From assembly GCA_020072925.1 (NCBI GenBank), contig JAIQGA010000013.1, positions 1 through 49,339 of the forward strand: a DNA stretch of 49,339 nt. Direction: 5' to 3'. Position 1 is the first letter of the stretch. Every line of letters begins with the position of its first letter. Both the position numbers and the translations under genes were made by a program. The notes under the pieces are model-generated. The model searched no databases. It worked only from the letters and a program-made list of their open reading frames with translations, and had not been told where the DNA came from. Below, piece by piece: positions 1 through 49,339 of the stretch. Source of the DNA: Terriglobia bacterium. Its GTDB lineage: Bacteria; Acidobacteriota; Terriglobia; UBA7540.

Positions 1-354
1 GGTTCCCGCCACCAGCGCATCCGCGAGAATGCTGACGAAATTCGGCGCGCTGGGAATGAAGGCAAAGAATCGCGGGTGATCGAGGGGAACGGCATTCGGC
101 GCCACACGGCTTGTGTACCGCTCGAAGACCTCTTCGAAAGTCGAGGGTTGTTCGGGAAGGGGTTCGCGCAGGAGTTTTTCGGTTTCTTCGCGGTTGAGTT
201 CTTTGCCCAGTGAACATTCCCGCAATGAAGTCAGCCGCGCCACAATCCAATCCACGACGCGATATCCCGCCTGGCGCATGGATTCCGGGTCGAAGTCCAG
301 CGACACCTCGTGGATGCGCGCCGCAAGCTGTTCGAGAGGAATCTCCGTAGACAT
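1..354 (-). CDS. PLP-dependent (group II) amino-acid decarboxylase, N-terminal part
   Basis: The reading frame opens with ATG at 354 and runs off the left edge, giving 118 residues. The segment HPRFFAFIPSAPNFVSILAD near residues 93-112 is the N-terminal signature of the aromatic-L-amino-acid decarboxylase / glutamate decarboxylase-like PLP family. These enzymes remove the carboxylate of aromatic or related amino acids in the cytosol. The PLP lysine and the active-site half lie outside the window, so the substrate cannot be called. It is 74 bp downstream of the PIG-L gene in the same direction and may be co-transcribed with it. Confidence 0.8.
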   Translation of the reverse strand, partial: MSTEIPLEQLAARIHEVSLDFDPESMRQAGYRVVDWIVARLTSLRECSLGKELNREETEKLLREPLPEQPSTFEEVFERYTSRVAPNAVPLDHPRFFAFIPSAPNFVSILADALVAGT

Positions 355-428
355 GAGTTCTCCGTCGTCAGGTGTCTGGTTTGCCACTGACAGGCGTGGT
401 GGCGAAGGCAACTTTGGGTGGCGCTTCC

Positions 429-1226
429 TCAGCGTTGGCCGACTGCGGCGTAGCCCCCCGCGGGCATGACCAGATTTCCCAGTAGCTTCCCCAAGAAGTT
501 GTCCTGGGGAAAGCCCTGGCCAAGATGCTGCCGAAAACCTTCCGCCCAGGTTAATCCTGCCAGTTTGCCGAGGTGCGCGGCGTGGGCCCGCATGGCGTGC
601 ACAGGGCCAGGAATATGTTGCTGCTCCTTAAGCCAACCTTGCTGGCTTTCGTGGCACGCCAGCATGGTTTCTTTGCGCTCGATCGTCCCGCTGATGTCAA
701 CCAGCAGACCGGCACGAATCTCGTTCCCAAGGATATCGCGGTTCCCGAAGGGCTGCGCGTAATACAAATGCGGCACGGCGCGCACCGCTTTCGCAGGCCG
801 CCGCGCTCCCGTGCGGAAGTTGGGCGCCATCGCGCCAAAGCACGCCGACTGGCACAACCGGCTCGCGGTTTCGTGGTCCGCCATGTAGTCGGAAGGGGAA
901 TGCGTGAAGACGAGCGCGGGGTCTACCTTTCGAACCAGTTCCAGCACCTTGCAGAGCGTCCGCCGGTCGTAGAACACCAGCAGGTCTTTTTCACCCAGGC
1001 AGGAGTATTCGGCGCTGATGAGCGCTGCGGCGCGCTGCGCCTCCTTCTGCCGCACACGCATGATCTTGGCGGCCGGGAAGATGGAACTGCCGCAGTCGCC
1101 CGCGGTCATGGTGGCGATGTGGATGCGCGCGCCGCGATCTGCCAGGTGGGCAAGCGTTCCAGCGCAGAGGAATTCCGCGTCATCAGGATGGGCGAAAAGC
1201 GCCAGGACGGTGAGAGGTTCGGTCAT
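429..1226 (-). CDS. PIG-L family deacetylase (LmbE-like)
   Basis: A 265-residue protein. AHPDDAEF at about residues 12-19 is the zinc-binding HPDD motif of the PIG-L/LmbE superfamily, and HSPSDYMADHE near residues 109-119 supplies the second metal histidine region. Family members hydrolyse N-acetyl groups from GlcNAc-linked substrates, for example in bacillithiol, mycothiol or GPI-type pathways, and some act in sugar catabolism. The substrate here is unknown because the neighbours are mixed. No signal peptide is evident, so it is probably cytosolic. Length is normal for the family. Confidence 0.88.
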   Translation of the reverse strand: MTEPLTVLALFAHPDDAEFLCAGTLAHLADRGARIHIATMTAGDCGSSIFPAAKIMRVRQKEAQRAAALISAEYSCLGEKDLLVFYDRRTLCKVLELVRKVDPALVFTHSPSDYMADHETASRLCQSACFGAMAPNFRTGARRPAKAVRAVPHLYYAQPFGNRDILGNEIRAGLLVDISGTIERKETMLACHESQQGWLKEQQHIPGPVHAMRAHAAHLGKLAGLTWAEGFRQHLGQGFPQDNFLGKLLGNLVMPAGGYAAVGQR

Positions 1227-1279
1227 CCAGACTCCGGATTCTTAAGCGTGGGCTGGGCGGCCGGCCCTCCGCGCACAAT

Positions 1280-1786
1280 TTATTTTCCGGCGATAGATCC
1301 CGAGAGCTGTAGCTTGCCCCAGCGGATTTCTATAGCGCCTTGGTCAGATAACTTGATCGTCAGTGCCTCAACCGGGTCAGCGGTTTCACTTTGCGTAAGC
1401 GGGATTTCCGCCAGTTTTGCGCTAGCCTCGTACTGGTTATAAGGCTTGGTGGATACGATCAGCGTCCATTTTCCAGGAGAGTCGAAGCGCGCCAGAAGGA
1501 TGTGCTTGCCTTTGGGCACAGTCGTCCCGCCAAAGTTCAGAGGCTTGTCGCTTTCGATGGTTGTAGGGGCATCCGCTCCCAAACGCCAGACCTTACCGGC
1601 CTGGATCATCTTCAACGGGTCGCGACCTTTCAGGGTCGGCTGGCTGTAGTCAATCGATACATGGGCGCCACCGATGGTGGCCTTGGCTTCGCCACGGTCA
1701 TTGCCATGGGCCAGCAGCGAGGGGATCAGCGCGAACAGGGCGGTGGCACTCAGACCTATCAAGATTCGACGCAGTTTCGTTTTCAT
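1280..1786 (-). CDS. DUF2911 family exported protein
   Basis: A 168-residue protein with an N-terminal signal peptide (about residues 1-26, hydrophobic core LIGLSATALFALIPSLLA). The body matches the pattern I associate with DUF2911: VSIDYSQPTLKGRDP followed by VWRLGADAPTTIES and VPKGKHILLARFD. DUF2911 proteins are small exported beta-rich proteins of unknown function, common in Bacteroidota and Acidobacteriota. It lies 45 bp after the thioredoxin-like gene in the same direction and may share its transcript. Confidence 0.8.
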   Translation of the reverse strand: MKTKLRRILIGLSATALFALIPSLLAHGNDRGEAKATIGGAHVSIDYSQPTLKGRDPLKMIQAGKVWRLGADAPTTIESDKPLNFGGTTVPKGKHILLARFDSPGKWTLIVSTKPYNQYEASAKLAEIPLTQSETADPVEALTIKLSDQGAIEIRWGKLQLSGSIAGK

Positions 1787-1831
1787 GATTCCTTCCTTTC
1801 TCTGACGTTTACGGTGCGGCCAGGCTCCTAA

Positions 1832-2743
1832 TTATTTCGCCTGCAACGTCTTCGAGATCGCCCGCCGCAATTCCTCCGGTTGTACATACCCGATCCAGTG
1901 GCTGGTGACAAGGCCTTTCCGGTCGATGAGGAAAAGCGTTGGATAGATCGCGATGCCGCCATACGCTTGGTTGCTCTCGCGGGTCCAGCGAACCACGGGG
2001 AAAGTGATGCCCTCTTTCTGGATGTAACCGCGCCGCGCAGCATCGTCATAAGCCAGTCCCAGGAAGTCGTCGGCATTTGCTCCGATCACCTGAAAGCCCT
2101 GGCCGGAGAATGTGCGAAACAACTTGACGAGGTCCGGCGCTTCTTTCATACACGGCGGGCAGCCGGTGAACCACACATAGAGCAGCGCGACTTCGCCGTG
2201 CAAGGCCGCCGAATTGATTTCGCCGCCATCGAGGCGGGGCAGATTGAAATCCGGTGCCGGCCTGCCCTCCCATCCGCCCAATTGATGCTCCAGGATTTTG
2301 CCGAAGCGCTCGTCGCCTTCGATCATCGCCACGTCCACCTTGGTGATTTCGCCGGTCTTGGAATCGCGGCTCAGGAAGCGTGGCACGCGCGGGTCGGATT
2401 CCATCACGCGCAATAGGATGTCCGCTCCTGCGGCATTGTGAAGGCTGAATTGCTCGGCGATCTCGTTCAGCCGGGGCGGCCGGCCATAGCGCTTCTGGTA
2501 TTGCGCTACGAACAGAGGAATCCGGAAGAATGCGCTGTAAAGCTTTTCGAGCGCCCGGCGTTCGTCAGGCTGCGTGAAGACTTTGTTGTAAAGGTCGGTG
2601 ACCACGAGCGGCTGGCCGGGCTGGAGATGGTCGCGGACGTAGTTCAACACGCGAGTTTCGGCGTCAGGTTGGCCGGTCGCGAGCGTGGGCATGAGGAGGA
2701 GACATGCCGCGAGAGCGGTTCGGACTGCGGCGCGACCGTTCAC
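1832..2743 (-). CDS. Exported TlpA-like thioredoxin-fold protein
   Basis: A 303-residue protein with a signal peptide at residues 1-24. The C-terminal half is a TlpA/AhpC-TSA-type thioredoxin fold (APDFNLPRLDGG about 163-174) with a CPPC redox motif at about 195-198. The N-terminal 130 residues are an unrecognised helical extension. Proteins of this type reduce or isomerise disulfides outside the cytoplasm. The start overlaps the stop of the upstream esterase by 4 bp (ATGA), so the two genes are translationally coupled. The redox partner is not apparent here. Confidence 0.82.
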   Translation of the reverse strand: MNGRAAVRTALAACLLLMPTLATGQPDAETRVLNYVRDHLQPGQPLVVTDLYNKVFTQPDERRALEKLYSAFFRIPLFVAQYQKRYGRPPRLNEIAEQFSLHNAAGADILLRVMESDPRVPRFLSRDSKTGEITKVDVAMIEGDERFGKILEHQLGGWEGRPAPDFNLPRLDGGEINSAALHGEVALLYVWFTGCPPCMKEAPDLVKLFRTFSGQGFQVIGANADDFLGLAYDDAARRGYIQKEGITFPVVRWTRESNQAYGGIAIYPTLFLIDRKGLVTSHWIGYVQPEELRRAISKTLQAK

Positions 2744-3723
2744 GGTTTTCCTCCTTTCGCGTGCGCCGAGGAGGGCTTACCCTCCGCCTGGCTGAAGCAC
2801 TGCCAGTGGAATCGCAGCGAGTATTGCATGTATTGGTTCAGGTAACTCCAGCCGTGATTGCCGGGGCGCAGGTAGAACTCGTGCGGAAATCCCGTGGCGA
2901 TGAGAATTTTGTCGAGAAGTTGTGCTCCTTGTTCGAACCCGTAGCGGTCGTGGTCGCCGCAATCGAAATACATCTTCAAACCTGCGAAATGTTCCGGGTG
3001 CTCGGCCAGGGTGAGCGGGCTGTTCGCTTCCCAATCGGCCTCGCTGAGTGGTGAGCCGAAGGGTTCTTGGAGAATTTGCGCGTAGAAACCCCAGCGGCCC
3101 TCGGCGGGAAGGGGGCTGGGAAGCTTGGGGAGCAGGACAGCGCTGTGCGCGCTGGCGGAGCCAAAGATATCGGGATGCCGCATCCCCAGGTGCAGCGCAC
3201 CGTAACCGCCCATGGAACTTCCTGTGATTCCCCGCGTCGCGCGCTCGGCCAGGGTGGGATATTTCTTGTCGATCGCGGGCACAAATTCCTGAATGAAGAA
3301 ATCCTCGTAGCGCTCGCGGCCGTCGAAGGAATTGACGTAAAACGAGCGTCCCCCGTCGGGCAGGACAACGATAAATTTCCCCAGCTCACCCTTGCTGGTG
3401 AGGTCCTCCCAAACTTGCTGGCCGCCGCGGTCGATCCAACTTCGTTCATGCTCGAAAAGGCCATGGAGATAGTAAAGCGTCGGGTAGCGCGTCGCGCCGG
3501 AGGCATCATATCCCGGCGGCGTCACCACGCAGTAACTTACGGCATGGCCCAGAATTTTGCTGTCGATCGAGCCACAATCCGCTTTGGCTGCACTTTCGGC
3601 CGCATGCCCGGATTGGGGCGATAGCGCCGCGAGGAAAACGGCAAGGCCAGCAAGCGTCATTGCCGCGCCGAGGCACGCCGTCACTCGGCAAGGGCGGGCT
3701 TGGGATGGTTGTAGTGAGTGCAT
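2740..3723 (-). CDS. Exported alpha/beta-hydrolase esterase (esterase D / Fes-like)
   Basis: A 327-residue protein with a long signal peptide (about residues 1-42). The nucleophile elbow is GITGSSMGGYGALHLG, with the catalytic Ser in GSSMGG. An Asp in FDCGDHDRYG and a His in PGNHGWSYL complete a plausible triad. This is the esterase D / S-formylglutathione hydrolase-like family, which also holds feruloyl and acetyl-xylan esterases. The signal peptide argues against formaldehyde detoxification and for action on an external ester. It overlaps the next gene by 4 bp. Substrate unknown. Confidence 0.85.
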   Translation of the reverse strand: MHSLQPSQARPCRVTACLGAAMTLAGLAVFLAALSPQSGHAAESAAKADCGSIDSKILGHAVSYCVVTPPGYDASGATRYPTLYYLHGLFEHERSWIDRGGQQVWEDLTSKGELGKFIVVLPDGGRSFYVNSFDGRERYEDFFIQEFVPAIDKKYPTLAERATRGITGSSMGGYGALHLGMRHPDIFGSASAHSAVLLPKLPSPLPAEGRWGFYAQILQEPFGSPLSEADWEANSPLTLAEHPEHFAGLKMYFDCGDHDRYGFEQGAQLLDKILIATGFPHEFYLRPGNHGWSYLNQYMQYSLRFHWQCFSQAEGKPSSAHAKGGKP

Positions 3724-3726
3724 GAA

Positions 3727-4188
3727 TCAACGAGGAGGAGTCGTACGTTGATGCTCGGTTTCCACGTAAACGGAAGTCTTCCCGCTCTTCGACGTCGCGC
3801 CCACCGCGCCTCCGCCGCCCTGAGTGCCTGCGGCCTGGGCGCCGGTGGTCCCGTAAACTTCTCCGTGGATGTTCTTCTTCTTTTTCGAATCCTTGGATAG
3901 CACGACAACTTCGCCGGAGCCCGCGTTCGGACCGGCGGGCTTGAACTCCATGACCGACGATTCGTTCGAGTCTTTGGTTTTCTTCGCTTCGGCGGATTTC
4001 TGCGTATCTTCCTTCGCGGCGCTGCGGGCGGTGGCGTCTGTGCTCACGCGCGTGGCATCCACGAGGACAGGCTTCTTCTGCGCCTGTACCGCAGGTTCCT
4101 TCCCAGGGCTTGGTGCCTTATCCTCTTGAGCCGCGCCCATCAACGCAAAGAGCAGCGTCATCGCCAAAATGATGAGCGAAGATTTCAT
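3727..4188 (-). CDS. Small exported hypothetical protein
   Basis: A 153-residue product if started at 4188. An in-frame start at 4278 exists, but ATG 4188 has a GAGGG ribosome site 8 nt upstream and begins a clean signal peptide (MKSSLIILAMTLLFALMGAA). The mature part is low in complexity, rich in Lys, Ala, Ser and Thr, with a KDSKKKKN stretch near the middle; I recognise no domain. It sits 3 bp upstream of the esterase start and is probably the first gene of that transcript. Function unknown. Confidence 0.55.
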   Translation of the reverse strand: MKSSLIILAMTLLFALMGAAQEDKAPSPGKEPAVQAQKKPVLVDATRVSTDATARSAAKEDTQKSAEAKKTKDSNESSVMEFKPAGPNAGSGEVVVLSKDSKKKKNIHGEVYGTTGAQAAGTQGGGGAVGATSKSGKTSVYVETEHQRTTPPR

Positions 4189-4290
4189 CGGCGTTACCCT
4201 CATGGTCATCCCTGCAAACCGCGCGCCAGTAAGATTGCCCGTCTTCAGCATTCTGAGGCCGCAGCAGTTGCGAGTCAAGCTCCACGCTGT

Positions 4291-4349
4291 CTGTAGTGGC
4301 GGTCTATGACCGCAGTCGCCCGTAGGGGCACGCCATGGCGTGCCCCTAC
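4291..4349. repeat. Two adjacent palindromic repeat modules
   Basis: Module B core GCGGTCTATGACCGC is at 4299-4313. Module A is a 28-nt perfect palindrome at 4322-4349 with half-site GTAGGGGCACGCCA. The same two modules recur close together near 10999-11074, and module A also occurs at 6585-6612. They lie between the VOC gene and the small exported protein gene. Confidence 0.85.
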
Positions 4350-4429
4350 AACGGAAAGGTTCTACCCGCGCGCGGCCAAGCCTGCCTGACTTTGGATCCC
4401 GGGATCGCCGTCCTACACGAAGGTTACAC

Positions 4430-5245
4430 TCAACGCGGCATCGGCTGGTTCCAGAGCAGTTCGATGGTCACGCCACCGTGCGGGTCGGCGTCCATGTAGG
4501 CGAACCGCCCTTTGCTCTCGGGCGAGTCCCATCCCCCGATGTTGTGGTCGATCGGCATGGCGCCGAACCCCAGGCTTTGGTAATAATCCGACACCTTCTT
4601 CACATCGCGCACCACCAGCGCGTATTGAACGATTTTGTTGAAGGGATATTCGTTCTCGGAGTGGGCGCGAATCGTCGCTGGCGCGTCGGGGTTATAGACA
4701 AGTTCGAGTGTAAGCCCGCCTCCGCGCGGCGCGGTGTCGAGATAGGCAAAGCGGCCTTTTCCCTTGGTGCCTTCCCAGGTTCCGAATTGCACCACTTCCA
4801 CGCCGAGCTTCTTGAAATGCTGGATCTGTTCTTCGAGTCGCGCGGGGCTCGCGACGCCGAAAGCCAGGTGATGAACGCCGTCGCCGTGTTTCTCGAGGAA
4901 TTCGTTATAGACGCTGCGGCCCTTGACGGGCTGAATCCATTCAATCTCTACGCCGCCAATATTGCCAAAAGCCATCTTCAGGCTCAGCGGCGCCTTCCGG
5001 CCGCGATAGTTGGTATCCGGAAATTCCAGGACTCCCGCGCGATTGACGTTCTTGAGCCCGAGCTTTTCCCAGTAGCTGACCGTTTGGTCCAGGTCCTTGA
5101 CCACCCAGCCGACCTGCACCACGTGTTTGTAGATGGCCATATCCACGCTGGGCTTGGCCACTTCCGCGGGCGCGGCTGCTGCCGCTCCGCCTGCTGTGAG
5201 TGTGAGCAGACAAACGAGCATAGTTCGAATCAATTGGATTTGCAT
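4430..5245 (-). CDS. Exported VOC (glyoxalase-fold) protein, two-domain
   Basis: A 271-residue protein. A signal peptide (residues 1-24, ending GGAAAAAPAE) precedes two vicinal-oxygen-chelate modules, about residues 38-170 and 185-268. Each begins with a VGWVVKDL- or YALVVRDV-type strand and ends with a Glu-bearing strand (LTLELVYN, VTIELLWN). VOC proteins bind divalent metal and act as isomerases, lyases, dioxygenases or binding proteins. The start has an AGAGGCGCAC ribosome site and lies 10 bp after the LarA-like gene, so they form one transcript. The reaction is unknown. Confidence 0.8.
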   Translation of the reverse strand: MQIQLIRTMLVCLLTLTAGGAAAAAPAEVAKPSVDMAIYKHVVQVGWVVKDLDQTVSYWEKLGLKNVNRAGVLEFPDTNYRGRKAPLSLKMAFGNIGGVEIEWIQPVKGRSVYNEFLEKHGDGVHHLAFGVASPARLEEQIQHFKKLGVEVVQFGTWEGTKGKGRFAYLDTAPRGGGLTLELVYNPDAPATIRAHSENEYPFNKIVQYALVVRDVKKVSDYYQSLGFGAMPIDHNIGGWDSPESKGRFAYMDADPHGGVTIELLWNQPMPR

Positions 5246-5255
5246 CGTGCGCCTC

Positions 5256-6533
5256 TCATCCTTTCAGCGGCGAGGGGACGTTACCATCGGCATCAAAATT
5301 CGGGACGAGGGTTCTCGGGTCAAGGCGCCAGCCAGCGAGCCCCGCAGCTTCCTGCGCGAGCGCGGGAGAAATGGCGAGGCGATTCAGGTTCAGAGTGTTT
5401 TGAATCCAGGCCAGGCGCTGTTCTCCGGGTTCCGGGCTGCCCAGCGCGCCCAGGGCAAAATCCAGCGCCTCGCGGTCCGAGGGCAGGTAGATGGGCAGGC
5501 GCGGCATGGGCGGGTTCATGGATGCGCGGGCATTTGCGTACATTTTCTGGAGATCGATTTTGCGATACAGACGCTCGTGCATCACGTCGGCCATGCCGAT
5601 CCCCAGCGCATTCCCGCCGCTTTCCGGTGTTAGATTGCGAACGTAGATCAGCCCGATGGCGGGTGCTTCCCCCGGCTCAAGTTCCACGCCTCGCCCGATA
5701 ATCTTCGTGTCCATGCCCGTGCCGCTGATGTTCTTGCCCAATTCGTCCACGATGAGCAGGTGCAGTTTGGGGAAGGGAATTCGTGCCACCAGCGGCCGCG
5801 CCAGTTTCAGCATTTCTTCCTCAACCTCGGGCATGTCCTGAGCCAGCGCGGCGCGCACCGCGGCGATTTGATGACACTCATTCTCGACCACTGCCAGCCC
5901 GCCCAGAATTTTGCCGCTGGCCAGTGCGCGGCCGGCCATGGCGCGAATCGCCTTCTCGAAGCCGAATTTCCAGCTCCAGCGATGGCACTCGCGCGCGCCT
6001 TCGGCTTTGCCCATGCCGATGGCGATCATCTTCAGCAGGCCGCTCTCGATTTTTCCGGTGAAGTCCGTGTGCGGCTTCACGCGGTTAATCACCACCACGC
6101 CGTCGGACTCCCATGCGTTGCGATCGGCAAATACCTGAAAACCCTCGGGCGTAGCGCCGAGGTTCACAACATCCATCGAACAGCGGAGCTCGACTTCCAG
6201 CGCCTCAGAGGTGATGCCGTATTCCTCCAGGATTCTGCGCTGCCCTTCGGCGGTCGAACCGCCGTGACTACCCATGGCGGGAAAAACGAACGGCTTCGCG
6301 CCCTGAGCCTTCAGCCAATCGCACACCGCGCGCACAATTTCCTGCAGGCTGGCAATGCCGCGGCTGCCTACGCCCACGGCGATCAAGCGACCCTGGAGTT
6401 GGGCCGGCAACAGTTTGGTGGCCGAAAGCACCCCTTGGATTTCGCCGGCCAACTCTCGAATCGCGGGCCTACTTGGCCCGGCGCGTTCCAGGAGGTGAAA
6501 ATTCGAAAGCGCAATGTGTCCATCGCTATTCAT
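5256..6533 (-). CDS. LarA-like nickel-pincer-cofactor isomerase (DUF2088)
   Basis: A 425-residue protein from ATG 6533. An upstream in-frame ATG at 6599 sits inside a dispersed palindrome and is rejected as the start. GSHGGSTAEGQRRILEE (His about 90) matches the DUF2088 histidine region. VKPHTDFTGKIESGLLK (His about 155, Lys about 168) and RECH (His about 184) follow. The spacings resemble His108, His174, Lys184 and His200 of lactate racemase LarA, which carries a covalent nickel pincer nucleotide; Lys to His is 16 residues in both. The family racemises or epimerises 2-hydroxyacids. Cofactor genes larB, larC and larE are not in the window. Neighbouring acid-sugar genes suggest a four-carbon acid substrate. 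Confidence 0.75.
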   Translation of the reverse strand: MNSDGHIALSNFHLLERAGPSRPAIRELAGEIQGVLSATKLLPAQLQGRLIAVGVGSRGIASLQEIVRAVCDWLKAQGAKPFVFPAMGSHGGSTAEGQRRILEEYGITSEALEVELRCSMDVVNLGATPEGFQVFADRNAWESDGVVVINRVKPHTDFTGKIESGLLKMIAIGMGKAEGARECHRWSWKFGFEKAIRAMAGRALASGKILGGLAVVENECHQIAAVRAALAQDMPEVEEEMLKLARPLVARIPFPKLHLLIVDELGKNISGTGMDTKIIGRGVELEPGEAPAIGLIYVRNLTPESGGNALGIGMADVMHERLYRKIDLQKMYANARASMNPPMPRLPIYLPSDREALDFALGALGSPEPGEQRLAWIQNTLNLNRLAISPALAQEAAGLAGWRLDPRTLVPNFDADGNVPSPLKG

Positions 6534-6584
6534 GATCTTCTGCCTAACGTTAGTTCGCAGCTCGTGACTCGTCAAGCCTGACTT

Positions 6585-6652
6585 GTAGGGGTACGCCATG
6601 GCGTGCCCCTACGAGCCGAACCGTCTGCCAGGCCCCATGGCGTGCCCCTACG
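6585..6652. repeat. Palindromic repeat module A, full plus partial copy
   Basis: A full copy at 6585-6612 (one arm GTAGGGGTACGCCA, one mismatch to the perfect form) is followed by a partial copy around 6635-6652 that retains CCATGGCGTGCCCCTAC. The partial copy overlaps the last codons of the PdxA-type gene and supplies its TAG stop on the minus strand. Confidence 0.85.
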
Positions 6653-7628
6653 GGCCGGAACGTCCGCGTGACGCCATCGTCGCGGCCAACTTCATTGCCG
6701 CTTTCATGCTGGAAGGGTCGGCCTGGTTTTTGCCCGCGATGTCGAACGCCGTTCCGTGATCGACGGAGGTGCGGATGATGGGCAAGCCCAGCGTGACGTT
6801 AACCGTGTGTTCAAAATCCAGCAACTTCATCGGAATGTGGCCTTGATCGTGGTACATCGCCACGACGAGATCGAATTCGCCCCGCACGGCCTTGAAGAAC
6901 ACGGTGTCGGCAGGCAATGGACCCTGGCAGGGGATGCCTTTGGCCTGCGCGGCTTCAACCGCGGGGACGATGAAGTCGCGATCTTCGTTGCCAAACAGTC
7001 GGCTTTCGCCCGCGTGCGGATTCAAACCGCACACGGCAATGCGCGGCCGCAGGATGCCCAGGCGAAGCATGGCTTCGCGGCCCAACTCGATGGTGCGCAG
7101 AATTTTGCCAGTATCGAGTTCGCATGCTCGTCGCAGCGGGACGTGCGTGGAGACGTGTACGACCCGCAGCCGGTCATTCACCAGCAACATGCGCGGCCCT
7201 GGCACGCCGCAAAGCCCGGCGATAAATTCTGTGTGGCCCGTGAACGGCTCGCCGGAGAGCGTGATGGCCTCTTTATTCACCGGCGCGGTTACCATGGCGT
7301 CGGCCTGCCGTTCGAGGCAAAGCCGCGTGGCGGCGCGAATGTACTCCAGCGCGGCGCGTCCGCAGGTGGCGTCGACTCGACCCAGCGTGAGGTGCCACGC
7401 GTCCAGCCACTTCAGGTTGAGGACACGGGCGTTCGGTGGCAGCGGCGTCTCTGAGTGAGACGGCGGCTGGTACACATCCAGGACCGCGGCGTCTCCGACG
7501 ATGATCCAATTCGCCCGGCGCGCCACCTCGGGATCGGCCAAGGCCTTCAGGATCACTTCCGGGCCGATGCCCGCCGGATCGCCCAGCGTCACCGCGACGG
7601 TTGGAAGCGATTGGTTGGATGCGTTCAT
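6648..7628 (-). CDS. pdxA: PdxA family 4-phospho-hydroxyacid dehydrogenase (PdxA2-type by context)
   Basis: A 326-residue protein with all PdxA hallmarks: VTLGDPAGIGPEV at the N-terminus, TAPVNKEAI, FTGHTEFIAGL, the metal histidines in HVPLRR and MYHDQGHIPMK, and TSVDHGTAFDIAGK. PdxA oxidises 4-phosphohydroxy-L-threonine in vitamin B6 synthesis. The PdxA2 subgroup instead oxidises and decarboxylates D-threonate or D-erythronate 4-phosphate to DHAP. Here the gene overlaps a DUF1537 kinase by 4 bp, the arrangement known for the catabolic PdxA2 enzymes, so I favour that role. The final TAG stop lies in a dispersed repeat. Confidence 0.88.
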   Translation of the reverse strand: MNASNQSLPTVAVTLGDPAGIGPEVILKALADPEVARRANWIIVGDAAVLDVYQPPSHSETPLPPNARVLNLKWLDAWHLTLGRVDATCGRAALEYIRAATRLCLERQADAMVTAPVNKEAITLSGEPFTGHTEFIAGLCGVPGPRMLLVNDRLRVVHVSTHVPLRRACELDTGKILRTIELGREAMLRLGILRPRIAVCGLNPHAGESRLFGNEDRDFIVPAVEAAQAKGIPCQGPLPADTVFFKAVRGEFDLVVAMYHDQGHIPMKLLDFEHTVNVTLGLPIIRTSVDHGTAFDIAGKNQADPSSMKAAMKLAATMASRGRSGP

Positions 7629-8839
7629 CGAGAAACCTTCGGCTGTTGGGCAAGGAACTCAGCCATCACGTTCAGCGCGTCGCGGTCCCCGAAACTTCCG
7701 GCCTTGGTCGCGAGGGGCAAGCCCTCGGCCGGTCCGCCCGCCAGTCGCCCCCAGGGAAGGCCCGGCGCGATTTCGCGCTCGAGTCGGATTCCTCGTGCTT
7801 CCCAGGCCTCGCAGGCCATGGTCGCCGTCTCCCCGCCCGAAAGGATAACCCCTCGCACGTCGTGCTCGATAAGAACTTTCCGGCATCGCGCCAGACAGCG
7901 CCGCAGTTCGCCTTGAAAGGCGACGCGCAATATGACATGCCGGCGCTCCCGCAGGGCGCGACGAATCGGCCAGAGATTCGTCGTGGGCAGATCGAAGACA
8001 GCGCAGCGGTGAGTGACCATGAATTGAGTGAGTTGCGCGGCGGTCACAGGCGTGGTTGAGCCCACCACCAGCGCCACCAGGCCGGCCTTCGCGGCGGATT
8101 GGGCTTGGCCAAGCGGCGACGCGCGGCGTGCGTAGCGCGTGGCCAAAAGTTGTGCGACCGCTGCTGCCAAGCCCGCCGAGCCGACCATCAGGATTCTCGC
8201 CGGATAATCCTCGGCGGCTTGCGCCAGAAGCACGAGGTCTTCTTCAGTTATTGCGTCGACCGTGACCACCGTGGGCGCGGTTTTGGCCGCTTCGTCCAGG
8301 CGCGCCGTCAGGGCTCTTGCTCCGCCGATCAAGAACTGCCGGGATATGTGCGCCATGCGCTCGACGCCTTGCTCGCGCAAAAGTGTCGGAAGGTGGCCAC
8401 GCGCCATGGCGATCCCGTTGATGCGCAAGCGGCCAGCTTCCAGCGTTCGGCCTTGCGCGGGAAACGAAGGCGCGACGAGGGCGAGCGAAGCGCCGGAGGA
8501 TTCCAGCGCGGTGGCAATCTCGGCGCCCAGATTTCCACGCAGCGTCGAGTCAATCTTCTTGAAGAGGACCGCGCGCCGTTCCTTGTGTAGCGTTTCGCAA
8601 GCGTGCAGCACCTTGGCGCGCGCAGCCTCCGGCGGGTCGTTGCGGCTGTTCGTAACCATCACCGCGATCTCCGCGGCCTCCTCACCGACGCCCACCCGCA
8701 CCAACGCCGAGAAGCCGCGTTCGGCGAACTGTACGCCTGCATCACAGGCGCCGGTGAGGTCGTCAGCGATCATGCCGCACCGTACCCCTCGGTCGCTGGC
8801 ACAGGAAACATCGGGCTGCGTGCCTAAGAGCATGCACAA
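7625..8839 (-). CDS. Four-carbon acid sugar kinase (DUF1537 family)
   Basis: About 404 residues. MIADDLTGACDAGVQFAERG near residues 23-42 is the N-terminal DUF1537 motif. LFKKIDSTLRGNLGAEI follows, and the C-terminal nucleotide-binding part shows VILSGGETA and LATKAGSFGD. The family (OtnK, DtnK, LtnK) phosphorylates D-threonate, D-erythronate or related acids at O4. The product feeds the PdxA2 enzyme encoded next, with a 4-bp overlap. ATG codons at 8839 and 8833 are both possible starts; ATG 8773 would cut the first strand too short. It is the first gene of a minus-strand operon with pdxA and probably the LarA-like gene. Confidence 0.85.
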   Translation of the reverse strand: MCMLLGTQPDVSCASDRGVRCGMIADDLTGACDAGVQFAERGFSALVRVGVGEEAAEIAVMVTNSRNDPPEAARAKVLHACETLHKERRAVLFKKIDSTLRGNLGAEIATALESSGASLALVAPSFPAQGRTLEAGRLRINGIAMARGHLPTLLREQGVERMAHISRQFLIGGARALTARLDEAAKTAPTVVTVDAITEEDLVLLAQAAEDYPARILMVGSAGLAAAVAQLLATRYARRASPLGQAQSAAKAGLVALVVGSTTPVTAAQLTQFMVTHRCAVFDLPTTNLWPIRRALRERRHVILRVAFQGELRRCLARCRKVLIEHDVRGVILSGGETATMACEAWEARGIRLEREIAPGLPWGRLAGGPAEGLPLATKAGSFGDRDALNVMAEFLAQQPKVSR

Positions 8840-9205
8840 CTCCGCGCGGCCATCCGATTGCGCCGCGCTCTGAGTTTGTAGCAGACCCCGACGTGCGTCG
8901 CAAGTGGCGGCGCCTTGGAGGGCGCCAGCTTGCAGGCGCTTTACCTAAAGTGGCGGCGGTATGGAGTGCAGGAGTCCAGCAAGCACTGCTTGACCTTGCT
9001 CCCGCTCTTTCTTCTGCCGAAGCTTGGTTCGGCAGAGACAACGGCGGCCCCGTCCCTGCCGGGGCCGGGACGAGCCGCCGCAGTCCGAAACACTCCCGAG
9101 GATTGCGCGGCAGAACGTTTTCGTTTACAGTCCCCGTACGCTTGGCGCTGGTGAAGTACAATCCAAGGTGACAGGCGGAGATTCAGTCGGCTAGGAGAGT
9201 GACCT
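8840..9205. other. 366-bp divergent intergenic region with repeats and hairpins
   Basis: No convincing gene. It separates the DUF1537 kinase (minus) from the ACT protein (plus) and should hold both promoters, though I see no clear -35/-10 pair. Two imperfect direct repeats begin with AAGTGGCGGCG at 8902 and 8948. A perfect 9-bp hairpin lies at 9013-9036 (arms TCTGCCGAA and TTCGGCAGA), followed by a larger GC-rich stem-loop at 9042-9080 with arms CGGCGGC / GCCGCCG outside and CGTCCC / GGGACG inside. Confidence 0.6.
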
Positions 9206-9598
9206 GTGGCGCTGACCAAGCAGCTTACCGTGATGTTGGAGAACCGGCGCGGCGCGCTGGCGGAACTGTGCTCGAAGTTGGCGGAAAAGGCCGTGAATAT
9301 CCTCGGGCTGATGGTGCCGGACCAGCCGGGCGTCGCACCCATCCGCCTGGCCGTTGACAGCCACGACGCGGCAAAAAAGGTGCTCGATGCCATGGGCGTC
9401 AAGTACATTGAGGAAGACGTCGTCGCGGTAAGTGTCTCGGACCGCCCCGGGGCACTGGGAAAACTGACGCGCAAACTCGCCGACCATAATCTCGACGTGA
9501 AATACTGCTACGGCAGCATCGTGAAAGGCGTGGGGAAGGCCACGATAGTCCTTGCGGTGTCGGATGTGCAGGCCGCGGCGAAGCTGCTGAAGTGAGTC
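9206..9598 (+). CDS. Tandem ACT-domain protein
   Basis: A 129-residue protein started at GTG 9206 with AGGAGAG upstream (9193-9199). Two ACT domains fill it: residues 5-65 (LTVMLENRRGALAELCSKLA) and 73-127 (VSVSDRPGALGKLTRKLAD). ACT pairs bind amino acids or other small ligands and usually regulate metabolic enzymes. With no catalytic domain, this is a stand-alone sensor or an acetohydroxyacid-synthase-like regulatory subunit. It has no operon partner in the window. Confidence 0.85.
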
Positions 9599-9977
9599 GG
9601 GAGCGGGAACTCCGCGGACACTCCCTGACCTTGCTTTTGCTATCGTTGCAGCGCAGATATCACTGACCTTCGGTCCACTACCCTTGACAAAAGAAGGCTG
9701 GATTCCCGCCTGCTCGGGAATGACCGCGCGGGGGCGATGCTGCCATCAGTATTTGGCGGCAACTGTCCGCCAGAGGCGGCGGCGAGGGCGCGCGCTCACC
9801 ACGAGCCTCCATACGTATGTTGCGTCGTGCACCCTCGCGCGGCGCGGCGATGTTCTCTGTTTTCCCACACTTGGCCCGACCTTGCGTAGCACACCTTCCG
9901 TGCAACAAATGCCCAACCACTCGACTCGATCCTGGTAACCGGCATGCTTCTCTCCGGATTGCAGGAGGGACACGTCT
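9599..9977. other. 379-bp intergenic region with a REP-like repeat
   Basis: No gene supported. It contains an inverted-repeat element at 9697-9726 (GGCTGGATTCCCGC ... GGGAATGACC) which reappears in the opposite orientation at 11132-11157. The end carries the GGAGG ribosome site of the following membrane protein gene. The rest shows nothing I can name. Confidence 0.6.
9697..9726 (+). repeat. REP-like inverted repeat
   Basis: The element GGCTGGATTCCCGCC...GGGAATGACC forms a short hairpin and resembles the widespread dRS3-type family with a TTCCCGC...GCGGGAA core. An inverted copy is at 11132-11157. Confidence 0.7.
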
Positions 9978-10955
9978 GTGCAGAAGACAACTTGGATCCG
10001 AATGGGAATCACCTTGGGCGCTGCAGGGGTTCTGGCGTGGCGGCTGCCTCCGGTGCGGCTGATTGCGGAGTTTCGCCAGCTTGATGTGATGCAACTGCTC
10101 CCCGCGGCCTCTTGCGTCCTGGCGATGCTGGCGGTGCGCGCCTACAAATGGCACGCCTTGCTCAGCCATGGCGAGCCGGGCGCGCGCGCCGAGGATTCGC
10201 TTCGTTCGCTTCTGGGGGGCTTTGCGCTCGCCCTGGCGATCCCTGGCCGCTTAGGCGAATTCGGGCGTTGCCTGTTCACGCCGCCGGGCCAGCGGCATCG
10301 CGCCCTTCTGTTGAACGCCCTCGATCGCTTGCTGGACATGTGGGCGCTACTCACGGTCGGCGTCGCCAGCCTCTTCGTAGTGGTGCGATTCCCCGCGGCG
10401 ATTTTTGGCGTGGGCGTGTGGCTGGCAGCGATGCCTTTGCTGGTGGGATTGCCCGCGCTGCTGGCGACATTCGTTAACCTTCCGCCCTGGCCAGAGGGCC
10501 TGCGCGCGCGCCTCGCCGCGGCCACTTCTCAAATCGTCGCCATGCGCGTTCGACGCTTTGCGGTGCTCTCTGTGGCCTCGACGGCGCTTGACCTGATGCT
10601 CTTCTATTTCCTCCTGCGGGCCTTTTATCCCGTCGGATTCGACGCGGCGCTGGCGACTTTTCCCTGGATTGTGATTGCAGGCGGGCTGCCTCTTTCGATC
10701 AACGGCTTCGGAGTGCGCGAAGGCGTGGCGGCGCTGCTGCTCGCGCGCTATGGCCTGTCGCCTGCCGCGGCGGCGGATGTGGGGTTGCTGCTCTTTACCT
10801 TCAGTTGCTTACTGCCGGCCGTTGCGGGCGGCATTTGGCTTTTGGCCAGCGGCTCGTCGGCTCATGGCCAATGGCCGAGCGAACTGGAAACAATCGGCAA
10901 AGGTATCTGGAATTCGCTGCGCCCGGCTGCCACGCGGCCCGCCAACGCGCTGTAG
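9978..10955 (+). CDS. Flippase-like (LPG synthase TM / UPF0104) membrane protein
   Basis: A 325-residue integral membrane protein started at GTG 9978 with GGAGG at 9964-9968. Hydrophobic segments cover most of the length (about 7-8 helices). The conserved polar stretches RAYKWHALL and LALAIPGRLGEFGRCLF, then GLPLSINGFGVREG, are typical of the lysylphosphatidylglycerol synthase transmembrane / AglD-like family. Members lacking the synthase domain are thought to move lipids or lipid-linked sugars across the membrane; no catalytic domain is attached here. The TAG stop comes from the edge of a dispersed repeat starting at 10950. Confidence 0.8.
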   Translation: MQKTTWIRMGITLGAAGVLAWRLPPVRLIAEFRQLDVMQLLPAASCVLAMLAVRAYKWHALLSHGEPGARAEDSLRSLLGGFALALAIPGRLGEFGRCLFTPPGQRHRALLLNALDRLLDMWALLTVGVASLFVVVRFPAAIFGVGVWLAAMPLLVGLPALLATFVNLPPWPEGLRARLAAATSQIVAMRVRRFAVLSVASTALDLMLFYFLLRAFYPVGFDAALATFPWIVIAGGLPLSINGFGVREGVAALLLARYGLSPAAAADVGLLLFTFSCLLPAVAGGIWLLASGSSAHGQWPSELETIGKGIWNSLRPAATRPANAL

Positions 10956-11075
10956 CGGCGATGTCCTCATCGCCGCCCGCCGCAAGCGGCGAATGCCAGT
11001 AAGGGCACGCCATGGCGTGCCCCTACGAGCGATGGGGACACCGCCGCTACAGGGTTTCGGCGGTCATAGACCGCC
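10950..11075. repeat. Composite nested inverted-repeat element
   Basis: Arms of 24 nt at 10950-10973 and 11029-11052 pair with 2 mismatches. Between them lies palindrome module A (10999-11026, half-site like GTAAGGGCACGCCA), and immediately after is module B (core 11060-11074). The left arm overlaps the end of the flippase-like gene and supplies its stop codon. Confidence 0.8.
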
Positions 11076-11131
11076 GCACAGTTGCAGGTCTGCAATCCTC
11101 AATCGAAAATCATCAATGCGCAATCATCACC

Positions 11132-11157
11132 GGTCATCCCCGCGAAAGCGGGGAGCC
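11132..11157 (-). repeat. REP-like inverted repeat, inverted copy
   Basis: GGTCATCCCCGCGAAAGCGG continues to GGGAGCC. This is the reverse-complement relative of the element at 9697-9726. It sits 12 bp from the 3' end of the DUF4091 gene and could act as a transcript-end hairpin. Confidence 0.7.
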
Positions 11158-11168
11158 ACTCTACAAGG

Positions 11169-12863
11169 CTATTTCGACAAAGCTTCGAGTAACTGGCTCT
11201 CGATTCTCCGGAACGGCTCGGGCGTGCGCACATATTCTGTCAGAGATGTAATCGCAGCCTTGGCCAGCCCGTCGGCCTCGGCGGGATTCTTCTTGTGCAA
11301 GGCCCGCAGCATCTCATAGTCCTCGATGCCGGCTCGCATGGTTTCCAGCCGAACCGAGCTGAACACGGACTTGCGCGCGCGGTCGGGATAAACGATGAAG
11401 GCGTCTCCGGAGGGGAGCAACTCCGTATTATCGTCAATCACCGGCTGCGTATCGTTCATGGGTTCGGGCGACCAGTAATTCCAGCCCCAGTGGAGGTATC
11501 CGGTTAAGTTATAACGGAAATTGAGCCAGTGCAGCAGGCGGACTTTCAAGAGCGGATAATCCATCAGCCGGTTCAAGTACCGGCCGTTGGGAAACAGGCA
11601 GGTGTAAAACCACACGGGGTGCCCCGACTGAATCCTTTCCTCGATCAAATTCATCTGATCGTCGAATCGCCCCAGGAGAGGCACCCACACATCGCAGTTC
11701 TTGCGCAATTCCGTGGGCATGTGCGCGGCGTCCACGGCGTCCATGGTGGGAACGCCCGGCAGGCAGCGATAAACGATTTCCGCGAAGCGCGCGTAATAGG
11801 GCGGCTCCTCGCCGTGCGCTTCATCCAGGATGTGCTGGAAGTAAATGGACTTCCATTTCTTCTCTTCCAGGTGGGCGTTGAGCGCCGTGAGGAATACGGT
11901 GAGGAAGTGCGCGACGCGCGGGTCGTCCGGCGACACGGTCAGCCCGCGCGCCTTTCCATCCTCGATCACCACGATGTCAGTTTCCAGCCCGGCGTCGTAA
12001 CTTCCCGCCCGGCCCAGCAGGTGGCTGCCCTCGATGTAACCGATGACGCCCGCGCGCTGGAAAGTCTCCACCCAGCGGTCGAAGTTTGAAAAATCGTAGG
12101 CAAGCTCGTCCTGTACCACTTGTGGCTTGATCAGGTTCATCAAGGGCGTGATCACCATGTTCTGGCGGTGGTCGGCCATGACCCGCGCCACGTTCTCGAC
12201 CAGTGTCCACCACTCGGGAGAGAACTGCTCGAGGCCATAGAATTGCTTGGAAGCCTTTGCGCCCAGCGTGAACCAGTTGGTGACCGTCAGGGAGCGCGCG
12301 CTGGGCACGACGGCGGCAAGCACTTTGACGCGGAAGCGGCGCTGCGCCAGAACGCGGTCGCCCTCCTTGACCACTATCGTTCCGTCATACCTGCCGGGCA
12401 CCGCTTCCGCCGGCACCGCGACCGTTACCCAGAGGGTCTGCGTCCGCCGCGCCGGAACGTCCACGGGAAAATCCAAAAGCGGGTCCGGGTACCAACCGGG
12501 CGTCTCGCCAATCAATTCCTCCGGCGGGGTATCCTTGGTATGCGACCCCACCACCACGTAGCCCACGGGGTGAACCGTCACGCTACGGATAACGCCTTGC
12601 TTCAATCCCTTGAGCGGCTCGACTACCGCTGACACGCCCTTGAGCGGGCGAGCCGAACGCAGCGCCAGTTGAATCGCCACATGCTGATTGCGCGCCGCCG
12701 GAATTTCCGGGATCGATTGCCCGGTTTCCCTCGCCATGTCCGCAGGGAAGACCTTCGTCAGGGAATCCACAAACCAGGTCTCAACGCCCGATGAATCCGC
12801 GCCGCTCGCGAGGGTGCACAACAGGAAACCTGCAAACCCGGTCAAAAGAACTCGACGAAACAT
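11169..12863 (-). CDS. DUF4091 / GH123-like exported protein
   Basis: About 564 residues from ATG 12863, chosen because GGGGG lies 7 nt upstream and the frame then begins with a signal peptide (FRRVLLTGFAGFLLCTLAS). In-frame upstream ATGs exist at 12878 and 12905. An N-terminal beta-sandwich region (about 20-190) precedes a TIM-barrel-like part. YFQHILDEAHGEEPPYYARF has the Asp-Glu pair expected in GH123-type N-acetylgalactosaminidases that use substrate assistance. YLHWGWNYW and RLETMRAGIEDYEMLRALHK mark the DUF4091 C-terminal region. Substrate not determinable; an extracellular glycan is likely. Confidence 0.8.
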   Translation of the reverse strand: MFRRVLLTGFAGFLLCTLASGADSSGVETWFVDSLTKVFPADMARETGQSIPEIPAARNQHVAIQLALRSARPLKGVSAVVEPLKGLKQGVIRSVTVHPVGYVVVGSHTKDTPPEELIGETPGWYPDPLLDFPVDVPARRTQTLWVTVAVPAEAVPGRYDGTIVVKEGDRVLAQRRFRVKVLAAVVPSARSLTVTNWFTLGAKASKQFYGLEQFSPEWWTLVENVARVMADHRQNMVITPLMNLIKPQVVQDELAYDFSNFDRWVETFQRAGVIGYIEGSHLLGRAGSYDAGLETDIVVIEDGKARGLTVSPDDPRVAHFLTVFLTALNAHLEEKKWKSIYFQHILDEAHGEEPPYYARFAEIVYRCLPGVPTMDAVDAAHMPTELRKNCDVWVPLLGRFDDQMNLIEERIQSGHPVWFYTCLFPNGRYLNRLMDYPLLKVRLLHWLNFRYNLTGYLHWGWNYWSPEPMNDTQPVIDDNTELLPSGDAFIVYPDRARKSVFSSVRLETMRAGIEDYEMLRALHKKNPAEADGLAKAAITSLTEYVRTPEPFRRIESQLLEALSK

Positions 12864-12958
12864 TGTTGCCCCCTTCATCGCCACGTTTCCGCGGAACGTC
12901 ACCATCGCTGATTCGCCTTCATACTTGAAATCCGCTGGGACTTCGCTTTGGTGAACAT

Positions 12959-12981
12959 GAGACGCCCCTTCGGGGCGTCTC
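12959..12981. repeat. 10-bp hairpin with TTC loop
   Basis: GAGACGCCCC and GGGGCGTCTC form a perfect stem around a TTC loop. On the minus strand it is headed by GTAG, like other repeats in the window. It lies between the DUF4091 start and the methyltransferase stop. No U-tract follows, so a terminator role is unproven. Confidence 0.7.
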
Positions 12982-13131
12982 TACTCCTCGCGAGGGAAAC
13001 GAGTGCGCGGATGGTAAAGCACGGGGCGAGGGAATGCAAGCAGAAGGCAGAACCTCACTCCCAGAGTCACGAACAGGGGGGCGAGGAACTGTCAATCGTT
13101 GACTGTCGGCAGTGAACCGCTTTTGCTGATT

Positions 13132-13812
13132 TCAATGCGTGAAGATGAGGAAATACTGATAGGCTAGAAACCTGTATTCCTTGAGGAGGTGGAACCCCGC
13201 AGGCTCAGCTTCCGCGATCATTTTCTTCTTGGCAATCGTCATTTCGAGGGGTGGGCCGAGGGGGAGAGGCCGCTTGTGGAAATCGATGTTGACGAACCGC
13301 CCGCCGGGCTTGAGCGCCCGCGCCAGCATCGGGAAATACTCCTGGCGATCCGCGATGTGGTGCAGCGTATCGCAGAAGAAGATGAGATCGACAGAGCCGG
13401 CCGGCAGCTTGGGATCATGCGGGTCGGCGCGGACCGGGATGACGTTGTCGAGGTGTTCCTGCTCCGCTCGGCGACGGATATATTCGAGCATGCCGGGATC
13501 GATGTCCACGGCATACACCTTGCCCGTTGGTCCCACGGCGCGGGCAAAGCGCACAGTGAAGTAGCCCGAACCCGCGCCAATGTCGGCCACGGTTTCGCCG
13601 GGCTTCAGGCCCAGCGTCCGCAGCACGCGCTCCGGCTGCTGCCACTTGTCGCGGCCGGGATCTTCCAGGGCCTTGATATACGCTTTTGTGGATTCAGGGG
13701 GATGATGCTGGTGTTCGACCTGCGCCGCGGACGTGAGGACGAACCCGGGGAAGAGGGCGATGAGAAGAAGCGCCCAAGCTCTGGAAAGACTACGGAAGGT
13801 ATTGCACGCCAT
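13132..13812 (-). CDS. Class I SAM-dependent methyltransferase with signal peptide
   Basis: A 226-residue protein. Residues 1-30 look like a cleavable signal (AWALLLIALFPGFVLTSAAQ). Next come motif I VADIGAGSGYFTVRFA (about 75-90), the acidic residue in VYAVDIDPGMLEY, and VDLIFFCDTLHHIADR (motif IV region). The Rossmann methyltransferase fold is clear. The exported start is odd because SAM is cytosolic; it may be a membrane anchor or the protein may use SAM differently. The 5' end overlaps the upstream PilZ gene by 23 bp. Confidence 0.8.
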   Translation of the reverse strand: MACNTFRSLSRAWALLLIALFPGFVLTSAAQVEHQHHPPESTKAYIKALEDPGRDKWQQPERVLRTLGLKPGETVADIGAGSGYFTVRFARAVGPTGKVYAVDIDPGMLEYIRRRAEQEHLDNVIPVRADPHDPKLPAGSVDLIFFCDTLHHIADRQEYFPMLARALKPGGRFVNIDFHKRPLPLGPPLEMTIAKKKMIAEAEPAGFHLLKEYRFLAYQYFLIFTH

Positions 13813-14629
13813 AGAATCGGCCCGTGGTCCCCTCGGCAGCCCAGACGATCGTACCTTCGGTCTCGACGGGCGCCTGGTATTCCGCGAAGGGCAGCGTCAT
13901 GAAAACCTTATCGCCGACCTGAAAGCGCTGTGTGCTCACAAAACACAGACCGGACTTGGACACGTCGCGGGTCTGAGCAATGTCGACGACTCCCCAGGCG
14001 CTGCGCACGCGCAACCGCATCACCAGTTTCAGACGGCGCACCTTGCGCTTGTCCTGGCCGGGGGCGGGCGTCATGGGCTTTCCGGCGGCAATCATTTCCG
14101 CCGTGAGCGGCTGGTCGCTGGGCTTCCAGCGCGTGGTTTCGTTGCAGCGCTCGCAATGGCGGGAGATCAGCCCCGCGGCCAGGAGCACGTCATACTCGAT
14201 GCTGGAAAGCGTGGTTTGCGCGGCGCGCTTGCACGCGGCGCATTCGATCAGGACCTTCGGCTGTAGGCCTTCGGCCGGGGGCACGAATGCGACACCCCAA
14301 ATCCCACTATCCTGGTTGAGGGCTTCGACGCCCCACTCGCGGCGTGAGCCCGAGGGCTGAAAGCCGCCCACCACGCGGAATTCCTCTTCGATGCCGTTGT
14401 CCAGATTCTTGACGAGCACGATGTCGTCGGGCAGAAGCGAGTGGCTCAAGCTGATGCGCGCGCCCTGCTGGTTGAAGCTGACGGTGATGGTTTCCTCGCC
14501 GAAGGCAACGCCGTGGGCGTCATTCCCGATGACGCGGATGCGGACAGGAGCTGCGATGCGATCACTACGGCGTCGGGTCGGAATCGCAGTTTCCATGGCC
14601 AGTTCGCAAGAAGCCCGTGCGACCGCCAC
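13790..14629 (-). CDS. PilZ protein with two PilZ-like domains and a CxxC...CxxC insert
   Basis: A 279-residue protein from GTG 14629, supported by GAAGGA 4 nt upstream (ATG 14596 is the alternative). Residues about 18-110 form one PilZ-like beta-barrel starting with RRRSDRIA. CAACK (about 128) and CERC (about 159) form a likely zinc-binding insert. A second PilZ module (about 195-279) begins KVRRLKLVMRLRVR and contains TRDVSKSGLCFVS. PilZ domains bind cyclic di-GMP through RxxxR and [DN]xSxxG; the second module has DVSKSG but a less clear RxxxR. Likely a c-di-GMP-responsive or degenerate regulatory protein. Confidence 0.75.
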   Translation of the reverse strand: MAVARASCELAMETAIPTRRRSDRIAAPVRIRVIGNDAHGVAFGEETITVSFNQQGARISLSHSLLPDDIVLVKNLDNGIEEEFRVVGGFQPSGSRREWGVEALNQDSGIWGVAFVPPAEGLQPKVLIECAACKRAAQTTLSSIEYDVLLAAGLISRHCERCNETTRWKPSDQPLTAEMIAAGKPMTPAPGQDKRKVRRLKLVMRLRVRSAWGVVDIAQTRDVSKSGLCFVSTQRFQVGDKVFMTLPFAEYQAPVETEGTIVWAAEGTTGRFYGVQYLP

Positions 14630-14913
14630 TGGTTCCTTCTCACCGAGGCCCAGGAACTGTCCAGCTCGGCCGGTTTCTTATCGGAGGAAGGTCAGGCTCG
14701 CAGACGCGGCGCTGCGTCTTGTGCTACTTTGCCTTCTCACGCGTTGCCGCTTCTGCCGAGGCTTGGAAGGTAATCTATTCCGGGCGGCAAGTCAACCCTG
14801 AGGCCTCGGCGCGAACCTCGTTGCAATCTATGCTGATCGCGCCGCTCTCTGGGCCGTGGGCCCTCAACGGGTTTAGCGGCGCGGCACAAATCAGGTCCGG
14901 CGGAGAAAGGGCC

Positions 14914-15327
14914 TCAAGCTTCCGGAGTCGCGGCGGGTTTCTTCTTTGCCTTCGACTCACGCGGCGCACCCGAGTCCGCAGCGGGCGCCTTATCCAACTC
15001 CTTGAGCGCTGTCTCTTCGTCGTTCGCAATCACGAAGAACTGCGCCAGCTTGACGTCGTCGAGGATGCGGCGGACGTGGGGATTGATTTCGGTAAGGACC
15101 ATCTGCGCGCCGGCATGTTCGACCGTTACACGAGCTCCCGCCAGAAAGCCGAGCCCCGTGGAGTCGATGTAAGGCACCTCGCCGAAATTCAGCACCAGCT
15201 TGCGAGTGCCGGCTTCGATGAGCTCTGCCACCTTCTGCCGCAGGTACGGACCATCGCCTCCTGCCAGGAACCTCCCGGACAGGCTGACGATGGCGACATT
15301 ATCCTTGAATCGCACGGCAATTCTCAC
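14914..15327 (-). CDS. STAS-domain anti-anti-sigma factor-like protein
   Basis: A 137-residue protein. Residues 1-105 are a STAS domain: VAIVSLSGRFLAGGDGPYLR, then LVLNFGEVPYIDSTGLGFLA with the conserved phosphorylatable serine in DSTG. The last 30 residues are a charged Ala/Lys/Pro tail with no predicted fold. SpoIIAA/RsbV-type proteins bind anti-sigma kinases and are switched off by serine phosphorylation. No kinase or sigma factor gene is adjacent, so the partner is encoded elsewhere. Confidence 0.88.
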   Translation of the reverse strand: MRIAVRFKDNVAIVSLSGRFLAGGDGPYLRQKVAELIEAGTRKLVLNFGEVPYIDSTGLGFLAGARVTVEHAGAQMVLTEINPHVRRILDDVKLAQFFVIANDEETALKELDKAPAADSGAPRESKAKKKPAATPEA

Positions 15328-15559
15328 GATCCCACCTCACTGCCAGGGATGCCTGCTGATGTAACGTGCGCGCTTACTGACGAGCCGCCCGCGGGGCGGC
15401 GCCCCCAAGATGCTTTTCCGATTCCAGGCCGGAGCCCGCGATATCGGGTGGATAGTCATCCTACGAAAGGCCTGGAAGTGTTGTCAAGTCACCCGGCATA
15501 ACTATCGAAGAACACGCGGGAATTCGCGCCGGGTCTCTGGCAGGAAGTGCCGCGAGGGA

Positions 15560-16093
15560 TCAAGCGGCCCGAGTATCGGCCTGCCACGCGGGGATTACGA
15601 GGAGTTTCATCTCACATTCGTTGTCGAGACTGCTGGTAATTCGGAACCCCATTTTCTGATACAAGCCCAGAGCGGCCTTGTTCGAGAGTTCTGTACTAAT
15701 ATATAGTTCTGCGAAGCCCGCCTGCCGGGCCCACTCGACCGCCAAGCGCGAAAGCGCCGTCCCCACTCCCTGGCGTCGAAAGTCCTGGTGAATGAAGATT
15801 GTGTACTCGACCGACGCCTCCGAAATGGGGCAAAGAATGGCGTGCGCCACGACACGCTCGCCCTCCACGGCCATTAGCGCGCGCGCCTTGTCATGCAGTC
15901 GCGCCAGCCAGTGGGCAATGCGGCGAAGTTCCCTGGGCGGCAGGCCTTGGGCTACTCCCTTAGGCTCGAAGCTCTTGTACATTTGGACCAAGGCTCCAAA
16001 GTCCGCCAGTTCGGATTTTCGGACCGTGAAGTCGCGGCCCCCGATACTGCGAATCGGCACCGGAATGAAGGGCGTCTCGAAATCGTCTGACAT
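15560..16093 (-). CDS. GNAT family N-acetyltransferase
   Basis: A 177-residue protein from ATG 16093. The frame is open further upstream (to 16372), but that extension has no family character. The acetyl-CoA site reads HQDFRRQGVGTALSRLAVEWA (GNAT motif A, RRQGVG), followed by ELYISTELSNKAALGLYQKM (motif B). GNAT enzymes acetylate amines of small molecules or proteins; the acceptor is unknown. No signal peptide. The gene stands alone. Confidence 0.87.
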   Translation of the reverse strand: MSDDFETPFIPVPIRSIGGRDFTVRKSELADFGALVQMYKSFEPKGVAQGLPPRELRRIAHWLARLHDKARALMAVEGERVVAHAILCPISEASVEYTIFIHQDFRRQGVGTALSRLAVEWARQAGFAELYISTELSNKAALGLYQKMGFRITSSLDNECEMKLLVIPAWQADTRAA

Positions 16094-16414
16094 AGCAGGC
16101 CCATCATTTTGAGGGCACGATAATTGCCAAGCGCGTCGATGCCCTTTCGTCGTTGGACGAGCGGAAAAACGACATTGCGTCCGCTCTGGCGGCCGTTTTG
16201 TCCGTGACCAGCCCGCTTCAGGGCGCTTCGCCAGACAATTCAGCGCAGATTGAGCGAAATGCCACACCCTAACGCCAGGCTCAATGCCGCTCGACCCGAG
16301 GCATGCCGGTCCCCCCAACCGCGAACCCAGGTTTGGCACGTTCATCTTCACTGAACGATCCATACATCGCAATTCCCTTCGGAAATGCCGCAGGTCCGAA
16401 AAGCCGGACCTGCG
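16094..16414. other. 321-bp intergenic region
   Basis: No gene supported. It holds the upstream region of the acetyltransferase gene (minus) and the 3' flank of the ceramidase-like gene (minus), including the hairpin at 16390-16413. I see no clear promoter motif. Confidence 0.5.
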
Positions 16415-16416
16415 CT
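16390..16416 (-). repeat. GTAG-headed hairpin at the ceramidase-like gene end
   Basis: A perfect 9-bp stem (GCAGGTCCG at 16390-16398 and CGGACCTGC at 16405-16413) sits directly at the end of the ceramidase-like gene. On the minus strand the repeat begins GTAGCGCAGGTCC and its TAG is the stop codon. It could also reduce read-through. Confidence 0.7.
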
Positions 16417-17866
16417 ACTTACCCTCAATTAGGTTCACCAGCCCGTGCGTGACGGCGCCGGCGATGTCTGGCCCGGCGGAATTGATTTCGCCGTACCAGC
16501 GGTTCTTCCTGTTCAGGAGCCAAGGCGGCTGGTCGTCCCACTCGGCTTTCGGAATGATGTAGCCCAGCTCGTCGTTCGCGAGGCCAAAGATGAACTGATA
16601 TCGGCTCTTCAGGTGTTCGCGAATCGCGGGCTCGAACGGCGCGTCGGGGAAGTCCGCGCCCGGAAAGCGCGTGACGCCACCGTTCACCAGCTCGGGATAA
16701 ATCTCGCCGGGCACCGTGGCGATTTCCGCGACGATCTTCCCTTGGCTCCGAAACGCCACGTAATCCAATTCCGTTTGCACGTCCTGGCCGGTGGCGTATT
16801 TCAGTTTTCCGTACCCCGGGAATTCCTTCTCAGCGATCGTGGCAACGGGTTTGTCGTCCGTGAAGAGCGATTTGCGACCCTTGTATATTCCGAAAGCGCC
16901 GCCCACGCGGAAGTGGTCGTTGTGCATAGGCGGATAGACCACCGCTTTGCGGATGACCACGGAATCCGGCTCGACAACTTCGCCGCTCTTCAGCGCTCGT
17001 TCTACAAGCATGCCCAAGGCATTCCCGACCAACTCCGCCTTGCGCCAGGTATCGTCCCGAGCCACTTCGCCGGTCTCGGGGTCTTGCAGCGCCACGTCAT
17101 TGCCGAGCGTGGAGAGCAGGCCGCCAATCGAGCCATTGAAGAACACCGCCGTACCGCCTCCGTGATCTTCCACGTACTGGCAGAGCCAGTGCGGATAATC
17201 GGCGGTGATCTCGGTGTTTTTGCCGCCGAGGGTTTCGGGATGGTCGCTCCAGTTGATGAGCGTGGCGATGGGCGCGCCGCCTGGGGCATCGAGGCGCATT
17301 ACAAACAAGTACGGGTCTTTCACGTAAGGCGGGCGGCCATCGGATTGGAGCAGGGCCAGCAGTGGATGGTCGTCGCGCGCCAGGGTGAGGCGCGCGTTCT
17401 GCATGGCGTGGATGGCCTGCGCCGCGGTCGTCGCGATGCGCTCGTCGAGCCAGTCCATGTAGTGCTCGTCCATGCCCGATTGGAATGGCGTCGGCCCCCA
17501 GAGGCCCATGGTGTCCGGCCCCTCGTGGACGTGCGTTGAGGCGACGATCAGGTGCGCAAGTTCCGGCGCCTGCGCTTTCACTTTCTCGCGAATCTTCAGC
17601 ACATCGTCATAGAAGAGCCCAATCAAGTCCACGGAGCACATGGCGAGCGTCTGCTGGCCTACGCCCAGTGCCAGGCAGCGCACGTAGAGATCATCATGAA
17701 CGCCCGTCGCGACGCGGTTGTTGCCAAAGCCCGCCATGTAGACGCTGCCGGCCTTCACGTCCGGCGTGATCGCCGCCTTGGCGGCGCCGGCGCGGAGGTC
17801 CGCCCCCATGGCGCTCGTTGCACTCCAAAGTAAGAACAGCAGAATTCCGATCAGGCGCTTTTTCAT
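16415..17866 (-). CDS. Neutral/alkaline ceramidase-like exported hydrolase
   Basis: A 483-residue protein from ATG 17866, where a signal peptide begins (KKRLIGILLFLLWSATSAMG) with GGAG about 10 nt upstream. DLRAGAAKAAITPDV and VDLIGLFYDDV fit the N-terminal domain of neutral/alkaline non-lysosomal ceramidases. STHVHEGPDTMGLWG holds the histidine/glycine-rich zinc-site region. True ceramidases run 650-700 residues with a C-terminal Ig-like domain that is absent here, so this is the shorter ceramidase-like family common in soil bacteria. The substrate is likely an external amide or ester, not necessarily a sphingolipid. Confidence 0.8.
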   Translation of the reverse strand: MKKRLIGILLFLLWSATSAMGADLRAGAAKAAITPDVKAGSVYMAGFGNNRVATGVHDDLYVRCLALGVGQQTLAMCSVDLIGLFYDDVLKIREKVKAQAPELAHLIVASTHVHEGPDTMGLWGPTPFQSGMDEHYMDWLDERIATTAAQAIHAMQNARLTLARDDHPLLALLQSDGRPPYVKDPYLFVMRLDAPGGAPIATLINWSDHPETLGGKNTEITADYPHWLCQYVEDHGGGTAVFFNGSIGGLLSTLGNDVALQDPETGEVARDDTWRKAELVGNALGMLVERALKSGEVVEPDSVVIRKAVVYPPMHNDHFRVGGAFGIYKGRKSLFTDDKPVATIAEKEFPGYGKLKYATGQDVQTELDYVAFRSQGKIVAEIATVPGEIYPELVNGGVTRFPGADFPDAPFEPAIREHLKSRYQFIFGLANDELGYIIPKAEWDDQPPWLLNRKNRWYGEINSAGPDIAGAVTHGLVNLIEGK

Positions 17867-18120
17867 GGGTGTTTTGCTCCTTCGAGGTCGAAGAAATATG
17901 CCCCCAATTTGGGTGCTTTTGGCCGGGGTAATGGGTAGATCTCCTGCCACCCGATCCCAAGGGATGGGATTGGCATCGACATGGATTTTTCCTCATGTGA
18001 GCCAGGGCGCGATTGCGGTACAATGCACCCGCTGACCTTGGCACCCGGCCAATGCCCAGCAGGGTTAGTGGTCGAGGTGCGGGCCGACCAGACTCCAGGT
18101 GATCGTCCGGGAGGTGGAAC

Positions 18121-18534
18121 ATGGCAGCTCCTCTCAGATCTCTATTCAAGGCCCTGACAAGGCGCGGGCGGGGCCAACGCGTGCTCATGCATGCTCCTCT
18201 TTCCTACCGGCGCGTCGGTAACGGTGAGTGGCGTCGGGGAAAAAGTGAAAACGTCAGCAGCTCGGGCATCCTCTTCCAAGCGGAGCACCCGGAAACCGTA
18301 GGCACGCCGGTCGATATCAGGTTCAATGAACCGCTGGAAACCGGTGATGAGGCCGGCATTCTGGAGTCCTGCCGTGGCGAGATCGTGCGGGCCCTGGAGG
18401 TTCCCGGCACCGATCAAATCCTTATGCTGGCGGCCAAGCTCTCACAGTTCCAATTCAAGCCACGTCCAGCCTTTGATGTTCGGGCGGCCATCGGGGAAGA
18501 TCGCGGCCCCTTGGAAACCCGGCTCCGCCGCTGA
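18121..18534 (+). CDS. PilZ-like domain protein
   Basis: A 137-residue protein with a strong ribosome site (GGGAGGTGGAAC directly upstream). The stretch RGKSENVSSSGILFQAEHP, about residues 39-57, resembles the [DN]xSxxG strand of PilZ domains, with hydrophobic strands following. The basic N-terminus (SLFKALTRRGRGQR) may give the arginine part. The match is weak and cyclic di-GMP binding is uncertain. It is a single gene that starts 254 bp from the divergently oriented ceramidase-like gene. Confidence 0.6.
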   Translation: MAAPLRSLFKALTRRGRGQRVLMHAPLSYRRVGNGEWRRGKSENVSSSGILFQAEHPETVGTPVDIRFNEPLETGDEAGILESCRGEIVRALEVPGTDQILMLAAKLSQFQFKPRPAFDVRAAIGEDRGPLETRLRR

Positions 18535-18891
18535 GAATGTCCCCGACCGTTCGGGCCTCGAATTACGTCTCTAGAATCCCGTCAAGAACAATGCTTGTGC
18601 GGTTCCGAGACCCCCGGAATCCTGCGCAGCTTCACGCGCGCCGGGCGCCCCGCTGAGAGCGCGGGACTCCTGCGCGTCATCGGCATTGAACAAGAGTGCG
18701 ACAAGGCTGGAGTCGGAGGTGTCGCGCAGAAGTAGTTGCAGGCGGGCTTCTCGCTGTGCCTCAGCGTGTGAGGCGAGGACCGCGTGCATTTCACGAAGTC
18801 GGCGACCCGGTGCTTGACGAGCAGGTGGACTATACCCGCTCCCTTCCTCTCGGAGCGTGGGAGGGAGGCTAGCGTCGTGCGAGCCCGGACC
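18535..18891. other. 357-bp region between convergent genes
   Basis: It lies between the PilZ-like gene end and the ppk2 end. Short frames are open on the minus strand but lack ribosome sites and family signatures. No terminator with a U-tract was seen. Confidence 0.5.
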
Positions 18892-19605
18892 TCAGGTGTG
18901 CGCTTCAATGGCGTTGACCACCGTCTTCAGCGCTTTGACGCGCGCCCACCACTTCCAATTCCCTTCGATGATGGTCCAGGGCGCGAAGTCGGTATGCGTC
19001 TTCTCAAACATATCTTCCAGCGCGGCGATGTACTGGTCCCATTTCTCGCGGTTCCGCCAGTCCTCTTCGGTGAGTTTCCAGTTCTTCCAGGGGTCTTTCT
19101 CGCGCTTCTTGAAGCGATCGAGCTGCTCTTTCTTGGAGATGTGAATCCAGAATTTCACCAGGATCAGGCCGTCGTCCGTGAGCGTTCTCTCGAACTCATT
19201 GATTTCTTTGAAGGCGCGCTGCCAATCTTCCTTCTTGGCGAATTTCTCGACGCGCTCGACCAGCACGCGGCCGTACCACGTACGGTCGAAAATGCCGATG
19301 CGGCCGCGGGGCGGCAGGCGCAGCCAGAAGCGCCGCAACCAGTGGTGGGTTTTTTCGCCCGCGCTGGGCGCGCCGATGGGATGCACCTCGTACCCGCGGG
19401 GATCGAGGGATTCCGTGAGCCGCTTGATATTGCCTCCCTTTCCCGCCGCGTCGCAGCCTTCGTACGCCACACAGACCGCGATCCCTTTCTCAATGATCTT
19501 GCGCTGCAGCTTCAGCAGCTTGAACTGATATTCCTCCAGAAGTTCTTCATACTCCTCTTTCGATTCCAGCTTCCTGTCAAGGTCGAGCTTGTCCAGAAAT
19601 CCCAT
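18892..19605 (-). CDS. ppk2: Polyphosphate kinase 2 family protein
   Basis: A 237-residue protein from ATG 19605, which has GGGAGG 7 nt upstream; ATG 19620 is the alternative. The Walker A segment is EGCDAAGKGGNIKRLTESLD (about residues 44-63). FDRTWYGRVLVERVE is the Walker B / lid-side motif, and KDPWKNWKLTEEDWRNREKW is the C-terminal PPK2 stretch. PPK2 transfers phosphate between polyphosphate and nucleotides. This single-domain length fits class I or III enzymes; which nucleotide is used cannot be told by eye. Cytosolic. Confidence 0.9.
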   Translation of the reverse strand: MGFLDKLDLDRKLESKEEYEELLEEYQFKLLKLQRKIIEKGIAVCVAYEGCDAAGKGGNIKRLTESLDPRGYEVHPIGAPSAGEKTHHWLRRFWLRLPPRGRIGIFDRTWYGRVLVERVEKFAKKEDWQRAFKEINEFERTLTDDGLILVKFWIHISKKEQLDRFKKREKDPWKNWKLTEEDWRNREKWDQYIAALEDMFEKTHTDFAPWTIIEGNWKWWARVKALKTVVNAIEAHT

Positions 19606-19880
19606 GCCGCCACCTCCCATGAATCAGTTTTCTGCTCCGGGACTCAGCCGCATTCCGGGGCCGGACTCGGCATTTCACGATGATCGTGAAGTGGTTACCC
19701 AGAACCACCCGTTGCTGGGCGCGGATTCTACCAGAAGGGTTGAGAGGCCGCAAAAGAATTCCGGCAGCCTGCCCGCGCCGACGACTCCACCCGGAGGGGG
19801 TTGGCTGCCAGGATTAATGTAGTGTAAACTCGCCTCCACCAAGGCCAGCGTGGGTAAATCCGGTCTCATGTAGCGTAGCA

Positions 19881-20771
19881 ATGGCAAGCCTGCTGATGGG
19901 TTCACAAAACGGTGGGGGAGTACTTCTTTCCGTCGTCTTCCTGGGAGTGGGACTCTTTGTCTTTTTCAAAGGCTTTTTCGTGTATCGCCGCTATCGCTTA
20001 CTCGCTGACCTGCCCATGATGCCCATCCGCAGTGTGGCAATGGGCCTGGTGGAAGTGCAAGGTGGCGCTGTGCCCGATAGGACCATCCTGAGTCCGATCA
20101 CACGCACGTCGTGCTTGTACTTCAAGGTTGAGATCCAGGCGGTGGAGAAAGAGAAGGGCGGGCATACCAACATGGCCCGCGTCGGCACGGACACCGGCTG
20201 GGCGAGATTTTACCTCCAGGACGATACCGGGAAGATTCTCGTGGATCCCGAGGGGGCCGACCTGCACCTGGTAAGTACCGTTCACCGCGAAACTTCGCCC
20301 ACCCCGGAACAAAACCCAGCCTCCCCGCCAGACTCCCCGTCTCCGGGGACACCCTCCGACCAGGAGTTGAACCGTTATGGCGCCGCGTTCCAGGCGCGGC
20401 AGCGCCGTTGGCCACTTCTCCAGGTGCTGAAGAAGTTGTGGATTTCGGCCTTTTACAACCGTGGCGGCGTTTACCGGCCTACGGGAGCTTACAGGTTTAC
20501 CGAATCCTGCCTGCTCCCCTACAAAACTTATGTGATCGCTGGGAATTGCACGACAAACCCCCAACCCCGGGACGAGCACGACCGCAATCTCATCCAGAGG
20601 GACAGGAAGCGGAGTCCCCTCTTACTGATCAGGGAAGGAACCGAAAAGCAGGTCGAGTCGACTCTTCGCTACATGTCGGGTTGCGCGATCTATGGAGGCG
20701 CGATTCTCGCCCTCTTCAGCCTCGCCGATCTGCTTTATCTCCTGGGCTTGTTGCGTCTTCCCTGGAAGTGA
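19881..20771 (+). CDS. GIDE-domain membrane protein
   Basis: A 296-residue protein. A transmembrane helix near residues 14-36 (LLSVVFLGVGLFVFFKGFFV) precedes a GIDE-like domain: AMGLVEVQGGAV, SPITRTSCLYFKVEIQ, then FYLQDDTGKILVDPEGADL. A Pro/Ser-rich linker (about 135-155) and a final helix (about 270-290) follow. GIDE is the intermembrane-space domain of eukaryotic MULAN/MAPL E3 ligases; this bacterial version has no RING finger. Function in bacteria is unknown. Confidence 0.72.
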   Translation: MASLLMGSQNGGGVLLSVVFLGVGLFVFFKGFFVYRRYRLLADLPMMPIRSVAMGLVEVQGGAVPDRTILSPITRTSCLYFKVEIQAVEKEKGGHTNMARVGTDTGWARFYLQDDTGKILVDPEGADLHLVSTVHRETSPTPEQNPASPPDSPSPGTPSDQELNRYGAAFQARQRRWPLLQVLKKLWISAFYNRGGVYRPTGAYRFTESCLLPYKTYVIAGNCTTNPQPRDEHDRNLIQRDRKRSPLLLIREGTEKQVESTLRYMSGCAIYGGAILALFSLADLLYLLGLLRLPWK

Positions 20772-20837
20772 GCACGCGGACGGCAATCAGTAACAGGCAA
20801 GCCAGATACGTCGGCAGGCGGCGAAAACACGCCCGGC

Positions 20838-20869
20838 AAAGCGTAACGGTGGTGAAGCCGTTACGCTTT
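20838..20869. terminator. 12-bp hairpin between convergent GIDE and pnp genes
   Basis: Perfect arms AAAGCGTAACGG (20838-20849) and CCGTTACGCTTT (20858-20869) with an 8-nt loop lie between the two convergent gene ends. The A/T ends of the arms give short A and T runs in both directions, fitting a bidirectional terminator, though the U-tract is short. Confidence 0.65.
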
Positions 20870-20904
20870 GTGGGCAGGGAACTCGTGTGAGCGAGGCAGA
20901 GAAG

Positions 20905-23025
20905 CTACTTGTGGCCGCCGGCGTCGTGCTGGGGCGCGGCCTTGGCGCGCTGATCGCGCAGGACGGCTTTGCGGCTGAGCCGGATCTTATTCCCCTCGAT
21001 CGAGATGACTTTCACCAGGAGTTGGTCGCCCTCCTTCAATTCATCGCGGATGTCGCGGATGCGGTGCTCGGCGACCTCGCTGATGTGGAGCAGCCCATCC
21101 GTCCCGGGAAAGATTTCCACGAACGCGCCAAAATCCGCCAGGCGCACCACCTTGCCGAGATAGGTCTTGCCCAATTCCGCCTCGGCCATCAGGTCCTTGA
21201 TCATCTTCAAGGCTTTGCTGGCAGCGCCTTCGTCCACCGCCGAAACATTTACAGTGCCGTCTTCCTCGACGTCGATCTTGGCGCCGCTTTGCTCGGTGAT
21301 GCCGCGGATTACCTTGCCGCCCGGTCCGATCAGTTCGCCGATCTTCTCGCGGTTGATGCGGATGGTAAAGATGCGGGGAGCGAACTCGGAGATGTTCTTG
21401 CGCGCCTCGGGAAGCGTGGCCAGCATTTTCTCCAGAATGTGCAGGCGCGCTCCCTTGGCCTGGGCGAGCGCTTCGGACATGATCTGGGCGGTGATGCCGC
21501 TGACCTTGATATCCATCTGGAGCGCGGTGATGCCCGTTTGGGTGCCCGCGACCTTGAAGTCCATGTCGCCGTAATGGTCTTCGGCGCCGGCGATATCGGT
21601 GAGGATGGCGTACTGGTCGCCTTCCTTGACCAGCCCCATGGCGATGCCCGCCACGGGCGCCTTGATGGGTACGCCCGCGTCCATCAACGCCAGCGTGCCT
21701 CCGCAGACGGTGGCCATGGAGGAAGAGCCGTTCGATTCCAGGATGTCGGACACGACGCGGATGGTGTAGGGGAAATCGCCGTTCTCGGGAATCATGTTGC
21801 CCAGGGAGCGCTCGGCCAGAGCGCCGTGGCCGATCTCGCGCCGGCCGGGCCCGCGGAGGAACGCCACTTCGCCGACGCTGAAGGGTGGGAAGTTGTAGTG
21901 CAGCATGAAGCGCTTGAACGCTTCGCCTTCGAGCACGTCGAGCCGCTGTATGTCCTCGGCGGTGCCCAGCGTGGCAGTGACCAGCGCCTGGGTTTCGCCG
22001 CGCGTGAACAGCGCCGACCCGTGCGTGCGGGGCAAAACGCTGACCTCGCAGGTAATCGGCCGTACCTCGTCGAATGCGCGGTGGTCGGGACGCTGGCGCT
22101 TCAGCACCACGTCGTCACGGAACAGTCGTTCTTCGAGCGCATCGAAGTAGTGGGCCGCCAGGCGCCGCTTCTCCTCGTCGTCTTCCGGATAGCTTTCGAC
22201 GAGCGCCTCGCGGATCGAGGCAATCTTCCGATGGCTCTCCTGCTTCACAAATTTGGAGGTGTCCATCGCTTCGTGAAGTTGAGCCTCCGCCTTACCGCGG
22301 ACCTCGGCGTAAAGCGCTTCGTCGCGGACCGGGGGCGTGAACTCGCGTTTCTTGATGCCCAGTTTCGCGAACAATTCCTTCTCCACGGCGATGATCTTCT
22401 TGATTTCGGCGTGGGCATATTGCAGAGCGTCGATGACCGTTTCCTCGGAGACTTCCCGCGCGCCGGCTTCCACCATGACGATGGCCTGCTCGGTGCCCGC
22501 CACGGTCAGGTTCAGCAGGCTCGATTTGATTTCGGCATAGGTGGGGTTGGTGACCAGTCGGCCCTCGACCAGGCCGACGCGCACAGCGCCCACGGGCTCG
22601 TAAAAGGGGATATCCGATAGGTACAGGGCCGCCGCGCCCGCCACCAGGCCTACCACGTCCGGGTTATTATCCGAATCCGCGGAGAGGACCAGCGCGATCA
22701 CCTGCGTCTCGTCCTTGTAGCCGTCCGGGAAAAGCGGCCGCACCGGGCGGTCAATCAGGCGGCTGGTCAGAATCTCTTTTTCCGTCGGACGTCCTTCGCG
22801 CTTGAAGAAACCGCCGGGTATCTTGCCGGCCGCGTAGGTGTATTCACGATAGTCCACCGTCAAGGGGAAGAAATCGATGCCCTCGCGGGGCTCAGACGAG
22901 CACGCCGTGGCCAGGACGACGGTGTCGCCATAGCGCACGTACGCAGAGCCGTTGGCTTGTTTCGCAACTTTGCCACATTCGATCGTCAGGGTGCTGGCGC
23001 CTAAGGAAAGACTCACTTGTTCCAT
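20905..23025 (-). CDS. pnp: Polyribonucleotide nucleotidyltransferase (PNPase)
   Basis: A 706-residue protein of standard length. Two RNase PH domains (about 1-230 and 310-540) flank the all-alpha linker. A KH domain (IGELIGPGGKVIRGITE, about 560-575) and an S1 domain (GKVVRLADFGAFVEIFPGTD, about 620-640) follow. TRGETQALVTATLG and the DIxGxEDHxGDMDFKVAGT pattern (DIAGAEDHYGDMDFKVAGT) carry the catalytic acidic residues. PNPase degrades RNA phosphorolytically. The start has GGAGG 8 nt upstream. It follows rpsO with a 250-bp leader, the classical rpsO-pnp order, where autoregulation by leader cleavage is known in enterobacteria. Confidence 0.98.
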   Translation of the reverse strand: MEQVSLSLGASTLTIECGKVAKQANGSAYVRYGDTVVLATACSSEPREGIDFFPLTVDYREYTYAAGKIPGGFFKREGRPTEKEILTSRLIDRPVRPLFPDGYKDETQVIALVLSADSDNNPDVVGLVAGAAALYLSDIPFYEPVGAVRVGLVEGRLVTNPTYAEIKSSLLNLTVAGTEQAIVMVEAGAREVSEETVIDALQYAHAEIKKIIAVEKELFAKLGIKKREFTPPVRDEALYAEVRGKAEAQLHEAMDTSKFVKQESHRKIASIREALVESYPEDDEEKRRLAAHYFDALEERLFRDDVVLKRQRPDHRAFDEVRPITCEVSVLPRTHGSALFTRGETQALVTATLGTAEDIQRLDVLEGEAFKRFMLHYNFPPFSVGEVAFLRGPGRREIGHGALAERSLGNMIPENGDFPYTIRVVSDILESNGSSSMATVCGGTLALMDAGVPIKAPVAGIAMGLVKEGDQYAILTDIAGAEDHYGDMDFKVAGTQTGITALQMDIKVSGITAQIMSEALAQAKGARLHILEKMLATLPEARKNISEFAPRIFTIRINREKIGELIGPGGKVIRGITEQSGAKIDVEEDGTVNVSAVDEGAASKALKMIKDLMAEAELGKTYLGKVVRLADFGAFVEIFPGTDGLLHISEVAEHRIRDIRDELKEGDQLLVKVISIEGNKIRLSRKAVLRDQRAKAAPQHDAGGHK

Positions 23026-23275
23026 ATTTCACAACCTCCAAAACTGAACTGGTCCGCGTACCGTGCGCCGCGCTTGGAGCGGCGACGCGCGCCAATTACT
23101 GGATATCGAATCGCGGATGAGAAGCTCGGCGGGGCAATATTCAGCGGCCCTGCGGCGGCAGGACCCGGCAGGCCCTGATACGCAAAAGCAACCCGCACCG
23201 GGGAGCCGGAGGGTCGCTGCGACTTGGCAGATTGTCGTTCTGGGAATCCCGATTCGTCGGTCCGCTCAACACTGG

Positions 23276-23545
23276 CTACTTGCGGAGGCCTAAACCTTCG
23301 ATGACCCGCTTATACCGTTCTGGATCGTGCCGCTTCAGGTACTCCAGTAGGCGCTTGCGCTTGCCCACCATGATCAGCAGCCCACGCCGCGAAGCGTGGT
23401 CCTTGCGATGCACGCGAAAGTGATCGTTCAGATAGCTGATCCGCTCGCTGAGCAGGGCAACTTGAACTTCGGGTGAACCCGTGTCTTTGCTGTGAACTCG
23501 GTAATGCTCAATCACTTTTCCCTTGGACTCACGGGTCAAAGGCAT
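23276..23545 (-). CDS. rpsO: 30S ribosomal protein S15
   Basis: An 89-residue protein, exactly the usual S15 length, from ATG 23545 with GAGGAGAGAGG upstream. [32 protein letters not shown] and [13 protein letters not shown] are canonical S15 segments that contact 16S rRNA and stabilise the subunit platform. It is the first gene of rpsO-pnp. The 250 bp between the two genes carry no further gene. Confidence 0.98.
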
Positions 23546-23735
23546 CCGCCTCTCTCCTCGTTTCTCATCCCTTTTCGATTCACAATAAGGGTAACATGTT
23601 TGGCCGCATTTGGCAAAAGAAAATCGAAGAACCACCCGGTTGGCCGCTCTTCCGTGCCCGCTCGGAGGCAATTTACATGGGAAGATGCGACTTCTATGGT
23701 AGAATCACCCGCGTCGGTCGCAGAAAAAATTCCCT

Positions 23736-24374
23736 GTGGAGTCAAATGACCGCTTGAGTCCAGCGCCGCACCGCAGATACCCGCGCATCGGCGTCAACCT
23801 GGTGGTGGAGTGCACGGTGGGCGGACGCACGCTCCGCCGGCGCGCCGACACCCTGGGGGCCGGCGGGCTCTTCCTGATCGGTGTTCCGGAAGAAGCGCCG
23901 GGAACGGAAGTCGCGGTCAGCTTTCGGCCCTCGAAGCACCTGCCTCCCATCGGCGCCCGTGGCGTCGTTCGCTACACCATGCCTGGAAAAGGCAGCGCGG
24001 TCGAATTCACGGAAATCGATCCGGCGGACCGACAGCTCCTTTTGAAGCTTATCGTTCGTAAACGAGCAGAACGGCGGCGCTTTCCTCGTGCTACCTTGGT
24101 GACCCAAGTCGAGTGCCAGGGTTGCACGACCCTGGCGTTTTCCCGTGACGTGAGCATGGGCGGCATGTTCCTCGAAACGACGAATCCGCCTGCTCCGGAC
24201 TCGAAAGTCGCTTTGCGTTTCAACATTGACGACGGTGGAGGGACCATCATCGCGCAAGGAAAGGTCCTTTACTGCGTGGCCAAACTCGGGATGGGCATCG
24301 CGTTCACCGAAATTTCCCCCTTCGACCGCGGACGCATCGCCGACTACGCTGCCAAAGCGCCGGCCCCGTCATAG
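23736..24374 (+). CDS. Tandem PilZ-domain protein
   Basis: A 212-residue protein made of two PilZ domains. The first (about 10-105) begins RRYPRIGVNLVVEC with ADTLGAGGLFL in the DxSxxG position. The second (about 112-205) begins RAERRRFPRATLVTQVEC with SRDVSMGGMFLET, a good RxxxR plus DxSxxG pair that should bind cyclic di-GMP. The first domain has Thr-Leu-Gly in place of the usual serine pattern and may be degenerate. GTG 23736 is the likely start; TTG 23754 is possible. Divergent from rpsO with a 190-bp spacer. Confidence 0.85.
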   Translation: MESNDRLSPAPHRRYPRIGVNLVVECTVGGRTLRRRADTLGAGGLFLIGVPEEAPGTEVAVSFRPSKHLPPIGARGVVRYTMPGKGSAVEFTEIDPADRQLLLKLIVRKRAERRRFPRATLVTQVECQGCTTLAFSRDVSMGGMFLETTNPPAPDSKVALRFNIDDGGGTIIAQGKVLYCVAKLGMGIAFTEISPFDRGRIADYAAKAPAPS

Positions 24375-24409
24375 ACTTCCGCGGAAGTCCCGCGGAAATA
24401 GCCTCCCCC

Positions 24410-25117
24410 TTAAAGCTTCCCCCGCGACGGCATCAGGATGATTTCCTCGACCATTGTCCGTGGTGGGCGGGTCAACGCCCCGAGCACTACTGCGGCGACG
24501 TCTTCCGGCTGAATGAGGTCGGAGCCGCGGACCGGGAAGTCGAAGGCATCTTTCAGGCGGGTGTTGGTGGATCCCGGGAGAATGGCCGTCACGCGCACGC
24601 CGAGAGGACGCAACTCCTCACGCAGCACACGCGTCAGGCCCAAGGCCCCGAATTTCGAGGCCGTATACGCGGAGCAATTCGCAAACGCTTCGCGGCTCGA
24701 GATGGAGAGAATGTTGACGAGATGGCCGTGCCGGCGGGCCAGCAGGGGCAATGCCGCGCGGGTCATCAGGAACAATGAAGTCAGGTTGGTCTCGATGTTC
24801 CGCCGCCAGTCCGCCTCGGTCGTCCGCGGGAAGGGCTTGTAGGTAAAGACGCCGGCGTTGTTGACCAGAACATCGAGGCCCCGAAAACGCCTGCGCACGG
24901 CGACAAACAGCCGCGCGACGTCCCGCGGGCGGGTCACGTCCGCGGGGAAGGTCATCTCCACCCCAGGGACCCGGGCTGCCGCTCGGCGAAGGTCTTGCAG
25001 ATGCCGGCTGACGACGATCAAACGAGCCCCGGCGCTTCCCAGGGTCCGCGTGATAGCCAGGCCCATGCCCCGGCTCGCGCCCGTCACCAGGACAACCTTG
25101 CCGCGGAGTTCGTCCAT
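24410..25117 (-). CDS. Short-chain dehydrogenase/reductase, possible sepiapterin/pterin reductase
   Basis: A 235-residue classical SDR from ATG 25117. It has the cofactor site VTGASRGMGLAI (TGxxxGxG), NNAG in DVLVNNAGVF, the catalytic Ser in ILSISSREA and YxxxK in YTASKFGALG. VVSRHLQDLRR after beta-2 has Ser-Arg, favouring NADP(H). It starts 12 bp after folE and ends the glycosyltransferase-PTPS-PTPS-folE-SDR operon. Sepiapterin reductase and dihydromonapterin reductase FolM are both SDRs, so a pterin side-chain reduction is the context-based guess. Sequence alone does not prove the substrate. Confidence 0.85.
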   Translation of the reverse strand: MDELRGKVVLVTGASRGMGLAITRTLGSAGARLIVVSRHLQDLRRAAARVPGVEMTFPADVTRPRDVARLFVAVRRRFRGLDVLVNNAGVFTYKPFPRTTEADWRRNIETNLTSLFLMTRAALPLLARRHGHLVNILSISSREAFANCSAYTASKFGALGLTRVLREELRPLGVRVTAILPGSTNTRLKDAFDFPVRGSDLIQPEDVAAVVLGALTRPPRTMVEEIILMPSRGKL

Positions 25118-25128
25118 GTTCCCGGTTT

Positions 25129-25737
25129 TCAGATCCGTTCCCGGATCAGCCGCAGGAATTCGGCGCGGGTCAATTCGCAATCGCGAAACAGACCTGTCAT
25201 GTGGGAGGTGACGGCGACGGAATTCTGTTTTTCCACCCCGCGCATGATCATGCAAAGGTGCCGCGCTTCAATGACCACGCCCACACCCTGCGGGCGAATC
25301 CGGTCCATGATGGCCTCGGCGATTTGCGTGGTCAGACGTTCCTGGATTTGCAGCCGGCGCGCGAAGACGTCCACCAGCCGCGGAATCTTGCTCAGGCCGA
25401 TCACCTTTTTGTTGGGGATATACGCCACGTGACAGCGCCCGAAAAATGGCAGCAAGTGATGCTCGCAAAGACTGAAAATCTCGATGTCCTTGACGATAAC
25501 CATTTCATCGTACGCCACGGTAAACAGCGCGCCGTTCAGGACCTTGTCCAGGTCCTGGTGATACCCGCTGGTCAGGAAACGCAGCGATTTGGCCACGCGC
25601 ACGGGTGTGCGGAGCAGGCCGTCGCGCTCCGGACTTTCCCCAATCTGCCGGAGGATCGTCCGCACCGCCTCTTCCATCGCGTCCGGGGCCGCCGGCTTCT
25701 CGACTTCTTCGAAAGCTGCCAATTGGTCTTCGATCAT
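25129..25737 (-). CDS. folE: GTP cyclohydrolase I
   Basis: A 202-residue type I enzyme. [20 protein letters not shown] holds the zinc Cys and the active-site histidines; [14 protein letters not shown] carries the second zinc Cys; [20 protein letters not shown] is the conserved core. It converts GTP to 7,8-dihydroneopterin triphosphate, the precursor of folate, biopterin and queuosine. It starts 2 bp before the end of the spacer to the PTPS gene. The two PTPS genes upstream and the SDR downstream point to biopterin-type use. Confidence 0.97.
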
Positions 25738-25739
25738 TC

Positions 25740-26195
25740 CTAATCCCTCACTCTTCCTTGGATGTTTTTCTCTTCCCCGTGGTACTCGAAGAAATTCAGA
25801 CTCGTTTCCTCAAGCCGCACGCGCGCCAGGCGGACGCCTGCAGGAGTCTCCACTTCTAACTTCCCGGCAAGGCGGTTGAAAATTTCGATGCAGAGATGCT
25901 CGGTCGTCGGGACGCGCCTTCGGAATGCTTCTTCATCCAGGTTCAAATTGCGGTGATCGAAGGGTGTCAGCACCGCTTCGTCCACCACTCGATCCAGCAG
26001 CGCCAGGTCGCAGACCATACCCGTCGCCGGATCAATTGGTCCGGCAAGCGTCACCTCGAGCTGATAATTGTGCCCGTGCCCGTTCGGGTTGTTGCACTTG
26101 CCATAGAGCCGCCGGTTTTCCTCTGCGGAGAGCGCCTCATTGTGAAGGCGGTGCCCGGCGGAAAAGTGGTAGCGATGTGTCAGGTAGAGCGTCAT
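25740..26195 (-). CDS. 6-pyruvoyl-tetrahydropterin synthase homologue, copy 1
   Basis: A 151-residue member of the PTPS/QueD family. Zinc histidines are in [11 protein letters not shown] and [11 protein letters not shown]; the catalytic Cys is in [14 protein letters not shown], and [11 protein letters not shown] and [12 protein letters not shown] carry the Glu that anchors the pterin. The [11 protein letters not shown] string is the form I know from animal PTPS, not the E. coli QueD form. PTPS converts dihydroneopterin triphosphate to 6-pyruvoyl-tetrahydropterin. It overlaps the second copy by 4 bp (ATGA). Confidence 0.9.
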
Positions 26196-26599
26196 TCCCC
26201 GTAATAATCCACAAAAAGGTCTGAAGTCTCATAAAGACGAACGCGATAGAGTTTCCCGAAATTGATCTTCGGCTCGAGCAACTTCCAGATTTCCACCGCA
26301 ATGTTCTCGGTGGTGGGATTTCGCGTGGCGAAGGCCGGGACTTCTTTGTTCAGAAACCGGTGGTCGAACAAATCGAGGACCTCCCGCTCCAGAATCTCCT
26401 TGAGCTGCTTCAGGTCCACCACCATGCCCGTCAGGGGATCGACGTCACCAACCACGGTCACTTCCAAGGTATAGTTGTGGCCGTGCCCGTAAGGGTTATT
26501 GCACTTGCCGAAAACGCGTCGGTTCTGCTCGGGACTCCAGTCCGGGTTGTGGTAGAAATGTGAAGCGGAAAATTCCGCACGGCGCGTTAAGTAGATCAT
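26192..26599 (-). CDS. 6-pyruvoyl-tetrahydropterin synthase homologue, copy 2
   Basis: A 135-residue protein from ATG 26599, which overlaps the glycosyltransferase stop (ATGA) and has GAGGAGGGC upstream. Same family as the next gene: AEFSASHFYH, FGKCNNPYGHGHNYTLEVTV, FDHRFLNKEVPAF, NPTTENIAVEIW and YRVRLYETSD. Catalytic Cys, zinc histidines and pterin-binding Glu are all present, so it looks active. The two copies differ widely and so are not a recent duplication. They may form a mixed hexamer or divide two reactions, for example PTPS and carboxytetrahydropterin synthase. Confidence 0.9.
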   Translation of the reverse strand: MIYLTRRAEFSASHFYHNPDWSPEQNRRVFGKCNNPYGHGHNYTLEVTVVGDVDPLTGMVVDLKQLKEILEREVLDLFDHRFLNKEVPAFATRNPTTENIAVEIWKLLEPKINFGKLYRVRLYETSDLFVDYYGE

Positions 26600-27657
26600 C
26601 GCCCTCCTCTGGTCGAGTAATCGCGTCCCTTCCATTGCACGCGCCCTATCCATTGGTGCGCAATGGCCGAATTCAGCAGTAGGAGGCCCAACAAGAAACC
26701 TCCGGACGCCAAATACCAGCCCAGCACGCGCTCAAAGCCCAGCTTGCCCAGAGCCTCGCGATAACTTGCCTGCCTGATCAAACTGACCAGAAGAAACAAG
26801 AGCGCGAGCAGGCCCGTGACTGCGCCGCCTCGCTCGACCGCCAACACTGCGCAAAGGATGAGAAACAGCAGCGGCGGCAGCGCGTCGAGCGTCCACAACT
26901 CCCCCACCGTTTCCAGCATGCGTCCCCAATCCTTACGGTAGAGCAAGAACAGGTTCTTCGTCCAACCGCCCCACATCTCTCCGAAAGTCCGGTACATGCG
27001 GGTCCGCACCCAGGCGGAGCCAGGCAGGAAAACCAGGCGGCCGCCGGCTGATTTGATGCGCCGGGCCAGCTCCACGTCCTCCAGAATCTCGCCCCGTACC
27101 GCGGCATGCCCGCCGATGCGCTCGTACGTTTCGCGGCGCACCAGCAGATACTGGCCGTTCGCCGCGGCCGCCGTCGAACGGGGATCCGCGACTTCCTCGA
27201 AGCGATAGAGCCGCGCCAGGTGGACGTACACGAGCGGGATCACCGCTTTCTCCCACCACGTGAGTACTTGCTGGCCGGGCGAAAGCGAAAGGAGGTCTGC
27301 TCCCTCCTGCTCCGCACGGGCCAGGAGTGTTCCCAGGCTGCCCGGCAAGTGCTCCGTGTCCGCGTCGGTGAAAAGGAGCCACTCGCCGTGAGCCTCGCGG
27401 GCGGCTGTCGCCAACGCGTGAGTCTTCCCGGACCAGCCCTCCGGCAGAGCCTCGGTTCGCAAAACATGCAGTCTCGGGTTCGTGGCGCGAAGCTCTTCCA
27501 GGATAGCCCCTGTGCGGTCCCGCGACTGGTCATCCACCACGAGGATTTCCCGACTATCCGCCTGGCCCGCCACTGACCGCACCACGCGCGCGATGTTGGC
27601 CTCTTCATTGCGGGCAGGGATGATGACCGAGACGCGTCCCTGGGCTTGTTCGCTCAT
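26596..27657 (-). CDS. GT2 family glycosyltransferase with C-terminal membrane helices
   Basis: About 353 residues from ATG 27657; ATG 27672 and GTG 27690 are alternatives. A GT-A domain opens with VSVIIPARNEEANIARVVRS. WLLFTDADTEHLPG gives the DxD metal site, and EILEDVELARRIKSAGGR the EDxEL motif. Three hydrophobic segments in the last 110 residues (from about 240) anchor it to the membrane. The type resembles HpnB / CrtQ-like enzymes. It is the first gene of the pterin operon and overlaps PTPS copy 2 by 4 bp. The acceptor is unknown. Confidence 0.87.
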   Translation of the reverse strand: MSEQAQGRVSVIIPARNEEANIARVVRSVAGQADSREILVVDDQSRDRTGAILEELRATNPRLHVLRTEALPEGWSGKTHALATAAREAHGEWLLFTDADTEHLPGSLGTLLARAEQEGADLLSLSPGQQVLTWWEKAVIPLVYVHLARLYRFEEVADPRSTAAAANGQYLLVRRETYERIGGHAAVRGEILEDVELARRIKSAGGRLVFLPGSAWVRTRMYRTFGEMWGGWTKNLFLLYRKDWGRMLETVGELWTLDALPPLLFLILCAVLAVERGGAVTGLLALLFLLVSLIRQASYREALGKLGFERVLGWYLASGGFLLGLLLLNSAIAHQWIGRVQWKGRDYSTRGGR

Positions 27658-27741
27658 CCGCGCGGCCCGCATTACCTCGTGAAGCGGCACGAGGCTGCAG
27701 GCGGTCCAATTGAAGCTGCAGGAGTTAGCTCAAATTTCCAT

Positions 27742-27747
27742 TATAAT
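27742..27747 (+). promoter_or_regulatory. Possible -10 box (TATAAT)
   Basis: A perfect TATAAT lies 10 nt before ATG 27758 of the TlpA gene. No good -35 is seen at 16-18 nt. If used, the transcript would start close to the start codon and be almost leaderless. Confidence 0.3.
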
Positions 27748-27757
27748 GGATGGGCGG

Positions 27758-28300
27758 ATGGCGAGCAAAAGCAAACTGGCGAAGATTCTGCTGCTGATAG
27801 TGATCGCGAGTGGTGTTACGTGGTTCGCGCTGCGGCCTCGCGCCCCGCACCCGGTGGCCATCGGCGAACGCGCACCAGATTTTGCTCTGCCGGCGCTGGC
27901 TTCGGGGTCAATCGCGCTCCGGGATTTTCATCGACAGGTGGTAGTGGTGAACTTCTGGGCTACTTGGTGTCCACCGTGCGTCGAGGAAGCACCGAGTCTC
28001 GAAAAGTTCGCCGAACAGATGCGCGCTCGCGGCGTCACGGTGGTCGGCGTGAGCGTGGACGAGGACCCCCAGGCCCTCGCGCGTTTCGTGGCTAAGGTCC
28101 CTCTGACCTTCCCCATTGCGCGTGACCCGGACCGCCTAATTTCCGGGCGTTACGGCACCTACAAGTTTCCCGAAAGCTACATCATCGACCGCGATGGCCG
28201 TGTCGCGGAAAAAATCATAGGCCCCGCCGACTGGGAAGATCCCCGGATCATCACCTTCGTCCAGGACCTGGCCGGAACGAATCCCCGTTCCGGCGAATAA
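27758..28300 (+). CDS. TlpA/ResA-type membrane-anchored thioredoxin
   Basis: A 180-residue protein from ATG 27758 (27746 is also possible). An N-terminal helix at residues 8-25 (AKILLLIVIASGVTWFAL) is followed by a thioredoxin fold with NFWATWCPPCVEEAP; the redox pair is at 71-74. FPESYIIDRDGRV is the cis-Pro region. ResA/TlpA proteins reduce disulfides of apocytochromes or other exported proteins from the outer face of the inner membrane. No cytochrome maturation genes are adjacent. Confidence 0.88.
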   Translation: MASKSKLAKILLLIVIASGVTWFALRPRAPHPVAIGERAPDFALPALASGSIALRDFHRQVVVVNFWATWCPPCVEEAPSLEKFAEQMRARGVTVVGVSVDEDPQALARFVAKVPLTFPIARDPDRLISGRYGTYKFPESYIIDRDGRVAEKIIGPADWEDPRIITFVQDLAGTNPRSGE

Positions 28301-28369
28301 ACGCCGCCGGAGATTTCACACGCCAACACTGCCCGCCCGGACACACAAATTCCTACGCCGGGACCCGCA

Positions 28370-28576
28370 TTACGTGGAGGAACCAGCCAGCGCTCGCGTG
28401 ACGCTCCGCCACAGGTTAACCACTTCGGTGACGACTTCATCCTCCGGGATGTTCATCCGGGCCTGACGATTGAACAAGCGCGCCTGGTAGATGATTCCCG
28501 TTAAAGTCGCAGCGACTTGGGGGTCGGCATTCACCAGGACCTTCTGCGCGGCCTCAGCCTTCTGGGTTTTTGGCAT
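28370..28576 (-). CDS. Small hypothetical protein (68 aa)
   Basis: A 68-residue frame from ATG 28576, supported by GAGGAG 5 nt upstream. It is mostly helical in appearance, with no cysteine and no membrane segment; EDEVVTEVVNLWRSVTRAL at the C-terminal end looks amphipathic. I recognise no family. It stands between two plus-strand genes. Confidence 0.5.
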   Translation of the reverse strand: MPKTQKAEAAQKVLVNADPQVAATLTGIIYQARLFNRQARMNIPEDEVVTEVVNLWRSVTRALAGSST

Positions 28577-28900
28577 TGTCTCCTCGCACTTCAGTAGTCG
28601 TGGGCGGGATTCTAACACACCGGAGACCGTGGGCCCCTGAGTTCACAGTTCCTCAACGGAGCCATCCACAAACCACGCACAAACGGCCTGCCAAGTGTAA
28701 GAAAGTGCGGACGTATCACCAACTCAGAGAATTCGCGAGGGGACCTGGAAGGCGCGATGGGTCGGTGTATTCCTTTGATAATAAAGGGCAGATAATCCCT
28801 CAGAGTCCAGGATCGCAACTGAGGTGAGACTTGGAACGCGGTTTGCTGCAAGCGGCTTGTTCGCACTTGATCTAAATATCGTGCGGACTAGGAGCGAGTT
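28577..28900. other. 324-bp divergent intergenic region
   Basis: It separates two small divergent genes and should hold both promoters. A short AT-rich patch at about 28774-28794 (CTTTGATAATAAAGG) forms a weak inverted repeat. Nothing else is recognised. Confidence 0.4.
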
Positions 28901-29140
28901 TTGGAAACCGTTCTGATCCACTTCGAAGGGTTAGCGCAGTTGGGAGTCCTCTTGGGCATGCTTGGGATGACGCTGCTGACGCTGGTGGCTTTCGCGCTCT
29001 ATCTGTTTGTTCTTCCCTCTTCCATCCAGGTATACGCCCCGTTACTCGATGGACCGGCTCGGACTGTGCCCAAAGCAGACCCCGCTCCGGGTGACCTCGT
29101 TATCCCCGCACAAACAACCAGTGGAGCGCGAGCGTAAAGT
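28901..29140 (+). CDS. Small single-helix membrane protein
   Basis: A 78-residue frame from TTG 28901 with AGGAG about 5 nt upstream. A hydrophobic span (LGVLLGMLGMTLLTLVAFAL and on, residues 14-40) crosses the membrane once; the C-terminal tail is Pro-rich and polar. No family recognised. It precedes the copper ATPase gene by about 190 bp, with no evidence of a shared role. Confidence 0.45.
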
Positions 29141-29333
29141 TCTGCGTCAGCGCTGTAATGCCCCGACGCGCCCCGGTCGCCTCACCTCAAAATCAGGAGT
29201 CTCTTCCCGTGCATCCAATAAGCCTGAGTTGTCCCACTCTGCCCGTTGCCGTATGATTCGGAACGGGGCCAGGCGCCGGCCTTGACGACGGCCGCGGATC
29301 CTGAATCGGTACATTCCCGAGGCTGCACTTATT

Positions 29334-31814
29334 GTGGAACCGAAAACCCATGATCTGTCCTCCAAGCACTCACCCTCAGAGTCGCCCGAGGGTCTGGTGC
29401 TGGACCCGGTTTGCGGGATGGAAATCAACCCGGCGGACGCAGTTGGAACTCACGAGCATGGCGGCGTGACCTACTACTTCTGTAATCCTTCCTGCCTCGA
29501 AAATTTTCGTGCGGACCCGGCCAAGTACCTTGCCCCCGCGCCATCGCCGCCAGACCAGCGTGCGGCGTCGGCCGATGCGCGGCGGGGTCAGGTCTACACC
29601 TGCCCCATGCACCCTGAAGTTCAACAGCCGGGACCCGGCGCCTGTCCGAAATGCGGCATGGCGCTTGAGCCGCTGCTCGGCGCGGCGCCGCTTAGCCGCA
29701 CCGAGTACACCTGTCCGATGCATCCGGAAATTGTGCGTAGCGAGCCGGGGTCGTGCCCGATCTGCGGGATGGCCCTGGAAGCCCGTACGGTGACGCTCGA
29801 AGAAGAGGCCAATCCCGAACTCCTGGCTATGACCCGGCGGTTCTGGGTCAGCCTGGCGCTGAGCCTCCCTGTTCTCTTTCTCGCCATGTCGGAAATGATC
29901 CCCGGCCAACCTGTGCAGCACGCGCTGGCGCCGCGAGTTATTACCTGGATTGAATTCCTGCTTTCGACTCCGGTAGTGCTCTGGGGCGGTTCGCCGTTTT
30001 TCCAGAGAGGCTGGGCTTCAGTCATCAATCGCAGTCCCAACATGTTCACCCTGATCGGTGTGGGCACGGGGACCGCATATATTTACAGCGTCGTCGCTGC
30101 TCTTCTTCCCGGCATCTTTCCCGCTTCGTTCCGAGATCACGGGGGTGAAGTGGCTGTGTATTTCGAAGCCGCCGCGGTCATCATCACCCTGGTATTACTG
30201 GGACAGGTTCTGGAGTTGCGGGCGCGAAGCCGCACCAGCAGCGCCATTAAAGCGCTCCTGGGTCTGGCGCCGAAGACCGCTCGCCGCGTTCACGATGGCG
30301 CGCCGGACGAAGACGTTCCGCTCGAACGCGTGCAGCCCGGTGATCGGCTGCGCGTGCGTCCAGGGGAGAAGGTTCCCGTCGATGGCCTCGTCCTGGACGG
30401 CACGAGCTCTGTTGACGAGTCCATGGTGACCGGCGAGCCCATTCCCGTCGCCAAACAGTCCGGCGACCGCGTGACGGGCGGGACCGTGAACGGCGCCGGC
30501 AGCTTCGTAATGCGCGCCGAGCGCGTGGGCAGCGATACGCTGCTCGCGCAGATCGTCCGCATGGTCAGCGAAGCTCAGCGCAGCCGCGCTCCCATCCAGC
30601 GGCTCGCCGACGTTGTGTCGTCGTACTTCGTTCCGGCGGTCGTGCTCGCGGCGGTCATCACTTTCATCCTTTGGTCGCTGTTTGGGCCGCAGCCCCGCTT
30701 CGCCTACGCGCTCGTGAACGCTGTGGCAGTACTGATCATCGCATGCCCGTGCGCGCTGGGGCTGGCAACGCCCATGTCCATCATGGTGGGTACAGGCCGA
30801 GGGGCGCTCGCGGGCGTGCTCATACGAAATGCCGAGGCGCTTGAAATCCTGGAGAAGGTTGACACGCTCGTGGTGGACAAGACCGGAACGCTCACCGAAG
30901 GGAAGCCGCGCCTTGTCTCCGTTCAGGTGCTGCCGCCATGGAACGAGGCCGAACTGCTGCGCCTCGCGGCGAGCCTCGAACGCGCCAGCGAGCATCCACT
31001 CGCCGCCGCGATCGTGGCCGGCGCGCAACAACGCAAGCTGGAGTTATCCGAGGTTAAAGACTTTCAGTCGTTCCCCGGCGAGGGCGTCACGGGCACGGTC
31101 GGCGGGCACGCAGTGGCGCTCGGCAATGCGCCGCTCTTCACAAGGTTTGAGATTGATCTGGCGGGCCTGCTTGGGCCTGCCGAGGGTTTGCGCAAGGAAG
31201 GACAGACAGCGATGTTTGTGGCCGTGGACGGACAGGGGGCGGGGTTGCTGGGCGTTGCCGATCCCATCAAAGCATCCACGCCCGAGGCCATTCGCCTGCT
31301 GCACGCAGACGGCGTGCGCATCGTGATGCTCACCGGTGACAGCCGCACGACGGCTAAAGCCGTGGCGAGCAAACTGGGAATTGATGAAGTCGAGGCGGAG
31401 GTCCTGCCGGAGCGTAAGCGCGAGGTGGTGCAGAGTCTCCAGGCTAAGGGTCGCATCGTGGCCATGGCCGGAGACGGCATCAACGACGCTCCGGCACTCG
31501 CCCAGGCGCAAGCGGGCATCGCGATGGGCACCGGGACCGACGTCGCTATGGAGAGCGCGGGCGTGACCCTGGTGAAAGGCGACCTGCGCGGCATCGCGCG
31601 CGCGCGTCGGCTCAGCCGCGCTACTATGCGCAATATCCGACAGAACCTTTTCTGGGCGCTGTTCTATAACGCCATCGGCGTGCCCGTCGCCGCTGGCGCC
31701 CTCTACCCCGTATTCGGCCTGCTGCTCAGCCCCATGATTGCCGCAGCCGCCATGACCTTCAGCTCGGTTTCCGTCATCAGCAACGCTCTGCGGCTTCGCA
31801 AGCTTGCGCTATAA
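29334..31814 (+). CDS. copA: Cu+-type P1B ATPase with YHS and two metal-binding domains
   Basis: An 826-residue P-type ATPase from GTG 29334. A YHS domain (DPVCGMEI about 23-30, CNPSCLENF) is followed by two Cys/His heavy-metal-binding domains (YTCPMHPEV about 88, YTCPMHPEI about 125, each closed by CPxCGMALE). The core has the membrane CPC ([13 protein letters not shown], about 470), the DKTGTLTEG phosphorylation site, SEHPLAAAI and [15 protein letters not shown] and MTFSSVSV in the last helices match the Cu+ (P1B-1) signature. It exports copper or silver from the cytosol. The N-terminal set replaces the usual HMA domains. Confidence 0.93.
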
Positions 31815-31860
31815 TCGTTGGGGATTTGGGCACCGAAAAAGGAGGAAGCTGTTCGCCTTT

Positions 31861-32160
31861 ATGACCTTTTCAAACACAAAACTTCGCTTGAAGCGGGCCC
31901 TGACGCCGAAAGACATGGAGCACCTGGGCCGCCTTACCACCGTATATGGCATTCGCAGCCTCGCCATAGATGAGCAGATGTTGACCGTAACCTACGACGC
32001 TTCCCGGATTCACGAAGCCGAGGTCGCCGTGGAAGTGCGCAAGGCCGGCATTCCCGCCGAGCCCGTGCAGCCGATTTCTCCTGGAGGATTTGACTCCACG
32101 GGAGAGTTCCGCGACTTCGCATGGCCCACGAAAGGGCTGAGCCCCGCCAATCAGAAATAG
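31861..32160 (+). CDS. Small HMA-like protein lacking CxxC
   Basis: A 99-residue frame from ATG 31861; GGAGG at 31841 is 15 nt away, so an in-frame CTG at 31849 could be the real start. The order LRLKRALTPKDMEHLGRL, GIRSLAIDEQMLTVTYD, then EAEVAVEVRKAGIPAEPV resembles the beta-alpha-beta-beta-alpha-beta pattern of heavy-metal-associated domains, including the VTYD strand. The metal-binding CxxC is missing. Directly downstream of the copper ATPase, it may be a docking or regulatory relic. Assignment is structural guesswork. Confidence 0.5.
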   Translation: MTFSNTKLRLKRALTPKDMEHLGRLTTVYGIRSLAIDEQMLTVTYDASRIHEAEVAVEVRKAGIPAEPVQPISPGGFDSTGEFRDFAWPTKGLSPANQK

Positions 32161-32255
32161 TCCCGCTTGCCGGGCAAGACGATGCCCAACCTTCACGCTC
32201 TTTTTTGCGTCGACCGTCAGGGGACGGACCGGACCGCTGCCCATCCGCAATTCGC

Positions 32256-32284
32256 TTGACGGCCCTGAAAACTCGGTGCTAGCT
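32256..32284 (+). promoter_or_regulatory. Candidate sigma70-type promoter
   Basis: TTGACG (32256-32261) and CTAGCT (32279-32284) are spaced by 17 nt, about 100 nt upstream of the NxxGxxAF gene. The -10 match is poor. Confidence 0.22.
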
Positions 32285-32387
32285 TGCCAGTCGGCAGCGC
32301 AGCGGCCCGGCGCCTGAATGCCAAGCGGGCTTGTGAAAGCACCGGGAAGTAAGAGGGAGTGAAATCAGTAGGCGATTTTCAATCGAT

Positions 32388-33633
32388 ATGGCCACGAAGG
32401 CTTTCCAGAAGCCCTGGTCCGCCCGGCGAAGAATGCTTCGCGCCGTCTTCCTCAGCGTGGTGGGAATGTTGGGATGGTTGTCGCCCGCGCCCCTCGCCGC
32501 ACAATCGAATGTGCGCCTGCTTCTCGAGAGCGGTTGGGGTGTGCCAGGTCATAGCGGATTTGTTTTTGGCCCGTTCTCGGGCCTGGCGATGAACGCGCGC
32601 CGGGAAATTGTTTTCCTGACGGCGATGCACAGCGCGCGCAGCGATATCCCCGCGGTGATCCGTTCGGACGGTGTGAGTTTTTCAGTGGTGGCGTTTCAAT
32701 GGGTTGCGCTCGCCGGTGGCGAAGACCCAATACGATTCCTTCAGCGCGCCGAGCATCAACGACGCCGGCACCATCGCCTTCACCGCCACACTCCACGATC
32801 ACGAAGAGAGTCCGACCTCAGCCGTATTTCGCAGCGATGGCCAAAATGCCACGGCAATTGCCAACAACGCGGACGACGTGCCGGGCATGCCGGGGACGAA
32901 GTTCCAGGAATTTTCCGCCCCGCTCATCAATTCACAGGGAAACATTCTCTTTGCGGCGCGCTGGGAAGGGAAGCGGCCGGGGACAGGACTTTTCCTGTGG
33001 TCGCCGACGGGATTGCAGGCTCTCGACCTTCCGTCCGGTCTGAAAATCCCTCACAAGGAACTGTTGGTCCCGATTTTTTTCAGCCACGATGAGGCGATGT
33101 TCGTAATTCGCGGCACGCCACAAGATGTGGCGATTGAGCAGTTTTTCCGCGCCGTGGCAGTCCGCACCCTTCAGGAAACGACGCCGCCACCCGACCCCGC
33201 GGCGAGCGCGCAAATCCTCCCACCGGCGCCCGGGGAGAAACCCATCCAAATGGTCTTGGTGCTGGCCGAGGCGGGAAATATCCAGACCGTGCTTTTGCCG
33301 GGAGATCCCACTCAGCCGGTCATGATCAAGCATGCGGCGGGGTCACCGGAGGTAAAGTCGCTGGGACGCATGGAAGGTCAAACCACCGGCGACCGGGGCA
33401 ACATCATTTTTGCCGCCACCCTGGCGGACCAGGCCAACGACCTCGCGTTGTATTGTCTCTGCCAGGAGCAGTTGATTCGGGAGACTACGCCGGAGGAATT
33501 CCAGCCGATCACCCTGGCCGCGCCCGGAAAGCCCATCCTCTCGCTGGCCAGCGACTCCCAACAAACCGTGGCGTTCATCGCGCCCGGCGCCGCGGGAGAC
33601 GCCTCGGCTATTTACGTGGCAACGGTGCCGTGA
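32388..33633 (+). pseudogene. NxxGxxAF-repeat exported protein, frameshifted
   Basis: Two overlapping frames form one protein of about 415 residues. Frame one (from ATG 32388) gives the signal peptide (ending SPAPLAAQ) and the first strands up to about 32697. The frame then shifts, and the second frame continues from about 32700 to the TGA at 33631-33633. Repeats INDAGTIAF, INSQGNILF and DRGNIIFAA fit the tandem NxxGxxAF beta-propeller-like family of exported proteins. No homopolymer longer than GGG lies at the junction, so a true mutation and an assembly error are both possible. Function unknown. Confidence 0.7.
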
Positions 33634-33736
33634 AAAGAAGTTAACAGTTGACAGTCGACAGTTGACAGTCAAAACCAGCCTCCTCGTTATGGTCTTTACT
33701 GTCGACTGTGAACTGTTGACTGTCGACTTCTTTTCA
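33631..33736. repeat. Long imperfect inverted repeat at convergent gene ends
   Basis: Arms of 39 nt (33631-33669 and 33698-33736) pair at 32 of 39 positions around a 28-nt loop. Each arm begins TGAAAAGAAG when read from its own gene, and these TGA triplets are the stop codons of both convergent genes. The arms contain repeated GACAGT-type units. Likely a bidirectional transcript-end hairpin. Confidence 0.8.
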
Positions 33737-35134
33737 CACCTCCAACTTCCACGGCGCGCGATATTCCCGGGTGAGGAGTTTGTTGGCTTCCGGCGCGCCT
33801 TTGATCAGCCGCTGGTTTGCGACATCCCACTCCAGTCGCGCGTTGCTTCGCAGGGCGACATTGCCCAGCAGGCACGTGCTGCTCGACCGGTGCCCGATCT
33901 CGATGTCGCTGGTCGGGCGCTTGCGGGATTTCATACACTCAAGCATATTGCCGACGTGCTTGAGGAGTCCGTCGTCAACGCGATCCATCTGCATGGTGGG
34001 CGCGGCATCGACGTTCTTGGGGTGGCGGGGCTTCGTGCGCGGCGCGCCGGGATTGACCGCCGTGCCTTCCCGGATTTCTTCCAGCGGCCGCTTCTCGGGA
34101 AACACCTGAAATCCTTCGCGGTCCAGGAACATAGTGCCGTCCGTGCCGTGAAATTCGATCCCGTAATCGTGCCCGTACATGGAATTCTCGTTGCACAGGC
34201 GGTTTTCGTACGTGGCCACAAAATCGCCGTACTCGTAGGTGAGATAAAGAGTGTCGGGAGTATCGCTGTTGTCCTGGAGATAGAACTTCCTGCCCAGGGC
34301 GGTGATCGCCTTCGGCCCGTCAACCTTCATTGCCCACTGCACGATATCCATGAGGTGAACCTCCCAGTCGCCGGGCCAGCCGTTGGCGTAATCGTAAAAG
34401 TAGCGGAACGTCGACCAGCGGTCGCCCACGCCAAAGCGGTTCCAATTGAAGGCATGATGAGGCGCCGGCCCCAGCCACATGTCCCAATCGAGCCCCGGCG
34501 GGACCTCGGTGTCCGGAGGATTGCCGATCCCTTCCGGGTAGATGTTCGAATAATTCCAGGTGCGGCAGAGGGTGATCTTGCCCAGGAGCCCTTCCTGCAC
34601 AATCTGCACGGCTTTCTGGAAGTGCAGGTTGGAGCGCTGCCAGGTTCCCACCTGGACAACCCGGTTGTGTTTGCGAGCGGCTTCAACCATCTTCTTGCCT
34701 TCGTCCACCGCTACGCAGATGGGTTTCTCCACATACACATCCTTGCCCGCCTGGCACGCCATGACCATAGCCAAGGGATGCCAGTGGTCGGGCGTGGCCA
34801 CAATCACCACGTCGATATCCTTGTTGTCCAGGACCTTGCGGAAGTCCGAATAACTCTCGGCCTTTTCACCTCCCGGCTTTCCGCGCGCAACGCCCAGACA
34901 CTTGTCCAGGCTGGGTTGGTAAACGTCGCAGACGGCCAGCACCTCCACGCCGTGCGCCATGAAGTTTTCCATGTTGTCGGTGCCCTGACGGCCAGTGCCG
35001 ATCACGCCCAGGTGGATGCGATCGTTGGCCCCCAGCACGCTACGGGTGCTCAGGCCCGATACGGTGACACTGACTGCGGCGCTGGTCATCGCCGCGCGCT
35101 TGAAGAAGTCCCGTCGATTCAATTCCTCAGTCAT
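33734..35134 (-). CDS. Tat-exported Gfo/Idh/MocA oxidoreductase
   Basis: A 466-residue protein. NRRDFFKRAAMTSAAVSVTV at the N-terminus is a twin-arginine signal. A Rossmann domain follows (LGVIGTGRQGTDNME, about 42-56), then ATPDHWHPLAMVMACQAGKD and VYVEKPI with the catalytic-site Lys of the EKP motif. The C-terminal half is the usual alpha/beta dimerisation domain. Such exported members, common in Acidobacteriota, Planctomycetes and Bacteroidota, probably oxidise sugars with a tightly bound NAD(P). Substrate unknown. Confidence 0.92.
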   Translation of the reverse strand: MTEELNRRDFFKRAAMTSAAVSVTVSGLSTRSVLGANDRIHLGVIGTGRQGTDNMENFMAHGVEVLAVCDVYQPSLDKCLGVARGKPGGEKAESYSDFRKVLDNKDIDVVIVATPDHWHPLAMVMACQAGKDVYVEKPICVAVDEGKKMVEAARKHNRVVQVGTWQRSNLHFQKAVQIVQEGLLGKITLCRTWNYSNIYPEGIGNPPDTEVPPGLDWDMWLGPAPHHAFNWNRFGVGDRWSTFRYFYDYANGWPGDWEVHLMDIVQWAMKVDGPKAITALGRKFYLQDNSDTPDTLYLTYEYGDFVATYENRLCNENSMYGHDYGIEFHGTDGTMFLDREGFQVFPEKRPLEEIREGTAVNPGAPRTKPRHPKNVDAAPTMQMDRVDDGLLKHVGNMLECMKSRKRPTSDIEIGHRSSSTCLLGNVALRSNARLEWDVANQRLIKGAPEANKLLTREYRAPWKLEV

Positions 35135-35523
35135 AAGTTATCCCCCAGTCCAAGGCTATTAAATGGCCGCCTAAGGCAGACCATGCCGAACTCTGCGGTG
35201 TGCGGTTATATCGAGAACCGGGCGCAAATACAAGCAGGTTGTCCACGCGGGTGCGACGTCGGCGCAGGGCGGGGTAATCTCAAGTCTTCGTGCAGCGACT
35301 GGGGGGAGAAAAAAGCGCAAGTCAGAGCCGTCAGGCTGCGTTATTTCGCAACGTCACGAAGTCCGCACGACAAAATGGTCGTTTCGTAGCGCCATTTGGC
35401 CAAGACTGTCCGTGGCTATGCCATTGATTGCTTAAATTCTTGACTTCGGCGGCCAATTTACTAAAGTCGCTTTGGACGGAAGTTTGCTCAGTGACTAACC
35501 TGAATGAAGTGAGGTGGAATCCC
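35135..35523. other. 389-bp divergent region upstream of the hydrogenase locus
   Basis: It should contain the promoter of the hydrogenase operon and that of the Gfo/Idh gene. TTGACT at about 35440 and TTGATT at about 35424 are seen, but neither has a good -10 at the right distance, and no symmetrical FNR or CRP box was found. No gene. Confidence 0.4.
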
Positions 35524-35976
35524 ATGGCTGAGCCCATCTCCTGGTACAGTAGCTTCCTTGCCAATTTCTCGCCGCGCGTGCGGGAGAAGATCCTGGCCGT
35601 GGGCGACACTGTAGCCTACAAGGCCGCAACCGACATTTTTCACGAGGGCGACCCTAGCCTCTGCCTCTACGTCGTCAAGTCGGGCCACGTCGCCGTGGAG
35701 GTGCATTTCCCCTCGCGCGGCAGGCGGACGATCTTCACCGCCAGCCCCGGCGAGCTGTTTGGCTGGTCGGCGCTGGTGGAACCGCGCATCGAAACCGCCT
35801 CGGCACGGGCGGTCGAGGACACGGAGGTTCTGGCCATCCGGGGCGGAGTCTTGATGGACCTCTGCCGCGAAGACACCCAACTCGGCTTCGAGCTTTATCG
35901 GGCCCTGGCGGAGATCATCTCCGCCCGGCTGATTGCCACGCGGTTGCAGTTGCTGGATGTTTTTGCCGTGAGTTAG
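35524..35976 (+). CDS. Stand-alone cyclic-nucleotide-binding-domain protein
   Basis: A 150-residue protein from ATG 35524, with GAGGTGG upstream. Residues 10-130 form one CNB (cNMP-binding) beta-roll: ATDIFHEGDPSLCLYVVKSG, then SPGELFGWSALVEP. The phosphate-binding cassette lacks the usual Arg before Thr-Ala (IETASARA has Glu there), so cAMP binding is doubtful. There is no helix-turn-helix C-terminal domain, so it is not a standard Crp/Fnr regulator. It is 13 bp before hydB in the same direction and may be a regulatory subunit or sensor for the hydrogenase. Confidence 0.82.
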   Translation: MAEPISWYSSFLANFSPRVREKILAVGDTVAYKAATDIFHEGDPSLCLYVVKSGHVAVEVHFPSRGRRTIFTASPGELFGWSALVEPRIETASARAVEDTEVLAIRGGVLMDLCREDTQLGFELYRALAEIISARLIATRLQLLDVFAVS

Positions 35977-35989
35977 GAGGCGGATTTTC

Positions 35990-37114
35990 ATGACGGCCAG
36001 CTTGCCGCGGGTTTCTGCGAGCGTGGTGGTTCCCAAGGCGGCGCTGCAGAAGATTCTCGAGAACCTGTGCGCTGCCGGGTTTGCGCTGATTGGTCCCACC
36101 GTGCGGGATGGCGCGATAACCCTCGACGAGATCGCGGGCGTCGAAGATTTGCCCCTGGGCTGGACGGATGAGCAGCAGCCGGGCCAGTACCGTCTGAAAC
36201 CCACCCGCCAGCCGGAGTACTTCGGTTTCGGGTTGGGGCCGCACAGTTGGAAGAAGTTCCTCCTTCCCTCGCGGATGAAGCTTCTCTCTGTCGTCAGGCA
36301 GAATGGCAATTGGACTTTCCAGCCTGTCTCCGAGCCTGCGCCTCGCTACGCGTTTGTCGGTGTGAGGTCCTGCGACCTGCAGGCCATCGGGATTCAGGAT
36401 CGGGTCTTGATCGGCGGAGAATTCCACGACCCGCACTATGCCGCGCGTCGCGAACAAATCTTCGTTCTGGCGGTGAATTGCGGCAAGGCCAACTCGACCT
36501 GCTTCTGCACCTCCATGAAGACCGGCCCCCGCGTCACCGCCGGCTTCGACTTGGCGTTGACCGAAATGCCGGAAGTCTTCGTTGTGGAGGTCGGTTCCGA
36601 AGCCGGCTCCCAGGCGCTCGGTGACACGCCCTGGGAGGCCGCCACGGCGTTTGATCTCGGCCGTGCGGCGCAAGTCGTGCAGCGCGTCGAACGCTCCATC
36701 CAGCGCCAGTTCCGCACCGATGACCTGCCCAAGCTCCTTTACAACAACCTGGAGCACAGTCAATGGGAAGAGGTGGCCACGCGCTGTCTCTCTTGCGCAA
36801 ACTGCACTCAGGTTTGTCCGACTTGTTTCTGCGTCACCGTCGAGGAGAGCAGCAACCTGACCGCCACCGCTGCGGAACGCACCCGCGTGTGGGATTCTTG
36901 CTTTGTGCTGGACTTCTCCCACGTCCACGGCGGCAACATCCGGCCTACCCTCCGCTCGCGGTACCGCCAATGGCTCACGCACAAGCTGGCTTCCTGGCTC
37001 GACCAGTTCGGCACGTCAGGCTGCGTCGGCTGCGGGCGTTGCATTACCTGGTGTCCCGTGGGCATTGACCTGACGGAAGAAGTCCAAGCGATTCGCGAAA
37101 AGGCCCCGAAATGA
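35990..37114 (+). CDS. hydB: Group 3b [NiFe]-hydrogenase beta subunit (Fe-S)
   Basis: A 374-residue protein of the sulfhydrogenase beta / AsrA family. The C-terminal part carries two [4Fe-4S] motifs: CLSCANCTQVCPTC at about 264 and CVGCGRCITWCPVG at about 344. An upstream pair (VGVRSCDLQAI and NSTCFCTS) may bind a further cluster. It relays electrons between the delta subunit and the flavin of HydG. It overlaps hydG by 4 bp (ATGA). Confidence 0.9.
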   Translation: MTASLPRVSASVVVPKAALQKILENLCAAGFALIGPTVRDGAITLDEIAGVEDLPLGWTDEQQPGQYRLKPTRQPEYFGFGLGPHSWKKFLLPSRMKLLSVVRQNGNWTFQPVSEPAPRYAFVGVRSCDLQAIGIQDRVLIGGEFHDPHYAARREQIFVLAVNCGKANSTCFCTSMKTGPRVTAGFDLALTEMPEVFVVEVGSEAGSQALGDTPWEAATAFDLGRAAQVVQRVERSIQRQFRTDDLPKLLYNNLEHSQWEEVATRCLSCANCTQVCPTCFCVTVEESSNLTATAAERTRVWDSCFVLDFSHVHGGNIRPTLRSRYRQWLTHKLASWLDQFGTSGCVGCGRCITWCPVGIDLTEEVQAIREKAPK

Positions 37115-37977
37115 GCGTCGCTCTTCCAGTTCCAGAGATTCACGCCGGGCTCGACCCGATGCGGCCGGACTGGGCGGTGATCCAAGCCATCAAGCCCGAG
37201 GCTTATGGCATCCAGACCTTCACTATGCGCTTCAGCGACCCGAAGCTGGCCGCCTCATTCCGCTTTCAGCCCGGGCAATTCAACATGCTCTACCTGCCGG
37301 CATTTGGCGAGGTGGCGATTTCCCTCAGCTCGGACCCCGGCGAACCGCAAGTGATGGGGCACACGATTCGTTCGGCGGGAAACGTTACGCGCGCCTTCAA
37401 TCGCTTGAAGGTGGGCGATGTGGCCGGCGTGCGCGGGCCTTACGGAAGTTGGTGGCCGGTGGAGAAGGTGGAGAGCAAAAACCTGGTGATCGTTGCGGGA
37501 GGGATTGGCCTGGCGCCTCTGCGCCCCGTGATCCTGGCAGTGATGCGCGAGCGGAAGGCTTATGGCCGTGTGGTCCTGCTTTACGGCGCGCGCACTCCCG
37601 CCGATTTGCTCTACACGGACGAATTCGAAAAGTGGCAACAGGGCGACATTGAGGTTCACACCACCGTCGATCTGGGCGACGAGCACTGGCGCGGCCAAGT
37701 GGGCGTGGTGCCGCAGCTCTTCTACCGCATTCGCGTGGATTCCAAGCAAACTCTGGTCATGACCTGCGGCCCGGAAATCATGATGCGCTTTGTCATTTAC
37801 GAAGCGCTGGCCCGCCGCATCCCGAAAGAGGCCATCTACATTTCCATGGAACGCAATATGAAATGCGCCGTGGGCTTCTGCGGGCACTGCCAGTACGGGC
37901 CGACGTTTATCTGCAAGCAGGGTCCCGTGCTGAACTTCGCCTCCATCGAGCCGTTCTTCGGGAAGGAGGACTTCTGA
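37111..37977 (+). CDS. hydG: Group 3b hydrogenase gamma subunit (FAD/NAD(P)-binding)
   Basis: A 288-residue protein of the ferredoxin-NADP reductase / AsrB type. FAD site: RFQPGQFNMLYLP with ISLSSDPG. NAD(P) site: IVAGGIGLAPLRPVI, and MTCGPEIMMRFV near residue 215. C-terminal cysteines in KCAVGFCGHCQYGPTFIC bind a [2Fe-2S] cluster. It exchanges electrons with NAD(P)H. It ends 1 bp before hydD. Confidence 0.92.
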   Translation: MSVALPVPEIHAGLDPMRPDWAVIQAIKPEAYGIQTFTMRFSDPKLAASFRFQPGQFNMLYLPAFGEVAISLSSDPGEPQVMGHTIRSAGNVTRAFNRLKVGDVAGVRGPYGSWWPVEKVESKNLVIVAGGIGLAPLRPVILAVMRERKAYGRVVLLYGARTPADLLYTDEFEKWQQGDIEVHTTVDLGDEHWRGQVGVVPQLFYRIRVDSKQTLVMTCGPEIMMRFVIYEALARRIPKEAIYISMERNMKCAVGFCGHCQYGPTFICKQGPVLNFASIEPFFGKEDF

Positions 37978-37978
37978 T

Positions 37979-38690
37979 ATGGCGCCCGGTTCTCGTCCCA
38001 AGCTCGCGGTCTTCAAGTTCTCCTCCTGCGATGGCTGCCAGTTGGCGCTCTTGAACCTGGAAGACGAACTGCTCCCCCTGGTGAACGAGGTGATGATCGC
38101 GTACTTTCTGGAAGCGCGCTCGCGCACGCTTCCCGGCCCTTACGACGTGACGCTGGTGGATCGGGGCCTGCGCGACGGCGGGCGGGATCCAGGCGTTGCG
38201 CAACTGGCAAGACGTGGGCGAGTTCACGCGCGTGGTGTACGCGACGCCGGCATACATCCACACGCTCGAGAAGTCGACGCCCATTTCCGCGCACGTGGCG
38301 GTGGACTTCGAGCTGAGCGGCTGCCCCGTGAACAAGTACCAGCTTCTCGAGGTGCTGACGGCGCTCCTGCAGGGCCGTGCGCCGCGTTTGCCTCGACACT
38401 CGGTTTGCGTGGAGTGCAAGCGGCGCGGCACGGTGTGCGTGATGGTGGCGCAGGGCCTGCCCTGCCTGGGTCCGCTAACTCAGGCGGGCTGTGGCGCGCT
38501 GTGCCCCGCTTACAATCGCGGCTGCTACGGTTGCTTTGGACCGATGGAGGCCCCGAACCCGGATTCGTACGGCGCGCGCGTGCTCGCGAACGGCACGCCA
38601 CGGACAGAGTTCGTCCGCCTGCTGCGCGGCTTCACAGGCTACGCGGACGCTTTCCGGAACGCCAGCGACAAGTTCGAGAAGTCCGCGTAG
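37979..38690 (+). pseudogene. hydD: Group 3b hydrogenase delta (small) subunit, internal deletion with frameshift
   Basis: The small subunit starts normally at 37979 (KLAVFKFSSCDGCQLALLN, with the CxGC proximal-cluster motif) and reads to TLV at about 38158. The family then normally has about 25 residues, including the EGS motif and a second helix, before [15 protein letters not shown]. Here CTGGTGG is joined directly to ATCGGGGCC at about 38159-38160, and [18 protein letters not shown] continues in another frame to 38690. All later cluster cysteines ([27 protein letters not shown]) are intact. As given the gene cannot encode a working subunit; a collapsed assembly is an alternative to a true deletion of about 75 nt. 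Confidence 0.85.
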
Positions 38691-38720
38691 GGACGGCAGT
38701 CCGGCAAGGTTGAGAACCAT

Positions 38721-40025
38721 ATGGCGAACGAAGGTGCTGGGAAAACGATCAAGGTTGAATACCTCACGCGCGTGGAGGGCGAGGGCGGACTTTTCATTCG
38801 CACGGAAAACGGAAATGTCCGCGACGTCAAACTCAACATCTTCGAGCCGCCCCGCTTTTTCGAAGGATTTCTCCGCGGCCGGCATTTCCAGGAGGTTCCC
38901 GACATCACGGCGCGCATCTGCGGGATTTGCCCCGTCGCGTACCAGATGAGCGCGGTCCACGCGCTCGAAGCGGCGCTGGGCGTTACGCCCGGGCCGGAAA
39001 TCCGCCTGCTTCGCCGCCTGCTCTATTGCGCGGAATGGATCGAGAGCCACGCGCTGCACATTTACATGTTGAATGCCCCGGACTACCTGGGCTACGAGAG
39101 CGTGGTGGCCCTGGCCGGCGAGCATCCGCAGGAAGTCGAGCGCGGCCTGCGGTTGAAGAAAATCGGCAATCAGTTGCTCGAAATCCTGGGTGGCCGTGCC
39201 ACGCATCCTGTCTCCGCCTGTGTGGGCGGCTTCTACAAGGTGCCGCGCGCCAGGGAACTCCGGAAGTTGCGCGACGATTTGCTCTGGGGCCTTGAAGCGG
39301 CGAAGCAAACCCTGGCCTGGGTAGTGACCTTCAAGTTCCCGGATTTTTCGCCCAATTACGAATTTGTCTCCGTATCCCATCCCGACGAATATCCCATGAA
39401 CGAGCGGCGCGTTATTTCGTCAGATGGAATCGACATCGATCCGGTGGATTTCGAGCGGGTGTTCCTGGAAGAGCACGTCGAGCATTCGACCGCGCTGCAT
39501 TCCGTGCGCGCCGATCGCGCCACGAGCTACCTGGTCGGTCCTCTGGCGCGTCTTGCGTTGAATTTTGAGAAACTGCTGCCGCAGGCCAAGGCTGCGGCGC
39601 GGGCTATTGTCGCCACCCAGCCAGGGCGGAATCCCTTCCGGGGCATTGTGGCGCGGGCCATCGAACTGATCCACGCTTATGAAGAGGCGCTCGCCATCAT
39701 CGAGACGTATCAGGAGCCTGCGACGAGCCGAGTGGAGATCAAGGTCCATGCCGGCGAAGGTTGCGCCGCCACGGAGGCGCCGCGCGGCCTCCTCTATCAT
39801 CGTTATCGCCTCAACGACCGGGGATTGGTTGAGGCGGCGCGCATCATTCCGCCCACCGCCCAGAACATGCGGCGCATGGAAGATGACCTGCGCGAATTGC
39901 TGCCCGGCATCATCGCGCGCCCTGACGCGGAAATTGCGCAGACTTGCGAGAACTTGATCCGCACTTATGACCCCTGCATTTCCTGCTCGACGCATTTCCT
40001 CAAACTGAGAATCGAGCGTGGCTGA
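38721..40025 (+). CDS. hydA: Group 3b [NiFe]-hydrogenase alpha (large) subunit
   Basis: A 434-residue catalytic subunit. Ni-Fe ligands: RICGICPVAYQM (about 65) and DPCISCSTH (about 415). After the final His there are 9 residues (FLKLRIERG), the C-terminal extension removed by the maturation protease. LEGEGG-like RVEGEGGLF near the N-terminus fits group 3 enzymes. It reversibly oxidises H2 with NAD(P)+. The adjacent protease gene overlaps its end by 8 bp. Confidence 0.94.
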   Translation: MANEGAGKTIKVEYLTRVEGEGGLFIRTENGNVRDVKLNIFEPPRFFEGFLRGRHFQEVPDITARICGICPVAYQMSAVHALEAALGVTPGPEIRLLRRLLYCAEWIESHALHIYMLNAPDYLGYESVVALAGEHPQEVERGLRLKKIGNQLLEILGGRATHPVSACVGGFYKVPRARELRKLRDDLLWGLEAAKQTLAWVVTFKFPDFSPNYEFVSVSHPDEYPMNERRVISSDGIDIDPVDFERVFLEEHVEHSTALHSVRADRATSYLVGPLARLALNFEKLLPQAKAAARAIVATQPGRNPFRGIVARAIELIHAYEEALAIIETYQEPATSRVEIKVHAGEGCAATEAPRGLLYHRYRLNDRGLVEAARIIPPTAQNMRRMEDDLRELLPGIIARPDAEIAQTCENLIRTYDPCISCSTHFLKLRIERG

Positions 40026-40593
40026 GCGTCTGGGCAATCCGACGGGCGAGCTAAGCCGGGAAGGGAAGCGCCTGCTCGTCCTCGGCTGCGGCAATCCTCT
40101 CGCGGGTGATGACAGCGCCGGCGCGGAGGTTGTGCGACGGCTGAGCTCCTCCGAAAACCCGGATTGTAACTTTCTTGCCGTGCCGTTCCCAGGGATTGAG
40201 CTTCTCGACGTCTTGCTCGGTGCGGGAACCGTTCTAATTGTGGACGCCGTTGCGAGCGGCGCCCCCCCAGGAACGCTTCACCTGATTCCTTGGCCGGCGT
40301 CGAGCGTCGAGCCGCGCGCGGTGAGCACGCTTTCGAGCCACGGCTGGGGGCCCATCGAGACACTGAAGCTCGCTGCGGCGCTGGGAAAGACGCTGCCTCC
40401 CGTGATGATCCTGGGGATCGAAATCGGAGAATTGCACCTTGGCGCGCTGCGCTCCGAAGCGGTGGAGGCGTCGGTGGCGCGTGTGGTCGAGAGATTTCCA
40501 ATACTCTGCTCGCTGCTGGCCAATCCGCACGCCGCGCTTTGGGACCGTGCGAGGACCTTCTTGCCCGAAGACTTTTCCTTCCCTGGAGAATAG
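40018..40593 (+). CDS. Hydrogenase maturation protease for HydA
   Basis: A 191-residue protein of the HyaD/HoxW/HycI peptidase family. LVLGCGNPLAGDDSAGAEVV has the conserved Asp, LLDVLLGAGTVLIVDAV the second Asp, and LSSHGWGPIETLKLA the metal His. These enzymes cut the C-terminal tail of the large subunit once nickel is in place. The 8-bp overlap with hydA shows its client. The C-terminal 30 residues extend past the usual family end. Confidence 0.9.
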   Translation: MAERLGNPTGELSREGKRLLVLGCGNPLAGDDSAGAEVVRRLSSSENPDCNFLAVPFPGIELLDVLLGAGTVLIVDAVASGAPPGTLHLIPWPASSVEPRAVSTLSSHGWGPIETLKLAAALGKTLPPVMILGIEIGELHLGALRSEAVEASVARVVERFPILCSLLANPHAALWDRARTFLPEDFSFPGE

Positions 40594-41128
40594 GTCGATC
40601 GCCGCTGGCACGAGTCTCCATCTGCGCCGCCAGTTCGTGCCGATTCTCACATCGTTTCCGGCATCTTGCCCGCGAGTGCTTGTGCGCTGCGTGTGATTTG
40701 ACACAGGGGCCTTTGGGAATCTGACAAAGTGCTCCAGTAGATTCTGCTTGGCATCGCTTCGAGTGACTTGCGGCGAGGCAAACGCGCATATTGCAAAATG
40801 CAGCGTGCTTTCCTGTCAGAATGCAGGTGCGTCCACGTGAATTCACCGGACGTGCAATTGTTCAACGGTTTTTCTTCTCGCCACATCCTGAATGTCGGCT
40901 TCTGCCGCTTGTGATTGCCTCTTCGGGCCATTCTAAACCGTGACTGTTGAGGAGCGCATCGTCGCCGCGCTTGGCACGTTGATTGGCCCGCTGCGTGCTT
41001 TCGCCGGGAGGCGATGGCGTGTCTGAATCCCTGGGGCAATAAGTCGCGGAACATTTAGAGCCGTGTTGCGAACCTGAATTGCCTAGTGGCGCGCCAAGGG
41101 GTCAGACCTCGTCCAGGAGGCGATCGAC
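40594..41128. other. 535-bp gap between the two hydrogenase gene blocks
   Basis: No gene is supported; minus-strand open frames here lack ribosome sites and family signatures. It probably holds the promoter and leader of the hdr-mvh operon. A sigma54-like string lies at 40971-40988. Confidence 0.5.
40971..40988 (+). promoter_or_regulatory. Candidate sigma54-type -24/-12 element
   Basis: TTGGCACGTTGATTGGCC matches the -24 half (YTGGCACG) exactly and the -12 half (TTGC) with one mismatch (TTGG). It is about 140 bp upstream of hdrC. Weak by itself, but hydrogenase operons are often sigma54-dependent. Confidence 0.25.
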
Positions 41129-41716
41129 ATGAGCCCCAGCTTCCAGCCAAGCGTCAAGTATCAGAAACAACTCAAGAGGGATTTGGCGGCCGAGATTCTG
41201 GCCACCCCGGGCGGGGAGAAGATCTACTCGTGCCTGCAATGCGGCACCTGTGGAGGCTCCTGCCCACTTTCCGGGTATATGGATTTCACGCCCCGACAAC
41301 TCATAGGGATGGTCCGGGAAGGTTTCAAGCAGGAGGTCATCGAGAGTTTCTCGATTTGGCTTTGCGCTTCCTGCTATGAGTGCACGGTGCGCTGCCCCGC
41401 GGGAATCCACGTGACGGATGTGATGTATGCCCTGAAGCGGGTGGCCATTCGCGAGGGCATCTATCCCAGGCGCTTTCCCGTGCCCGTGCTGGCGAAAGAA
41501 TTCATGCGGATGCTCAAGAGTACCGGGCGCACCAATGAGTTCTGGCTCGCTTTCAAGATGCTGGTGAAGACCACTCCGTTGAAACTGCTCACCATGTGGC
41601 CGTTGGGGTTGCAGATGTTGAGGCGCGGGCGCTTGTGCTTAACCTTCAACCGGATCCCCAAGCCCGCGGGAGAAAGCTTGCGTCAGATGCTGGAATCCGT
41701 CGGGGAGAGGCAATAA
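41129..41716 (+). CDS. hdrC: Heterodisulfide reductase subunit C-like protein
   Basis: A 195-residue protein with two [4Fe-4S] motifs: CLQCGTCGGSCPLS (about 32-45) and CASCYECTVRCPAGI (about 79-93), the HdrC pattern. It links HdrA clusters to HdrB. The first gene of the hdr-mvh operon, 3 bp before hdrB. Coenzyme M and B are not expected in a bacterium, so the physiological disulfide is unknown. Confidence 0.92.
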   Translation: MSPSFQPSVKYQKQLKRDLAAEILATPGGEKIYSCLQCGTCGGSCPLSGYMDFTPRQLIGMVREGFKQEVIESFSIWLCASCYECTVRCPAGIHVTDVMYALKRVAIREGIYPRRFPVPVLAKEFMRMLKSTGRTNEFWLAFKMLVKTTPLKLLTMWPLGLQMLRRGRLCLTFNRIPKPAGESLRQMLESVGERQ

Positions 41717-41719
41717 ACC

Positions 41720-42604
41720 ATGGCTTACACGTACTTCCCGGGATGTTGCATGCATGGTTTCGCGCGGCACTGCCAGGACTCGCTCTACGCCGTCTTCAAT
41801 GCGCTGGGGCTGGAGTTGCGCGAGCTGAAGGATTGGAATTGCTGCGGAGCCACAAGTTACATCGCCGTCGACGAGTATCAGGCCTTCACGCTGGCAGCGC
41901 GCAATCTGGCCTTGGCCGAGCAAGCGGGGCTGGAGGTTGTGGCGCCCTGTAATGCCTGCTTCATGGTCCTGAAGAAGGCTCAGGATTACCTGGCGCGTTA
42001 CTCCAACTTGCGCGAGCGCATCGAAGCAGCGCTGGCGCGCGGCGGGTTGCAGTACTCGGGCACAGTGCAAGTCCGGCATCCCCTGGAAATTGTAATCGAG
42101 AAGATTGGGATAAAAGCGCTGCGGGAGAAGGTCAAGCGGCCACTGAAGGGCTGGAACGTGGCGCCTTATTACGGGTGTTTGCTGACGCGGCCCTATACTC
42201 TGCGCAACGGGATGACGCTCGAAGCCTTTGACCAACTGATTCCGGCGCTGGGCGCAAACCTGGTGGATTTCGAGCTGAAGGATCGCTGCTGCGGCGGCTC
42301 ACTGACGGGAACGATCGAGGAAGTCGGGGATCGGCTGGTTTACATCCTCCTCCACGAGGCCAAGCGCCACAATGCGGATGTGCTGGTCACGGTCTGCCCT
42401 CTCTGCCAGCTCAATGTGGAGACGCACCAGAAGCAATTCATACGCCGCGATAGGGAGGACGTGAACATCCCGGTTCCTTATTTCACACAACTCATCGGTT
42501 TGGCGCTGGGCATCCCTGAGAAGGACTTGGGCCTCGACAGACTGCTCGTGCCACTGGATCGAGTCTTGGAAGAGCACCCCGCTGAGCTGCGCGCGGCGGC
42601 TTGA
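41720..42604 (+). CDS. hdrB: Heterodisulfide reductase subunit B-like protein
   Basis: A 294-residue protein with two CCG (cysteine-rich) domains. The first is YFPGCCMHG, then WNCCGATS and APCNACF; the second is PYYGCLLTRP, then DRCCGGSL and VCPLCQLN. In methanogen HdrB the CCG domains hold two noncubane [4Fe-4S] clusters that reduce the disulfide. The cysteine set is complete, so catalysis on a disulfide or persulfide-type substrate is plausible. It sits directly between hdrC and hdrA. Confidence 0.93.
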   Translation: MAYTYFPGCCMHGFARHCQDSLYAVFNALGLELRELKDWNCCGATSYIAVDEYQAFTLAARNLALAEQAGLEVVAPCNACFMVLKKAQDYLARYSNLRERIEAALARGGLQYSGTVQVRHPLEIVIEKIGIKALREKVKRPLKGWNVAPYYGCLLTRPYTLRNGMTLEAFDQLIPALGANLVDFELKDRCCGGSLTGTIEEVGDRLVYILLHEAKRHNADVLVTVCPLCQLNVETHQKQFIRRDREDVNIPVPYFTQLIGLALGIPEKDLGLDRLLVPLDRVLEEHPAELRAAA

Positions 42605-42753
42605 GCAACCCGTCGTCGCGGGTTGAGAGAGGTGAAGGAATTGATGGCGGCACTTCGAATTTCCTCCAGTCTCGGAAAAGCCGCAGGATCCCTTTTCAAA
42701 AACAGCCCGCGCGGAAGAAAAATCCCCCGCCTTTTTGTGGAGAGGACACGGTC

Positions 42754-44745
42754 ATGAACGGAAACGGCAACTTGCGAGTCGGCTTGTATATCTGCCATTG
42801 CGGCACGAACATTGCCGGGACCATCGACGTGAAGGCGGTGGCGGCATGGGGCGAGACGTTGCCCGGCGTCGTCGTGTCGCGCGAGTACAAGTATATGTGC
42901 TCGGACCCCGGCCAGCAGCTTATCGTCGACGATGTGCGCGAGCAGCACCTGAACCGGATCGTCGTGGCGAGTTGTTCGCCCTTGCTTCACGAGCAGACCT
43001 TCCGTGGCGCCACCGCCAAGGCCGGCCTCAATCCATTTTTCTTCCACATGGTCAACGTGCGCGAGCACGATTCCTGGGTGCACGAGGACAAGCAGGCGGC
43101 CACCGAGAAGGCCAAAGACCTGATTCGCGCCGCGGTGCGCCGCGTGGCCTTCCACAAGCCCCTCGAAAAGAAGCGCGTGCCGATTCATCCCGACGTGCTG
43201 ATCGTGGGCGGGGGGATTGCCGGCATTCACGCGGCCCTGACGCTCGCCAACGCCGGCAAGCACGTTTACCTGGTGGAGCGCGAGCCCACTATCGGCGGGC
43301 ACATGGCGAAGTTCGACAAGACCTTTCCAACGCTCGACTGCGCGGCGTGCATCCTCACGCCCAAGATGACCGCCGTAAAGAAGCACCCCAACATCACCCT
43401 CTGGACGCTTTCCGACGTCACGCAAATCGAAGGCTACGTCGGAAACTTCACGGTCACCGTGAAGCGTCATCCGCGCTACATCATCGAAGACCTCTGCGTG
43501 GGCTGCCTGGAGTGCATCGAGGCCTGCGTGTACAAACAGGCCAAGTATCCCGACGAGTTCAACCTGGGCCTCGGCAAACGCAAGCCTATTTACATCCCCT
43601 TCCCGCAGGCCGTACCCCAGTTGCCGGTGATCGACCGCGAAACCTGCATCGAGTTCAAGAGCGGTCGCTGCAAGAAGACCTGCGTGGAGGTCTGCGGCGA
43701 CCGCAAGGCGATTGACTTCAAGCAGCAGGAATCCACCGAAACCATCAACGTCGGCAGCGTCATCCTGGCCACGGGATTTCAGGTGTTCGATGCCCGCCGG
43801 CTGCCGTATTACGGCTATGGGAAATTCCCCAACGTGTACACCTCGCTCGAGGCGGAGCGCCTGATTAACGCCGCGGGGCCGACGCAAGGCGAAGTCATCC
43901 TGCGCGATGGCCGCAAACCCAAGACCGTGGGCATCCTCCATTGCATCGGGTCGCGCGATGAGAACACCAACCGCTGGTGCTCAAGGGTTTGCTGCATGTA
44001 TTCGCTGAAGCTCGCGCACCTCATCAAGGAGCACACGGGCGCGGAGATCTTCAACTTCTACATCGATATCCGCACCCCCGGAAAAGGCTTCGAGGAGTTT
44101 TACCAGCGCCTGCTGAACGAAGGCGTGCACTTCATCCGCGGCAAGGGCGCGGAAATCAACACCTGGCCGCTCGATCCTTCGGAGGAAGGAAAGCTGATCA
44201 TCCGCGTGGAGGATACGCTCATCGGCAAGATTCGCCGCATTCCCGTGGACATGGTGGTGCTGAGCGTCGGGCTCGAGCCGCACGCGGACGCCGGGGACGT
44301 GCGTCGGCTGTTCAATATCAGTTGCTCCTCGGAAGGGTGGTTCCTCGAGCGCCATCCCAAGCTCGCTCCCGTGAATACGTTCACCGACGGCATCTTCCTG
44401 GCGGGCTGCTGCCAGGGGCCGAAGGATATCCCGGATAGCGTGGCGCAGGCCGGTGCGGCGGCCGCCGAGTCCCTGGCGCTCATCGATTCCAAGTTCGTCG
44501 AACTGGAGCCCAATACCGCCTACATCCTCGAGGAGGCGTGCTCGGGCTGCAAGACGTGCATTCCGCTCTGCCCGTACAGCGCTATCTCGTTTGTCGAGGC
44601 GAAGAAGAAGGCGGAGATCAACGAAGCGCTCTGCAAGGGTTGCGGGACGTGCGTGGCGGCGTGCCCATCCGGCTCGATTCGCCAGAACCTGTTCGAGGAC
44701 GAAGAGATCTTCGAGGAAATCAAGGGGGTGCTTGCCCATGCCTGA
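42754..44745 (+). CDS. hdrA: Heterodisulfide reductase subunit A-like flavoprotein
   Basis: A 663-residue protein from ATG 42754 (GGAGAGGAC upstream); the frame is open to 42601 but that extension is low in family character. LYICHCGTNIAGTIDV is the N-terminal HdrA domain. VLIVGGGIAGIHAALTLANA is the FAD site, then FPTLDCAACILTPKM and CVGCLECIEACVYKQ. Two C-terminal ferredoxin motifs follow: CSGCKTCIPLCPYSAI and CKGCGTCVAACPSGS. HdrA bifurcates electrons from H2 between a disulfide and ferredoxin in methanogens. It overlaps mvhD by 8 bp. Confidence 0.95.
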   Translation: MNGNGNLRVGLYICHCGTNIAGTIDVKAVAAWGETLPGVVVSREYKYMCSDPGQQLIVDDVREQHLNRIVVASCSPLLHEQTFRGATAKAGLNPFFFHMVNVREHDSWVHEDKQAATEKAKDLIRAAVRRVAFHKPLEKKRVPIHPDVLIVGGGIAGIHAALTLANAGKHVYLVEREPTIGGHMAKFDKTFPTLDCAACILTPKMTAVKKHPNITLWTLSDVTQIEGYVGNFTVTVKRHPRYIIEDLCVGCLECIEACVYKQAKYPDEFNLGLGKRKPIYIPFPQAVPQLPVIDRETCIEFKSGRCKKTCVEVCGDRKAIDFKQQESTETINVGSVILATGFQVFDARRLPYYGYGKFPNVYTSLEAERLINAAGPTQGEVILRDGRKPKTVGILHCIGSRDENTNRWCSRVCCMYSLKLAHLIKEHTGAEIFNFYIDIRTPGKGFEEFYQRLLNEGVHFIRGKGAEINTWPLDPSEEGKLIIRVEDTLIGKIRRIPVDMVVLSVGLEPHADAGDVRRLFNISCSSEGWFLERHPKLAPVNTFTDGIFLAGCCQGPKDIPDSVAQAGAAAAESLALIDSKFVELEPNTAYILEEACSGCKTCIPLCPYSAISFVEAKKKAEINEALCKGCGTCVAACPSGSIRQNLFEDEEIFEEIKGVLAHA

Positions 44746-45220
44746 AGCCAAACCTGAAACCCCGGCCGTCGGTCCCAAGAGATTTGAACCCAGGATCGTC
44801 GCCTTCTTTTGCAATTGGTGCACGTACCTGGCGGCGGACTTGGCGGGCACCTCGCGCATGAAGTACGCGCCCAACATGCGTGTTATTCGCACCATGTGCT
44901 CGGGGCGCGTGGACCCGCAGTTTGTCCTCGACGCTTTCGCGCATGGCGCCGATGGTGTGCTCATCGGCGGTTGTCATCCCGGGGATTGCCACTACCAGGA
45001 GGGCAATTACAAGGCGCTGCGACGCGTGCACTTACTCAAGCGCCTGCTCAGAGAAATGGGGATCGAAGAGGAGCGCTTTCGCCTGGAGTGGATTTCCGCC
45101 GCCGAGGCTGACCGGCTCAAGACCGCCGTCAACGACATGGTGGAGAAGGTGCGCGCGCTGGGCCCCCTGCGGCTCGAGACAACCGCGGAGTTCTTTCCGG
45201 AGGAGGTGAAAGTCGCATGA
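44738..45220 (+). CDS. mvhD: MvhD-like [2Fe-2S] linker subunit
   Basis: A 160-residue protein of the FrhD/MvhD family. FFCNWCTYLAADLAGTSRM, then RTMCSGRVDPQFVLDAF and GGCHPGDCHYQEGNYKA give the four-to-five cysteine set for the [2Fe-2S] cluster. It carries electrons from the hydrogenase to HdrA. It is encoded as a separate gene, with an 8-bp overlap with hdrA and a 4-bp overlap with mvhG. Confidence 0.94.
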   Translation: MPEAKPETPAVGPKRFEPRIVAFFCNWCTYLAADLAGTSRMKYAPNMRVIRTMCSGRVDPQFVLDAFAHGADGVLIGGCHPGDCHYQEGNYKALRRVHLLKRLLREMGIEEERFRLEWISAAEADRLKTAVNDMVEKVRALGPLRLETTAEFFPEEVKVA

Positions 45221-46224
45221 CGGACAAACCCAAAGTGGCCTTCTATTGGTGCGCCTCCTGCGGAGGGTGCGAAGAGGCGGTCGTCGATCTTGCGGAAGGC
45301 GTCCTCAACGTGGTGGCGGCGGTGGATATTGCCTTCTGGCCGGTCGCCCTCGACTTCAAGCGCCGCGACGTCGAAGCCATGGCGGATGGCGCGCTGCTGG
45401 CGTCGTTCGTGAATGGCGCGATTCGCACCACCGAGCAGGAAGAGATGGCTCACCTGCTGCGGCACAAATCCCAAGTCCTGGTGGCGTTCGGCTCCTGCGC
45501 GCAACTGGGCGGCATTCCCGGCCTCGCGAATCTGTCTTCGCGCGACGAGATTTTCCAGACCGTGTACAAGGAAGCGCCGTCGACCGTCAACCCTGAAGGT
45601 GCCTTGCCGAAGAGCCTGCACCGCGATAACGGTGACTGCGTTTCGCTCCCGGGATTTTACGAGACGGTCCGAGCGCTCAACCAGGTTGTGGATGTGGATT
45701 ATTACATCCCCGGTTGTCCGCCCACGCCCAAGATCATTCAGCAGGCCGTCGAGGCGTTGCTCAGTGGCAAGGCGCCGGAGAAAGGTTCAGTACTGGCGCC
45801 GGACCGCGCGCTCTGCGACGAGTGCCCGCGTAAGGACACCCGGCCTGAGAAGTTGACTCTGACCGCGTTCAAGCGGCCACAGGAAATCCTTATCGACGCG
45901 GAGAAATGCCTGCTGGCGCAGGGCGTGGTGTGCCTGGGGCCGGCCACTCGTGGCGGCTGCGAGGCGCTCTGCACGCGCGGGAATATGCCCTGCACGGGAT
46001 GCTTCGGCCCCACCAGCCGCGTCCGCGACTTCGGCGCGAAGGCGCTCTCCGCCACCGCCTCCATCATCGACAGCAACGACGAGAAGCAGATCGACCAGAT
46101 CCTGGATACCCTCCCTGATCCGGTGGGATTGTTCTATCGCTACAGTCTGCCGGCGTCGTTGCTCCGGCGGAAAAAGCTGCCGGAACAGCCTGCCACGAAA
46201 GGGTGCGCGCCGAAGGCCGGCTGA
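45217..46224 (+). CDS. mvhG: Group 3c [NiFe]-hydrogenase small subunit
   Basis: A 335-residue protein. WCASCGGCEEAVVDLAEGV gives the proximal cluster CxxCxxC-like start; AFGSCAQLGGIPGLAN, IPGCPPTP, CDECPRKD and CLGPATRGGCEALC / CTGCFGP supply the others, three [4Fe-4S] clusters in all. It transfers electrons from the Ni-Fe centre to MvhD. It ends 27 bp before mvhA. Confidence 0.94.
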   Translation: MTDKPKVAFYWCASCGGCEEAVVDLAEGVLNVVAAVDIAFWPVALDFKRRDVEAMADGALLASFVNGAIRTTEQEEMAHLLRHKSQVLVAFGSCAQLGGIPGLANLSSRDEIFQTVYKEAPSTVNPEGALPKSLHRDNGDCVSLPGFYETVRALNQVVDVDYYIPGCPPTPKIIQQAVEALLSGKAPEKGSVLAPDRALCDECPRKDTRPEKLTLTAFKRPQEILIDAEKCLLAQGVVCLGPATRGGCEALCTRGNMPCTGCFGPTSRVRDFGAKALSATASIIDSNDEKQIDQILDTLPDPVGLFYRYSLPASLLRRKKLPEQPATKGCAPKAG

Positions 46225-46251
46225 ATGAAGTCCGATCCTCAGTTGAGGTGA

Positions 46252-47814
46252 ATGAAGATGACCGATATCGCGAAGCAAACTCCGGAAACCGCACCGCAGC
46301 CGCAAACCGCAAAATCAGACGCACCGGTGCGCCGACGCATCACCATCGATCCCATCACGCGGCTGGAAGGACACGGCAAGATCGAGGTGTTCCTCAACGA
46401 CCAGGGCAACGTCGATCGCGCCTATTTCCAGGTCCCGGAATTGCGCGGCTTCGAACAGTTCGTGCGCGGCAGGCCCGCCGAGGATATGCCCCAGATCACC
46501 TCGCGCATCTGCGGTGTCTGCCCGACGGCGCATCACATGGCGGCTACGAAGGCGCTCGATGCGCTTTACCAGGTGACGCCACCACCTGCGGCGCGGAAGA
46601 TCCGCGAACTGTTTTACAGCACCTTCATGACCGAGGACCATGCCCTGCACTTCTATTTCTTGGGTGGGCCGGATTTCATTGTCGGACCACAGGCGCCCGC
46701 GGCCGAGCGCAATGTCCTCGGCGTAATCGCCAAGGTGGGAATCGAGGTGGGCCAGAAGGTGATCGCCATGCGCCGCCGGCTGCGCGAGCTCATGGCGCTC
46801 GTGGGCGGCAAGCCCGCTCATCCGGTGCTGGGCCTGCCCGGCGGCGTTGCCAAGCGGCTCACGGCCGAGGACCAGGCGCAATTCCAGCAGGTCGCCGCGG
46901 ATGCGGTCGAGTTCGCGCAATTCACCCTTGCTACCTTCGAGAGTGTTGTCCTCAAGAACAGCGAGTACGTAAAGCTGATTACCTCCGATGCTTTCACGCA
47001 CCGGACGTACTACCTGGGAATGGTGGACGAGCGCAACCGCGTGAACTTCTACGACGGCATGCTGCGCGTGGTCACGCCGGAGGGGAAGGAGTTCGCCAAG
47101 TTCCGTTCCGACCAGTACCTGGATTACGTCGCGGAGCATGTCGAGCCGTGGAGCTACATCAAGTTCGCGTTCCTGAAGCCCCTGGGTTGGAAAGGATTCG
47201 CCGAGGGCGCGGAGAGCGGCGTGTATTGCGTGGCGCCTTTGGCCCGACTGAATGCCTCCGAGGGATTGGCGACACCGCTCGCGCAAGAAGCCTACGAGAA
47301 GTTCTTCGCGACGCTGGGCGGCAAGCCGGTTCATCACACGCTGGCGAACCACTGGGCGCGGGTGATTGAGCTCCTGTACGCCGCCGAGCGCATGAAGGAA
47401 CTCGCCGCCGACCCGGAGATCATTGACCCGAACGTGCGCACGCTCCCAACGGCCGTGCCGCGTGAAGGCGTGGGCGTCGTTGAAGCGCCGCGCGGGACGC
47501 TCTTCCATCACTACCAGACCGATGAGCGCGGAATCATTCAGAAGGCGAATCTGATTGTCGCGACGCAGAACAACGCGGCACGCATTGCCATGAGTGTCGA
47601 GAAGGCCGCGAAGGGTCTCATCAAGAATGGCGAGGTCTCGGATGGGATCCTGAACATGATCGAGATGGCTTTCCGCGCTTATGATCCCTGCCACGGCTGC
47701 GCCACGCATTCGCTTCCGGGGAGCATGCCGCTCGTGGTGCGCGTTCACGACCATGCGGGGCAGATCGTTGCCAGCCTGCGGCGCGACGGCGATGGCGCGA
47801 TCCGCCGCTCGTGA
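46252..47814 (+). CDS. mvhA: Group 3c [NiFe]-hydrogenase large subunit
   Basis: A 520-residue protein. ITIDPITRLEGHGKIEVF near residue 25, the RICGVCPTAHHM ligand motif (about 84) and DPCHGCATHSLPG (about 478). About 34 residues follow the last His, a longer tail than in HydA, to be trimmed by the second protease. ATG 46252 or 46258 is the start, with GAGGTG upstream. H2-activating subunit of the Hdr-linked hydrogenase. Confidence 0.95.
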   Translation: MKMTDIAKQTPETAPQPQTAKSDAPVRRRITIDPITRLEGHGKIEVFLNDQGNVDRAYFQVPELRGFEQFVRGRPAEDMPQITSRICGVCPTAHHMAATKALDALYQVTPPPAARKIRELFYSTFMTEDHALHFYFLGGPDFIVGPQAPAAERNVLGVIAKVGIEVGQKVIAMRRRLRELMALVGGKPAHPVLGLPGGVAKRLTAEDQAQFQQVAADAVEFAQFTLATFESVVLKNSEYVKLITSDAFTHRTYYLGMVDERNRVNFYDGMLRVVTPEGKEFAKFRSDQYLDYVAEHVEPWSYIKFAFLKPLGWKGFAEGAESGVYCVAPLARLNASEGLATPLAQEAYEKFFATLGGKPVHHTLANHWARVIELLYAAERMKELAADPEIIDPNVRTLPTAVPREGVGVVEAPRGTLFHHYQTDERGIIQKANLIVATQNNAARIAMSVEKAAKGLIKNGEVSDGILNMIEMAFRAYDPCHGCATHSLPGSMPLVVRVHDHAGQIVASLRRDGDGAIRRS

Positions 47815-47848
47815 GCGTGTCGCACCTCCGAGCCTAGAAAGGGAACCC

Positions 47849-48331
47849 GTGAACGATCCCGTACGTGTGTTGTGTTTGGGGAATGAACTACTCGCCGACG
47901 ACGCCTTTGGGTGCGCGGTGGCTCGCGAAATCCGCGCCCAATTTCCGGGACAGGTCGTTTTATTAGAATCTAGGGCTTCGGGATTCGACCTCCTGGAGGA
48001 TGTAAAGAATGTCCGAAGTCTGGTCGTCGTGGACAGCGTCCAAACCTCCACCGCGCCAATCGGCGCACTTTTTGTCGTCCGCGAGGGTGACATCACGTCC
48101 CCTTCGGGCGGCTCCCCCCACTATGTCGGACTTTTCGAGACCCTCCGCGTGGCCCGGGAATTGCTCCTTCCTGTCCCTGAGGAGGTTGTCATCCTCGCGG
48201 TCGAGGTGGCCGACACCACCACTTTAGGTGGGCGGATGCACCCCGCCGTCGAGGCCGCGGTGCCGCGCGTGGCCCGCCTGGCCGTGGATTGGGCCCGGCG
48301 GTTCGCCTCGCAGGCCGCTTGCCGGCTCTAA
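47849..48331 (+). CDS. Hydrogenase maturation protease for MvhA
   Basis: A 160-residue HyaD-family peptidase from GTG 47849 with AAAGGGAA upstream. RVLCLGNELLADDAFGCAVA has the first conserved Asp, VRSLVVVDSVQTS the second, and GGSPHYVGLFETLRVA the metal His. By position, 34 bp after mvhA, it processes MvhA. Distinct from the HydA protease at 40018, as expected for one protease per large subunit. Confidence 0.9.
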   Translation: MNDPVRVLCLGNELLADDAFGCAVAREIRAQFPGQVVLLESRASGFDLLEDVKNVRSLVVVDSVQTSTAPIGALFVVREGDITSPSGGSPHYVGLFETLRVARELLLPVPEEVVILAVEVADTTTLGGRMHPAVEAAVPRVARLAVDWARRFASQAACRL

Positions 48332-48355
48332 GCCTCGGCTACCCCTCGAGCTGCT

Positions 48356-48649
48356 ATGTGCCTAGCCATCCCGGGAAAGATTCTGGAGACCAGCGAGCGC
48401 GACGGCGCCCCGACCGCGCGCGTGGATTTCGGCGGCGTCACGCGCCCGGTGCGCCTGGACTTCGTCCCGGAGGCGCAGGTGGGCGACTACGTGATTGTGC
48501 ACGTGGGCTTTGCCCTGAGCCGCGTCGACGCGGAAGAAGCCGCGCGCACTTACCAGCTCTTGGCCGAGATGGGGTTGCTGGAGGGCGAGGGACTGGAAGG
48601 CGAGGGCACTGCCGAGCCGCGCGCCCGCGAGCCTGACGCCGAGGGATGA
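48356..48649 (+). CDS. hypC: Hydrogenase assembly chaperone HypC
   Basis: A 97-residue protein starting [10 protein letters not shown], with the essential Cys2 that binds the Fe(CN)2CO precursor. [20 protein letters not shown] and [15 protein letters not shown] are the conserved OB-fold strands. The C-terminal 20 residues are an acidic Gly/Glu-rich tail. It overlaps hypD by 4 bp. Confidence 0.96.
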
Positions 48650-49339
48650 AGTATCTCGACGAATATCGCGATGCGCGCCTGGCACGCGCCCTGGCCGCGG
48701 AAATCGCCCGCCGCGTCACCCGCCCATGGGTCCTGATGGAGATCTGCGGTGGGCAGACCCACACGCTGATGCGCTACGGCATCGACGAACTCCTGCCGCC
48801 GCGCCTCGAGCTCGTGCACGGCCCCGGCTGCCCGGTTTGCGTCACCCCGCTGGAAATCCTCGACCAAGCCATTGCCATTGCCTCCTTGCCAGATGTGATT
48901 CTGGTCTCCTATGGCGACATGCTGCGCGTGCCGGGGTCGCGCACGGATCTGTTCCACGCCAAGGCCGCCGGCGGTGACGTGCGCGTAGCGTACTCGCCGA
49001 CGGACGCGCTGAAGCTGGCGCGCGCGCATCCGGAGCGGCGCGTGGTGTTCCTGGGTATCGGCTTTGAGACCACGGCGCCCGCCAACGCCATGGCGGTGTG
49101 GCAGGCGCGGCAGGAGGGCCTCCGCAACTTTTCGATGCTCGCGTCGCACGTGCTGGTGCCTCCCGCGATCCGCTCGCTGCTCGATTCGCCTGGCCATCGC
49201 GTGCAGGGATTCATCGCGCCGGGCCACGTCTGCACGGTGATGGGCTACCGCGAATACGAAGCGCTCAGCCGCGACTATCGCGGGATCAAGTTCCCGCCCT
49301 TGCCGGGGGCGGAAGCGGAGGCGCGCAGCGTGGCGCAGT
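48646..49339 (+). CDS. hypD: Hydrogenase maturation factor HypD, partial
   Basis: The first 231 residues of HypD, running off the right edge. [15 protein letters not shown] holds the catalytic-site Cys; [39 protein letters not shown] and [17 protein letters not shown] are classic HypD motifs. HypD transfers Fe(CN)2CO with HypC. The final 22 residues after DYR (from about 49272) do not show the VVTGFEPxD pattern expected there. This may be an assembly fault at the contig end. Confidence 0.92.

Follow-up and report, generated by a model that had tools for sequence, protein, structure and literature searches.

Three genes in the window, the whole 49,339-nucleotide stretch of DNA that was analysed, end at a TAG belonging to a GTAG that heads a repeat sequence (stop codons at 6648-6650 on the minus strand, 10953-10955 on the plus strand and 16415-16417 on the minus strand). 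These repeats fall into three families of GTAG-type REPs, a class already known to supply genes with TAG stops; here the habit is seen in a new organism. We consider it very likely that the repeats are non-autonomous elements, spread by the RAYT/TnpA-REP transposases of the same genome, and that they came to provide amber stops by landing. The genes and repeats concerned are the following:

4322..4349, without strand: class A REP, a perfect 28-bp palindrome (genome pattern count)
6585..6612, without strand: class A REP, 'double foot' palindrome GTAGGGGTACGCCATGGCGTGCCCCTAC with one mismatch (sequence and folding)
6635..6651, minus strand: class A half-element GTAGGGGCACGCCATGG, whose TAG at 6648-6650 is the PdxA stop
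6648..7628, minus strand: PdxA, host gene 1 (PF04166, E 1.2e-102)
9978..10955, plus strand: LPG_synthase_TM (flippase-like) protein, host gene 2 (PF03706, E 2.4e-22)
10950..10976, plus strand: class B REP, whose TAG at 10953-10955 is the LPG_synthase_TM stop; the preceding codon is CTG
10950..11052, plus strand: REPIN/BIME-like composite in which class B REPs form an inverted pair, CTGTAGCGGCGATG... and ...CACCGCCGCTACAG
10999..11026, without strand: class A REP with GTAA at one end, nested within the class B composite
12959..12984, minus strand: fourth GTAG family, GTAGAGACGCCCC-GAA-GGGGCGTCTC, away from any stop
16389..16418, minus strand: class C REP GTAG-CGCAGGTCCGGCTTTTCGGACCTGCG, whose TAG at 16415-16417 ends the 511-aa gene
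16415..17950, minus strand: 511-aa protein, host gene 3, with homologues in other Acidobacteriota

The Pfam matches agree with the labels PdxA-type and flippase-like, which an earlier note on this DNA had given to the first two genes. Its 'ceramidase-like' label for the third could not be upheld: the 511-aa protein matched no family of Pfam or NCBIfam at E 0.001, and at E 0.1 the sole match was YjbE, under the cut-off of that model.

The three TAG stops had been described as parts of GTAG repeats followed by a hairpin, and the repeats as one family of small elements. The location of the stops was correct in all three cases. A hairpin follows the head at 10950 and at 16387: the class B hairpin (10950-10980) folds with -12.6 kcal/mol (z -5.9) and the class C hairpin (16387-16418) with -13.4 kcal/mol (z -5.4), and for each of them 0 of 200 shuffles folded as well. 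The class B composite (10950-11054) folds as a whole into a single long hairpin (-41.9 kcal/mol, z -7.6). The PdxA half copy, folded as 6631-6653 of the minus strand, has GTAGGGGCACGCCATGG followed by other bases and forms no hairpin (z +0.56); the intact class A copy at 6585-6612 starts 35 nt beyond this broken half-element. Single-strand folding into a 20-40-nt palindrome was found with the copies at 10950, 16387 and 6585, and failed with the PdxA half copy. An Rfam scan of the window at gathering scores gave no matches. It is correct that the hairpins differ while the GTAG head is common, but the three heads carry different stem families, so the single-family reading was rejected; three families or more are present.

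The class A head GTAGGGGCACGCC has 69 copies in the genome versus none for the reversed control, and 25 genome copies of class A have both arms exact. The two ends of these elements are GTAG and CTAC. Because few or no copies of GTAGGGGCACGCC occur in 30 relatives (0-12 copies, present in 7 of the 30; reversed control 0-4), the family has probably been amplified in this lineage. The class B pattern GTAGCGGCGATG was found 11 times in the genome, as was its reversed control (11); class B therefore rests on the hairpins and on the CT that precedes GTAG in all nine copies outside genes. With class C, the pattern gave 11 genome matches versus 3 for the control; six of the 11 were inside genes, and a simple hairpin, judged by eye, was present in only two (L063 and L057).

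The distribution of GTAG hairpins was determined in a sample of 997,626 bases (1.0 Mb, 15% of the genome), consisting of the window and 80 contigs drawn at random from 456, each sampled contig contributing its first 20 kb at most. Since the window is included, some figures are also given without it. Genes were called by a simple script of our own using a hexamer score; its starts are unreliable, and only the stops were used. GTAG was present at 37 of 148 intergenic hairpin edges versus 1.6 expected, the highest value of the 256 tetranucleotides, as the proposal of a GTAG-headed element had led one to look for. Counted from the head, 53 of 3,874 GTAGs were followed by a hairpin (13.7 per 1000), again the top of 256 heads (median head 2.6), and 43 of these 53 hairpins were outside called genes. 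Fifteen of 41 extragenic GTAG hairpins were at d 0-20 from a stop. Ten of the 41 started 3-16 nt past a stop (d 1-20; random positions 4%, p 4e-6), and edges of other (non-GTAG) hairpins were at d 1-20 in 5 of 108 cases. Convergent gaps contained 10 of 30 classified sites versus 9% of intergenic bases. This clustering at gene 3' ends bears out the earlier suggestion of small elements inserting at or near gene ends.

The transposases of the RAYT/IS200 type that the earlier note had proposed to look for were found. Seven places in the genome score above the cut-off of NF047646, the NCBIfam RAYT model, one of them with an internal stop codon. A scan of five RAYTs with this model placed all five above the cut-off, and the HuH and Y..NP motifs were in one frame in 22 of the 31 RAYT loci examined. 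The L002 RAYT matches the E. coli TnpA-REP (PDB 4er8) over residues 1-158 with E 6.5e-16. GTAG hairpins adjoin three of the seven RAYTs, two on both sides and one on the only side that the contig shows; a flank scan saw none beside the other four. Loci L254 (C104) and L257 (C310) have the REPtron layout, with forward GTAG hairpins before the RAYT and inverted ones after it, and their flanking repeats follow the class C plan (GTAGCGC, stem and a 6-8-nt loop). The intact L002/L257 RAYT, with class C-like repeats, ends at the TAG of the downstream REP, and the TAG that ends the broken L191 RAYT, flanked by class A, belongs to a class A REP. The L191 gene is split into two frames, and its pieces score under the NF047646 cut-off, as does L275, an intact relative of the class A RAYT (62 v 80 bits). 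REP copies are also present inside the RAYT gene, in frame in L275 and L255 and with a frame shift in L191. No RAYT flanked by class B repeats was found in the genome. When RAYTs with internal REPs were compared by tblastn with plasmids (4 records) and phages (1 record), only distant matches of at most 34% identity were obtained; a protein scan of viral contigs for such RAYTs gave nothing, and none of the 11 matches of a DNA pattern scan of viral contigs was a RAYT. In a literature search on short repeat strings only the shortest string was among the matches listed, apparently by chance.

The stop-supplying repeats are probably mobile. By analogy with the published biochemistry of other members, the transposase would recognize GTAG and the hairpin on single-stranded DNA, cleave nearby and join the piece at another place. 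Copies would survive chiefly just past genes, where harm is least. Where a copy arrived at the last codons and its GTAG was in frame, the TAG of that copy would become the amber stop of the gene; the protein would then end at its old end or a few residues off, which could be tolerated.

To compare these ends with those of repeat-free homologues, six host genes were studied: PdxA, LPG_synthase_TM, the 511-aa gene, L204, L071 and L103. Stop overlap is also seen in a gene on L132. In homologues that lack a repeat, the stop is in the identical place or shifted by a few codons. Among 19 distinct homologues of the 511-aa protein whose end could be read, 9 have the same end codon, as do 9 of the 11 that are at least 59% identical; these same-codon homologues stop with TAG, TGA or TAA and have no hairpin arm longer than 5 bp. 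The Cys/Met PLP enzyme of L204, whose stop is a class A TAG, shares its end codon with 9 of 10 homologues, and these nine likewise have no hairpin arm above 5 bp. For PdxA, 9 of 10 homologues end within 6 residues. In the L071 gene, stopped by a class B TAG, homologue ends lie between 4 residues before and 17 after, and the C-terminus of LPG_synthase_TM is not conserved (-11 to +32 residues, 4 homologues with a readable end). The L103 kinase falls 4-5 residues short of its four closest homologues, which untargeted insertion would lead one to expect.

Insertion could also be directed to stops, with TAG or GTAG at the gene end as the preferred target, the TAG being older and the hairpin added behind it. 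Some repeat-free homologues do have TAG at or beside the place: the PdxA of G016 (68% identical) has a G-TAG end one residue earlier, and among the 9 same-codon homologues of the 511-aa protein there are 5 with a TAG stop, one being G-TAG. Moreover, the TAG was the stop of a called gene at 5 of 41 extragenic GTAG hairpins, far more often than at random extragenic positions (0.22%, p 4e-8; without the window 3 of 34, p 6e-5). However, extragenic GTAGs without a hairpin overlapped stops just as often (90 of 687, 13%; Fisher p 1.0), so that the stop-codon enrichment raised in the earlier note exists against random positions and disappears against other GTAGs. Despite the former excess, stop-codon targeting therefore does not follow from these counts, and it was dropped as the main reading. 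It is also opposed by the stops of the L204 same-codon homologues (TGA 5, TAG 2, TAA 2), by the short L103 kinase, and by the CT before GTAG in 9 of 9 class B copies outside genes, from which CT-GTAG seems to arrive with the element. An older TAG with a hairpin added behind it thus appears quite unlikely, and a transposase steering REP insertion to TAG or GTAG at gene ends slightly more so; if true, such steering would be a harm-avoiding insertion rule by which new copies leave the host gene intact.

It is still less probable that the three overlaps are meaningless, TAG being a common stop (248 of 807 called stops) and GTAG a common word. The equal overlap of GTAGs with and without hairpins fits such a view, but chance is refuted for the repeats themselves by the hairpins behind GTAG at 37 edges where 1.6 were expected, and by class A being a repeat family. 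Least credible of all, and rejected, are intrinsic terminators whose hairpins arose in place and share GTAG by accident, akin to the earlier idea of repeats evolving as transcript ends: position at gene 3' ends and stable hairpins would suit them, but the 15 terminator-like sites of 4000-18000 (shuffles 14.3) include none of the three repeats, as the T-run behind the hairpin is missing, class A has 25 genome copies exact in both arms, and hairpins without GTAG overlapped stops at 0 of 108 extragenic edges.

Taken as REPs spread by RAYTs and stopping genes by landing, the repeats illustrate for a probable soil acidobacterium the way in which stop codons of ordinary genes pass to REPs, and the homologue comparisons show that the protein end changes little. 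For annotation, caution is advisable, as repeats may contain the ends of genes and also their starts, for example that of ORF 5256-6599.

Several known systems resemble the one described here. The REPIN/BIME of Bertels & Rainey 2011 is reportedly formed by two inverted REPs folding into one hairpin. The composite at 10950-11052 is likewise two inverted REPs in a single hairpin, but has a REP of a different family (class A) nested in its middle. The E. coli TnpA-REP (PDB 4er8), to which the L002 RAYT is similar over residues 1-158, differs in REP sequence and host. As in the RAYT/REPtron outlined in parts of Nunvar et al. 2010 (PMC2817692), inverted GTAG REPs flank the RAYT and a REP is at or right after the RAYT stop, whereas phylum and stem sequences are different. 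Sections of Quentin et al. 2018 (PMC6006769) describe a double-foot REP type and in-frame REP insertions for subclass 2.4 TnpA-REP. Class A resembles it in that its ends are GTAG and CTAC and that the RAYT gene contains REP copies; the RAYT beside class A here (L191) differs in being split in two frames. Excerpts of Di Nocera et al. 2013 (PMC3733652) place GTAG REPs in several phyla, the Planctomycetes-Verrucomicrobia group among them, and report from Acidobacteria TIRYTs, RAYT-like genes flanked by other inverted repeats. The host here is very likely an uncultured acidobacterium, and the likeness is one of description; in those excerpts, as in this genome, GTAG followed by a palindrome is mostly intergenic, lies by gene 3' ends, is often in inverted pairs and often supplies the TAG stop.

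In all three genes for which the earlier note had proposed a repeat-derived stop codon, the stop is indeed the TAG of a GTAG head with repeat sequence behind it. The repeats are repetitive extragenic palindromes (REPs) of three families, found at the ends of the PdxA gene (class A), the LPG_synthase_TM gene (class B) and the gene of a 511-aa protein (class C). The hairpin postulated behind each head is present at the class B head (10952) and the class C head (16418, - strand), where it was matched by none of 200 shuffles, but not at the PdxA gene: the class A head there belongs to a half copy, GTAGGGGCACGCCATGG, which does not fold. The window contains the following class A copies:

4322-4349, class A copy
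6585-6612, class A palindrome with both arms, starting 35 nt past the PdxA stop
10999-11026, class A copy nested in a class B composite

In the composite (10950-11052) an inverted class B pair encloses the class A palindrome, which places one REP family within the REPIN-like unit of another. Two adjoining 39-nt stretches (6596-6673, 79% alike) comprise part of a class A copy and sequence resembling the PdxA 3' end, and are perhaps a small tandem duplication. Because the ATG of the ORF 5256-6599 (- strand), at 6597-6599, falls within the palindrome 6585-6612, the real start of this ORF may be elsewhere. An inverted repeat of AACAGTTGACAGTCGACAGT type with 48-nt arms, 81% complementary, occupies 33630-33737 and is distinct from the REPs. 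A further double-foot family, GTAGAGACGCCCCGGCGGGGCGTCTCTAC, has several copies in the sample contigs (e.g. L132:6514 and L078:13571) and a related copy at 12959-12984 of the window.

The genome (6.5 Mb in 456 contigs) was sampled by 80 randomly drawn contigs plus the window, together 997,626 bases or 15.4%. In this sample the predicted enrichment of GTAG at hairpin edges was confirmed: GTAG occupied 37 of the 148 edges of intergenic hairpins against 1.6 expected, the runner-up tetranucleotide reaching 17, and among the 256 possible heads it was the one most often followed by a hairpin. Forty-three of 53 GTAG hairpins lay outside called genes, and 41 counted as extragenic under the footprint rule. 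The TAG was the stop of a called gene in five of these 41, and ten more started 1-20 nt from a stop (3/34 and 10/34, respectively, with the window left out); the corresponding values were 0.22% and 4.0% for random extragenic positions, and 0/108 and 5/108 for the edges of other hairpins. The repeats thus cluster at gene ends. The enrichment at the stop codon itself holds against random positions but disappears against GTAGs without a hairpin, which coincide with a stop equally often (90/687); exact coincidence is therefore no commoner than expected from GTAG alone.

Heads of the three families in the whole genome (number of heads; at stop; 1-20 nt from stop; inside called genes)
Class A, GTAGGGGCACGCC: 69; 3 (TAG is the stop); 5; 15
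Class B, GTAGCGGCGATG: 11; 2; 1; 2
Class C, GTAGCGCAGGTC: 11; 1; 1; 6

Reversed-pattern controls gave 0, 11 and 3 matches for classes A, B and C, respectively. Class A heads were present in seven of 30 relatives (1-12 each; control pattern 0-4).

Gene ends were compared with those of homologues, duplicates of one contig being entered once. The 511-aa protein ends at the same codon as 9 of 19 homologues with a readable end (TAG 5, TGA 3, TAA 1) and as 9 of the 11 with at least 59% identity; the others end between 42 residues before and 20 after. Its named homologues (65-73% identical) come from Acidobacteria/Terriglobia MAGs, which makes an uncultured acidobacterium the very likely host; its habitat is probably soil. 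The nearest PdxA homologue (68%, relative G016) ends one residue earlier, at G-TAG without a GTAG-headed hairpin, and nine of ten end within 6 residues, one ending 17 later. A Cys/Met PLP enzyme, whose profile match reaches its end and whose stop is a class A TAG, shares its last codon with nine of ten homologues (TGA 5, TAG 2, TAA 2), the tenth ending 16 later. For a sugar kinase ending at a REP, the four closest homologues are longer by 4-5 residues and the others by 5-51. LPG_synthase_TM homologue ends scatter from -11 to +32 (n=4), and those of a D-Ala-D-Ala carboxypeptidase from -4 to +17, with no clear shift. In one relative (L214, G008:C420) the carboxypeptidase gene itself has G-TAG as its stop, with a 7-bp hairpin of different sequence, GGGAGCATC...GGTGCTCCC, behind it, so this end may have been reached twice by REPs. 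Judged from these positions, in most decidable cases the repeat took over the stop at or near a pre-existing gene end. It may either have replaced the older stop codon or have come to rest on a TAG already present.

REP-associated tyrosine transposases (RAYTs), for which the earlier note had suggested looking, were found in the same genome: PF01797 gave 11 matches and NF047646 12, seven of them above cut-off. The RAYTs L254 and L257 each stand between GTAG hairpins, and L248 has such hairpins on the sole side visible in its contig; none was seen beside the other four places above cut-off (L261, L264, L268 and L272). The stop of the L257/L002 RAYT is the TAG of its downstream REP. Among 23 places above cut-off in five genomes, 22 had a readable end, and in four of them the stop is a G-TAG with a palindrome behind it; L257 alone passes the hairpin rule, L251, L259 and L263 having been assessed by eye. 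Class A's own putative RAYT lies in two pieces (23.4 and 44.7 bits, under the NF047646 cut-off of 80) on contig L191, with a frame shift in a stretch containing an internal class A-like copy. This broken gene (L191:1247-1959, G000:C229) has class A REPs inside and on both sides, the TAG of one copy being its stop.

TnpA-REP has been described to recognise GTAG and to cut at CT near the hairpin, in one case also at CA (PMC8266576); the CT preceding all nine class B heads outside genes is consistent with that cleavage. RAYTs would mobilise the repeats, and selection would retain copies at gene ends. In E. coli, REPs near a stop can reduce translation, as described in PMC12306157.

Two relatives of the L191 RAYT, L275:544-1155 (- strand) and L255:669-1241 (+ strand), contain, past the HuH motif, in-frame copies of REPs belonging to their own families, the copy in L275 encoding VGAGLRPAPT. 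Among the 22 RAYTs whose reading stays in a single frame, 19 have 55-56 residues between HuH and Y and one has 73, whereas L275 has 85 and L255 has 99. Internal in-frame REPs and long spacing agree with subclass 2.4 as Quentin et al. describe it. The RAYTs at L005 and L011 lie between inverted repeats, GGCTGGCGCAGACCCC..., that have no GTAG head, in which respect they resemble the published TIRYT genes. GTAG REPs often supply TAG stops according to Di Nocera et al. 2013 (PMC3733652), and the REP-supplied stops described here are a new instance of this known phenomenon.
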